Source of the DNA: Primula veris
Lineage: Eukaryota > Streptophyta > Magnoliopsida > Ericales > Primulaceae
DNA length: 64,000 bases
Reading direction: 5' to 3'
Assembly (NCBI GenBank): GCA_963682055.1
Contig: OY821749.1
Location: forward strand, 2,778,336 to 2,842,335
Part shown: positions 1-64,000 of the stretch, piece by piece
How the letters are laid out: the number at the start of each line of letters is the position of its first letter
How positions within the stretch are numbered: the first letter of the stretch is position 1
Position numbers and translations under genes: made by a program
The notes under the pieces: model-generated
What the model was told of the DNA's origin: nothing
Seen by the model: the letters and a program-made list of their open reading frames with translations, nothing else
Database searches by the model: none

Positions 1-1
1 G

Positions 2-547
2 GATCTTGTTGTAGGTTGTTCAAATGCCGAGGTTTTGTCATTAGCTGACCATTCAGTAGAGGCTATTGATTGTAACTTGAATTCGCTGAAGCCATTTGTT
101 AAGTTGGTCGAGTTGGAGCTTTTCCCCAAACTTCTCTTTCATGGATGGAAGCTAATGCCGTATTTGCTAACAAATGCACCTAATCTTGAATTGCTAGTCT
201 TTGGAAAAGAGTTTAAGACATTCAAAGGGTGCTATTGCATATTTTTGCGGCATATGAGACAATGTCGTGCTGCCCGTGCATGGTTAGCGTCAAACCTTCA
301 AAGGGTAAGATTTGAAACATTTAATGGGGAAGACGATGAACTAAAGCTCGTGAAATATTTTTTGAACAATGCAAAAGGATTAAGGAATATTGAAATCAAG
401 ATGTTGTCTGAAGAGATGTTGGTTGAGACCGTGCCGAAACTAGAGGCTATGCAGCAGAGGTCAAAGAAGTCTAATGTAGAATTTAAATTCAGAGTACTTG
501 CAGAATGGGAAGAAGAAAATGACCGGCCTTATGACATGAGAGAATAG
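2..547 (+). CDS. F-box/LRR/FBD-type protein, C-terminal part (5' end outside window)
   Basis: This is an open frame running from the window edge to a TAG stop at 545-547, about 181 residues. The first half has leucine-rich-repeat character (LVELELFPKL, LMPYLLTNAPNLELL). The second half matches the FBD domain that closes plant F-box/LRR proteins: an RVRFETFNGEDDELKLV stretch, then FLNNAKGLRNIEIKML, ending VEFKFRV. Proteins of this family are presumed substrate receptors of SCF ubiquitin ligases, with the F-box at the N-terminus recruiting SKP1. That part lies upstream of the window, so the F-box itself is not seen. The frame is open before the first possible start, so no start codon is called. 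Family assignment is firm; the individual gene and substrate are unknown. Confidence 0.85.
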   Translation, partial: DLVVGCSNAEVLSLADHSVEAIDCNLNSLKPFVKLVELELFPKLLFHGWKLMPYLLTNAPNLELLVFGKEFKTFKGCYCIFLRHMRQCRAARAWLASNLQRVRFETFNGEDDELKLVKYFLNNAKGLRNIEIKMLSEEMLVETVPKLEAMQQRSKKSNVEFKFRVLAEWEEENDRPYDMRE

Positions 548-904
548 TTATGAAGTTTGCGACGATAGAAGCCATCGAGAGATCGATTGTTTCTACCTGC
601 GTCCGTGAACTTAAAGTAATGTCCATGTTTCTTTAAATAATTTGTGACAGTAATTTTTTTCGTTAATGCTAAAGCAGCTGATGAATTTCTCAGAGTATTT
701 CGTAGGTGGAAGTGGTATTAGGTTTATTCTATCTATGAAGTTATTTCATTGTGGTTTGGAACTAGACGTATTATTTGGTCTTTCAAATGTTCCATGGACA
801 ATCTTTTTATCCTTGCAGTGTCACTGAACAAAATCTGCTAGGACAAAGCAGTGAATTTTTCAAAACTATAATCCTTCGTTAAATTTTTAGCGTGTACTAA
901 TGTT
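548..904. other. 3' flank of the FBD gene, no gene seen
   Basis: AT-rich sequence with no supported reading frame. It presumably includes the 3' untranslated region of the FBD gene. Its last 16 bases (889-904) are the left copy of a target-site duplication. Confidence 0.5.
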
Positions 905-1296
905 TTTTTTTAAAGCAAAAGAGGCATATCATTTCATTTCAAAATCGGGACCTAACTCAGTACAATCATTCATACAGTACAATACGAAAATAAGTACAAT
1001 GTTAGATCATAACCACATGCTACTGTGTAGCAGTCTAAATTCACCCTACACAAAATATATCTAAGTACAACCAAAGTAGGCAAATAATATAAACTTCACT
1101 AATTGCAAGCTACTTCGACATCATTAGAGCCAAACATAACACTTTTTTTCTCTTCATCGCCATATAATATCAGAACGCATGGGCCTACACCCCATAACTT
1201 TCCAATTCATACATGCCGATTTATACCAGCAAAAACCAACTAACTATCACGATAAGACTAGTTTATAATCTCTATTGCAAACAATTACTTCTTTGT
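905..1296 (-). mobile_element. Retroposed transcript fragment (processed retrocopy) with 16-bp target-site duplication
   Basis: The 392-bp segment is flanked by a perfect 16-bp direct repeat, AGCGTGTACTAATGTT, at 889-904 and 1297-1312. Read on the minus strand it ends in a run of A directly before the left copy. That is the signature of an RNA copied into DNA by LINE machinery. No protein similarity was recognised; the sequence resembles an mRNA 3' untranslated region. A SINE is less likely because I see no clear A-box and B-box pair. Confidence 0.7.
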
Positions 1297-1312
1297 AGCG
1301 TGTACTAATGTT

Positions 1313-2993
1313 ATTCATATACAGTGTTAAGTAGAAAATAAAAAAGAGCGTTTTTCATGCATTTTTTGTGGCACGTCGCGAAAACGTTGTGGTTGTGATT
1401 GTGGTTATACATTTTGCTTGATCATATTTCTATCTTACGAATATTACACGAGAGGAGCTTGAGAAATGAGAGTGGAAGTTCAGCTGTTGTTTTAGTTTAA
1501 CTCAAGAGTTGATTTTGAATTCGTTGTCACTTCTGAACATTTCGTATTGCAGGTTGAAGCACATATTCAAACCTAATTTCTCTTATAATTAATTACTTGA
1601 AATATAATGACTTAATGAGAATGGTCCTAGGCATTGGTTAGCTTTTCCCTAATGCGGAGATGAATGATGATGAGATCTCAGCCGATGATTGAACGATTTC
1701 GGAAAACATTAAATAAGCAATGGTGCTATAAGGTAACCCGTCATGACTGATCCAAAGTGAAAGTGTGAAGCCGAATCCAGATAATTAACAATTTGCTTTA
1801 TCTTTGAATCTTAATCTAAATCTCCTGAACCATACCAACTCGACCAACAGATTGGTTAGGGTTAATGATTTACATTTTCCCCTTACAGCCGAAAAGAATT
1901 GAGACAATGAAGGTGACGTAAATGATTAATTTTGGTTCTTGAAGTTGCGTTTCTTCGTAATATTAATGAAGACGAAGCAAGCTGATCGTTTGTTTTATAC
2001 GGTATTAGTGTAGTTTTTACTGCCTGACTTTTTGGATATATTATTAAAAAGAATGTAGTAAAAACTAAGACCTATTATGGCAACAAGGCATCTTAATTTT
2101 ATGGTAGATGATTTTACAAATTAAGAACAACACTTGTTTTCATTTCTTTTCATATAAAATTGGGAGAAAGAAAATGCAGACTAAAGGACCAAAGAGTTTA
2201 CCAATGTTTTTTTTTTCTTTTTGGACTTCATCCCGTGAGTTCAATATCTTAAACACATAACTTTGAAAACAATATAAATTTCATACCGAGTAAAACACTA
2301 TTCAAGACAAATGGTATCCTAATATTTAATTTGTAATTATGTTAACATGAGTGGACTTATTTGAGTAATATAAAACTGTAGTGCGAGAGAAACAAGTCAA
2401 AAAGCTAATAGCGCACTTAATTTGAATGATATTTTTATTGTGTAAACAGAAATTTTTTTTGCCAAAATGGCATAAAGTTTAGAGCAGTTAGAGCCGAATA
2501 GTGGAGCATACTCCTTTTTTTCGCCATGAAAACGTATATAAAGGTGACGGTAAAGTGTGTTTTACAAATTAACAAGTCCACATCTCACTTTTGATATAAC
2601 CAAAAAGTATGATACAACGCCGAAGCCGAATCATGAAATATAATTTTTGAAATTGGTATCATTTCCCGAAAATGTTAAATTATTGTTGACGAACTGAGCA
2701 GTTAACTCAAGGCGAGCACTTCGTAGTTCTACAGGGACTTTGAAGTTTTAACTCCTTGTTAGTAGTTTTGCGCTCGACCAAGTTTCATTCACTGAACAAC
2801 CGAGGAAGAACTTTATTTCGAAATTTATCTTTAAAAACAGTATAAGCTCTTTTAGGTTCTAATTTTTTATAGATTAATACCTCTCACTTTTCAATGAAAT
2901 ATACTGGACATCTTCTATGAAACTAAGAAATAGACCATGTATAAAGAAAATGAAATTGTTACAACCTTTATTCGTGTAGCCGCCGCACTCCAC
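1313..2993. other. Intergenic, nothing recognised
   Basis: No coding region, RNA gene or clear repeat was found on either strand. The frames are short and closed by many stops. Confidence 0.5.
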
Positions 2994-3200
2994 GGCTTGT
3001 TTGGTTGCAACTTTTTTAAGCAGAGAAGCTGGAGTTTTTGAGGTTTAGGGGGAAAAACTACGTACATTCATCTTAAAGCTTCTAGCTTATTAAGTCAAAC
3101 AAGAAAACACCAGTTTTTAATGCAATCAGCCAAATGAGTCCAGAGTTTCAGCAGAACAGCAAAAAAAACGAAGCTTATTAGCTGCAACCAAATAAGACTC
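2994..3200. mobile_element. MITE with TTGTTTGGTTGCA-type inverted ends
   Basis: The left end reads GGCTTGTTTGGTTGCAAC. The right end, reverse complemented, reads CTTATTTGGTTGCAGC. Inside, AGAAGCTGGAG and CTTCTAGCTTA continue the inverted match. Ends of this kind are common in plant PIF/Harbinger or hAT MITEs. The element at 56287-56523 has closely similar ends. No clean target-site duplication could be read here. Confidence 0.55.
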
Positions 3201-3863
3201 GGCATCTAAGCTGGTTTATTTGGAAATGGAATGATTTTATATTTTATTCACATAACAATACTTCTAGTTTATCCAATTTTAAAGAAATAATTGCTCTTAG
3301 GCTGAGCAACAAATAAAAATACATCTTATTAGCAGAATAACAAGAAAAAAATTGCTGAGTCAGAAAGTTGCAACAAGTCTTAATCTATCTTTTGTAAGCA
3401 TTCTACTTTTGGATTTATTCTCTCTCTTTCATTTGAAGTTTATTTTCACGTTCAGAATCCACTAGTCTATATATTAGCCAAGTCTTTAGGACTTAACAGT
3501 CAACCAAAGAGATTCTCTTGCTCTAAGAAAGATGATTTTTATGCCAAATTTTAGGTGGACAGGTAATACATTCAAATCAATAACATATTTAGGTTCAGTT
3601 AGTTCATAAATTGTCGGAGTCATAAGTGTAGGGGCCAATACCACCTGTTTTATTAGTAAAATCCATTTATGTTTCTCTTATTTTTTGACTTAGGTATTTT
3701 TTAATTGTGTGATGTGACCAATTACTAAATTAGGTGGGAAATCTAACTACTCTTATCTTATAAATTACAAATGAAGTCAAGACATAGTACACAACTTAGA
3801 TCGCCAAAACATATAAACAGATGGTACATATTTGATGTATATGCACAAAAGAAGCATAAACAA
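3201..3863. other. Intergenic, nothing recognised
   Basis: AT-rich DNA with no supported gene or repeat before the SINE insertion site. Confidence 0.5.
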
Positions 3864-3877
3864 GGTAAAGACTAAAC

Positions 3878-4006
3878 GAGCAAGTGGTTGGTAGCCACGT
3901 GGTTGTTACCCGAGTATACCACGCTCACCACCAGGGTTCGAACCCTGTCGCCTGCAAGTTTCGCAGGTTTTCCTCCAAAGGAGGAATAAAAAAAAAAAAA
4001 AAAAAA
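3878..4006 (+). mobile_element. tRNA-derived SINE, full length with target-site duplication
   Basis: The body starts with an RNA polymerase III A-box-like stretch (TGGTTGGTAGCCACGTGG, about 3885). It carries a perfect B-box, GGTTCGAACCC, at 3935-3945, has a CCTCC/GGAGG hairpin near 3971-3984 and ends in about 18 A residues. Identical 14-bp copies of GGTAAAGACTAAAC flank it at 3864-3877 and 4007-4020, which is the LINE-type insertion signature. It is not a tRNA gene because no cloverleaf can be drawn from it. Confidence 0.9.
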
Positions 4007-4020
4007 GGTAAAGACTAAAC

Positions 4021-5080
4021 ATCAATTATGCCAAAGTGGTTTAGAATAGGACAATATAACTCCTCAAATCTGAACTTTTCATAAATATATGTGGAGTAAC
4101 ATTGTTACTCAGACACATAATGTTAACATCTCCAAACTAGAAGCTGTAGAAGGCATTCTCGCTTAGGCAACTAACATATATATCCAATTAGGGTAATCAT
4201 CGATAATTGTAAATCGAATGTTTAGCTATTTAACGGCTACGCATGTAAAACAGCGGGTAAGGTTTTTGGGTTGAAAATTTCGTGAGAAAATGCATTTTCC
4301 GGTTACTTAAAGAGTGATATCCAACAAAACTTCTTAATCTGGTTTTCTTTATGTGACTCGGTGACTGTGACTGTGACATGTAGCTGAAAAAATAATCCCC
4401 ATTTTGAGCTGATTAACAAACTAAACCTCAAAACTCGTCAATTATTACCTCACCGTGACATGAAAAAATTTAAAACGCAAAAATCACAAGGAGACAATAG
4501 TCAGTATTCCATCAAACAATTGCGGAGTACTCACTAACTAACTGAGCTGCGGAAGATCTAAATAACACAATTCCTACAATGTTGAGATAAAACATTACTC
4601 CGCATCCCAAATCAAGCTTTCATTCACCAAATTTAACATGCTTTGTAATTTCCTAATCTTAGCATAAGATCAATGATGAGCAAAACAATGACCACGACTA
4701 ATAAGTACACTTTAGTACTTTACTTTCTAGGCATAGCAACATCACACAACAAATGAGCAAATTTGGAGGCTAGATACAGAAATCCTCAACTAGAATCGAT
4801 GAAAGAAGTAACTTCTCAATTTGATGTATAACAACTGTTTTCTAAATCGGAAATTGAATTCATAAGATACGACAAAACAGGTTATATGCTCAACCTAGTT
4901 AACATAAGTAAAGCCCAATTAGTCCCAAACTCCCAAACATAATTACCGAAACAAAAACAAAATAGAAAAAGGCGACACAAGCATTACCACTTTCCTATAT
5001 TTGGCTTCAATCTCCGCGAAAATGTAAATTAGCAACAATGCTGACCAAATTCACGCAAAATCCTCATTTAATATAACCTA
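4021..5080. other. Intergenic, 3' flank of the CIPK gene
   Basis: No gene seen. The right part is expected to contain the 3' untranslated region of the minus-strand kinase gene. Confidence 0.5.
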
Positions 5081-8000
5081 TCATATCTTCGCTTCAATAT
5101 CTGACGAAAACGACGAACCTCCTTCGATACTGGGTATTGGAGCAACTGATTCTCTCTCTCCCTCTCCTCCGACGAGGCTCTGCAAACCAGGCTTCAATTC
5201 AAGATTACAAAACTCCTCATACTCCCTCCTATCCCCAGCCTTTTTCTTAACCTCAATCACGTTCACTAACGGCGTTAACTCGAATATCTCAATGGCTATC
5301 GTCAATGGCCCTCTCACTCCTTCTTTAGACCCTTCCAAGCTCACCCTGCATTCCTTTTTCCTCACGTTGAAGCTCACAATCTTAGCAATTTCTTCCAATT
5401 TCGGTATAATTTGCGACACTGATGCCCTTGAAACAATCCTTTTATAGTCCCCACCTTCCTCAAACAACCCTGATAAATCAAAACCACGTGAAAAGGAAAT
5501 GATATCAAACGCGTTTAAGCTCGCAGGCCTTGGTAAACTCACGGTCCTTCGCATATAGTCCCCTTCAGAATCAGATTCCGACAGAGACGTATCACTTTCT
5601 GCCCCCAAATCTTCCTCATTCTCAACACAACACAACTTGTCGTCCTCGATATAAAAGTTCACCTTTTTAAACCCCTTTTTAAACCACCTCTTGTTCATAA
5701 CATCGGGTAAAGTGATCCTCTTATCGGGATTCGAATCGAGTAAACGACTAAGCAATTTTGACAATTCGGGAGAAAACCACCTCGGGCAACGAAAATCCCC
5801 TTTATATATCTTCCTATACATAGCCATTATATTCTGATCTTGAAAAGGCAAATAACCAGCCATTAACACAAAAAGAATGATGCCACAAGACCAAACGTCC
5901 ACCTTAGAACCGTCGTAGCCCTTCTGGGCTAACACCTCGGGTGCTACGTAGGCAGGGGTCCCACAAAAAGTGTGGAAAAGCCCATCTTGGCGTATCTGAT
6001 CAGATACAGCGGATAAACCAAAATCAGAGACTTTTACATCACCATTTTCATCCAATAATATGTTTTCGGGCTTTAGGTCTCGGTGGTATACTCCACGTTC
6101 GTGACAGAATCTGACGGCTGAGATTAACTGTTGGAAATATTTTCGCGCCACTTCTTCTTTTAAACGGCCTTTGGCGACTTGTTTGAACAATTCACCGCCT
6201 TTTACATATTCCATAATGAAGAATATCTTTGTCTTTGTCGCCATTACTTCAAAAAGTTGCACCACATTTGGGTGGCGGATTCTTCGCAGGATTGAGATCT
6301 CTCGCTTGACCTATCAAATTAAAAAGAGAGACATTTTATCACCGAGTAAAAGGAAGTCGTTATCTAGATACCATAAGAGCTCAAATTAAAAAGCCTTACT
6401 ACTAAAACAACGATAAAAAATGAAGCTTGTAACAAATGCGGAATTATGAATCACTCTTCGTAGATTTCGATTTATAGCCATTCAATCAATATACAAAATA
6501 GGATAGGAAAACCATCATTTAGAGAAACCTATAAGTAACATGTTACTTCAAATTCGGTAAAGAAAAATCAAAATTTAAGCTAATTAATTACTGTAATAAG
6601 AAAAGATAAACCATTACCTAACAAAAGGAATGACCTAGCTACAAAATATCAAATAATACAGAATCTAAAGCAGCCACGATCTTTAAACACTATTTACGGA
6701 AATGGAAGAACACAAAATATTAAAGTTTAACTTGTATGCAGACAATCATCAAATAATACAGTAGAATATAAAGCAACCACGATCTTTAAAGCTCAAACAC
6801 TGTTTACGGAAATGGATTTAAGAACACAAAATATCAAATTTCTGCTTGTAGCCAGACAACAATCATCATATAAGAATAACATATAAAGCAGATTATTAAT
6901 AAAATAGCTAAGTAAATGGTCCTTCAAAGTTAATCAAAATTCAAACTAAAGCAAATCGAAAAGAAAAAGCAAATCATTACCCAACGAAAGTAAATCCTTA
7001 CCTAGCCACAGAGGATCCAAAATTTACTACAATTTCAAAAGAGACAACCTTTTATACAAATATTTACAGAAATGCATTTCAAAACAACAAATCAAATTTC
7101 TTGTTATATCCATGCAATCAAACTAAGCACTAATACAAAAAATATCAAACAATTAATCAAAATTTACAGGAATCTAAAGCAACCACACTCTTCATTCAAT
7201 TATTTCCAGAAATGCATTTCAATACAAAAAAGCAAGTTTCATGTTATACCCATACAACCAAATCAAATTACCACCAAAAAATACAAACAATTTGTAAAAT
7301 TTACTACTGTAATCTAAAGCAAGCATGATCTTCATACAAGTGTTTACAAAAATGCATTTCAAAACAATTAGTAAAATTTCTTCTCATACCCATACAATCA
7401 AATCAAATTACCACCCAAAAATTCAAACAATTAGTATAAATTACTACTATAATATAAAACAGACACGATCTTCATACAAGTGTTTCCAGAAATGCACTTC
7501 AAAACCATAAATCAAATTTCTTCATACCCATACAATCAAATAAGCATTACTACCAAAAAGATTCAAACAAATAATATAACTTACTAGAATCTTAAAAAGC
7601 CACGATCTTTATACAATAAATTAAATTTCTTTTCATACCCATCAAACTAAGCATTAATGCCGGGAAAAAAAATCAACAATTAACAAAACTTACTAGAATT
7701 TTAAAAGGCCACAATCTTCATACTATATACAGTATCCATTTTTTCTGTATGTATATCCAATCAAATCACTTCCATGCCAAAAAGAATAACAAAAGTCACA
7801 ATCTTTGTACAACAAATAAAATTCCTAACTTTGAAAAATAAATTCCCATCAACAACAATAAGACCCAAACTCAAAAAAATATACATATACATCAATTTTC
7901 TTGTCATGCCTATACAATTAAACACATCAATGACAAAAAGCATCTAAAAAGCCACAATCTTTGTACAATAAATCAAATTACTAACTATACCCATAAATTA

Positions 8001-8532
8001 ATTCCCATCAACAACACAAAGGACCCAAACTAAAAAAAAACAATTTTCTTGTTATGCCTCTACAATCAAATCACATCAATGTCAAAAATAATCTAAAAAA
8101 AACCACAAACTTTGTACATAAAACAAATTCCTAACTTATATAAACTAGATTCCCATCAACAACAAAAAGAGCCAAACTCAAAAAAAATAAAAAAATTCAC
8201 ATCAATGCCAAACAAAATCAAAAAATTAACAAAACTTGCTAGAATCCAAACAAGCCACAATCTATATACAATAAATCAAATTCCTAACTATACCCACAAA
8301 TTAAATTTCCATCAACAACAAAAGAACCCAAACTCAAAAAAAAAAATGAATTTTTTTTTACCTGAGCAATAAGGCCAGATTTCAAAATTTTATCTTTCTC
8401 AATAACTTTAACAGCAACACATTGTCCAGAGATGAGATTACGAGCATGATAAACCTTAGCAAATGTTCCATGGCCAAGAAGCTTTCCCATCTCATAACGC
8501 CCCATCAGCATTTCCTTCTTATTTGTCGCCAT
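5081..8532 (-). CDS. CIPK12/19: CBL-interacting protein kinase, CIPK12/19 type (SnRK3), two exons
   Basis: A serine/threonine kinase that is activated by calcium-loaded CBL sensors and phosphorylates membrane transporters and other targets. Exon 1 is 8532-8362 (57 codons) and exon 2 is 6310-5081, giving 466 residues. The splice is CAG|GTAAAA to GATAG|GTC, in phase 0. Visible features: glycine loop GHGTFAKV, lysine in VAVKVI (about residue 43), catalytic [15 protein letters not shown] and APEV, the family-typical activation loop, then a regulatory half with the NAF motif NAFDIISFS that binds CBLs, followed by a PPI-like region. The product is of normal length and intact. The closest Arabidopsis relatives by memory are CIPK12, 18 and 19, which are intronless, so the 2,051-bp intron here is unusual. 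The start is the only ATG in frame before the kinase domain. Confidence 0.95.
6660..8340. repeat. Degenerate tandem repeat array filling the CIPK intron
   Basis: A unit of roughly 100-155 bp recurs. The marker CCACGATCTT, or a close variant, is found near 6674, 6778, 7183, 7325, 7464, 7601, 7709, 7798, 7952, 8103 and 8254. In the central part the unit is regular: GAAATGCATTTCAA-type sites sit about 140 bp apart near 7070, 7210, 7350 and 7489. The copies have drifted and vary in length. The plus strand is poor in G. The array stops just before exon 1. Confidence 0.8.
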
Positions 8533-8719
8533 TTTTTTTTTTATTTTTTTTTTATTGAGAAAAAAAATAAGATTGTGTTTTTTTTTTTTGTTTCTTAAGT
8601 AGGGTTTGGTCCTTTGGTTTGTGTCCCCATTTTTGTGTTTGGGGATCTGTGATTGTTTTTTGGTTTTGTTGTATATTTGTGGTGAAAAACAAAAAAAAAA
8701 TTTGAAGTAGCTGTTGTTG

Positions 8720-8729
8720 GGTATATATG
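8720..8729 (-). promoter_or_regulatory. Possible TATA box of the CIPK gene
   Basis: ACATATATAC on the minus strand lies about 190 bp upstream of the kinase start codon. Between them is a T/A-rich leader. Position and sequence fit a TATA element, but many AT-rich stretches would pass the same test. Confidence 0.35.
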
Positions 8730-8790
8730 TACATGTGTGTATAGAGGACAGCTGTTTATGGGGTAATAAGGAAATAATAATACTAATCTC

Positions 8791-9069
8791 AATCGAATTT
8801 TTTAAAAGTTAATGACATAGTTCAAATGTTAAACTATATAAACAAATTTTAAAATTTTATATTTCAACAATTTAGAAACGATATATTTGACGGTCAAATT
8901 TGCACGTAGATAACTCACTCTGTCCCAGAATACTGAGACTCTGTGTATTTACGTGCAACTTTGACCGGCAAATATATCGTATTTAAATTATTGAAATGTA
9001 AAATTTTTAAAAAAAATTCATATAATTTAACATTTAAACTATATGATTAATTTTTGAAAAATTCGATTT
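8791..9069. mobile_element. Inside-out composite of two Stowaway-like MITE pieces
   Basis: The segment is one long inverted repeat. Its outer arms are AATCGAATTTTTT and its reverse complement. Unlike the complete copies of this family, the terminal parts (GTCAAATTTGCACGTAG and CTCTGTCCC) meet in the middle near 8930, and the normal central part is at the outside. It looks like two truncated copies joined end to end. Confidence 0.6.
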
Positions 9070-9937
9070 CGACAGCATGTATATAAATTATTTATCAATC
9101 GAAATTATACGTGGAATAGGCCACATAAGCCATGAACTTTTACTGTTTTTTTGTTGGTTTTTGTTTTTGTTGAAAATACAAATATGTTATATATTAATTT
9201 TGAATCAAATACGAGCAGTGCCCACATTTGGTCTGTTAATTTTATAAGATACATGTTTTTTTCAACCACAATTCTATTCGGTAGCATCGTTTGGAAAGTG
9301 GATGTCATCGATACGACCCTCGATTTTTCATGGGTATTTTCACAAAAAATTTTGAAAACACCAATTATTAGATATCACTCGCCCCAATTGCACTACAGTT
9401 TTGCTCAAATTAATACGCTTTTATATTTTGAGGGTAACCATTTAACTTTATACTCATTTCAATTTTTCTATATTATCATCTCTATTCTGACTACCCATAT
9501 ATTTTATTCCTTTTTATTAACCTTTATGTCATTATTTTTACTTCTATTTTCCTTCTTTTCTCTACCTTTTAATAATGAATAATCATAATAATAATAATAA
9601 TAGAATTAGTAATATCAACTCTATCAGGTTTCTAAATACAGCATATTTAAAGAAAAATTCACATCAATTTGGTAATAAAGACCAAAGCAAGATGAACTTC
9701 ATTACTTCAGTAACATAACCACTATGATGAGTGATTTTAATTTTAAAAAAAGATATAAAAAAACAGTGAATGGACTAATATTATAATCAGAAGATGGTGA
9801 AGTTTGTATTGGAAGGAAGAGAATCCTTTAGTGTATATGAAGAATGATTCGAGCAGCAACATCAGTGTCTTCAAACTACCATACATTCTTTAATAAGGCT
9901 CGAACCTTTTAATTAAACTATTTTTAGCGGTTTATAG
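9070..9937. other. Intergenic, no supported gene
   Basis: A 143-codon open frame at 9151-9582 is hydrophobic and T-rich with no recognisable domain, so it was not called. No RNA gene was found. Confidence 0.45.
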
Positions 9938-9960
9938 CCCATTACGCTACTCGTAATGGG
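9938..9960. other. Perfect 9-bp hairpin
   Basis: CCCATTACG and CGTAATGGG are separated by a 5-nt loop. It stands alone with no gene next to it, so its role is unknown. Confidence 0.5.
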
Positions 9961-10375
9961 TTCAGCATGAGTCTAAGTACATACTATATAAACATATAAA
10001 CAAGAGGCATTATATGACTAGTGGATGTTATAACATGAGTCGGTTGTTAAAGTTGTAAGTTTGTTCCTTTCAAAATAAAAATAAAAAAATTGTAAGTTTG
10101 TTAAGGTCATTTAAAAATCACTCATAGTATGCGTGTGTGCTTCTTTTGTTTTCTTTATTTGGAAATTCAATCATTGGTAATTACTGATAATTTGGCATGC
10201 ATTACCTCATTTCATGGCATCTTAAAGAATATTTAGAAGTATAATTCCTTTTTTTGTATTTTAGTTTTACTAAATATGTCGAGCAATGTACATTTCTTAG
10301 TTGGTGCAAAGGAGGATGGTATTTTTGTCGAGAGTTTTGTCGTGAATGTTATATGCAATAATATTATTCATGCTG

Positions 10376-10611
10376 GTAACTAACGGATTGAACATCAAAT
10401 TTAAGTCGATAGAGATACGTGGGTTTGAGTATTTTCTTGAACTCGTATGTCACGTATTTGAATTCCCGCGCATTTTACTTCATACGGGTTATAACGTAAC
10501 TGACGGTTTAAAAAGCAAATTTAAGTCGTTAGATACGTGAGTTTGAGCACTTTCTTGAACTTGTAAATCACGTAACGAATTCCCGCGCATTTGACATACT
10601 ACGGGTTTTAA
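10376..10611. repeat. Tandem duplication of about 120 bp
   Basis: Two adjacent copies, 10376-10495 and 10496-10611, share blocks such as AAATTTAAGTCG, TTTGAGTATTTTCTTGAAC or its variant, AATTCCCGCGCATTT and TACGGGTT. They differ by scattered changes and a short indel. A 64-codon frame spanning part of it is not judged to be coding. Confidence 0.75.
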
Positions 10612-13600
10612 TCAGACCTTCTCTTGGTAATGAAGCTTGGGAAATCTTTGGAAACATATAATCATAACTATCAAACAATATATATTGCACAAGTGCGGTT
10701 GGATCGACATATTAAAATTCGTTTAATCATAATAAGTTATATCTACATACGTGTGTATTATAAACTATAGTGCCAAACAATATCATCACACATCAAATAA
10801 ATAAAAAAATCGTCGCTTTGTTTGGCAATAATACACATGTAGGTATATATATATACAAGTTTCGAACATCAACATCCAATTTGACCGGTTGTTGAAGAAG
10901 GTTACAAATGCGCAATATCTCGCTATCTTCACATTGTCCAACACTCAATGGTCTAACGAACAGATAACAATATATAAACATCGAGACCGAACAGCAAGGT
11001 GTTGTCACGACAATCTCATAATTTTTTTTAAAAAAAATTTATTATTAGTGTGTTTCATAATAATTTATATATAAATTATTCTTGCAACATTTTAAATATA
11101 TTTTTTTTGCAATCCCTCTCAAAATTATATATTGTTAGTGCAATAATATAATATGATTTTGTATGTGCTGATGATATATAATTAATACTTAAAAAACTAA
11201 CATATGCAAGTGATAATAAAAGATATTTTACACCAACTTATTACACGTAACACATATTTTGAATAAAATAAAATAATAATAATAATTAAAATAACAGATA
11301 GTTGTAAGTGCAAACAAAATTTATAAAATAATTTTTAATTGTTTGTATTTTATTGAAGTGAGTATAATGAAATTGTGTAATAGATATTTGATTGTACGTA
11401 TATATCTAGTATTTAATATAAGTTTGGTTTTTTCAGTGTTTTATATTTTTTTTACCTTTGTGTTTTAATCTTTTTACTTTTTATAACTTAATTTCTTAAA
11501 TTTAACTTTTTTTTAACTTTTTGGTTTCTAATTTATTTATTTTTTAGTCAATTTTGAAACGTTGAAACTTTCAACACATGACTGCACGTGACATTACTGT
11601 TGTGGTTTTTTTGGAAGTTAGAAAAGAAAGTCCAATTTGTCAAAATTGAAAGAAAAGAATAAATCAAAGACATTTTAATCAAGAAAACAAGATAACAAAA
11701 AAATGAAGAAAATATACTAAAAAGGGTTTAAAAAATCCGGATTTCCGAGTTTATACTTTGAAAATTATTATATGATTCTATTAATTTTTGTCAACCCTAT
11801 ATATTTGGTGTTGTTCCGTTCCTGTTTCTAACAGTGCCAATCCATTAATTTTTTATTTATTTTCTGTTTCCCATTTTGACAGAACATATACACTGTATTT
11901 ACATAATCCAAGCCCACCTATTCCAGTGACTTTAGCCCATCAAAATACATAAGTTTTTGTTAGGCCACGTTGTAAAAATATACACAAGATTAAGTTGTCT
12001 TTGGAGCCCAAATATTCAAACCAGCCATGCAATTTGTAAACTTCTCAAAATGTTTCAATTTTCAAGTTCTATATTTTTCTTGTTACTTATGACTTTCTTC
12101 TCGTCCATTCAACTGAAAATGTATCGATTAATATAATATGCAGAGAAATTACTCTGAACACAACCATATGCCGTCGAATAAAATTAAACGGATATGAATC
12201 AGTAATCACACTATGCAGTCTGAAGGAACCTTCCGAGCCGATTAATCAATATAGTCATCCTTCTCACTATGCGGTTTCTTTGAATTCTTAGCAAAAAGTA
12301 GAGACTTTGATCGTTGAAATCTGTCATTTTAAATGAATCGTAACGGCTGAAAATAATCATTTCAGCCGTTGATTTAAAATCTAGATTAAAATGCACTCGA
12401 ACTTTAAATTGGTAAAAAAAAAAAATTGAAGTTTTTTTAAGGTACACCTTTGACTGTCCAAAAGAGTAGCAATTCCTTTTCTAGAGACTTGGGATTTTTT
12501 TTAGGCTTGATTGGGGTTAATTAACTTAATTTAAAGAATATGGGCTGAAATTAATCAAAAAGAAAACTATTCATTATAGTTCTCTACATGACTATATTTT
12601 ATTTTTTGTAATCAAAATATGACTATATCTATTCGTGTTAGTTAAGTTAATCAATCCCCTCCACTAGTAGAATGTTGGTTGAATTTTTCCCATTCTCGAG
12701 AGCTAAGTGCTTTTATACATCATGATTATTATGATATATAGTAAAATCATAATAAAATTATTCACTAATTTCGATGTTTGCTATAGTGAGTTTGTGTGTT
12801 TGCTTTCATACTTGGTGTGGTGAAAATACTTAAATCATGTGTTGTCATTCCTCTCTAGAATTTCAATATTTGGATCTATGTTGGATTAGGTAAATATTAT
12901 TACCAACCAGTGAACTTTTTCCTCCAAAAGCACTTCAATCATACTTTATTTTATAACTGGAAAATAAAATACGACATATGGTACACGATAAGGAGTAGTT
13001 GGCTCATGTATAAATTATGCTAAAGTGTGGATTAAGCTGCCTACTAGCTTCCAAATCCATTATAGTTCCTCAACAGAAATTATAACACTTTTTTTCTTTC
13101 TTTTGTGACCAAGGCTTGATAATCATCGAGAATATTAGTCATAGCTAACATTTTACAAGATTTTTTAAATGGAAGTTCTGAGCTGAATTTTTTTTAACTT
13201 CCAGTCACTCGAGAAAGATATTAAAAGAACTTAAAAAACAACTTATAATCTATACGGGAAAGATATTAGAAATGTAAAAAAGAGGTTAGAAGTTATTTTT
13301 AATTTTAAACAAAATATTATAATTTACACTAGAAAGATATCAAACTGTAAAAAAATAATTTAAAAACTGTTTTTTTTAGCTTTTTTTAGTTTTTTTAGTG
13401 TTTGCTTGAATTATTAAGTAAAAAAAAATACCAAAAAGTTACGAAAATAATATCTTTTTTTATCACTTGTATTTACACTTCAAAATTTTACGAGAATAGT
13501 AACTTATGAACAAAAATATTAAGTATATGGGGGCTATTAACTTGAATTGTAAAAAAATCAAACAAACCTGTAGAAAGAAAAATCAAACAAAACTACTTGT

Positions 13601-14037
13601 TTCAAACGCAACGAATTTTCAGTACAGACTTTTAGTTTTATTTCCTAGAAATTTCTTCATAACCGAAAAAATAGCAAAAAACGTACTGTATTTATGAGTC
13701 TTCCTGCTGTCATATTCTTGTATTTCAAATTTGTATCTGATTTTTGATAGCAATAAAATTAATAAGAGTAAAGCTAAAAGAAGAAACAAACAGAATATAG
13801 GGTGTTGGACCAGTGAAGAGACCATACTTAGTCTTTACCTATTTTAAGGCTATAAGTGACTATTATTCGAGAAGGGATCGATGTTTCAAAGTCTACTCAT
13901 AATTAAGTCAACTACATATGTTATTTAAATCACATGAAAATAATAAAACTGAATTGTTATTTATAGAATTTACACTTCTTTCAACTTCTAAATTCTACTC
14001 CTGTCAGGATATTAATATTAATATGAAAATGATAATG
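10612..14037. other. Intergenic, very AT-rich, no gene seen
   Basis: Long A and T runs, no credible reading frame and no RNA gene. Around 13200-13400 a GAAAGATAT motif recurs three times, a weak degenerate repeat. Confidence 0.5.
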
Positions 14038-14265
14038 TTTCCCAATTAATTGTTCATTACGAAAATAAATGTAATTTTAACCGGATGATAACTTATATCA
14101 AAATTGTCGGAATGAAATTTTTTTAAAGTTAATCATATAATTCAAACATTAAATTATATGATTTAGTTTTGAAATTTTCCATTTCAACAATTTTAATACT
14201 TATTATAAACCAATTAAAATTGCATGTAATTTCATAGAGCATAATTAATTAGAAACATAGACGGT
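14038..14265. mobile_element. Stowaway-like palindromic MITE, diverged copy
   Basis: It follows the family pattern seen at 34904, 59620 and 59892: an outer CCAATTAATTGTTCATTACGAA block, ATCAAAATTGTCGGAATGAA, a central AAACATTAAATTATATGATT and the mirrored right half ending CATAATTAATTAG. The outermost CTCCGT end has eroded. Confidence 0.65.
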
Positions 14266-15531
14266 AATATTTTATATCTATCATTATCTAGAGTACGTGT
14301 GTCACGTTACTAATAAAATTTACACTAAATAGGGACCAAAATGTGGGAAATGAAGTTGATAAAGTTCATAATAAGCTTTAAAAACTAAAGTTTCGATAGA
14401 TATTGATCGAACCGTACTCGCGTCGCAACCGCCTCCTATGACCGAGCCAGCCAAGACTTGGCCAACTTATTTATTAAACACTATTTCTATTTTTATTATT
14501 TATTTGGCATAAAACATTATTGCTATCTTTTAGTATTGTGGTACTTATTAGTAATTGCGGATAGGGCCTCTGGGTGTTTTCTATTCGCGAAGAGGTCTCT
14601 CTAATGTTTATGAGTAGGTTTTGTGCTTCTATCGTTTCATTAATCAGAAAACATAAAGTTTTGGCTTAATTATCTCTCTAACCTAGAGATTTGGCTTGAT
14701 AACTAGTGTATGAAGTTATTTTGGTTTGTCTAGCACCGTTTGAGCTAGTTTAGGTGGGATCTGCTCCATCGTAATGATAGTGTGTAAAAGAAAATGAAGA
14801 AATATTTCAACGGATTTTAATTGTTGGATGTTGCACTAATTCCTTGTGAACTTTAACGACTCGGTTCCCGGAAACATGGCATTACCGTGTGTAAAAAAAA
14901 GGATAATTAGATCATTAAACTATACCATGGCGAAAGTTGTATGAAACTTACATAAATACCAAGATTAATTATAACATTTTCTTGCAAATGTCCCATAATA
15001 TTTGTACATGGAATCAAGTTGGAAACTTCTAGCAAAGGAGTCTACAACGAAGATACAAGTGAGTGTACGTACCACTTAGGTTTTGAAAAGAAAAATCTAG
15101 CAAAAGAGTCAAACATATTTTGTTACTATTTCACAAATCCTTCAAATTCCTCAATAAATGTGAACTTACTTACATCGATGCTTTACCCAAAATAAAGTAC
15201 ATAAATAAAAACGGACGAAAATATTATTCTATCATAATAAACAAACACAAGTTAAATGATACTGTACAATTTAATTATTTTTTTAAAAATATAATATTAC
15301 ACCTTTATATTAATTATAATAATATCATACTCTAATAAAAATATAAAAATATAAAAAGTAAAAATTAATAAAACTATTTATCACTCTTTAATAACCAAAC
15401 ATTTTTTTTAAATCTTAAATTATATTTTTTTTTATTATTCATATATTTATATCATAACTATATATATATAATATATAGTTTTATTGCATTACGCACCGCA
15501 CACGTAAATGTATATAGATGTATTTTGTCCG
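14266..15531. other. Upstream region of the receptor-kinase gene
   Basis: AT-rich intergenic DNA with no coding signal. Confidence 0.4.
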
Positions 15532-15543
15532 ATTTATATAAAT
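15532..15543 (+). promoter_or_regulatory. TATA box of the CaMRLK-like gene
   Basis: ATTTATATAAAT lies about 135 bp before the start codon at 15675, followed by a CT-rich and purine-rich leader. This is a good match to the plant consensus at a sensible distance. Confidence 0.6.
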
Positions 15544-15674
15544 TTGGCTTTCTTTTTACAAACATCATTGCCGCAAAAGAGTCTCTTCTTCTCTCTATCT
15601 TTCTCATGGGAAGATTCAAATCTACAACACATTAAAGAAGAAAGAAAGAAAGAGAAAAAAAATACAAAGAAAAA

Positions 15675-18600
15675 ATGGAAACCATTTTCAGGTTCACTCT
15701 CATAATGTCACTAATATCCTTAGCCACTTCTTATTGCAACTACAACAACAATACAGAATATGTACTTATTTCAAAAGCCTTCAACTCTGTGTCTAACTTC
15801 AACTCATCATTTTTGTTACCACAAACCCAAAACTGCTCAAAACAAATATTCCCATTAAAAGAGCTAAACCTCTCTTCTAAAAACCTAAGTGGTACTCTAT
15901 CTTTGAAATTCCTTAAAAACTTGACTCATTTACAAAAACTTGACCTTTCTAATAACCCCCTAAGAGGCTATGTTCCGGGTTTCGTTTGGCTAACCAAGAC
16001 TTTACTCGAGATCAACTTATCGAAAACAAGGTTCGGAGGCTCTATCGGGTTAGAAAAAGGTTCGGATATCGGTCCCTTTTCGACGATTCAAGTTATAAAC
16101 TTGTCTAATAGTAGGTTTACTAATTTAGCACATCTTTCTTTTTTCAAAAGCCTCACTGTTCTTGATCTTTCTCATAATGATTTAAGAGTTTTGCCTAGTG
16201 GCTTAGCTAATTTAACTAAGCTTCAATATCTTGATCTTTCTAACTGCAATATTTCTGGGAATTTTAATATAATTTCAAAACTATACTCTTTAAAACACTT
16301 GGATATTTCAAAAAACACATTTTCAGGCTCATTTCCAAATGATTTTCCTTTTTCTAACCTCAAGTTCTTGAATATCTCATTCAATAACTTCACAGGAAAA
16401 ATTGATACAAATAAACTTCAAAAACAATTTGGTCAATCTTCTTTTATCCACGCTGGAAATTTTGAAAAAATGAATTTCCAAAGAAATTTTCATGCAAATT
16501 CGAATTCTTCCACTCCACCTCACAAAACACCAAATAAGCCAAAACCCATCTCCCAAACAGTCCTTCAGAAAAAACCAAAGTCAAAAAACAAATCTATAAA
16601 CCTTATTTTACCAATAACATTATCAGTCACTATTTTCACACTCATTACTCTGTTTTCACTCTGTTTCTATAGAAAAAGAAAAATATCAAAAAAAAGAAAA
16701 TGGGAAATAGAAATCTCCCCCCCTACTACAAACCCCCACGTGTCATTTAAAATGGACAGATCTGGACCGTTCATTTTCGAGACAGGATCAGGATCATCAT
16801 GGACCGTTGATTTAAAAGAGTCTTTAATATCCCCTGTAATTATGTTTGAGAAGCCTTTAATGAAATTAAATTTTAAGGATTTAATAAATGCCACGTCATT
16901 ATTTGGAAAAGAGAGTTTATTGGGTGTGGGTAAGGTGTATAGAGGTGTTTTACCAGGAGAGTTACACGTGGCGATTAAAGTTGTGGATTCGATCAGAGCC
17001 GTTGATTATGATCGTGCGGTGGAGGTTTTTCAGGATTTGGGTTGGCTTAGGCACCCTAACTTGTTGCCTATCTCTGGATACTGTATTGCAGGTAATATTT
17101 AAATTTATTTTCTAACTTTTTTTGTTCAATTTTCGAATTTATTTCGTTTTTGGTCCATTTTTTGTTTAATTTTACTGTAGTATTTGGTCTCACAGATTTA
17201 TGGATATTGTAAGTTTTACTAGTTGAAGAATAATTGTATACAATAATTTTACAAGAAATCAAATCTTAAAACTCACATACATATATAATAAAGGTAATAA
17301 TTTTGTGCATATAAACAAGTTAACAAAGGAGTACGTACTTAGAAAATCTAAAACACGATAAATCAGGGATAGTCATTGATTAGTACATAAAAACATACTT
17401 AGTTTCTAAAAATCCGGATTCTCACGTCTTGTTTAACATTTAATACATATAATATGGTAATTAATATTTAAAAGTGTGATTTTTTTAATTAAGGACAGGT
17501 AGAAATTTTTCATCATTTCTCATCAGATATACATATCTATAATGTTGTGGCGATAATATATATTGCTATTTGTAATTTTATTAACCGAGTTTAAACTTAC
17601 TTAAAGTCTTATGTTATTAACGAAAAGTTCTTTGTTCATTTGCTACACTTACGTTCGCTTATTGTCCATTTGTTTTTAACTGAACATGAACCGAATATGA
17701 AGTAATTATACGTCGATGTTTGTAAGCTCGATTCATTTACAACTTAATTTGTTACCTTTCTGTTTCCTGTTAAGGGTGTTAAAGAAAATTCTTGCTAAAT
17801 TAGAACCTAAAATGCATAAATTTTATAAGAGTAGATACACTCACGTAACTATAAATATAGTGTAATTGAGGCAATTGATTACTTCTCGTGTTGTTGACCT
17901 ACCAAATTAACGTAGTAAAGGCTGTCACGTGGTGTAAGAGTGATCAGAAGGGTCATACTCGATGGTACAGTAGGTCAAGTAAATACTTCTTACAAATTTT
18001 CAGTTCACATTTTGATATGCGTGTATATTTTAGTATTTGTTTCTGTTATTTTTTTTTTGTAACATCTACGTACCTTGAGGGTGTGGAAATTTGCGCTATT
18101 TTTAAATTTCACAAACAGACATATGGTGCTCAGAATAAAAACAGCTTTTGAATCATGTAAATTTATCAGAAAAAATCTACCTTATATTAATTAGTACTCC
18201 GTACATATCTTTTATCAAACCCCAGTTTTTTGCTTAAATGAATATTCGATACGGATGAACACTGGCAAATAGCTCACTCTAATCCAACATTAGGGTTTAG
18301 TAGTATCAAAAACTGTAACTTAAACCAAGTGCGAATGTACATATATAAAGGACTATATATGTAGGATTTGCAAATTTAATTTTCATTTCTATAGAAAATA
18401 CTAGCTAGAACGAACTTTTAGGTATACTTGTAGAGTTGGACTATTTGATCACATATACCAACTAACTATAGTATTAAGAATATATAGTAAGAAAAGAACA
18501 ACTGCACTTATTGCAAGTTGTAATTGTAATTTAAGCCACATACTTGTAGTCTTTGATCTTTTACGAGTGCAAGTGACAAATGTAAATGGAACGTTCCTAA

Positions 18601-19885
18601 AAAGTTTTAGATTTTTCAATTTTTCATCAATTCCTATTTTAGTATATCTCTTTAGGGATTTGGTGTAGCCATGATTTCGAAACTAGTCAAACTTCAATTT
18701 GGTCTAGCTAACATTGGAATCCAACAATGTAACCAATTTTAGTTAAAACTTGCAACCAAGGTACATTGTATTTTGGCCACTACCGTTTGTCCCCATTGTT
18801 TGAGCTAACTAACTAAACCATTTACTTCTTGCATGTGCATGTTGACGAAATGTCACAAACTATACATTTATTATCCTATCTTTATTTTGCTGCAACAAAT
18901 TCACAATTACTATTGATAAATATTTCATATTTAAAAGACTACAAAAACAAACCATTTGCATATCCCTCCGATTTTGTTTATGTTGAAAACATTACCGGTC
19001 ATTACATGTAGAATATGAAATTAAGTGCAAAGTCCGTTCTCTCTGGCTTCAAGATTTTTTCTATAATCCGTTTTTTGTAAAACCGTCCAATTATAGCATT
19101 TTAACTCTTGTAATAACAACCGTGAGTAAATCATGTTTCTGTCGTGACCTCGTGACTCGTCCGTGCAATATTGTCCCATTTCATCGTGTTACAAAAATCT
19201 CATTTAATCCAACAACAAAAAACTCATCTCCGTCTCACTGTATGTTTATATTTTTTTTCCAGGCAAGGAGAAGCTAGTACTATACGAGTTCATGGCTAAC
19301 GGCAACCTCCACAGTTGGCTGCATGAGCTCCCCACAGGGTCCTCCAACATAGAGGACTGGAGCACCGACACGTGGGACCATCCCAGTCCCACTCCCTTAG
19401 GGGTGCCCCACGCCTCGTCCCCTCAGAAGGTAGAATGGCGCATCCGCCACCTCATCGCCCTGGGGGTAGCCCGAGGCCTAGCTTACCTTCATCATGCAAG
19501 GTCCAAACCAGTAGTCCATGGACACCTTGTCACTACAAATATCCTACTAAGCGATGAGTTAGAGCCAAAAATAGCTGATTTTGGGTTTGGTCAGATGGGG
19601 TCGACGACCAAGGACGATATATACAGTTTTGGGCTTGTTTTGATTGAGTTGTTGACGGGGCGGTTAGGGTCGGGGGAGCTGGTTGGGTGGGTGAGGAAGA
19701 TGGTTAGGGAGGGGAAAGGAGTGAGTGTGTTGGACTCGAGGTTGAGACTCGATGGTAACTCGGTGAGTGAGATGGTTGAGTGTGTGAGGGTCGGGTATTT
19801 GTGTACTGCTGAGGTAGCAGAGAAGAGGCCGTCGATGCAGCAGGTGGTTGGGATGCTCAAAGATGTGTGTCCGTCTCATGGCTGA
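15675..19885 (+). CDS. CaMRLK: LRR receptor-like pseudokinase, CaMRLK/MEE62 type, two exons
   Basis: A membrane receptor-like protein of 679 residues. Exon 1 is 15675-17091 and exon 2 is 19263-19885; the GCAG|GTAATA to TTCCAG|GC junction restores [16 protein letters not shown]. In order: signal peptide (about 1-20), roughly seven leucine-rich repeats (about 60-260), a proline/lysine-rich stalk, one membrane helix (about 312-332) with KRKISKKRK after it, then a kinase-like domain. That domain keeps the VAIK lysine and IADFG, but the catalytic HRD is replaced by HGH and the activation segment is very short, so it is probably catalytically dead. The Arabidopsis relative At5g45800 (MEE62), described as a calmodulin-binding receptor kinase, has the same HGH by memory. 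The intron is 2,171 bp. The ATG follows a TATA box and is directly upstream of the signal peptide. Confidence 0.93.
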
Positions 19886-21146
19886 ACTCCGCCTGGTCGC
19901 TTTTTTTATTTGCGCGAAAAAATGAGTATTGAGAAATTTTTGTTATTTGTACATATTTGATGAGGAAAGCATGAAAAATATGTTGGTTTTCTTTGTTATT
20001 TTGAAATGTAAAAGTGGTTTTAGAAGTTACTTGTTGCTATATAACGTTTGAAAAAATTTCATTAGTGTATATTTCATTGGCTTTAGATTTTTGAATGGAA
20101 AACAACTATGTTTTGCTTGATTAATTGCTTGATTAGAAAGGGACATAGCAAGATGAGTTATGTGATGTTTTGTTGTTTTTTCGTTGTTTGGTGGTAGAAA
20201 AAGAAGTGAAGAAAATCCCACTAATTTTGTCTAGTTCTTGTGAGAAGGGAGTATAATCATTCATTCCTTTCTATTCTTCTTCGAATATCTTTCTTCACTT
20301 TTTCTTCTTTTCAGTATTTGGTTTATATGTGCTTTATTCCTTGATCTTTTTGTCTTTTCATCACTGTCACATATTTTTTGTGAGATTAAGATAAACTAAA
20401 GTATTGTGCTTCTATGTGTGCATGTTTTACATAAAGTTCTTTGGCCCATGTGAAATCATTGGATCCCTCTTTAACTGTTTTAAAGCTAATCGCATATACT
20501 AAAGATAAAAGACATGCATAATCAATTTTATATAAGATGCATAGTCATTCACTGTTAACCTGAGATGCTGTTTTTCTTTTTAAATATCTACACCTAATTC
20601 CTTCCTTGTTTTATGGGTAAAAATGATGATCGTTAGTGTCTTATTAAAAACCAAAAAAATAAAATTATACTGCTCATACAGATATATACGCAATCTGTCA
20701 ATTCATTTGAATGAAACCCAAGAGGCCTTTTGTGATCAACCTCAAGAAGATAGAAGATAGAAGAAATATTGGTATTACTTTGAGTCAAGTAAACCGAAGA
20801 ACATGGTCCAAAATTGGAAGCTAAAGTGACACATAAAGAATATAAAAGTCCACTAATGAGTTTGCATTACTCTCCCCTGACAGACACATTTAAAAGATGA
20901 TAGTGACCCTCCCAACTTAATGCATAAAACTTGTTGATTGAGTTTTATTTATATGCAAAATAATGTTTGATTTATTAAGAATCAAAAGTTGTTACAAACT
21001 CGTTACTAATTTAAAAAGTTATCATAAATCTGTCGTAAATTGACTAAATTGTCAGAAAACCGTCACAAATACCGTCGCTAATAAGCTCGTAACAAAAAAT
21101 ACCGTCAATAATCTCGTCGCTATTTGAGTATTTTTTTTTAGTGTTA
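19886..21146. other. Intergenic; possible CACTA-type terminal fragment at about 20985-21145
   Basis: No gene. Between about 20990 and 21143 there are repeated GTCGCTA, CCGTCA and CTCGT motifs followed by a T run and AGTG. Read on the minus strand this starts CACTAAAAAA, as subterminal repeats and ends of CACTA transposons do. No matching second end was found, so this is tentative. Confidence 0.35.
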
Positions 21147-21376
21147 TATTCATTCCGTTACTATTTATAAAACCACGTGTAATTTTAACCGGTCAAAAAC
21201 TTATATCAAAATTATCAGAATAAAAAATTTCAAAAAATGAACATATAGTTTAAATGTTAAATTTTATGATTAGATTTAAAAAAAATTCGTTTCCACAATT
21301 TTGATACAAGTTATAAACCGGTCAAAATTGCACGTTGTTTCGTAATTAACAATTAAATGAGAACGGGAGGGAGTAG
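21147..21376. mobile_element. Stowaway-like palindromic MITE
   Basis: The outer ends are ATTCCGTTACT and GAACGGGAGGGAGTA. The inner mirrored blocks are GTGTAATTTTAACCGGTC / ACCGGTCAAAATTGCACG, with TTAAATGTTAAATTTTATG at the centre. Length and layout match the other copies in the window. Confidence 0.8.
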
Positions 21377-24269
21377 TATATTTCTTTTCCGAAAATTTTT
21401 TTTAACTAAAATAAGTTTTATATATTTCTGCAAATCCTTCAAGTTGGGAAGAATGGCTCTGATCGATGATATAAGGATTCAAGTTGAGTGGCTTTCACTT
21501 GCTCAATTTACAACATATGGAAGAAAAAGAAATTGCAGATTTCATGATGATAAATGTCATAGCTTAGATTATGTAACTGATAATTGTTGTTTTAAGATTA
21601 ATTGGGAACAAAAACCTAGGATTGATTCGATACGTTTTGTCAGTCGTTGATGTTGTAGTAAGCTGCATGAGCTTTCCTGTTTTTCCCCTTTTCTAATATA
21701 ATTATTTACTTTTTGGAAAAAAAGTTTGGATTAGGAGAAGTATGAGACCTAAACAGACCTGATTTTGGGTTAGGTCCAACAGACACGGGCCCAAAACCCC
21801 AAAAAAACGTATATTTTCAATGTCCCGTATGACAAAATATTAAATATATATATAATTCATTTACTTTCTCTAATTAATAGTTATCTATGATCAGGTGGTT
21901 GGTTTCCTTACTAAATAGTCTAAGTCAATCCGTGTTTGAGTTATTGCGGAGACAATAATTTGATTTTTTATTTCATTATATAATTTAATACATTAATGAA
22001 CCCTTTAATTTTATGTAAGTTTCTATGTGGTCTCTGTATTAAAGAAAACAGGAAAGAAACTGATTTGTTAAATATATAACAGATCTGGTCAATGATTTCA
22101 TTTTTAAAAATAGTATAATTTTAGCTCGAATGCGAAATTTGTAAAAAAAATGCTTCGTATCATTAATTTTTTTTTGTTAAATGTGCTCAACTTATTACAT
22201 CTAATATTTTCTAATTTAATATTTTACCATTTATTAATCGTATTTTATAAGCTTTATTTAAATAATTTTCTTTTACGGATAAAAAAAAACCCTCATTTTT
22301 AAGATAGACTAAGGCTCTCAAAACTCTAGAAACCATCTGGACATAAAATAATTAATGGGCCAAATGTAGTCATATATTGTAACATGAACTTGTATACGAT
22401 TCAATTGTTGGAGAAGTTAATATGATAATATTGATGATGAGCATAGCCTTGTCCAACAAAACTATAAGGTGCTGCTATTAATTCATAAATTACACCTACT
22501 GAAATTATGTAACAACCTTTTTGAAGTTGTTGTTGTATTACATGTCTACAATTTTATTTGAAAATTTTATGTATAACAAGCTAAGTGACGAATTCGTAGA
22601 TTGTGGGGTGTCTAATGTACTCTTAATAGCCATGTAACTCCAGCAACAATCCGGTACAAACAACTCTAGAGATGAGGGCTTTCAATGATACGATGCGTGC
22701 TCTCGATCTACTTTGTTGAGCAGCTATTTCCCTTCATCGTCGTTGAAATGTTTTGCTGTCATTTGTCATCCTTTTCAGATTTTCCTGAATGGAATTTGAT
22801 AATGATTGCCGCTAGTGTTTAGAGCTTCCACGAAGCTGCTAGCTAGGCAATATTATCGGAAGTTTGAGTTCCGTTATTGTATTTTTGCCCTTTTAAAAAG
22901 GCCATAATCAATTTTACACTTATAAATTAGAAGTTGAAACTCACAGACTGTTTGTAACAAATAGGGGTAGTGATGACGAATAGAGCTTATGTTTGTTTGT
23001 GTCGGGCTCGTGTAGACTATTCATGATTGATCAAGAAACGGAATATTGATGAGCCAAACACGAGTTTATTTACGAACAATTTATTTTACTTCAATTCTTA
23101 AATAAATCTAAGAAATGGTATTTATTCATATATATATATTTGACTAAGCCTTTTACATGAAAAGTATTATTTTAACTAGCTCATATTAATAAACGTTATG
23201 AACGGGAAGTTTGACGAGTCAAATACTTATAAATAGTTCATTTTAATTGAATCATTAAATAAGATGAGCAATGATATTTTTTTTCCTATAGAAAATTATA
23301 CGATTTAAAATATTAATATTATATCAATTTAGCTAAACCTTCTATGCCAAAATTATAATTTTAACTAACTCATTTAGTTTGACATTATATGACAAACATA
23401 ACTTACTTTCAACTGTTTATATTTTTCACCATTATTATATTAACCTTTTCAAATCATTTATTATATTATAAAGAAAAATATATTTATATATGTACTAGTG
23501 ATCAATCTAACAAACCGTAACTAATGATCAATTTGTTTACAAAATGATGTATTAGCCCAACATTAATTCACGAGTCAAACAAAGCACAATTAATTACAAA
23601 AACGACAAGTGCTTCATTAAACTTTAACCAATTAAATCTAAAAACGTGCCTTTATCAAACATAAAAGACAAATTTTAATATACTTTGCAACAAAAGAAAT
23701 AACAATTAACATCAAACTATATATGCTTATTTACTAGAAAAAGTAAAACCAAAATTAAATCCTATACTTAAGACTTAATCAAGAAACAAGAGTACCATGA
23801 CCAGAACGCGAATCGCTAATTTTTAATGTTTGCCAACCACAAAAGCTCAACACATATCATAGAATAAAAAAAAATAACTACATTTAAATTAATTAAAAAA
23901 AAAATTTGATTGGTCGACACATATTAAAATATAGTTTATAAAAAAAAAAAAAGACCAAAAGCTGTTTTATTTTAAATGTTAGGTCCCAAATGAACCCCTC
24001 TAAAAGTACTAACTTTATTATAACGGATAAACGTAATGTTACATAAAGTGAACAGGATACATAATACGTGCTAATGACGGTTTACTATAAATAAATCCGC
24101 CAACAAAACTATAATCCGTCAAAACGCATAAGAAAACCATCGCAATCGCTTTTTGTGTAGTGAAATCAACATGCTACCTAACAGATGCTAGAGCCTCAGG
24201 TGGAGTTACACCATAAACGAAACCAACTCCATAACCAATCGGTCCAAATCCTTACCCGTGAGCTTAGGG
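21377..24269. other. Intergenic, no supported gene; possible CACTA end near 24164
   Basis: A 97-codon frame at 21357-21650 begins inside the MITE and has no recognised domain, so it was not called. Near 24060-24164, CCGTCAAAACGC and ATCGCTTTTTGTGTAGTG look like a second CACTA-type right end (CACTACAC on the minus strand). Nothing else is recognised. Confidence 0.35.
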
Positions 24270-24580
24270 CTAAGTTTGGTCCGGTTCGATTCGATTCGAT
24301 TCAATTTTTGACAAAACTAAAACCGAGCAGATTTTTCGGTATGTTTTTTTTTCTTCCGGTTTTTGGTCTTTTGGACCGGACCGAACGGAACCGGATTGGT
24401 TCGGTCTTTCAGTTTTGTTCGGTTTTATTTTCAGTTTTTCGATCTTTTTCGGGCTTTTTCCGGTTTTTCGGTCCGGTTGTATTATAAACCGAAACCGACC
24501 TGAAAAAGTTTTAATTTTTTAGTTTCGATTTTTTTTGCTTTGGTTATCGATCGGTTCGGTTTTTTCGGGTTTTCGCGTGG
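24270..24580. repeat. GGTTCGGTTTT-rich dispersed repeat, copy 1
   Basis: Dense runs of GGTTCGG, CGGTTTT and ACCGAAACCGA. It shares the order of motifs (TTCGATTCGATT...TTGACAAAACTAAA...AAACCGAAACCGACC) with 61405-61660, and in reverse with 34060-34190. The 100-codon frame here is just this repeat translated. Confidence 0.65.
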
Positions 24581-24738
24581 CGGAAGCTTACCAAACCTCA
24601 CGTCTACTCTAGATCCCAAATTGCATTTATTTCCAAAATGGTTAGACCAAATAGCTACAAAAACTATTTCGTGATTTATATTAACACAAAAAACCCACCC
24701 AATTTTTTTGCAATCAAAGCCCTAAAATTGATATCTAA

Positions 24739-27700
24739 ATGGAAGGTATTAATCTAATCTCCTCAACTTATTCCGACGACGAAGACGACGAGATCGAAGA
24801 TCACCACGGCGGAACCCTAATTCCTGACCCCGACGCGGCGGCGGAAGGGGACACACCGAACGTTGCAGATATTGCTATTGAAAATCAAAATTCAATAATT
24901 GACGAAATTTCTCCTCAATTTATAGTGCATAGGTCTAGGCCAGTAACACCTCAGCTAATTCAACAAAAAGTTAATACAATTGTTGATTATGGTCATGATG
25001 AGCTTGCCATGTCACCTGACCATGAGGTTTGTATTTTTTTTTTAATTAAAAAAATACAGTATATATATATATATATAGCTGAGGTACATTCTCTTCTTTA
25101 TGGACTACAAATATGCTATAGTCTTAGACTTATTTATATTTGCGTAGAAGTGGATTTAAAAGCGTTGGTGGATTGGATTAAAAACTATGATAAAGCAGCA
25201 ATAAGTTTGTTAAATGCGTGGGATAGCATAATTTCCTTATTAGAGTGGCTAAGTAGTGATTTTTGTCATGTTTGGAGGAAGCAAAACCATGTAGCTGACA
25301 TGCTTGCTAAATACGGGAGTGAGGGTATAAATTACACATTCACAAAAGCTTGTGAACTACCTTCGAGAGTATATGTGGTATTCGTTTTGGGTGTGTTAGT
25401 AGTAGTTTTGGGGGTATTAGTCGTTTCGTTTTGGGTGTATTAGTGTATTTTTTTGGAATTAGTAGTTTTGGGTACTGGTAATTTGGAGTATTAGTGAGTA
25501 TTTGGGTATTGGTTATATTGGGTTTGGGTATTACGTCTTGTCCTTATATGCATATAATAAATATGGATCATAAAAAAGATTACATCTTTTAAATTACACA
25601 TTCACAAAAGCTTGTGAAAACTACTTTCGAGAGTTTATGGACCTTACTGCATGGATAAAATGGGCTTGCGTAGTTTCAGGCTCAAATAAATACCGCAAGT
25701 TTATGAGCTCTCTTGCTTTTTACTTAGTTTATAAAACAAGTAGTAATGTTGACACTTGTAAATTGTTGTTTCTAAGTTCTGGCATATACACAGCATTATA
25801 TAAGCTGTCGTTTTGTAGTTTTTGTTGTTGTTACAGGAATGCTAGTTTGTAATCTGGGTAAGGTCCCGTTTGGTGCAATAAAATTGTGGGGGTGCTGTCC
25901 CTCTTGCTTAAAAAAAATATAGTGTATATGTGTGTGTATTATTTTAACTGGGTTTTTACTACTCATTGAATTAGGTGTGTTTAATTTTGTTTTGATTACT
26001 AGTATTGGATAGTAGTATTGTCTGTTTGCCGACTGCTTTTTTCTGAACTTTTATATTTAAATCAGTGTTGTAAAATGTGAAATCTTAACTAAAACGTTTT
26101 TACAAAAGCTATGCCAAAAGCGTAAAAAGCGTAAGCTTTTAGCGGCCGATAAAGCGGAAAAGCGAGCTTTTAAGCTTTTTTGGAAGCTTTGAATCGAGCT
26201 TTTATCCAGGTTTTCTACTACCAAGTGCGCTTTGTTAAAGCAGTGATTTATTATATGTACATTCTTTTCTCTGGGTTTTTTCTCATTGAAGTATGTGTGC
26301 TTAATTTTGATATGATTAGTAGTATTGGATAGTAGTGCTGCTTTTTCTTAACTTCTATATTTATATTTTTATGTGCGTGTATATGTATATGTATATGTAT
26401 GTATGTAAGTATACAGTTTTCTATCTGGAGTTTTACTCATTGAGTTGTGTTGGGTTCAATTTTGTGTTGACTAGTAGTTTTGTGTATTAGTGGTATTCGT
26501 TTTGGGTGTGTTAGTAGTAGTTTTTGGGGTATTAGTAGTTTCGTTTTGGGTGTATTAGTTGTATTTTTTTGGAATTAGTAGTTTTGGGTACTGGTAATTT
26601 GGAGTATTAGTGAGTATTTGGGTATTGGTTATATTGGGTTTGGGTATTACGTCTTGTCCTTATATACATATATTGTGGATCATAAAAAAGATTACATCTT
26701 TTGGATAACAATAACATGGTGATAGAGCAAATTATGATAGTAGAATACCGCTACGATGAAGTTGCCATGGCACGTGAGCCCAAAGTATATCTATGTTTAT
26801 GTATGTATGTATATATAATAGGTATGGTATGTATGAATGATTCTTCTATCTGGCCTCTATGGTTTTACTCATTGAGGTTTTGTGGGTTTAATTTTTTGTT
26901 GCTTAGTAGTTTTGGTGTATCAGTGGTTTCGGGTGTTGGTACTTCTGGAAGTTTTGGGTAATACTGGTAATTTGGAGGTATTAGTAGTTTTGGGATATTA
27001 GTAAGGTTTTGGTTATTAATAGTTTTTTCGGTATTAGCTATATTGACTATTGAGATTGGGTATTACGTCTTGTCCTTAGTCTTATACATAGAATGCGGAT
27101 CATCAAAAAAGCTTAATCTTTTTGATAAATTTAACATGAGGTATATACTTTTTTCTTTTTTGTATTAGTACTTACGAAAATTAGCTGTTAGTAGTTTAAA
27201 GTAGTTGAACGATATACTTTTAAGAAAAATGTATCAAAACCTTTACTTAACAAGGTTAATTTGTGCCTCGGAATTATAAACAAATTTATATTTAGTTGGT
27301 CGAACGAACACACAATTCACTCGAAAAGAAAAAAATATAAAAAAGGTATACTTATGATCATCTGCTAAACAGGCCCGTCTGCTTGTTCCATAAATAGAAT
27401 GTCTCTCTTAACAAGCTAAGCTTTTAGAAGACATTAATATGGTTTTAGAGTAGGTAATTTTTAGGGTTAGAAATTGCAATCCCAACGTATGACAATTAAC
27501 AAAAATTACACTGAAATATGCCACAGGTGACAGGAAGTGTTTATTATATTTTATTATATAATGCGCATTTCTGTACAAGTTTGGGGTTTTAAACGAAATG
27601 ATAGCACGTCATGTACAAATATCATGGAACATGCTAGGCGTAACATTGTGTATTTACAATATAATGTGGCAGTGACACGTTTGTAAATTTGAGTGACAAT

Positions 27701-30700
27701 TGGCTACTTTTGACGCATAGGGGGTTTCTTATATTAAATATTATTCTAGAACGTAATCATCTTAGGATTTTTTTTGCCACTAGGAAATTCAAACTATAAG
27801 ACATGATTTAAATTTCGTTTTTATTTGTTTTTTGCTTGGTGGAGAGTAAAGTGTTTGTTTGGTAAATTAACATGTATATGTTAACAGTTATAGGAAACCT
27901 CTATTTGTCTAGAGGTGGTCCAACCCCCAAAATGATATCACTCGCAGAGCAAATTTTGAACTTAGGTTCGTTTGTGAAAGTTAGCTTAACGGGTTAATGT
28001 ATGACTTGTTTGACTAAATTTCTCTCTTTTATGGTGTTGGTTTTTAGCAGGAAGAAGGGGTTGTGGCTACTCGTGTTGTCACAATTAAGACTCACCTTCA
28101 AATAACTAAAGGTATGTGATTTCATATTAAAACTATCCAACTTTAAAAGTATTGTAAACCTTACAGGGTGAAGGTGAAACTTCCTTGCCGGAATTTGATG
28201 TAAAAATTATTTTTAACTAATACCATGACGTTGTAACGTTTTTGTACCCAAGTAACATACTCCGAGACGTTGTTTTTGACAAATGAATGAATGTTTCAAA
28301 CTTTATACGAGACTGCCCTTCAATGTCATGAGTATGATTTATGCACTGGTCATTTTAAATTACGATGAGAAAAACTAGTAGCAATAGAGAGCTTATAAAT
28401 ATGTTTGATTCTATCAACAAACACTTTATGCACTACTTCGCATAATTTCCTGATTTTCTCCTTCCTGAACCAACTAACATATCATTGTAACTTATGATGT
28501 GTGACATAAATTCCTTATTGGTTGCATCTTACAATAAGATCTCAAAAAACAAAAATGAATTCAAATACAACTGTGACTTGGTTTTTTCTTACTTTCAAAC
28601 ACCTTCACTTTCTCCTGATTGACAGTTGCCTTATGTAGCTTCCTCCTTGTGGTCTAAATAATAATCTTGTGTGTGTTCATTGGACTTGCTCCTACTTTAC
28701 AAGAAGGCCTTCTTTTAAGCCTAATAAATTTGATTATGCCAAGGGTTAAGACAATTCTCGTATTTGAAGTTTAATTTTGACTGAATATTGACTCAATATT
28801 ACCATTATTGGTGACATATTTTGGGATTTTCATAATAAGAAAACATTGCATGTTAGTTTTCTTGTCATGGTTCTGTGACTACTTTGTGGATTTATGTCCC
28901 TTATTTATTTGTTAAATTTTATCTGTAGAAGAGAAAACGCTTCTCAGTGAGCATGCTCAGGTTTTATTTCCTGGCACTCAGGCAGATACACCAAAACAAG
29001 AACAACTGGACGGATCGGAATCTCAAGCGATGGACATTGATATGAATGAAAAGGAATCTAATGAAATTGAAGAACTAGACAAAGATTCTGTTGATGGAGT
29101 AACAGATGATGATCTTGTAGCCAAATTTCTTCCCCCGCCGCCACAGTCCATATGCTCAGATGCACAACAAGTATGTTATATTCAGAATTCAACTCTTTGG
29201 GTTTCTGTTTAGTAATTAGTATTAGATAGATGGTCCTGAATATTCATCAGAGATGGAAGCATCTGATAACCAGTCATCTGTTTTTTAAGTTACAAACAAT
29301 CCCCTCGTATACAATCTTAGTATTTCCCAGTTCAGCCAACGTATGCAAGCATCATTTATCCTTTTTGCTCTTGACACCTAACATTATAGATTTTATATCC
29401 AATTAACGAAATTCATTTTCTTCTTACAAAGTTTCTCAACTGAATTTTTTCAGGGAGACATAAGAAAGGGTACAGAAATAAAACCTTAAGACCAAGGAAC
29501 CTCATAAATTGAAAGGGAATCATCAATCATCTACACATAACAGCTAATAGACATATCTCCGGATTCTTACAATGAAACATCTTCATTGCAATTGAGTTTA
29601 GATGCATATAAACATTAAATTTTTATTGATATTTTTGGCTGAAACAAAGTACTTTGCTTTCCAGTGTCCCAGATATGCTATAGTCTTTGTTGGTCAGGTT
29701 AAGGTTTGAACTCCCTGGTATTTTGTCTGTTATGATCTTAGGATTCAGAATGCGGTTGAATGATTGTGTTGCTAAGCTTAAAAGTTAACACCAACTACTT
29801 AGTTTATTTGCTCTTGAACATTTTGACTAGTTTTAGGGTTCAAGCTTACTGTCCTAAATTTGATAGTTTGATTACTAATGGATTAAGGTTACCCGGGGCA
29901 TATAATTTAGTCATTTAGTTTAATGTTTACTTCATCCATGTATTTAGTCTTGAAGTTTGAGATAATTTGTTTTTAGTCTGCTCATTGGCACCAAGTAATG
30001 TGGTACAGGCGCTATAGTTGGACAATTGGAATTTTTTGTTACATTTGCCTTTAAGTTAGCAGTTTAAGGCTGCCAAGTGTATTTTTTTGAATAAAAAATC
30101 ACTTCCATAACCATGCAGTAACATGTTGTGAAAGCTTCCGATTCACCTTTTTCACTTCTTTCTTTTTCTTGTGCAGAATAAAATTGAAAAGTTTATTAAC
30201 CTTAAGCGGTTGGGAAGAACAAGTTTCAATGCTGAAGTGCGTAACAAGAAGGAATATCGGAATCCCGACTTCTTAAGGCATGCTGTGACATATCAAGATA
30301 TTGATGAAATTGGTTCCTGTTTCAGAAAAGAGGTATTTGACCCACATGGATATGACAAAAGCGATTTCTACGATGAAATAGGTAATAATGCTGCATATCT
30401 CCCTCCCTCTCTCTCTCTCTCTCTCATCATTTTGCTATATATTTTTTTTTTTGAAGAAACACAGATGCACACACTTGTGATTTTGCATCCACTATTAAGA
30501 AGAGGCATTATTGAAGTGATGTGTTATGTTTTCACTTCCATTTTGATTGAAAGGACATTCCTTGTTTCCTGCTCTTGCAAAAGTAATTACATGATAAAAA
30601 AAAAACAAGACATCATTGGCCTAATAATACTGTTACTGAGAAAGGATATATCTTTTTTTCCCCATCCTCTATACTACTGTTTTTTTCTTCTTCTTATTCT

Positions 30701-32170
30701 TGGTTGGTTTTATTGGATTGTCATGGTAAATATTGATAGAGATCTTACTCAAGTCAAGAAAAAGTTGCGAGGTGTCTTTCTTTTGCTTATAGTAAATGAA
30801 TGATTAATTTACTCATACTAATAAAATCTTTCACGGTAGATAAGACTCGGTTCATAAGATCTGCAACTACCTTCGTTTCTTGTTCGTGTAACTGGTCCCT
30901 TATCATAAACTGATAGCCCACCCAACATTTTCAGTGACAACAGATGGGTTGGTCATGACTGGTATTATGCATCATTGCCCTTTGAAGACGTACATTCGAT
31001 CACTCTAAAGACTTCTTTAGTTGTTTGCTGATCTAAATGCTTGTACATGGAATTTTATTTCTCTAGGGACTATTTCTGTTGAGCACGAATATCGATAAAT
31101 TTATGAGTTTAATTTTCCATATAGAGGCTGATATGAAGCGCGAAATGGAGCGGAAAGAACAAGAAAGAAAGAAGAATCAGAAAGTCGATTTCGTGTCAAG
31201 TGGCATACAATCTGGAGTTATTACTCCGTCACCAAAATTAAATATTCCAATTCCAGGTGTCTTAAAAATCACGTTTTAGATACAATCATTCAATTTTATT
31301 TCAGATAAATTGTGTCTTTTGTACAGTATTTGCTTTCTTCTCAGTTCTTACAATACATGGACATCGTATTGATAGATCTTTTGTCATCTTTTGCAGCTGC
31401 ACCCACTTCTCGGCCAGGTTCAGCTGTAGCTGATTCTACAACTAGGGATGGCAGGAATAAGAAGTCGAAATGGGATAAGGTTCTTTTAAGTTTGACAGAT
31501 AAAATTTGATTGCTATTATTGTTTTTTCTTTTTTACGTTCATCTGATCTTGGGAAATTTTGCATTTAAGGTGGATGGAGATCAAACAACGACTCATGCTG
31601 CATTGTTAACTGCTGCTAATGCTGGATCTGGATATACCGCTTTCGCGTAAGTTCTCATTTTTGTTGAAATATTGTATTCATTTGCTTATATATCCAGTGG
31701 TGGAAACTTGAGCGTACATCTACACGTACTTATGATTTGCTACTTGTTTGTCTTGGGACCTTTTTAGTAAATCTTCCCTGATTTATAATTACCTTCTACC
31801 TTCATTTATATTATATGGAATTGTAAGGGTACCAGAGAACCTTTGTTATGGTTTCCGTTGTTTTTGCTCTTTTGATTTTTGATAACTAGTTTTCAATAAT
31901 ATTATGGTTAAAATAGTTAAAATGCTAGCTAACTATGGGAAATCTTTAGCTGGCCTCCTAGAATTCGACGCAATTTGATTAGCTTTCCTAATTTTCAGAA
32001 GAAGGTAGCCTATACATTTTGTTGTTTGTTTTCTAAACTTGCAGCACCATCGTTTATTTCTGAAGAATTTGACTTATGTTGTATACCTGTGCTGCAGGCA
32101 ACAGAGACGACGAGAGGCAGAAGAGAAAAAATATACTAGTATTGAAAAGAGGATCGAAAGAAGATCATAA
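24739..32170 (+). CDS. HCNGP: HCNGP/SAP30BP-like transcriptional regulator, eight exons
   Basis: A 386-residue nuclear protein of the HCNGP-like family. The animal member SAP30BP is linked to transcription and splicing; the plant role is not established. Exons: 24739-25026, 28051-28111, 28929-29170, 30177-30381, 31125-31256, 31397-31479, 31570-31646, 32098-32170. All junctions are GT-AG and phases agree throughout. In order: acidic N-terminus (YSDDEDDEIED), VDYGHDELAMSP, FLPPPPQS, then the conserved core NKIEKFINLK...SFNAEVRNKKEYRNPDF...FDPHGYDKSDFYDEIEADMKRE, a KKSKWDK motif and the basic end QQRRREAEE. Exon 2 has a tandem TAGCAG acceptor that could add one glutamine. Intron 1 (3,024 bp) contains repeats and a LINE fragment. 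Exon 1 and the start follow a normal leader. Confidence 0.93.
25075..25365 (+). pseudogene. RNase H domain relic of a LINE, inside intron 1 of the HCNGP-like gene
   Basis: Translated in the frame of exon 1, the intron reads AEVHSLLYGLQIC...VEVDLKALVDWI...WRKQNHVADMLAKYGSEG. This is the C-terminal half of the RNase H (RVT_3) domain typical of plant non-LTR retrotransposons, with the HVAD motif. The N-terminal half and the reverse transcriptase are absent. It happens to be open with exon 1 because no stop intervenes. Confidence 0.75.
25376..27125. repeat. Segmental duplications within intron 1 of the HCNGP-like gene
   Basis: A block of about 215 bp at 25376-25595 recurs almost unchanged at 26487-26705. 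Shared runs include GTGGTATTCGTTTTGGGTG, GGTACTGGTAATTTGGAG and TACGTCTTGTCCTTATAT, ending in AAAAAAGATTACATCTTTT. A third, looser copy is at about 26900-27125. A second module (TTTTACTCATTGA plus TAGTAGTATTGGATAGTAG or variants) occurs near 25950, 26275, 26430 and 26865. Confidence 0.8.
26703..26792 (+). pseudogene. Decayed duplicate of the 3' end of exon 1 (HCNGP-like gene)
   Basis: Translation gives IVEYRYDEVAMAREPK followed by GTATAT. The true exon end encodes IVDYGHDELAMSPDHE followed by GTTTGT. The match covers the most conserved motif of the family N-terminus and sits directly after a duplicated intron block, so an exon-intron segment appears to have been copied. No good splice acceptor precedes it, so it is probably not used. 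Confidence 0.6.
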
Positions 32171-34059
32171 ATCACTTATTTTAAATTTTGAGAACCAAGG
32201 GTGTTTTCCCCCTACAACTTAAGTCGATGAGTTGGAGAGAGATCAGAGATGGGAATTCAATGTATACCAACATTTTTCTCGGAGTAGAGTGCTTAATTAT
32301 TGTTCAGATAATTTTTTTAAACTGAGTTAGAATAGACAGTTGTAGTTTACAACTCTATTTAGAGAGGTACTTTTATGTGGGAGCAAAACCACGATAACGA
32401 AGAACCTATATTAAAGTGTTCTATTTTGATGTAATTTTATATTAAAATTTTCAATACCAATAGTGTATAAATAATTTTATTTAAAAGTGCAGTTTTTATA
32501 TTTAGGACATGCTAATATCTTTTTAAAACTTACAACATTAATTGTATGATTATATTGGGTTAAATATATATTTATACACCTAATTATCATTCTTTTGCAT
32601 CCCAAATCAGCCATCTTTATGATTTTGTAATGCCAACTTATATTTACTTTTGATCAAGTACTAAAAAAGGGTTATTTGGCAATAACCTTCCATCGTTAAA
32701 CAATAAGCCTCCGTCGCTGAAAAATAGAGGACAAACAAAGACAAACTACTATATGCGTATTTGGCAATAAACTTTGCGAAGAACGAAAGTATCAGACCCA
32801 CTAAAATAAAGTCATTGTATTCTGAACTGTCGAAAAGACAACGATAATGTGACTTATGTTGAACGACCTATCTTTCTTCTAAAATGGGATGCTTTGTTAA
32901 CTGATTTTTTTGAAGTATTTTGGGAAGTCATGTTAAAAATTGCGGCAACTGTCCTCTGTTATGAAGTGGTGCATCCGTGCTCTACCATTTATAAAAAAAC
33001 TACTAAGTAGTCGTGTTCATCGACATCGACTACAAAAGTAATCTTGATTTTAGAAGTCCTTATCCTCTTTTAATCCTGAAGCAGCCTCGCTCCCATACGA
33101 CACTAAACTCTAAAGGTAACAGAAAAGTTCTTCGATAATATTCACGCATATACACTAGCAAGTTTATGAGTATTCAAAGTGTTCTAAAAAACGATTCTAA
33201 TCATTAGTCGAAGCCTAAAAGCCTATCAGATAATGTAAGATTACTACGATTAAGCGAAATTAGCTGGAATTAAGCGATAGCTGACCAATCTAAGTCCGTC
33301 AGCCTTTTAAAACACCGAATATACATGTATTACATATTTTATATTATGTCCATAAATATAACTCATTAACAGCATTCGCATCATTTTTTTCATCATTCTC
33401 CTTTAATTTGAAGTGAAATACATACTTTATTTGCTTTAACAACTCATTTTATTATAGTAAAATATACCAGTTTTCCTATCACTTACCTCGTTTTTTTTTA
33501 ATTGATTTATCTCTTTTATCAAAAAATTTATTATCATTTTACACTTGCATATATTTGGAAATGTCATAAAGTATGAAAGTCTTTATTTTAATATTATAAA
33601 TTTATAAGAAAATGAAGCATTATCTTGTATATAACGGAACCAACGCCTTAATATAAAAATAGGAGAACACGTAATGAATTTAATGCAAAGCAATTCTTGT
33701 GATAACATCTCGAGATATAATAGAATTATACAGTTTGGTGATTTCAAATATTCCATCCCTATTCTCTATTCCTTTCGTTTCCATTTGTTTATTTTATCCA
33801 AACAAAAATTCTAAAAAATTTAAATTTTTTTTATACAATTACTATAATACATGTATCAATACATTCCAATAATTATTTTTAAAAGAAAATGCACACGTAA
33901 TTTATTTTGGAATAAATGTATAAATTAGTGTAAATAAAACATTAAATCTTAAAAAAATTGTCTAAAACAATATTATGTCCACATATTTTAAAATTTGAAT
34001 ACAATATAATATAAAAACTTGTAAATTTGTGAAACAAGTTATGAAAATAAGGAAGAAGC
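32171..34059. other. Intergenic, no gene seen
   Basis: AT-rich DNA downstream of the HCNGP-like gene. A stretch at 33190-33310 has repeated GATTAAGCG-like motifs that may be an old transposon relic, not assignable. Confidence 0.4.
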
Positions 34060-34200
34060 CACGAAAGAGGACGAAAAAACCCGGTCTGGTTAAGTCCAAA
34101 AAATAAAAAGACCGAAACCGAAAAAAACCGAACCGAAAAATATGTTCGGTTTCAGTTTTGCTAAAAACCGAACCGAACCGAACCGAAAACGAAACAACAA
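34060..34200. repeat. GGTTCGGTTTT-rich dispersed repeat, copy 2 (reverse orientation)
   Basis: Runs of ACCGAAACCGAAAAAAACCGAA and AACCGAACCGAACCGAA are the reverse complement of the copies at 24270 and 61405. It ends about 40 bp before the telo-box of the RPL11 promoter. Confidence 0.65.
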
Positions 34201-34238
34201 AGGGGTAGTTTGGTAAATTGAACATCCCCATCCAAAGT

Positions 34239-34252
34239 AACCCTAAAACCCT
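34239..34252 (+). promoter_or_regulatory. Telo-box (AACCCTAAAACCCT) of the RPL11 promoter
   Basis: A double AACCCTA motif lies about 100 bp upstream of the start codon. Telo-boxes are established promoter elements of plant ribosomal-protein and other translation genes, usually close to the transcription start. Confidence 0.75.
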
Positions 34253-34260
34253 ACTTTTTT

Positions 34261-34281
34261 TTATATATATATATATAAATA
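34261..34281 (+). promoter_or_regulatory. TATA-rich core promoter of RPL11
   Basis: An alternating TA stretch follows the telo-box directly, and a CT-rich then purine-rich leader follows to the ATG at 34340. The short alternating tract could also be a simple repeat. Confidence 0.5.
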
Positions 34282-34339
34282 TACCAGTCTCTCTCTCTCT
34301 AAGTAAGAAAGAAAGAAAGAGAGAAAGAGAGAGATAGAA

Positions 34340-37752
<3,413 letters not shown>

Positions 37753-39064
37753 TCAAGATTATCCAAGTCTATGGTTATTTGTGTAATTGTTTTAATGTCA
37801 GAAATGTTGTTGCAGTTTCTCTTTTAAAACCAGTATTGATATTTTTGGAATTTCCAAGGGTCGGAAGCAAGATTTTGTTCATTAACTTTTAATGTGTTAG
37901 ACCACCATCTGTTAGCCTTTTTAATCGAATCTTCGCCTTGTTTGGCCCTTCTGTTTTTCTTGTTATTGTTTTGTTCTTGCTAGTACTCGTTTTTGTGCTT
38001 GTTGAGAAAGAAGGTTGTCAATTGGTAGTACCTACTAGTACTCGTTTCTTTAAATCTCAACACTTCGCAATAACTTTTATTGATAGGTTTAGTGTATTTA
38101 GTGTATTGCCATGAATTTGAAGTTTTTTTTTTTTAAATCTAGGCATTGAACATTAGTAATTCAAATGAAAATTTGTTATTTGTAGGCGACTGAATCAAAT
38201 AGGTGTAAAATATCAAAGTCCAAGGTTTATTTGGTTATGAAAAACAATATTGGATTTGTTTTTGGTTATGGAAAGCGTGTTAATTTTAAGATATGAAACA
38301 CGGTCTTGGATTATTTTTGCCTTTTTGGTTATGAAATGTGATATTGCCATATTGGATTACTCTGTTTTTCATCTGGATATTTTTTGTCTTCTACTTCCAT
38401 TAATTTTAATTTCTCAATATCACGATTCGCACCAAGTTTTATTTTCTCAAATTTATCCTTTATTTTGATACATAACAGATGGTGGAGCTTAATTATCTCT
38501 TTGGAAATAAATAGCTGTTTGGTCTGAAATCAAATACTACCGTTGCTGTATGTTGTTAGATTATGGGTACTATACTATTACGGAGTATTTTTCTCCTAAT
38601 ATTTGGATTCATGTAAATAGCAAACACTCCGACTTTTTATCTTTAACTATTATTTCTGCTGAAATGCGAATTTAACAATCGTAAAGATGTTCTGCACTTC
38701 TACTTCTATTTTTTTTTCTAGTAAGAATGTGTTTTACGGGTTTGTTTAAAACAATAGTTCGGGTCTGAAAATAAATGTGTTCTTATGATCACTGCTCATG
38801 CACCATCTTGCTAAATTTTTTGTTGCATTTTCTGGAAACTGATACTTTTTCTGTTGTGACTTTAGTATTTAAGGTCCTCCGACTTCGCGAAAAAATGGTA
38901 AAAATCTGTAAAGTCGGTTTTGTTTGTCTCCAGTGAAGTGTCGTTTTGGAATTTAGGTGCTTATAATGTAGCCGTGTTCAGTGTCCAGGGAGAAAATTTG
39001 CACATAGTTGTATTGCTTATAATTCCAGCAGATACTAAATTGTTTGGCCATATTCTGTGATTCT
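37753..39064. other. Intergenic, 3' flank of RPL11
   Basis: No gene seen. The first few hundred bases should hold the 3' untranslated region of RPL11. Confidence 0.45.
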
Positions 39065-39073
39065 GTGTAGATA

Positions 39074-40328
39074 TGGGAGGGGCTAAATTCACTTTAATGC
39101 ACTGTGTTTTCCCTATTATTTGGTTTAGTGTGCCATATTTCGAAAATGTTAATTTAGTGCATACATATTCTTTAATTTAGTGATCCGAGTTTACAAAATT
39201 TTGATATAGTGACCTCAGTTAATTAAAAAAATTTGATTTGTGACCTAATTAACTTCACAAGTTCAAAAAAAATTACAATACAACTCACATAGTTTAGATA
39301 TTAATAAACTAGTCGCTGATTTGTTGAAAGTAGCAAAATTAACTTTTTACGGTTTTTCTTAAAAGACATGTTTCCAAATAAGCAACTTTTCTTTTTCTTT
39401 TTTGATTTTTTTAATAAAAAAACAAATATTTTTTTCCTAATAAAGTAGTTTATATTAAAACAATAGATGTTTTTTCTGATAAGATTAATTTTTTTCCCTT
39501 TTACAGATAAAATTATGTCTCAAAATATTTTTTAAAAACTGTTTACTTATGAGAAATTTCAATATAGAGGAAAAAACGACTTTGACGACAATCTTTTTCT
39601 TCAATAAATTCTTTGCTTGGAGAAAGCAAGCTTTTTTTGGGAAACGTGAAATATTTTGAAAAGAGAATATTATATGAAACAAATTTCTTAGAGAATAAAA
39701 CATTTCTATAAAAAGAATAAAAATCTGCTCGTAGTGTTTATAAAAACTAGTAGTTTTTTTTGTAAAGTTAATCAGTATATTTCACATATTTTGCTTAAAT
39801 ATTAAATAAAAATATATCGTCTTAAAAGTCGTTTTTTTCTATATTAAAAATTTGTTAAGTAAACAATTTTAAAAAATATGTTTGAGACATAATTTTATCG
39901 GTGAAAATGAAACAAATTCAGTAATCTTATCAAAAACATATTTTTTTTTCAAGAGAAACTCTCACTTTTTTGGGAAAAAATATTTAAAACATATTCTTTG
40001 AAAGAAAATTTGTTTATTTGAAAACGTGTTATTTTAAAAAAAAATGTTAAAAGAGTTAATTTTGTCTCTTTCAACAAATCAGTGACTAGTTTATTAATTT
40101 CTAAACTATGTGAGCTAGATTGCAATTGTTTAAAACTTGTGAAGTTAAGTAGGGTCACCAAATCAATACTGTTTAATTAACTGAAATAACTAAATCAAAA
40201 TTTTATAAACTGAGTTACTAAATAAAAGAATATGTTAAGTTGAATACATTAAATCAATATTTTCGAAAGTTCGTAGCCTAAAACAAATAAAAAGGAAAAA
40301 CACAGGACAGTAAAATGAATTTAACCCC
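39074..40328. mobile_element. Mutator-like foldback element with 9-bp target-site duplication
   Basis: GTGTAGATA flanks the element at 39065-39073 and 40329-40337, the 9-bp duplication expected for Mutator-like transposons. The left end GGGGCTAAATTCACTTTA and the right end, reversed, GGGGTTAAATTCATTTTA match. The inverted match continues through the element (for example AATTTAGTGATCCGAG / TTACTAAAT, and ATTATGTCTCAAA / TTTGAGACATAAT near the centre). The arms are about 600 bp long with almost no unique middle. There is no transposase, so it is non-autonomous. Confidence 0.85.
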
Positions 40329-40337
40329 GTGTAGATA

Positions 40338-40704
40338 GGCTAGCAACGTAGTTACCGAGTTAGGGTAGTTGATGCATATAATGCACATTACCTTCTATGC
40401 TATTTTCGATTCACAATTTTTTAAGAAAGGCAAACTTCCACCCAATGAACAACAAATCCAGCAAATAGAGTTGCAGATGACCTATTCAGTATTTTCTAAC
40501 GTTCCGTGTTCAATATCATGGCTTTCAAATTCTAAAAACCGAAGTGCAATAATAAAGTTCCCTCTAAAATGAATTAATTGATTGCCAATTGAAAATGGGA
40601 ACTAGTTCATTTGCAGGTTATGATAAGGAAAGGAAAGAACCACAACAGAATAAAACAACAATACCAAGAAAAAAAAGTTGGCATTTTTGTCACCGTAAAT
40701 GAAA
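40338..40704. other. 3' flank of the Rho-N gene, nothing recognised
   Basis: Probably contains the 3' untranslated region of the minus-strand Rho-N gene. No other signal. Confidence 0.4.
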
Positions 40705-41912
40705 TTAGATTCCAGAAGAGCGTAGTAACTCAATCATCTCAGTTTTCTTCAATTTAGAGTAGCCTTTAATTCCTTTTGATTTTGCGAGTTCTTTCAGTTC
40801 GGAAACTTTCATATCTTCAATCCTTTTTGACCCTTTTTCCTCACCGGAAATCGGACTGTTATGCTGAACCACCACATCTCTTGAGATAGATAGAGATGGA
40901 ATAGGTGACCTCTTTACAAAATTTGATGGTGGCCTACTCGTCTTAATTTCTGTTACTGCTTCATTATCTTGTTCTAGCCTCTCTTTCTGCGGTTTCTCTT
41001 TCTTTGGTAGCTCTCTATTTACTCCGTTTTTTGGGGATGATTCACCTAAAATTTCAAGGAGAATAAAGATAAGAAACAACCGGAAAGTGGTAATGGTCGA
41101 TTTCGGTACTTCCCTACAGATTTTACCATCTCATGTTTGGTCCTCAACTTCTATATTGAATTAGGAAATATGCTAACTTTATACCATTTCTCACAAGTTC
41201 ATAAATCTAAATAAGGGAATATCATCAACAAAGTACACTTCCCAATCAAAACTCGGCTTCAGAAAAAAAAAGACATTACACCATCTGATTATTCAAAAAA
41301 ATAAAGGACAAAAAGTTTTTGACTCTTGGTAGCTAAAACTGAAATATGAAGTATTAAAATGAGATATTTACAAAAAAAAGACACAATGTAACCCACGTCT
41401 TTTCAGTTAAAACTTATTCGGAGAAAAAGAGAGGAAAAAAGAATTAAGGTTTGACGCCCACAACTGAAAATTGAGGTTAATTAATGAGATCGCAGGTACA
41501 AAAAAGACATTATGTAATCAAAGCCTTTCAGTTATGTCTCAGATTACCTTTAACTTGATTCCTTGATTGACGAAGAATTCCGAGTACTGTTTCAGTCGAG
41601 GGTTTATAATTATCCCCAGACGGATTTGAAACAGTTCTTCTCTTTGGAGGGATAGAAAGGGTATCCACTTTTGAAATCGAAGATTGAATACGCCTAAAAA
41701 GAGCAATGATCTCTTCTTGTTTTATTGATTTTGCATCATCAGATGGTTGAGATATCTCACCATCGTCGCTAGTCGATTTTCCCCTAATTACTTGAGGGTG
41801 TTTATGTCTTTTGTTCACATTGTCTCTTAAGCGCAGAGTATGGGTGAAATCCTTCTTGAACGACAACCGAGTGGGCAAATATGTAACTTCTGCCAAATTG
41901 AACAAGCTGCAT
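40705..41912 (-). CDS. Rho-N domain protein, RHON1-like, last two exons (5' exon not found)
   Basis: A probable organelle nucleic-acid-binding protein. Exons 41912-41548 and 41045-40705 join G|GT to give at least 235 residues; the exon at 41912 begins with the third base of a codon, so one or more upstream exons are required. The C-terminus is a clear Rho-N/SAP-like fold: DMKVSELKELAKSKGIKG followed by LKKTEMIELLRSSGI. Further upstream, EEIIALFRRIQSS and SRPPSNFVKRSPIP resemble short motifs of Arabidopsis RHON1. By memory At4g18740, next to DOT4 in Arabidopsis, is annotated as a Rho termination factor; this would be its counterpart. I searched 41913-43300 on the minus strand for a first exon with a start codon and a phase-2 donor and found none I trust, so the gene may be incomplete. 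Confidence 0.8.
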
Positions 41913-43302
41913 CTGAAAACGATATAATAAATCTTAAATAAATTCATGCATAAGTGCTTGTATTTGCAATTGCATTGTACATTGGTAAATCATGACTTTG
42001 AAGTTTATTGATCAAGCTGTTAAGATGGAAACTTAAAGCAAATGATCACGCACTAGGTACAACCTTGTTTGCTGCAGCTTATAGCTAAAGAAGCTTGGCT
42101 TATTTGATGTTCAGATGGGTTTATTATATAAAATTTTCGCTTTTTCACTGAAAAAAGCCTTAAAGCTGGTCGAACGAATACAGTAAAGCTTATAAACGAA
42201 AAGGCCAAACAAGTTGAGCTTAAAATCTAGAATTAAACAAGGCCACGTGTCAATACATTTACCAGAAAGGAAGAAACTAGGTGGAGACAGGGCAGCACCC
42301 CTTCCACCTTGATAAAAATAGACGAAGAATTTAAGCGTTGTAGCCCCTCCCATATTATGAAAAAAAACCCAGATAAGAGTATGAAAAAAAACCATATACT
42401 ATAATAATAGCTCCCCATTTGAACTTCCTCGTTCGTCCGTGTTTATCAGGTTATAAATTCATCCGGAAAGTTATAACATGATGGCTAAGGCTTGCAATAC
42501 GACAAACAATTTGAACATAACAACCACGGAGGAACTAGTAACAGGGTAAAATGGACTCCATCGCCCTCCATATCGGAAACTTTTACCATGTACCATGTTT
42601 TTTTTTTTGATTTTATCATTTCAGAACCCCCATAATTACGAAAAAAAAGTTCTAGTTCTGCCACCGATAACAAACTTTAACACATTAGCATCCAGCTAGA
42701 GAGACACTACATACAATTGATTGACAAATGAAATTATAAAACTGAGAGGAAAATAAAATAACAGCTTGTTTTATTGCAACCTTTTAAGATTCTTTTATGG
42801 ATTTTTTTTCAGAGTTTCATTTGTCATTTTATTAGTTGAGCTTTTCTAGCTTTCTTTTATGAAATAGCTAAAGTTATAACCCGAAATAAATGTCCCTTTT
42901 TATATATATATATATATATATCCAGACTCATAATATGAATAATCAGTCATTTTATTACAATTTGTAACCAAAACATCCCTAAAATAAAAATTGAGCAAAT
43001 TTAGACATTATAGGAATTAGTATTTCTAAGCTAAAAAACTGGGAAGAAAATATTTACCATTAAACTTTATTTTTTGGGAGGTAGAGAGAGACAATAATCT
43101 AAACCCAGAAGAAAGTGTGATTGAATCCATATTTTTTCTTAAAAAGTTTGAATAAAAATTGAGAGAAATATGGATTAGATTCAATTTTCATATTAAATAG
43201 AATTGATAATATCATTTACACCCTTGGGGTTGTGAAATATGCAATTTATGCCTGTTAGTTTCAGACTTCCACAAAAGAACATTATTTATTTTTATTTTAG
43301 GG
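41913..43302. other. Region that should hold the 5' exon(s) of the Rho-N gene
   Basis: Several short minus-strand frames exist (for example 42418-42233 and 42395-42111), but none has a plastid-targeting look together with a matching splice donor. A TA microsatellite lies near 42902-42920. Confidence 0.35.
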
Positions 43303-43777
43303 AAAATGACAATTTAGTACATATTTAAAAACTTATTTACAAAAAATCCGTTTGTTTTGAACTTGACGAATCTTTTACAAAAAAATACATATTTTGTGAA
43401 CTTATTTACTAATAGATACACATGTCATTAAAAAATCCAAAAAAATATTTAAAAATTAAAAACCAAAATTTTAAAAAATACATTTCTTATACAAAAAAAA
43501 TATGTGTGATCCTGTCTAATTCTGTCAAATATTGTATGTCTAATTCTGTTTAATCCTATGTAATCATGTTTAATCCGGTTTGATACTATGTACAGATTTT
43601 TTGATTAAATTTTTTATTTTTTTAAAATTCATTTTTTTTTGTTTTTGTTATTTTTTATGACATATATACTTGATTGTAAATAAGTATATGTATCTAATTA
43701 TAAATAAATACACATATGTGGATTTTTTGTAATTAAGTTGATTGATATGTACCAATTTATAAGTTTTACATAATTTT
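43303..43777. mobile_element. AT-rich foldback MITE
   Basis: The left half TTTAGTACATATTTAAAAACTT and ATTTACAAAAAATCC mirrors the right half GGATTTTTTGTAATTAAG and TATGTACCAATTTATAAG. The middle has repeated TAATTCTGT/TTAATCC motifs. Borders and superfamily are uncertain, and no target-site duplication was read. Confidence 0.5.
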
Positions 43778-44276
43778 GATTTTAAAAACAAAGACAATTA
43801 AAATAAAATTAAGCGTTTTAAAGACAATTTTGGATTCTGAGTCACCTCATGACCCTGCTTCGGCAAAAAGGCAGGAAAAGAGTACTCATATTATAATATA
43901 TTATATATGCAAGGTGCAAACTTCAAAATGCAAAAAAAAAAAAGAAAAGAAGAAGATGGATTGTGAATAAAATTGCTTTTAACTTTATATAATTTATGGT
44001 CCCTATTTTGTGTAGTTATTGAGTTATACTGTACAATATATAGTCATTTTTACAACCATTAGATTAAAAAATAGAGGGTTATATTATACATTTTCAATAA
44101 CTAATTTAATTTTTTAAATTTTATTATATATTAGACAAATTATAATTTAATAAAAAAAAAATTACAACACAATAAAAAATCAAATAAAAATATAGAACCC
44201 AGTGAATAATATACTAAATTTAACTATTAATAAATTTTTTTTTAAAAATAACAATTAAATATTTATTTTTGAAAAG
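43778..44276. other. AT-rich intergenic DNA left of the LTR element
   Basis: No gene. The last five bases, AAAAG at 44272-44276, are the left target-site duplication of the retrotransposon. Confidence 0.5.
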
Positions 44277-44478
44277 TGTTGTAAGATTATTGGACTCTTG
44301 GGCTTTTACTTAATGGGCCCAGATGGGCTTGTAACCCTAACCCTCTATCTATATAAAGAGGGCTAGGGGTCTTGTATTTGACATTCCATTCATATTCATT
44401 CATAATAAAAGACTATACTGTTCCCCCTCTCTCTCTACTTCTGTCTCCCTAAATACATAGCTAATATGTTACACAACA
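44277..44478 (+). repeat. 5' LTR
   Basis: It begins TGTTGT and ends ACAACA, the usual TG...CA with a 6-bp terminal inverted repeat. It contains a TATA motif (CTATCTATATAAAGAGGG, about 44345-44362) and AATAAAAGAC near 44403, so promoter and polyadenylation signals are both present. Confidence 0.95.
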
Positions 44479-44492
44479 CGTTATCAGCACTT
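44479..44492 (+). promoter_or_regulatory. Primer-binding site, degenerate initiator-Met-tRNA type
   Basis: The sequence after the LTR, CGTTATCAGCAC, matches the usual copia primer site TGGTATCAGAGC at 8 of 12 positions, including TATCAG. The location is right; the exact tRNA is uncertain. Confidence 0.5.
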
Positions 44493-44553
44493 TGCTCGCA
44501 GAGAGTAGATATACGCTCACTGATATTGAATATTTTGAGTAAACGCACGGATT

Positions 44554-44585
44554 CCGGATATCAATAAACCTTGAGGTTTATCCGG
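44554..44585 (+). other. Leader hairpin downstream of the primer-binding site
   Basis: ATAAACC and GGTTTAT pair around a TTGA loop, with CCGG pairing CCGG outside across an asymmetric bulge. The position in the untranslated leader is where LTR elements keep packaging or dimerisation structures. That role is inference. Confidence 0.45.
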
Positions 44586-47500
44586 GTTTTATTGGGTTCG
44601 TTTCGATCTTCTACAAAATACGAGGTGTACGGTATAAGTTTTCTCAAATAACTGCATCTTTATATCACCATATTTCAATCACTGTTATATGAAGAAAAGA
44701 AAAACAACTGTGCAATTAATTGTTTCGGTAGATATGTATATAAGCAGCATGATAAGATTGTATGATTCTATTGAAAATATGCTTGCAACAAATAAAATAG
44801 AACTTGTGTTTTATAATATACCAACCGTAAATAATGTACAACCATGTATGTTGATGGTGATTGAATTGATATAGTATCACATGTTTAAAATTGTCACTGT
44901 AATTATTATCAAAAATATATGTACATGCAATATATGAAAATAATTCTTTGATAAATCTCAAACTGGTAAGACTTAACACTGTAATAATTCACTACGTATG
45001 AAAGTTCTTAAACATGCTTGAAAATTGAAAAAAAAAAAACCATATGTTTTAATCTGATGGACTGAATATGTAACTACCAAAAACTGTTGGACTAGTATGA
45101 AATCCACTGAAACTAATGGACTGACTTGTAATATCGCTAGAACAGCATACTCCCTTAAACTTAAAATTACATGTGTAGTCCCTGTAGTTTATTTCCTCCC
45201 TATTCAACAGTATATATCCTCGAATCTGTTAATATTTGGTCAATCCATGCGAAATTGAAACTTGTTAATGTAATTAGTCAATTACCATAACCTACTGTTT
45301 GTTTCTTGCATGTTGTAATTACCATAAATATAATTTATACTTAGGGATATGAATATTTATGAGATAAATCTTGCTAAGTAATTCGGTAATTACCATAATA
45401 ATTTGATTTCTTGCATGATACAGTGTATTTAGTAAACTAGCATGTATAGAACTTGCATGTAAATTGTATAACGATAATTAAAATTTACCTTCCCTGTATG
45501 TGATATGGTAAATTAGTAATTAAATATACTGCTCCCCTGCATGTCGTAATTATCATGAATAAAATTTAGATTGATGTATTGTATTAGATATTGCTAAGTG
45601 TGATTTAGAATATCTTGTTATAATATGTACTACAGCAGGTACAATTTAAATAATTATATTTATCACTACCATGTTTACAATATGGAAATTTGCGAAATCA
45701 TATATATTCACATTTAAGTTGGAAAAATTATGAACCTTCCCTAAATAGGCTCACCTATTTGGATACGATGTCTAGGAAAGATATAGGCGGAAGTCGATAT
45801 CCTAATGAGGTCGGGTTTTAAGTGGCATTCGTGCCCTCCACCCTCACCGTCTTTCCTGGTCGTTTTTCAAGTAGAGCTACCGAAAGGGGTTGACTAAATA
45901 ATAATTTCCCCGAGTGTGTTTATATAGTGATGTATGTTTCGCCGAATTGGTGTCTCTGTATCGACCTGTCGTTCGATCAATGAGAACCTATTCACATTAC
46001 AAGCAAAACTATTTTTCGAACCTGTCGTTTCGAAATAAAGTTTATGATTGTGCAAACCATAAACATATAAACCAGTCGTTTTATATGATAAATAATCCAG
46101 AACTCCCAACACATGTTGGATGCCATCTATGATGAGAAAAATCGTAAAAACATACTTGCGAAATGACTGTTTAAACGTTGATTTTAATCCGTCACCACAT
46201 GTTACTCACCCTGATGTGTGAAAATGTGATGCCCAAAAATTTTTTTTGGATGCCATCTTTGATGAGTAAAACACGAGTTTGTTGTTACTCACCCTCGAGA
46301 TGAATGCTAAGGCGTTGATTTTATTCCGCCGCCACATTTGAGACGCGATGACGTCTATGGTGAACAAATGTCTGAAATTGACATATTGGAGCTATCCTTC
46401 ACAAAAATACTAGCTTGGAAATTGTATTCCATAAGCAGTATCGTGAATTTATATTCACAATGTTCCTTTATCGCCCATCTGTTATTGGATAAAAAAAAAA
46501 AATTACCCCGGTGAGTAGTTTTAATCCTATTGGGTCAATGGCAAATTGTTTGCCTGATATTAATGCTCTTCGTGTATATTTTTTTTCACGAATCGAGAAC
46601 CGAGACAAGTGTTATTTGCCTTGAACTGTCGCGATCCCGATGAATCGCCTAGCCAAGCGAGATTTTAGACAATCGTCAAAATCGAAAACCTGTGGCTCCA
46701 AGACAGTAATTGAAAGGAACAATATGACACGTTGTCACAAAGCAAGATATAATGCTCAAGGAGCCAACTCTATGCTATAAAGACAAAGGTCATGCACGGT
46801 TACTCCTTAAATAGTTCACAACTATTATAAAGGTGGAAAAACCGATGCTAATGTGGTTAAAGTTAATTGAAAGGAAACTATTGAGACCCCCGATTTTGTG
46901 GCTCAAATGAGTTGATACCTTTCTTTATTGATTTTGATAAATCATTGAGCCATTTTTTCGCTCATCTGGATTATGTTTTTCCATTTGGATTATGATTTTT
47001 CCATTTGGACATACTTTTGGATTATGGTTTGCCTGTTTACGAAATTTCTCGAAATAATTTAAAGTGTTTTGAGCAAATTCCTTTGACAAATGTGACCAAA
47101 CTTTAAATTATGAAATTTTAGGCAATACTTGTGGTGTAGTTGGTTTTTTAGAAATAGTGGGTAACAGTGTACCACATAATTTCACCAACTATTTGCCTAA
47201 AAGAGTACTCAGTGACAACGATTCTGGACCTGTCGTTCCAAATCGAAATCTTTGGTAAAACCAAATTGATTTGTCAAGTATGAGGTCTTATACTCATGTA
47301 GGTCCTGCCGTACCTTGTTGAGTTATAAAATATTCGAGAAAACCAGTGTTACCTGGTAATAGCTCATGAAATAATTAAATTTCTTTACATAGCCTCCATT
47401 CAATACGATCAAAAACGTATTTTAGAGGAGTTGAAATGTCTTTCAAGTGGTTGCTACCACATTTTTAAAGTATTTAAAGTTACCTTATCATTTCGCCTGT

Positions 47501-47799
47501 CGTCGAAATGATAAATGATTTAGATGCTAAGACATGATTGTCTGTACTATCATTCGCCTGTCGTCGATTGATAAGAGCATTTTGATATTGTGGCATTGAC
47601 CGGATGAGATATTCCCGGGTCAAAAGACGATGCTTGATTTATAATCGCATCGCATTTGGATTTTATCTGAGAATATATTTCGCGATTAATCCGAAATTCA
47701 TGCCATTAATGCTCACTTTGAAAGACCAGTATGTGTAAAGATCACGAAATGAACTCGTAGAATTCTTGTAAAGAATTGAAGGAGTTATTGTGGACTTAT

Positions 47800-48260
47800 C
47801 CAACCATAAGACGGACCATAAATATAAATGGTTATGGTTGATGCATCGACAATAGGTCACATGATTATTGTTGTCCACAGAAATGCAGTATTTTCCAAAC
47901 TTTTAGCCCTATCATTAAGTTGATGGCTCATGATCCGGATTATCCTGAAAAGTCTAGTTGACTTGATAATTCCAAAGAGTAAAAAATCGAAATTTTGATT
48001 TGAATTACTTGAGTTTGGAAATTGAAATTGAACATCCTGTCGATTATGTTCAGACCCAAAATGGACTCACGGAAAGCTTGATGATGCGACTGCAAATGAT
48101 TGCACGCATTTCTTGGTCTTGCGCACCAAGATTTATATTTCCGTATGGGGTTATGCTATTTTGCTGCATTGGTCCGTCATGAGGCCCATAGATACTCAAA
48201 CACCATATGCGTACCAGCTGGTTACTGGTTATGAGCCAGAAGTCTCATATTAACGCGTGT
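47800..48260 (+). pseudogene. Broken copia integrase
   Basis: Recognisable pieces in order: LVDAST-like (47838), AHDPDYPEK (about 47929), EHPVDYVQTQNGLTESL (48030-48080) and QLVTGYEPEVS (about 48217). These match the integrase core and its downstream HTQNG block of plant Ty1-copia elements. Frameshifts and stops lie between the pieces. Confidence 0.85.
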
Positions 48261-49139
48261 TTAGAGTGATTAATTAATATTTTGATTGAGCCGTTCTAGC
48301 GTTCAAAATATGGACCTCTGAAGGGGACATAAGTCGATTATGAATCTCCTGCCTATCATTTGATAGAGTAACCTTGGCAAGCGATTTCTTTACCGCATGA
48401 TATGCGAAAGTGACATCGCTAAGACTGTTCTCCCCGTCGTTAGGGGGAGATTTGCACGTTACCGTTGATAAGGAACGACGTGAAGTAACGTGGCATAACC
48501 CACTCAGTCTTAGCTTGATCCCAAAACTGCACTTAGTGATAAGTAAGTGCATAGACTCCCTCAAGTCTAACTAAATGCCAGACGCATTTAATGACTTTAT
48601 AAGATGTCACGAGATCATTTATACCTGCTGCAAAATGCTTGCAAGGATAGACGTCCCTGTCGGACGCCGTGTTCCATTCGTAACACGTTGCTTTGGCCGA
48701 ACCCGCCAAGCAAAGGACGCTGCCGTCGGCCGTCAGTCTTTCGTCCTTCCCAAGATACGAGGAAGTTGACCGGTTCCAAATTCGTTCAGCCCCAGAGGTG
48801 GTGAACTGAAACTCGTTTGTCACACGAGATTATAAAGGATCAAGGAGATGTGTGATTTCCTCCTCATCCTAAGAATCTCGAAATATCTGTCGATCATGAT
48901 ATCTTAGACGATATTGAAGCGAAACGAGACTGTCATTGATTACTTGTTCATATATTCGGTGACGACTGATAATATGAACAAATTATGACAGAGAACCATG
49001 TACCGTTGCCTGAAGTCAACGTAAAATAGACTGTACTAATGGAAACTTGCAATCCAAGTAGACTCCTTAGCGAAAGTGTGTTCGGACCTGTAGTTCCAAC
49101 ACCACCAATGTTAAACGAGTTCGTTTATTTGGTTATTCG

Positions 49140-50260
49140 TAAGGAAAATTGATGAGAATAATGAGATTGTAGAATGCTCGCCTAGTAGCGCAAGGCTTCT
49201 CTCACACCTTGGAATTGATTACGAGATGGTTGATTTCCTCAAAATGGACATTATAATAGTCCCCTACTTTACCAGTTTAGTAGTTTCCAGAAAACTGAGT
49301 ATGCAGCCATGAATGTGGTCACGGTTTTATCTCTATGGGGATTTAGACAAAGAGATGTAGATGAAGGTCCCTGTGTGACTTCATAATGCTTGAATCAAGT
49401 AATTCCTGACCATGGAACACGATCTCAATTAAATGAGACGTTCACTATATGGATTAATATAATCCGAGCGGATGTGGTATACCGCCTAAGTGAGTACTTG
49501 ATTAGCTTGGGATACTTGAACAAGTATTATGCCCTTGCGTGTTTTATTACGCGATCCATTTTTGGATTTGCCTTCGAGATGAAGGATATTGGGAAGACAC
49601 GGTAGTGACTCAACCTGATGATTGAGTCCCGTAAATATTGAATCTAAGTCCTTGATTCAGACTACACCCAGAAGGTGTTATGACGTTTTAGTCATCATGA
49701 CGCTAAGTCGTCAGATTCTCCCATGATCGTTCGATCACTAGACATTGATATAGACCCAGTCCGTCCCTGATGAGACGATGAAGAGATATTGAACCATAAT
49801 GTTCATATCTAAGTACAATAAGCGCATCATTGTACTTGGTCTAATGTGCTAGGACGAACATCTCGTCTGTTGTGAATGGTATAGCTCGACACAACATCGC
49901 GCTAACATGCTGCCATCGAAATGGCACTAAAGACACATTCCCTTACCTTATGGTAATTTTGGAAGTGGGCTAGTTTATCCCATTTGCGTCATCGAGTGTA
50001 CCTACCCCCTTCGGTACTCGAATTAACGCAACCCTTTTTCGGTTATACCGATGCCGGTTACTTATCAGACCCGCATAAGGGATATTCCTAACATGGTATG
50101 TCTTTACCATTAGGAATAAGGCGACATCTTGGAGGTCTTGAAATGACTCCAAGTGAATCACTCTGATCTATTCGTGCTCTATGAGACGACTAGAGAGTGT
50201 ATATGGCTTCGAGCTAGTATTAGTCATATTTGAATTACATATGTTCTGTCTCACGATCCA
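49140..50260 (+). pseudogene. Broken copia reverse transcriptase and RNase H
   Basis: ARLVAQGFS (near 49170), YRLSEYLISLGYLNK (about 49480-49525), GFA-FEMKDIGKT (49567-49603), IVRSLDIDIDP (about 49726-49760), GYTDAGYLSDPHKG (about 50040-50080) and LYETTRECIWLRAS (about 50177-50218) follow the normal order. The segment that should carry the catalytic YVDD is deleted between GFA and FEMKD. Many stops are present, so it is non-functional. Confidence 0.88.
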
Positions 50261-50559
50261 GATAAAACACTTGTCATAGAAGACAACTTGTTGTTATTGA
50301 TCAAGAGAGACATGACTACATTATGCTATTTAGCATTTCTCGCCGAAATTAATCTTCACAAATGAAGTTTAAGAGCATCCAGTTGAATGCTCGTTCTATT
50401 CCACATTAGATTTTCTTGCATCCAGTCGTATGTAAGTAAATGAGGCATCCAGTCGAATGCTCGTACTCTTTCTTGGAATATGAAATCTTCGCACCCTGTC
50501 GTGTGCAAGTGAGGGGGAGCATCCAGTCGCATGCTCGTGTACTCTTTTTGTCCTTAGAC

Positions 50560-50953
50560 CAAGGTTTTTTCCCACTGGGTTTTCCTTGACAAGGTTTTTA
50601 GCGAGACACGTTCCTATCATATCTCACTTAAGATTGCCGAAATTAGGGGGAGTATCCTGTTGTATACTTCTTACCACTGTGTACTCTTTTGTCCTTCGAC
50701 TAGAGATTTTTTCCCACTGGGTTTACTCTAGCAAGGTTTTGATGAGGCACCTGTTTTGTGGTTGATCCCTACTACTACCATTGTTGCACTCTTTTTTCCT
50801 TCAATCAGAGATTTTCCCATTGGGTTTGCTCTGACAAGGTTTTGATGAGGCACACTGTTTTGTGGTTAGTTACTTACATGATATTTCGGCCTATATCATT
50901 CGGCAACACAGTTTCTCCTAGGTACCGGTTTTGTCCCACACTGGGTTTTCCGG
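50560..50953 (+). repeat. Four spaced stem-loops with covarying stems upstream of the polypurine tract
   Basis: Each unit has a stem around a loop with TTTT-TCCCA-TGGG-TTT. Stems: 50560-50588 CAAGG/CCTTG; 50700-50731 CTAGAG/CTCTAG; 50805-50834 TCAGAG/CTCTGA; 50925-50953 CCGG/CCGG. After units 1-3 comes CAAGGTTTT; after units 2 and 3 also GATGAGGCAC. The loop is constant while both arms change together, which points to selection for the folded form or an ancestor under it. Confidence 0.75.
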
Positions 50954-51034
50954 CCTTAAGGTTTTTATGTGTTTAGCACTGCGAATGAACTCGACTCAGA
51001 TCGACTGCATGAAGACGAAGAATTCAAGACGTCC

Positions 51035-51044
51035 AAAGGGGGAG
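51035..51044 (+). promoter_or_regulatory. Polypurine tract
   Basis: AAAGGGGGAG abuts the first base of the 3' LTR, as the plus-strand primer of an LTR element must. AGGGGGAG also occurs at 48442-48449, 50512-50519 and 50645-50652 in the interior. Confidence 0.9.
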
Positions 51045-51246
51045 TGTTGTAAGATTATTGGACTCTTGGGCTTTTACTTAATGGGCCCAGATGGGCTTGT
51101 AACCCTAACCCTCTATCTATATAAAGAGGGCTAGGGGTCTTGTATTTGACATTCCATTCATATTCATTCATAATAAAAGACTATACTGTTCCCCCTCTCT
51201 CTCTACTTCTGTCTCCCTAAATACATAGCTAATATGTTACACAACA
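51045..51246 (+). repeat. 3' LTR
   Basis: Identical to the 5' LTR wherever I compared them, 202 bp. Its TATA motif lies around 51113-51130, in the same orientation as the PPR gene that starts 95 bp after the LTR. Confidence 0.95.
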
Positions 51247-51340
51247 AAAAGTAAATTTTATCAATTATTTAGCTATTTATATTTTCCCGCTATCTCTATA
51301 TCCACACAAATCTGGTAAATTAGTTTGTGAGAATAGAAAC

Positions 51341-53560
51341 ATGTTATTAATAATACCCAAAACCCCAATAAAAAATTGGGTCTTTTGCCATTCTCACACA
51401 CAACACTCTTTTAATCACACTAATTCCTTTGTTTTCTTCAAAAAAAATTCAGTTAGTTTTAATGTAGTTTCATATATCAAAACCCAAATTCCCGATTCGC
51501 TTTCTCGGACCTTAAATGAATCCGTTACGGAATATGATATCGAAATCCGCAAGTTTTGTGATGTGGGTAACTTAGAAAAAGCCATGAATTTGGTTACCCA
51601 ATCGAAAAGATCGAATCTTGAGGTCGCAACTTATTGCGCATTGTTGCAGCTTTGTGCTGAGCTCAAATGTCTTAAGACTGGTGTTAAAATCCACGTAATT
51701 ATTAAATCAAATGGCGTTGAAATCGGTAGTGTTTTGGGTTCGAAGCTCGTGTTTATGTATGTAACTTGTGGGGATTTGAGGGAAGGGAAAAGGGTTTTCG
51801 ATAGTATTGCGAATGAAAAGGTTTTTCTTTGGAATATGATTATAAACGAGTACGCGAAAAATGGTTTTTATGATGAGGGTATTGATTTGTATAGTAAAAT
51901 GCAATGTTTCGGTGTAGGACCGAATTCTTATACTTTTAGTTCTGTTTTAAAGTGTTTTTCTGGTGAAGGGAATGTAATTGAAGGCGAAAGGGTTCATGGG
52001 TATCTAGTGAAATTGGGTTTTAGTAATGCTGATGTAATAGTTGTGAATTCTTTAATAGCTTTTTATTTCAAATGTGGATGTGCCGAGAGTGCTTTTAAGG
52101 TGTTTGGTGAAATGGGTGAGAAAGATGTAATAACATGGAATTCGATGATTAGTGGATTTGTGGCGAACAAGTTAGCTGAAAAGGGTGTAAGAATTTTTGT
52201 ACAAATGCTAATTTTGGGGATTAAAGTGGATTTGGTTACGATGCTTAGTGTTGTTACAGCTTGTGTTAGTATAGGCATTGTGTTATTGGGTAGAGCTGTT
52301 CATGCATATGCGATAAAATTCGGGCTTGAAAATGATGCAAGCTTTAAGAACAGTGTAGTAGATATGTATTCCAAATGTGGCGACATTGATTCTGCAACTC
52401 GAGTTTTTGAAACCATGGATGAAAAATGTGTTGTGTCGTGGACTACGATGATTTCGGGATATGTTAAACATGGGTTATCGGATAAAGCAATGCTACTATT
52501 TGATGATATGAGAAAAGAAGGGATTAAGTTGGATCCTTTTATTGTTACGAGTGTTCTTCATGCGTGTGCTTGTGTTGGCTCGTTGGAAAAAGGTAAAGAA
52601 GTGCACAATTACATCAAGGATAATCATATGCACTTAAATTTATCTGTTTCTAATGCTCTCATGGACATGTATGCAAAATGTGGGAGCATGGAAGAAGTTC
52701 ATTTGATATTCTCTCAGATGACTACAAAAGATATATTATCATTTAATACTTTAATTGGAGGTTACTCGAAAAACAATTTTCCCAATCGTGCACTTTATTT
52801 GTTCAAAGAAATGCAACGACAACTAAAACCTGATGGTGTTACAATGGCATGTGTACTTCCAGCTTGTGCTAGTCTTCGGGATTTAGATGGAGGTAGAGAA
52901 ATTCACTGTCACGTATTGAGAAATGGGATTAAGGGAGGTATATTTGTTGATAATGCACTTGTTGATATGTATGCGAAATGTGGTGCTTTAGATGCAGCAA
53001 GGTCATTGTTTGATATTATTTCAAGAAAAGACTTGGTCTCGTGGACGGTTATGATTTCTGGTTATGCAATGAATGGTGAAGGAAATGAAGCTATTTCTAC
53101 CTTTAACGAGATGAAGAAAAGAGGTATTGAGCCCGATGAATGTTTTTTTCTATCTACATTATATGCTTGTAGCCATTCAAGATTGGCTGATGTGGGTTGG
53201 AGATTCTTTAATATCATGAGAAGTGTTTGCAATATAGAGCCGAAATATGAACACTATGCTTGTATGGTGGAACTTTTTTCCAAATCGGGGAAATTATCAA
53301 TGGCGTATGAGTTCACTGAGAAAATGCCTATGAAGCCAGATGCTACAATTTGGGGTGTTTTGCTATGTGGATGTAAAATACACCATAATGTAAATTTGGC
53401 GGAAAAAGTAGCTGATCGTGTGTTCGAAATTGAGCCCGATAACATGAAATGCTATCTAACTTTAGCTGATATATATGCTGAGGATGAGAAGAGGGTAAAG
53501 GGGAGAAAGACTAGCCAGAAAATTAGTCGTAGCTTAAAGAAGAACCCTAGTTGGACTTAA
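51341..53560 (+). CDS. DOT4: DOT4-like PLS-type pentatricopeptide repeat protein, DYW domain lost
   Basis: An intronless 739-residue PPR protein with a run of P, L and S repeats (for example VVSWTTMISGYVKHGLSDKA, NALMDMYAKCGSMEE, DLVSWTVMISGYAMNGEGNEA) and an E motif (MPMKPDATIWGVLLCGC, NLAEKVADRVFEIEPDN). It closely follows Arabidopsis DOT4 (At4g18750), a plastid C-to-U editing factor, including the N-terminal block YCALLQLCAELKCLKTG. DOT4 continues from KKNPGCSWIEIKG into E+ and DYW domains; here LKKNPSWT is followed by a stop, and the region before it is scrambled (EKRVKGRKTSQKISRS). Without DYW it could bind RNA but would need a partner to edit. The N-terminus could be a transit peptide. 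The start is the first ATG after the LTR insertion; any original upstream promoter has been displaced by 7 kb. Confidence 0.88.
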   Translation: MLLIIPKTPIKNWVFCHSHTQHSFNHTNSFVFFKKNSVSFNVVSYIKTQIPDSLSRTLNESVTEYDIEIRKFCDVGNLEKAMNLVTQSKRSNLEVATYCALLQLCAELKCLKTGVKIHVIIKSNGVEIGSVLGSKLVFMYVTCGDLREGKRVFDSIANEKVFLWNMIINEYAKNGFYDEGIDLYSKMQCFGVGPNSYTFSSVLKCFSGEGNVIEGERVHGYLVKLGFSNADVIVVNSLIAFYFKCGCAESAFKVFGEMGEKDVITWNSMISGFVANKLAEKGVRIFVQMLILGIKVDLVTMLSVVTACVSIGIVLLGRAVHAYAIKFGLENDASFKNSVVDMYSKCGDIDSATRVFETMDEKCVVSWTTMISGYVKHGLSDKAMLLFDDMRKEGIKLDPFIVTSVLHACACVGSLEKGKEVHNYIKDNHMHLNLSVSNALMDMYAKCGSMEEVHLIFSQMTTKDILSFNTLIGGYSKNNFPNRALYLFKEMQRQLKPDGVTMACVLPACASLRDLDGGREIHCHVLRNGIKGGIFVDNALVDMYAKCGALDAARSLFDIISRKDLVSWTVMISGYAMNGEGNEAISTFNEMKKRGIEPDECFFLSTLYACSHSRLADVGWRFFNIMRSVCNIEPKYEHYACMVELFSKSGKLSMAYEFTEKMPMKPDATIWGVLLCGCKIHHNVNLAEKVADRVFEIEPDNMKCYLTLADIYAEDEKRVKGRKTSQKISRSLKKNPSWT

Positions 53561-53835
53561 CAAAACCTGAAAACAAATTTAGTCATCATAAATTAACCTA
53601 CTTCATATTCACTGGATGAAGAAGCGAGGTTTTCATTGAACGCGAGACTAGGTTTATATCATGGGGATGAAATGGAAAAGAAATCCTATGTTGGTGGGTG
53701 TAGTGAGTACTTGGCCGTCGGAATATTATACTGATGGCAAAATTAATTAATTTTCTTGTAAAGAGAGTTTGGAAGATCCAAGGTGGTTCCACCATTTCCA
53801 ACAATGGATGATAGTTCTTCTTAAGGTTAGCGGAC
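53561..53835 (+). pseudogene. Decayed DYW domain remnant of the DOT4-like gene
   Basis: Translated in mixed frames, DEMEKKSYVGGCSEYLAVGIL (split here: DEMEKKSYVG then GCSEYLAVGIL, about 53667-53730) mirrors the DYW HxE region, with the zinc-binding HSE changed to CSE. MAKLIN (from 53733) and FHHF (53787-53798) match the later MAKF and RFHHF motifs. The CGDCH zinc motif between them is deleted. So the DYW domain was once present and has decayed after the stop. Confidence 0.75.
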
Positions 53836-54534
53836 ATATTTTTTTCCATAGGCATTGATTATGATAGCTTTTGTTATGTTGATCTCCTTTTAATGAAAGA
53901 GGTTAAGCATGTCATATTGAATGTAGAATCTCATGCGCTGGCTTCTATATCCGTAGATATATCTTCTTGGTCTATGTAAGACAAAATTGTTAAAAAGTTG
54001 TAAGTAGAATATATACTTGACCAAATTCCAAGTAAACTTGCAAAGCGTGATAGGGGATGCTGAAATTTGCGGAAGTGTTTAAAGCTTAAACCTTTGCATC
54101 AGTGCTTTAAAACATCGTAAAAAAGACTACTTAATATCTTGAATGTCCATTATTGTGTGACTTGGAATTTTTGTCAAGATGATGTAAACTAGTCTAAGAG
54201 TTGATCAATCAATTCATTTTATGGTGTATGTTCTTAGTCACTAGGAGTAGTAGTTTGTGTATGTTGTTTAATCGTGTATATCTGCCTAAATCCAATTCTC
54301 ATATAGTGTTTTTTGGTAGAAAAATACCACCTCAACTGTTATTGTAAGAACCACCCCTTTTCGCCCCTATCTGAAAAACTCAATACCGTGAACTAACATA
54401 AGCATCCAACATCAAAACTACCAAGTCAATTGTATGAATTCTTTATTCAATATTTACGTTTTGGAAAGAAATTTACATTATTTAACTTCAAAAGTGAACC
54501 AATACTTGCAAGAGCTTTTTGCAATAAGATTGTT
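53836..54534. other. Intergenic between two convergent genes
   Basis: No gene seen. It must hold the 3' regions of the PPR gene and of the minus-strand LRR gene. Confidence 0.45.
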
Positions 54535-55287
54535 TCAGATAGAACAATTTGCTAGTAACATGACAAAAATAACGACAAGTATCCACACCGAAAGTAAGAT
54601 TGCCATGTTAGCAACAGCTCCATCATAAGGGGATGACGCATCAATGCTTTTTATTTTATCATCAATAAACTTATTATTCCCGAGGTTAAGGTTTCTTAAA
54701 TTCTTCATATCAGTTATGTAACTCGGTATATCCCCACATAATGAATTAGATTCCAAAGATAGAGTCTTTAGGCCAACCAAGTCTCTCAACGAATCAGGTA
54801 TTTTCCCCTTGAGCTGATTATTTGATAAATCTATGTAGGTAAGGTTTAAATTTCCCCAATTGTCTGGGAGAGACTCATTGAGATTTGAGTAGGAGATTGT
54901 TAGTTTTGTGAGGTTTCTTAAGTTTTCAAGGATGAGTGATAGAGGGGTGGAGTTAGTTTGTGAGTTGAATGGGCAGTTGATGAGTTCAAGGGCGGTGATG
55001 GTACCGAGATCTTGGAGGGAGGTGGAGGAGAGGGAGAGGTAGTAGGGGCAGTTGTGGAGGCCGATGGAGATTAGGTGGCGAAAAGGGAAAGAATCGTCGC
55101 ATACAACGCCTGGTATTGAGCAAGGGTTGGTGGTGGAGATTGGTATGTTCATGGTATGGAGGGCTCTGATTTGGTTAGGATGGAGGGGTGCTGAGGTGGC
55201 GATGTTGGCATAACGAAACCGAACCGAGGAAACTGCGGAAGCAGAGAGAAGGGAGATTAGGATGAGGAGGAGAGGCTTCATTGCCAT
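54535..55287 (-). CDS. RLP51: Short LRR receptor-like protein, RLP51/SNC2-like
   Basis: A single-exon protein of 250 residues. It has a signal peptide (MKPLLLILISLLSASAVSS), the cap block LHPNQIRALHTMNIP with CSIPGVVCDD, about four leucine-rich repeats (LTYIDLSNNQLKGKIPDSL, LKTLSLESNSLCGDIPSYI, LRNLNLGNNKF), then a C-terminal membrane helix (AILLSVWILVVIFVMLLA) and no kinase. The cap and repeats resemble Arabidopsis RLP51/SNC2 (At4g18760), an immune receptor-like protein next to DOT4. That protein is about 430 residues by memory; this one lacks repeats and the usual C-terminal cap. An ATG 36 bases further upstream lies inside TATA-like sequence, so the MAMK start was chosen; a TATA box sits at about 55351-55359. 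Confidence 0.8.
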   Translation of the reverse strand: MAMKPLLLILISLLSASAVSSVRFRYANIATSAPLHPNQIRALHTMNIPISTTNPCSIPGVVCDDSFPFRHLISIGLHNCPYYLSLSSTSLQDLGTITALELINCPFNSQTNSTPLSLILENLRNLTKLTISYSNLNESLPDNWGNLNLTYIDLSNNQLKGKIPDSLRDLVGLKTLSLESNSLCGDIPSYITDMKNLRNLNLGNNKFIDDKIKSIDASSPYDGAVANMAILLSVWILVVIFVMLLANCSI

Positions 55288-56286
55288 GGGAGAAGGAGGG
55301 AGAGAGTCCCTATATATTAACATACAAATGAAAATGAATGCAGGGTCTTATTATATAGTTTGTGTTTAAATTGCATTTTAAGTGAGGGAAGAATATGTAT
55401 TCCCACAGAATAAAAGCTTTGAGGAGCTTTGAGTGAAGGTATATAACAGCCATGATTTGTTTTCCATAGGATCATTGCAGCAGTTGAAATATGTACTTAG
55501 CTTTACGTACGACTTGTGTGGTTTCTCTTGATGGCTTGATCTAGATTCTAGACCTTACGTTCTTTAGTTCCGGAATGCAAATGTTGTAGTTTTATAATGC
55601 AATCATGTTTGAAAGTGGATTATTAAGGCAAGAAGCTTATGATTACTGAAGATTTTACCCAGTGTGAAAGCGAAACTTTGTTGCTGATTAGGTAATTTAG
55701 TTATGCTTTTTACGCGTAATATACGAAGTGCAGATTGATGTAGAAGTCTGATTGTCTCTACAGGTATAAAACCAGGAGGAACCTAAGAAATTAAAGAACC
55801 AACATAATCCTAATAAGGCTTCCAACCTTTTCGCAGTGAAGTTGATTTAAAAAGGATTAAGAATATGCTCCTATACTAAAAAAAGAAGGCTAAAATCGCC
55901 CATTTGTGAAGTATAAAATATTCATTACTTGGCTATGACCATGAAAGTACAGTTTTAGAACAAAAAGTTAACAAGTTACAAGGAAGGGCTAAATAGGTGG
56001 CCTTATAATATGGTTATCAAAATAAAAAAGGTGGCTTTAGAATATTGTTTATGCAAAACATTGAACTCAGTTCGCGGGAAAAGCATTAAAAAAGTGAGAT
56101 GTTCAATTTCATGATACAGCTGCATATATATTCTTGGTTGGTTTTAGTGATTCTGTCATTAACTCTCTAGAAAATTATTAATTTTAAGCATAGAAGGAAC
56201 TTCTTTATAAAAAAATTAAAAAAAATTGGTCATTTCCTTTTCCCAAGAGAGGCTTATTTGCTGGACTAATACTTTTTTGCTATTAT
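55288..56286. other. Intergenic, promoter side of the RLP51-like gene
   Basis: TTATATAG at 55351-55358 (minus TATATAATA) is a likely TATA box for the gene to the left. Nothing else recognised. Confidence 0.4.
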
Positions 56287-56523
56287 ATAGGCCTTGTTTG
56301 GTTGCATCTTTTGAGTGTGAGATTAGACTTCAAATCCCGTGAATCACACAAATAATGAGTTTGGATAAATTTACAAATGACTCTAAATTGGTGTATTTAA
56401 AAAGCCATGTGAGGATGGTATTGATAGTCCCGTGATTGATAGTCCAAACATGTTTTTGAGTACGACATATTCCGATAGGACTCATAATCCCGGGATTACC
56501 TATCCCGCAACCAAACGAGGCTT
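56287..56523. mobile_element. MITE with TTGTTTGGTTGC-type inverted ends
   Basis: The left end GGCCTTGTTTGGTTGCAT and the right end, reversed, AGCCTCGTTTGGTTGCGG match. Inside, AATCCCGTGAATC, GATAGTCCCGTGATT and AATCCCGGGATTACC continue inverted similarity. TIR type and size fit PIF/Harbinger or hAT MITEs. Similar ends occur at 2994-3200. Confidence 0.7.
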
Positions 56524-56800
56524 AGGAGTACTTATAACGGCAACAAAACTTTTCAAATAGATGAAACTAAGCCAGAACACAACTCCACCAATTAAGTGTT
56601 TGGTTTGGTTTGGTTTTGGTTTGCACGACTTAGTAGTTAGTAGCGGATACTTGATTCGGCTTATGCCACCAGAGTTTCAGGTTCATAATTGGTTAACTCC
56701 CAAAACACAACTTTTAGTGGTAAAACTTAAAGAGTTTTGGGTGCACTCTCTCTAAAGCGCCAGTTCTCTTATTCCTTCGATTTCTTATCTGCTTTCAAGT

Positions 56801-57311
56801 TTACGGCGACGTATTTCTATCATTCAACGGCGTCACTTTTACTTTGTCGGGAATACATTGCAATCTAAACTCGCTAGAAATAGATCTAGCATAAATAGCT
56901 AGATGATTTGCCGGTTTATTAAGCGATCTCGGGACCCAATCGAAACTCCAATTCATGTCATTTGTTAAGGAAAGTATGTCGGTGAGTATAACATTTATTT
57001 TCCATGGGATCACGTATTTTCTTTGTGCAACATGTTACAAGATTTATATTATCCGTCTCGAATTCAACATTTGTCCACTCATTTTCTTTTGTCATATAGC
57101 AAGCCATTCTAACCGTCCAAGTTTCGGCCATAATCGGAGAAGATCTCTTGAAACCGCCACCCCATAAGTCGATAATATCACCAAACTCGTCGTGAACAAT
57201 AACTCCTCCCACAACCCATTCACTAGTTTGTTTATACGAAGTATCGACATTAATTTTTAGTAAACTTGTTTGAGCTTTACTCCATTTTCCTTTATTACGC
57301 CAGTCACCCAT
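56801..57311 (-). pseudogene. RNase H (RVT_3) domain relic of a LINE
   Basis: The first frame (57311-56958) reads KWSKAQTSLLKINVDTSY, GGVIVHDEFGDIIDLWGGG and MAETWTVRMACYMTK; the second (57013-56801) reads WSFDWVPRSLNKPANHLA. Together they give the order of a plant LINE-type RNase H: the KINVD start, the AE block and the VPR-x-NKPANHLA end. One frameshift in 56958-57013 separates them. No reverse transcriptase lies next to it. It begins with an ATG, so a captured, expressed domain cannot be fully excluded. Confidence 0.75.
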
Positions 57312-58680
57312 ATTTTCCTACAACTTTTTAGTTGATACTGCTAAATATACTCTGAATCATATAGTTTTTTAGTTAATAATTTTTTTTTAGTTTTTTCATT
57401 TACTTGACAAAAAAAGAACTTGTTTTCTTCATTATATATTTTGTTTTTCTATCTTTTACAAACAACAATTGCTTTTATGAGATCAATTTTAAATTTAATG
57501 ATTTTCTTATTTGTACCAGTTTGAATTAATTTTTATTAGAAAAGAGTATAACAAACTAAAATTACGTTAAAACCATCAATTTAATATTGGTATAGAGAGA
57601 ATGATAAAGAGCCTGAGTTATTGTGGAAGTGTTAGTGGATAACTAATCTAATAAAGTGCAACTTTTTTGTTAAATTTGGCTAAAATTTTAGCTAGCCTGA
57701 TACAATTGCTCTTAAGCCAAAGTTTTATCTTGTTGAATAGTTAATATGAATTTAGCTTCTATTTTTGATAAACTTTTGTCCATTCTGAATTAGTTTGTAC
57801 TTCAAAAGCGCAAATCAAATCGAACTAACTGTTGATTATTGGCGGTTTTGTTTATTAAAGTCTGTCAAAGCTAAAACAAACCAAAACTAAACTGAATCTT
57901 TGTAATAGTTGTATAAGTTTTGCTGGTTTTATAGATGAAACCAAATGAAGATTGAGTAACAAAAGTTCAAGTTCCTCGAGAAGTAATCTTGGAAGTGATC
58001 TAAGACTTGAAGTTTTGGTACCATTGAATGAATTGCTCCGAATTCAGGATCGATTCGCCAGTTGATAATTGATCATGTAAATGAACGTTAATTTCACTTC
58101 TCATTCAAATAATTTGTAGTCGTGTAAAAGTTGCCGAGTTCGATCCATTTTACATATATTCAGCGAGAAATTACCAAGTTCTTCAATAAAACTGCCTCCC
58201 GATCCTTTCATATTATCGAATTTCGGACAACATTCATAGATTATTGGATCTTCCTTACACATTTTATTATGTCACAAAAGACTCCATGACAATTCTGGTG
58301 TAACTAATTTATTCATAGTGGACAATTAGATTGTAATGGATGAAGTACTTATATTCAGTCATAGCAATGCGATTTGATGGGATGGCAATAAGGAATAAAT
58401 TACTAAATAATCAAGGCATGTGAGTAGTGGGGTACGTTGAAATGTGACATGCCAACTAATTGAGTAATAACCAAACCATCACCAAACGATTACTACTAAG
58501 AAATTGACACCTTTTATTATTATTATTTCTAACATGCCACTTGAAAGTAAGGGCCACAACTCATAATGCCATAAACTCCATTCATAAATGACCGGAATTT
58601 TGGGATGCATTTTTGTTGGGATGAGGACACCTTAATTTTTTTTAGACAGCAGTGTATTTTGCTATGTTTTAAAAAAAATA
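57312..58680. other. Intergenic, nothing recognised
   Basis: AT-rich sequence without a supported gene or repeat. Confidence 0.45.
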
Positions 58681-59035
58681 TCAAACGATTAACACTACTG
58701 TAAATTTAGTTTATTATTATTTAAGGTATGTGATATATTAAAAATCTAACACATATTAATGAATATAAAAATATATATTCTAAAATTAATTCAAAATTAA
58801 AACTAAAAAATACTAAAAATATAGCACATGCTAATGAATCCAAAAATATCTATCAAAAAATTAATTTAAAATTAAAACAAAAAAATACTATTGGTTGACA
58901 CATCGTAAATAATAGTGAATTTTAGAATGAACGCCGAACGATTAACATTATCGTGAATCTAGTACACTATTATTTTGGTTATGTCACATACTAAAAATTT
59001 AACACTTTTTAATAAACCCAAAAATATACTAAATG
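58681..59035. repeat. Nested direct repeats
   Basis: AACGATTAACA-(C/T)TA..GT(A/G)AAT(T/C)TAGT opens two copies about 257 bp apart (58684 and 58941). Between them a 75-bp unit (CACAT-(A/G)-(T/C)TAATGAAT, ATTAAAAC(T/A)AAAAAATACTA) is itself repeated. Confidence 0.6.
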
Positions 59036-59619
59036 AATCCAATTGGGATGAGATTTTGCTGTCTTAAAAATTCAAGACATGTGTTGAATTTTTGTCTTGA
59101 ATTTTGTCTTGAATTTTTCAAGACAGACAAATCCTATCCGGAATTTTGGACGAGGGTTTGCTTGTGATTAATAAAATAAGCTGATTCCTAAGTTATAATT
59201 CCGATCAAACAATAAAAAACATAACACAAATTTACTGTAATAAATAAACTGTTCAAAGTTGAAAATTGTAACAAAGTGACAAGTCCTACAGCACCTAAAC
59301 AATAAACTTAAAAGGATATACTAACATGATCACAAATTTATTAAATTATATAGCAATGGCCGGCACAAACATTGATTTGCCATAAACGTTGGGGTTATTT
59401 ATTTGACCAGATTCTAAATTCATAACACAGTCAAAGATAAAAAAAAACAATAATCCTACAAATTAGAAGCTGAAAATGTCAAAGCATTGACCCGATGACT
59501 TTCCACAAATTTGTCATATGCAATGTTCTAGAGCAAAAATAGAATACCATCTTAACTAAGCTCAAAACGTGTTACATTTTACAAACAATTTTTCTATACA
59601 TTTAGATGATATACCTACA
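59036..59619. other. Intergenic, nothing recognised
   Basis: Near 59066-59125 a TTGAATTTT-TGTC motif repeats. No gene. Confidence 0.4.
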
Positions 59620-59859
59620 TGCTCCGTCCGTTCCTATTTAATTGTCTATTACGAAATTACGTACAATTTTGACCGGCCAATAACTTATATCAAAATTATC
59701 GGAATGAAAATTTTCAAAAGTTGATAATATAGTTCAAATGTTAAATTTTATGATTAGATTTTAAAAAAATTCATTTCGACAATTTTTATATAATTTATAA
59801 ACCGATCAAAATTGCACGTAGTTTCGTAAGGGACAATTAAATGGTAACGGATGGAGTAG
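59620..59859. mobile_element. Stowaway-like palindromic MITE
   Basis: The ends are GCTCCGTCCGTTCC and GGTAACGGATGGAGTA. The inner mirrored blocks are ACGTACAATTTTGACCGG / ACCGATCAAAATTGCACGTA and TATCAAAATTATCGGAATG / CATTTCGACAATTTTTATA. Confidence 0.85.
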
Positions 59860-59891
59860 AAAAAACAATATGGTTCGGCTCAAAAACTACT

Positions 59892-60130
59892 TACTCCGTG
59901 GTTGTTTAATTGTCCATTACGAAATTACGTGTAATTTTAATCGGTCAATAATTTGTATCAAAATTGTCGGAATGAATTTTTTTAAAAGTTAATCGATATA
60001 GTTTAAATGTTAAATTTTATGATTATATTTTTAAAAAATTTATTTCGATAATTTTAATACAAGTTATAAGCCGGTCAAAATTACACGTAGTTTCGTAATG
60101 GACAATTAGATGTGAACGGACAACAGAGTA
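59892..60130. mobile_element. Stowaway-like palindromic MITE, second of a pair
   Basis: Same layout as the copy 33 bp to its left: TACTCCGTGGTTGTTTAATTG at the start and GTGAACGGACAACAGAGTA at the end, with GTAATTTTAATCGGTC / GCCGGTCAAAATTACACGT inside. Confidence 0.85.
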
Positions 60131-60622
60131 GTTACAAAGTCTACAACAGCTAGGCATAGAAAAAAGCAAAAAGTTTTTTTTTTTATTCCATCCCATTACA
60201 AATTCTACTTTCCAGATAAAGCAATGAAACTTCATTTTGTGACCGTTAATAAAAATGAAAGCAAGCAATTCAATAAAATCTGATCATAAAATGAAAGCAG
60301 TCACTAATAAAATAAAAATTAAAAACAAGCAATTTAACAATATTTGGTAGAAAATGAAAGCAGCAACCACAAATTGAGCTAACAAACTACTAAAGAATTA
60401 AGAAAAATGAGACAAAATTTTATTTCTCAGCTTATACATACAGTAAAAAATATCCCACTTCATATTCTACTATCCAAATACAGCAATGAATCCTTAAAAA
60501 ATAACTTCTTATGAAACATTTGATCAAAAAAAGGCCAAAAAAAATTCATTGCAAAAATTAAGTAGAAAATTAAGCAGAATTAATATTAAAAAAAAAGTGT
60601 TAAAAAAAAACTGACAGTATTA
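60131..60622. other. 3' flank of the DUF1685 gene
   Basis: AT-rich, no gene. It probably holds the 3' untranslated region of the minus-strand gene. AAGCAAGCAATTCAATAAAAT-like motifs recur between 60260 and 60370. Confidence 0.4.
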
Positions 60623-61297
60623 TTATAATACAACAGCAGATGCAACAGAATGTGCCCACCATTTAAGACTTTGTTTAACATCAATTTCACTTTCCAAATC
60701 CTTAATTTTCCACTTATTCAGCTCATTAATCTTTTCTCTTTTTCCTAAATCCACCCAAGCCTCAGAAAGATAAGGCCTCTGAACTTCAATTTCATGATTA
60801 TTACTTACACTTTCTGTATCTATACATTTTTTTCCCATCTTTTGTAACCCAGGAATAATCTCAACAAGATTTGTTTTTAAATCTTCTTCTGAGAAAACAA
60901 AACCCAAATCCATAAACCCTTTTAGCTCCTCAAATTCCAAGTCTGTTAAGCTCTTACTCGAAACCTTTTCGGTTTTTCGAAACTTTCGTATTCTCCGCTT
61001 TTTTGTAACAACCTCTGTTTCCAATTTCTCTTCTTTTCCTGAGAATATTGTTTGTAGTTTTGGAGATATAAGGACTGAGTTTGGTGAAACTGAGTCTTGA
61101 AAGTTTTTTATTGTACTCATTTGGTCACTCTTTGATCTTGTATGGATAATTGGCAGCTTCGAAAACGGAGTAGAAAACTCCGTTTTCGATTCGGTTTTCT
61201 GGGTTTTTTTCAAAATTGGATCTTTTTTATGGATTTTTAATATTTGGTCTTTAAACCAGGTATATTCGAAGAGGGTAATTATTTGTTCTGGTTCCAT
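60623..61297 (-). CDS. DUF1685 family protein
   Basis: An intronless 224-residue plant protein of unknown function. The family signature is clear in the second half: KSLTDLEFEELKGFMDLGFVFSEED (given in two parts: KSLTDLEFEELKGF, MDLGFVFSEED; about residues 114-138), then LVEIIPGLQKM, and at the end a DVKQSLKWWAHSVASAV block, which matches the DVK-x-x-LK-x-WA-x-x-VA C-terminus of DUF1685 proteins. A basic KKRRIRKFRK stretch (about 99-108) could be a nuclear targeting signal. The start ATG lies about 75 bp downstream of a TATA box. No damage is seen. Confidence 0.85.
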   Translation of the reverse strand: MEPEQIITLFEYTWFKDQILKIHKKDPILKKTQKTESKTEFSTPFSKLPIIHTRSKSDQMSTIKNFQDSVSPNSVLISPKLQTIFSGKEEKLETEVVTKKRRIRKFRKTEKVSSKSLTDLEFEELKGFMDLGFVFSEEDLKTNLVEIIPGLQKMGKKCIDTESVSNNHEIEVQRPYLSEAWVDLGKREKINELNKWKIKDLESEIDVKQSLKWWAHSVASAVVL

Positions 61298-61368
61298 TAA
61301 TAGAATAGAAGAGAGAGAAATATGTTTTGTTTTTTGAATGAATAAAAATGGTACTAATTATTTGGGTT

Positions 61369-61378
61369 TTATATATAT
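61369..61378 (-). promoter_or_regulatory. TATA box of the DUF1685 gene
   Basis: ATATATATAA on the minus strand, about 75 bp before the start codon. Confidence 0.55.
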
Positions 61379-61404
61379 TGTGTTTTTGACTATGTTACCT
61401 CCAT

Positions 61405-61660
61405 TTGGGTTCGGTCTGCTTCGATTCGATTTTTGATAAAACTGAAATCGAAATTGAGTATATTTTTCGGTTTGTTTTTTTTCGATTTCGGTCTTTCTAT
61501 TTTTTGAACCGAATCGGGTTTTTTCGGTTTTATTTTTGGTTTTTTTGGTCTTTTTCGGCTTTTTTCGGTTTTTAAGTTTTTCTTTTTTTTCGGTTCGGTT
61601 TTATTGTAAACCAAAACCGACCCGAATTTTTTTTGATTTCGGTCTTTTCGGTTCTGTTAG
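61405..61660. repeat. GGTTCGGTTTT-rich dispersed repeat, copy 3
   Basis: TTCGATTCGATTTTTGATAAAACTGAAA, broken here as TTCGATTCGATTTTTG and ATAAAACTGAAA, then many CGGTTTT units and AAACCAAAACCGACCCG. Collinear with 24270-24580. The frame across it is the repeat translated. Confidence 0.7.
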
Positions 61661-61880
61661 ATTCCGTTTTTTTTTATTTTCGTTGGCCTCTGGTTACCTC
61701 TGTGGTTTCACACGTATTACTTTTGAGTTTTATTTTAACTTTGTAATCATTGCACGTTTTAAATACTTTTATTTATTAAATTTGTTTGAATTTTGTATTG
61801 CTGGGTCATGGACTCATGAATCATGATTGTTCCACAAAACTCTAGGGTAAAATTTGATGACATATTGATTTCCATAAGAT

Positions 61881-62116
61881 TACTCCTCCCTCCCGTTATT
61901 ATTCACTATGAAAATACATACAGTTTTAATCGATTTATAATTTTTATTAAAAATATTAAAAATATTTTTTTTTAAATCTAATAATAAAATATAATATTTA
62001 AACTATATGATCAATTTTTGAAAATTTTCATTCCGATAATTTTGATATAAATTCTTAACCAATCAAAATTGCACTTAATTTCGTAATGGACAATTAAATG
62101 AAACCGAGTGGAGGTA
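61881..62116. mobile_element. Stowaway-like palindromic MITE, diverged
   Basis: The ends are TACTCCTCCCTCCCGTTA and GAAACCGAGTGGAGGTAG. The inner mirrored parts are ATACAGTTTTAATCGATT / ACCAATCAAAATTGCACTT. Confidence 0.75.
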
Positions 62117-62604
62117 GTTTATTGTAAATAATAAACTTGCAACTATAATCCCTATAGTTCAAACAATTATTCTTAGAGTTAAAAACCAACCCATGAAAAA
62201 AAAAGGACTTAAGTTAACAAAAATCTTATGCTATTTCAACTATGAATAATTCAGGATTGAACAAGAATACACGGATTGTTACTTAGACGACTATGTTCGA
62301 CTCTTTAAAAGCTTCACTCGTATGAATATTTGAATAAATGAAAACCCAAAATAATAAAATGTATTCATTTATATATACTTATTTATTTGAATGTATAAAC
62401 GAACTTTATATTCATCATGTCTGACTATTTAAAGATGTATTGTTATGAGGGACTGATAAAGCTTTACATAGATTAACATTTTTAGTTTTTCTGAATTGGT
62501 TACCGTTTTATTGATTGTTTCGCGGCTTTTGCCAATTGTAAAAAACCTAGTTAATCTTCTTAGCTTGGGTTATTAGGCAATATGTGAAGATTTCGGCGAG
62601 ACCA
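62117..62604. other. Intergenic, nothing recognised
   Basis: No supported gene or repeat. Confidence 0.4.
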
Positions 62605-62721
62605 CATTTTAAAACACAACTATTCTTTCGTGTAAAGTTAAGGCTGCGACATGACTTTTGCCACTTTTATGTTACCAAGAGATAACCAGATTTTAAAACA
62701 CAACTATTCTTTCGTGTAAAG
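62605..62721. repeat. Perfect 32-bp direct repeat, 84 bp apart
   Basis: The block starting ATTTTAAAACACAACTATTC and ending TTTCGTGTAAAG is found at 62606-62637 and 62690-62721 without a difference. Confidence 0.75.
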
Positions 62722-64000
62722 CATTGGGAGACCGGATTATTAGACTTAATTATCTTAATATATATAGTTAATCTTTTATTTTGTATATTTGGTTACCCAG
62801 TTAAAGAGTTTTCGACACTTTGTAGTCAGTTGTTAATTAGTACAATAGATTGTTGCTATAACTAGGATTGTTGTATCAGGCAATGTGTTGCCTTGGGGTT
62901 TGTATCGTACTCCGAGCAACTTATTGCTTTGGATTGTGTTTTCTCAAAGCTTCTTTGTATATATGAGTTATGTCTCATTTTTAGTTTTATATACTATAAG
63001 CTTATTAGCCTAAGAAAACTTTGTATTAAAACTATGAGAAAAGGTTGGAGGGGCCAAAAGTGTTACAACTGGAACTATGATGCCAACTAATATATTATTA
63101 AAGACTAAGGAAGCATTAGTTATTCAATCATCACAAATGTGAAAAAGAAGATTTAAGTGTGGGGCAAGGATATAGTGATATAAAATGATAATGCATGCTT
63201 CATCAAATAATAATTTGATAGTGTGAGATATTGTTGAGCACCAAACTATGATCATCATTGTATTATGTGGTGTCATGTCATTAAATTTAAGATTAGTATG
63301 TATATCTTGATTGTGTATACGTTTATATATTCACACTATACCATAAATCCATGATTCATGTGGTATTATTATTGGTTGAGCATAATTTGATAAATGCCTG
63401 TTATAGTTTACAGAAAAAGAGTTATCGTCTGTCATTGTTGATTACTATCTTATGTTAATTAAGTAGCAACTTATCTGGATAATTAAATAATTAAAAGAAA
63501 TGCATTATTATTCATTGACTTCAACACGATTAGCTTACTACTTCTATATATTATATATTACAAAAATTACGTATACGGTTGCTTATATAGTTATATAACT
63601 CCAAAAGAAAATGGGGGCATGCTTAGGTATTAATTTGTTTTTTTGGGAGTAAGTAATAGTTTAAGACCCACTCCAATAATTTCTAGTAATTAATTCTTAG
63701 TTAAATTAGTGGTTTAATTTTGAGTAGGACCAAAAATTGTTAAATAGTAGTATTAAAGTTTCTCTTTGGCGCTCTAATTGAAATTAATAACTATCATTTA
63801 TTTTCGAATGACAGAAATTAGTATACTTCAGTTTTGTGAGATCCCAAGCTTGGTAGGGTTCGGAGGCTTAAACGAGAGTCCGACTCATGAAGAATTATCA
63901 GAAGCCGAACACGGCTTGTTAGACAAAAAAATAAATTAAGCTCTATATCAGGCTTCTTGTATGAACGTGTGCACATGTTTAAGAAAAACTCTCTTTCTCA
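62722..64000. other. Intergenic to window end, nothing recognised
   Basis: A 65-codon frame at 62893-63090 has no recognisable domain. No RNA gene was seen. Confidence 0.4.

Follow-up and report, generated by a model that had tools for sequence, protein, structure and literature searches.

One eight-nucleotide loop on many different stems: a hairpin family in a gene-less LTR retrotransposon

Results

A young element without usable genes

The window, a single stretch of 64,000 nucleotides from a flowering plant, contains an LTR retrotransposon at 44277-51246. This element is the host of the hairpins described below, and its landmarks are as follows.

44272..44276 (left copy) and 51247-51251 (right copy), no strand: TSD, AAAAG
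44277..44478, +: 5' LTR, 202 bp, TGTTGT...ACAACA, identical to the 3' LTR
44479..44490, +: expected position of the primer binding site, CGTTATCAGCAC, without a TGG start
44491..45959, +: 5' internal part, A+T-rich, with zero motif hairpins
47970..48253, +: pol-like remnants in two frames, copia integrase by eye
51035-51044, +: polypurine tract AAAGGGGGAG, adjoining the 3' LTR
51045..51246, +: 3' LTR, 202 bp, identical to the 5' LTR

This LTR retrotransposon is young and non-autonomous. An open gag-pol is absent, the longest stop-to-stop frame lying fully within the element being 103 aa, on the minus strand. Identical LTRs, a TSD and the lack of any longer internal ORF together suggest a recent move with borrowed proteins. 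The element probably descends from copia; a Pfam search of seven pieces gave zero pol family at E<=1, and a database search with the pol-like remnants (queries of 70 and 73 aa) found no homologue. Because CGTTATCAGCAC lacks the TGG start, any primer binding site there would not be of the usual tRNA-Met type, and the best match in a self-complement search of the element's first 400 nt was 8/12. A search for family copies in viral contigs returned two matches, both due to chance, and one further scan was empty.

Hairpins with a common loop

Along the element lie hairpins with stems of about 4-11 bp around the 8-nt loop motif CCNGNNGW (C-C-N-G-N-N-G-W).

45960..45977, +: octaloop hairpin, stem ATCGA, loop CCTGTCGT
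46014..46035, +: octaloop hairpin, stem TTTCGAA, loop CCTGTCGT
46064..46087, +: octaloop hairpin, stem CATATAAA, loop CCAGTCGT
46206..46221, +: octaloop hairpin, stem TCAC, loop CCTGATGT
46499..46522, +: octaloop hairpin, 8-bp stem with one G-U, loop CCCGGTGA
46631..46648, +: octaloop hairpin, stem GCGAT, loop CCCGATGA
47225..47240, +: octaloop hairpin, stem TGGA, loop CCTGTCGT
47300..47315, +: octaloop hairpin, stem AGGT, loop CCTGCCGT
47485..47514, +: octaloop hairpin, perfect 11-bp stem TTATCATTTCG, loop CCTGTCGT
47548..47573, +: octaloop hairpin, 9-position stem with one T.T mismatch, loop CCTGTCGT
48029..48052, +: related hairpin, 7-bp stem TGAACAT, 10-nt loop CCTGTCGATT, within integrase-like codons
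48230..48249, +: octaloop hairpin, stem TATGAG, loop CCAGAAGT, within pol-like codons
48668..48687, +: variant octaloop hairpin, stem CGTGTT, loop CCATTCGT
49004..49021, +: octaloop hairpin, stem CGTTG, loop CCTGAAGT
49084..49097, +: weak octaloop hairpin, 3-bp stem GGA, loop CCTGTAGT
49607..49628, +: octaloop hairpin, stem GACTCAA, loop CCTGATGA
49762..49777, +: octaloop hairpin, stem CGTC, loop CCTGATGA
50373..50392, +: octaloop hairpin, 3' cluster, stem GAGCAT, loop CCAGTTGA
50415..50436, +: octaloop hairpin, 3' cluster, stem CTTGCAT with one G-U, loop CCAGTCGT
50445..50460, +: octaloop hairpin, 3' cluster, stem GCAT, loop CCAGTCGA
50491..50506, +: octaloop hairpin, 3' cluster, stem GCAC, loop CCTGTCGT
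50517..50536, +: variant octaloop hairpin, 3' cluster, stem GAGCAT, loop CCAGTCGC
50651..50668, +: octaloop hairpin, stem AGTAT, loop CCTGTTGT

The hairpin at 50651 was joined to the 3' cluster through the preceding GGGGGAG and not through self-BLAST. By eye, the arms of the 47548 hairpin look like those of the 47485 hairpin.

An initial annotation had reported at least 17 such sites, a figure that depends on definition. The element carries 25 motif sites on its + strand and 2 on its - strand. Perfect stems of 4-11 bp occur at 16 of the 25, and at least three of the four loop-proximal pairs form at 20; the loop variants CCATTCGT (48674) and CCAGTCGC (50523), both on 6-bp stems, bring the total to 22, and the hairpin with the 10-nt loop makes 23. 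All seven stems quoted in that annotation are present as written. It had named two loops as the commonest, and this fits CCTGTCGT, which caps six hairpins, better than CCAGTCGT, which caps two.

Within the window, perfect motif hairpins are confined to the element. There are 41 copies of CCNGNNGW on the window's + strand and 19 on its - strand; perfect stems of at least 4 bp are found at 16 of the 41, all within 45960-50668, and at 0 of the 19. The remaining 35 sites on both strands of the window have no perfect 4-bp stem. At the sites outside the element (16 on +, 17 on -), all four proximal pairs form in 0 cases and three of four in one per strand. Moreover, window stretches of equal length, six to the left and one to the right, contain 0 motif hairpins.

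The octaloop hairpin family is real and lies far beyond chance. The 25 motif copies on the + strand compare with 6.2-8.3 expected under order-1 to order-3 models. The exact form CCWGTCGW occurs 10 times there (0.25-0.83 expected), and 0 times both on the element's - strand and elsewhere in the window on either strand. The five motif sites without a stem of at least three of four pairs do not exceed the chance number. Among 200 dinucleotide shuffles of the element, the comparison that the initial annotation had proposed, 194 gave no motif hairpin and six gave one, which was the maximum. When every loop length from 4 to 12 nt is considered, the top three-position loop signature is C1-C2-G7, shared by 18 hairpins with 8-nt loops; the best over 200 shuffles reached 8. 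At each other length from 4 to 12 nt the top signature covers at most 6 hairpins, and no common loop signature emerges.

Pairing is kept while stems change

Loop and stem are coupled. Of the element's 78 + strand CCNNNNGN sites, 25 have G4 and W8 and 53 do not; at least three of four proximal pairs form at 20 of the former and at 7 of the latter. Pairing at stem positions 1-4 of the 25 motif sites is 21, 23, 21 and 19, a sum of 84 that falls to 15-34 when the partner is shifted by 1-4 bases in either direction. The stems themselves are free: the arms of the 19 CCNNNNGN sites with all four pairs comprise 17 distinct sequences, with a mean of 1.5 of 5 bases identical. This bears out the earlier statement that stems of 4-11 bp differ from site to site while the loop and the ability to pair are kept.

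The 3' hairpins allow a comparison between relatives, in a small sample of five or six. Among six, 94.4% of cells are paired, both sides have changed in 4 of 6 pairs, and covariation is 0.556 compared with 0.260 in shuffles (reached by 0/500). Restricted to the five joined by self-BLAST, both-side changes occur in 3 of 6 pairs and covariation is 0.467 versus 0.215 (0/500). Further pair types are not unusually numerous against the shuffles (60/500 for six hairpins, 113/500 for five).

A second hairpin class and other local stems

The 3' region also contains a second class which, on direct reading, has a conserved loop of its own and varying stems.

50552..50594, +: copy 1, CCTT..AAGG around stem CCAAGG/CCTTG, loop with CCCACTGGG
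50693..50736, +: copy 2, stem CTAGAG/CTCTAG
50798..50839, +: copy 3, stem TCAGAG/CTCTGA
50917..50961, +: copy 4, stem CCGG/CCGG, loop with CCCACACTGGG

Perfect stems of at least 6 bp are in surplus at other loop lengths too, with 13 around loops of 3-4 nt (3.3 expected) and 42 around loops of 9-25 nt (20.5 expected). The initial annotation had missed both this excess and the second class. Hairpin excess without the CCNGNNGW loop is also seen in some other parts of the window.

Strand and G-U evidence

In most comparisons the sense strand folds no better than the antisense strand. Mean folding z over 48 windows of the hairpin region is -1.50 for sense and -2.02 for antisense (p 0.004); the flanks range from -0.29 to 0.05, and the 5' part (17 windows from 44200) averages -0.39 sense and -0.59 antisense. 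When folded as RNA, hairpins exceed 0.5 in 19 of 22 cases antisense versus 16 of 22 sense with 200-nt flanks, and in 17 versus 16 with 100-nt flanks; with 75-nt flanks, proximal pair probability is below 0.2 for 6 of 22 sense hairpins and 2 of 22 antisense. With DNA parameters the antisense hairpin forms at least as well as the sense one in 22/22 cases (12-nt flanks), and 21/22 versus 18/22 exceed 0.5 with 100-nt flanks. The mean strand difference is matched by 1% of 104 random loops with DNA parameters and by 12% of 115 with RNA parameters.

The stems are almost entirely Watson-Crick, and a consistent G-U preference is absent. Stems interrupted by a single G.T number 4 (6.3 expected) and those interrupted by A.C also 4 (5.3 expected); inside the octaloop stems there are 5 G.T and 4 A.C. 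The sole sign of such a preference is the first mismatch beyond stems of at least 6 bp (loops 3-12, 39 stems), which is G.T in 20.5% versus 11.6% and A.C in 10.3% versus 17.2%.

Discussion

The best reading of these data is that loop and stem are under joint selection as a repeated recognition site, because the surplus motif copies sit in hairpins, pairing is kept despite stem change, and the element is young, non-autonomous and presumably moved in trans. We propose, with a probability of about 0.4, that the element carries some 22 copies of one recognition hairpin for capture in trans by a putative Gag. The stem, of about 4-11 bp, could have any sequence as long as C-C-N-G-N-N-G-W caps it. 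Each copy would bind weakly, and together they would recruit a protein acting in trans, most likely the Gag of an autonomous partner. The gene-less RNA may then be captured and packaged through cooperative binding, by analogy with the dispersed packaging signals proposed for some RNA viruses and hepatitis B virus. A broader version is tentative and rather doubtful: that selection has turned an LTR lineage that lost its genes into an RNA resembling a satellite. Its address would be repeated some 22 times, always as the one loop but on stems that can be exchanged, and would amount to a dispersed packaging-signal system. Of the recurring RNA protein-binding site first suggested for this locus, selection on loop plus stem is favoured; its protein partner is a candidate, and RNA rather than cDNA would be the acting form.

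Several observations count against packaging. The 5' 1.5 kb of the element is free of motif hairpins; in Ty1, according to a review, the determinants of packaging are located close to the 5' end, and internal deletions of up to 5 kb are tolerated (PMC4974528). The better average folding of the antisense strand and the lack of a consistent G-U preference also count against the preferred reading, as do the six sense hairpins with low proximal pair probability, the ordinary number of further pair types and the small set of related 3' hairpins.

The initial annotation had offered a mutational process making local inverted copies as another origin. A short-range switch of template, made while reverse transcription or DNA replication is under way, would copy a flank as its reverse complement, with the motif as a favoured switch place. 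The near-wholly Watson-Crick stems, the lack of excess of G.T- or A.C-interrupted ones and a sense strand that folds no better all fit, as does the surplus of long perfect stems around loops of 3-4 and 9-25 nt, which have no common signature over the 4-12 nt range compared. However, switching would give stems to existing motifs and would not multiply the motif itself (25 copies against 6-8, exact form 10 against <1); moreover, the signature is common to 8-nt loops alone and the motif is one-stranded. We regard this origin as unlikely. It is improbable that the array arose through general selection for non-coding RNA that folds locally and compactly, whether against silencing or nucleases or for a host double-strand-RNA-binding protein. 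Satellite RNAs and viroids are compact RNAs of this kind, the hairpin region folds better than its flanks, and the stem surplus spans many loop lengths. The loop would also suit a host factor: a C2-G7 pair would leave an NGNN tetraloop, and of the 27 CCNNNNGN sites that pair, 21 have G as its second base. Yet compactness by itself leaves the single loop sequence unexplained, other window stretches also have hairpin excess without the loop, and an Rnt1p-type factor would be modelled on a yeast enzyme and would face a C.U or C.A mismatch directly under the putative closing pair.

Also improbable is a role in first-strand cDNA while it is single-stranded; there the loop reads 5'-WCNNCNGG-3' and might be a nucleocapsid or integrase site or a pause for second-strand synthesis. 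The antisense DNA hairpins do form as well or better, by a margin that few random loops match. Nevertheless, all 22 share a near-single loop, which makes this close to one observation, and with RNA parameters 12% of random loops do as well. Chance, base composition or duplication of a single hairpin cassette can be practically dismissed. More than one motif hairpin arose in 0/200 shuffles. Two local groups look related, the 3' cluster and, by eye, the neighbours 47485/47548, but self-BLAST at E<=0.01 links no octaloop hairpins beyond the 3' cluster and the arms are unrelated.

The array bears on the way in which proteins of other elements select and copy retrotransposons that lack genes. The packaging sequences of Ty1 and Ty3 are described in one review as not clearly defined, with scattered sites possibly contributing (PMC4974528). 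The loop code CCNGNNGW can be read straight from genome sequence and searched for in any plant genome, which makes the question testable by alignment and loop removal. Were template switching the true origin, the element would preserve a natural record of it at unusual density.

Comparison with known systems

Among the titles and abstract openings returned by the literature searches, none describes such a hairpin array. Template switching has been proposed, in the account consulted, to make perfect RNA stems in one event together with compensatory changes (PMC8794818); the element shows similar features, but that process alone would not be expected to put one loop at many sites. Yeast RNase III Rnt1p is described as preferring NGNN (G2-loop) tetraloops (PMC4334505), which the octaloop would resemble if C2-G7 were paired, although here the stem is broken by a mismatch below the closing pair and the kingdom is different. 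Palindromic repeats are reported in non-coding parts of Sirevirus, a copia lineage, most motifs having a constant CGG-CCG core (PMC2829016). In our element it is the loop that stays constant, and the palindromic part varies freely; with 17 distinct arms at 19 sites and no constant core, we rejected a Sirevirus-type repeat. Retrozymes are presented as non-coding plant retroelements for which RNA structure is important (PMC4918200). We rejected this identity because an Rfam scan of 44000-51500 at E<=1 found no hammerhead and no other family.

Two resemblances are closer. LARD, TRIM and Cassandra are non-autonomous LTR retrotransposons of plants. The element is like them in its LTRs, polypurine tract, TSD, lack of usable genes and presumed mobilisation in trans, and differs in its recognisable pol-like remnants and hairpin array. 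In STNV several stem-loops are reported to have the loop motif AXXA in common (PMC3662417), and in HBV, a virus that itself replicates by reverse transcription, several are reported to offer a common RGAG loop motif to the core protein (PMC8677749). Unlike STNV, MS2 and HBV, our element is a gene-less LTR retrotransposon with a loop fixed at 8 nt, mostly perfect stems and putative capsid binding; like their dispersed packaging signals, it presents several hairpins with one loop motif on free stems.

A hairpin family confined to one retrotransposon of the window

The initial annotation had described a family of hairpins in which unrelated stems enclose one shared 8-nt loop, CCNGNNGW (octaloop hairpins). 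The family is real, as judged by flanking pairs, sliding of the pairing partner, shuffles and a motif-free scan. The window contains CCNGNNGW 41 times on its + strand and 19 times on its - strand. A perfect stem of at least 4 bp surrounds 16 of the + sites and none of the - sites, and all 16 lie within 45960-50668, in the element, an LTR retrotransposon; the initial annotation likewise had noticed none elsewhere in the window. Inside the element are 25 + sites and 2 - sites. When all 25 are counted, not chosen by their stems, flanking pairs 1-4 are Watson-Crick at 21, 23, 21 and 19 sites; this sum of 84 drops to 15-34 when the partner is slid by 1-4 bases either way. At the 16 + sites and 17 - sites elsewhere in the window, pairs 1-4 are formed in 17/64 and 18/68 cases, respectively.

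Dinucleotide shuffles of the element contained no motif hairpin in 194 of 200 cases and one in the other 6. As a control for motif choice, all loops of 4-12 nt were scanned for any three fixed letters. The element reached a maximum of 18 hairpins (C1, C2 and G7 in 8-nt loops), against 8 across 200 shuffles and 5-10 across seven further segments as long as the element; in five of those segments the top signature was purely A and T. Chance, composition and dinucleotide effects are thus ruled out as the source of the hairpins by shuffles, slid pairing and motif counts.

Features of the element and its ends
44277-51246, + strand: LTR retrotransposon with two identical LTRs of 202 bp each, flanked on both sides by AAAAG, and with AAAGGGGGAG directly ahead of the 3' LTR
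44479-44490: site after the 5' LTR that differs from the usual tRNA-Met primer site
47970-48253: pieces resembling a copia-like integrase, read by eye
50513-50519 and 50646-50652: two GGGGGAG runs resembling the one in the true polypurine tract (51038-51044), each overlapping the 5' arm of an octaloop hairpin

The identity of the LTRs argues for a recent insertion. Stop-to-stop frames wholly inside the element reach at most 103 aa; having no genes of its own, it was probably moved by proteins from elsewhere. The copia label is a by-eye reading of pol-like pieces, because the integrase resemblance found no support in Pfam or in two protein searches run on short stretches of pol. Pfam matches to DUF3149, Viral_cys_rich and HRDE1_NRDE3_N fell below the cut-off and were taken as chance. 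Elements of the TAR group of copia are reported to prime themselves (PMC6317226); the first 400 nt of the element hold no good self-priming partner for the site at 44479-44490. The frame to the right of the element encodes a pentatricopeptide repeat protein. Among the best 120 of 5105 matches, a Camellia sinensis protein has the highest identity of the named ones (63%) and plant DOT4 proteins are frequent, which places the host among the flowering plants.

Loop and stem as one unit

The element carries 78 CCNNNNGN sites on its + strand, and their stems track the full motif. At least three of the four proximal pairs form at 14/17 sites with G4 and T8 and at 6/8 with G4 and A8, but at only 1/9 where G4 is combined with C or G at position 8, and at 6/44 without G4. 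The motif itself is in excess: CCNGNNGW occurs 25 times against 7.5, 6.2 and 8.3 expected from order-1, -2 and -3 models, and the exact form CCWGTCGW 10 times against 0.25, 0.36 and 0.83. The 5 of 25 sites lacking such a stem are not above chance expectation, and two of them (48036 and 48433) sit in hairpins of a different register. The unit multiplied in the element is therefore the hairpin together with its loop, neither part alone.

The stems are indeed unrelated, as had been proposed. At the 19 CCNNNNGN sites with all four pairs formed, 5-nt arms share 1.5 of 5 positions on average, and 17 different arms occur. A dispersed cassette is rejected as the origin, since self-BLAST joins hairpins of the 3' cluster (50373-50668) only, connecting five of its six; the sixth is 50651-50668. 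Across these six, 94.4% of cells are paired and four of six pairs show double-sided change. Their covariation scores 0.556, whereas shuffles give 0.260 ± 0.075 and 0/500 reach the real value; slid versions score at most 0.211. With 50651-50668 omitted, 93.3% of cells are paired, three of six pairs change on both sides and the score is 0.467 against 0.215, again reached by 0/500, all of these scores being taken on related hairpins inside one element copy, with shuffles that ignore relatedness. Further pair types are ordinary (60/500 shuffles for six hairpins, 113/500 for five).

Other hairpins in the window

A second shared-loop class was found by direct reading upstream of the polypurine tract.

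Second hairpin class
50552-50961: four copies, with stems CCAAGG/CCTTG, CTAGAG/CTCTAG, TCAGAG/CTCTGA and CCGG/CCGG

CCTT or CCTA precedes these hairpins, AAGG comes after, and the loop is built around CCCA..TGGG. Their stems differ and compensate while the loop stays, a covariation given here as a direct reading and not as a count because the alignment set the stems out of register.

Between 45900 and 50700, perfect stems of at least 6 bp outnumber expectation for loops of 3-4 nt (13, expected 3.3), of 8 nt (11, expected 1.3) and of 9-25 nt (42, expected 20.5), the excess fading at longer spacing. Hairpins with 3-4- and 9-25-nt loops have no common loop sequence, and at loop lengths of 4-12 nt other than 8 no signature exceeds 6 hairpins. 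The right flank and far left show no such excess; the A/T-rich left flank shows a weaker one at some loop lengths. Stems of at least 7 bp exceed shuffles in the element at 46001-48000 (8 against 1.3) and 48001-50000 (7 against 0.85), and also in several 2-kb stretches outside it, among them 8001-10000 (18 against 4.5), 24001-26000 (11 against 2.0) and 34001-36000 (11 against 2.3). The wider excess is not peculiar to the element, and some of the outside stretches contain long inverted repeats.

Other repeats in the window
34904-35126: 50-nt terminal inverted repeats with 84% complementarity, resembling a Stowaway-type MITE
8791-9068: inverted repeats of 66-68 nt, nested and with 82-88% complementarity, possibly a second MITE
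59627-59993: two direct repeats of 99 nt, 83% identical, starting 268 nt apart

Strand and origin of the hairpins

A site acting in sense RNA is expected to tolerate G-U pairs. The evidence from G.T against A.C as a strand indicator is mixed. Single non-pairs within octaloop stems comprise 5 G.T, 4 A.C and 7 others, and interrupted stems show no excess of either (G.T 4 against 6.3 expected, A.C 4 against 5.3). The first mismatch beyond stems of at least 6 bp (loops 3-12 nt, 39 stems) is G.T in 20.5%, compared with 11.6% for shuffled sequence; beyond stems of at least 5 bp (110 stems) it is G.T in 15.5% against 17.7%.

Folding z-scores in 150-nt windows (n=48) average -1.50 for sense and -2.02 for antisense, making antisense the better-folding strand on average (p 0.004); the flanks lie at -0.29 to 0.05. 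With RNA parameters, 16/22 sense and 19/22 antisense hairpins score above 0.5 in 200-nt flanks, and 16/22 and 17/22 in 100-nt flanks; with DNA parameters the counts are 19/22 and 20/22, then 18/22 and 21/22. In 75-nt flanks, proximal pairs fall below 0.2 in 6/22 sense against 2/22 antisense hairpins. With 12-nt flanks, 1% of 104 random loops reach the strand difference under DNA parameters and 12% of 115 under RNA parameters.

A simple sense-RNA reading is disfavoured by these results, which keep alive both a role for the hairpins in first-strand cDNA and an origin by template switching. Template switching is proposed (PMC8794818) to produce perfect stems in a single event, but as the whole cause it is at odds with a loop that has itself been multiplied.

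More specific candidates were rejected. No known RNA family matched the element at E≤1. A kissing interaction between the exact loop and its complement within one RNA fails because the complement of CCWGTCGW is absent from the element. Some loops contain CTGATGA, as in a hammerhead core, yet Rfam gives no support. Among possible relatives, one found with the integrase-like piece has frames that look bacterial or phage by eye. Another, found with the 5'-LTR-end pattern, is a phage-like contig whose 15 motif sites spread over both strands, 0/15 with a stem of at least 4 bp. The 3'-hairpin pattern had no match in the viral contig collection.

A proposed repeated recognition site

We propose that the hairpins are many copies of one recognition site in which loop and pairing are jointly selected, a reading to which we give a probability of about 0.65 with RNA, cDNA and host-factor forms taken together. 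Its likeliest form, suggested tentatively and by analogy, is capture and packaging in trans: the Gag of an autonomous partner would bind the repeated hairpins and so package the element's RNA. In Ty1, according to a review (PMC4974528), known packaging determinants lie close to the 5' end and internal deletions of up to 5 kb are tolerated; the same review expects a contribution from scattered sites. Octaloop hairpins avoid the element's 5' 1.5 kb, so a role as auxiliary sites suits them better than one as a classical 5' signal.

Among the matches listed for retrotransposon hairpins or packaging (titles and abstract openings, with subscription literature thinly covered), none reports an LTR retrotransposon with an array of shared-loop hairpins, which does not prove absence. 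Loop-coded recognition hairpins are already known as a kind, and the LTR-retrotransposon setting looks new. The analogues are packaging signals: those of STNV and MS2 (PMC3662417), and those of HBV, which likewise reverse-transcribes (PMC8677749).
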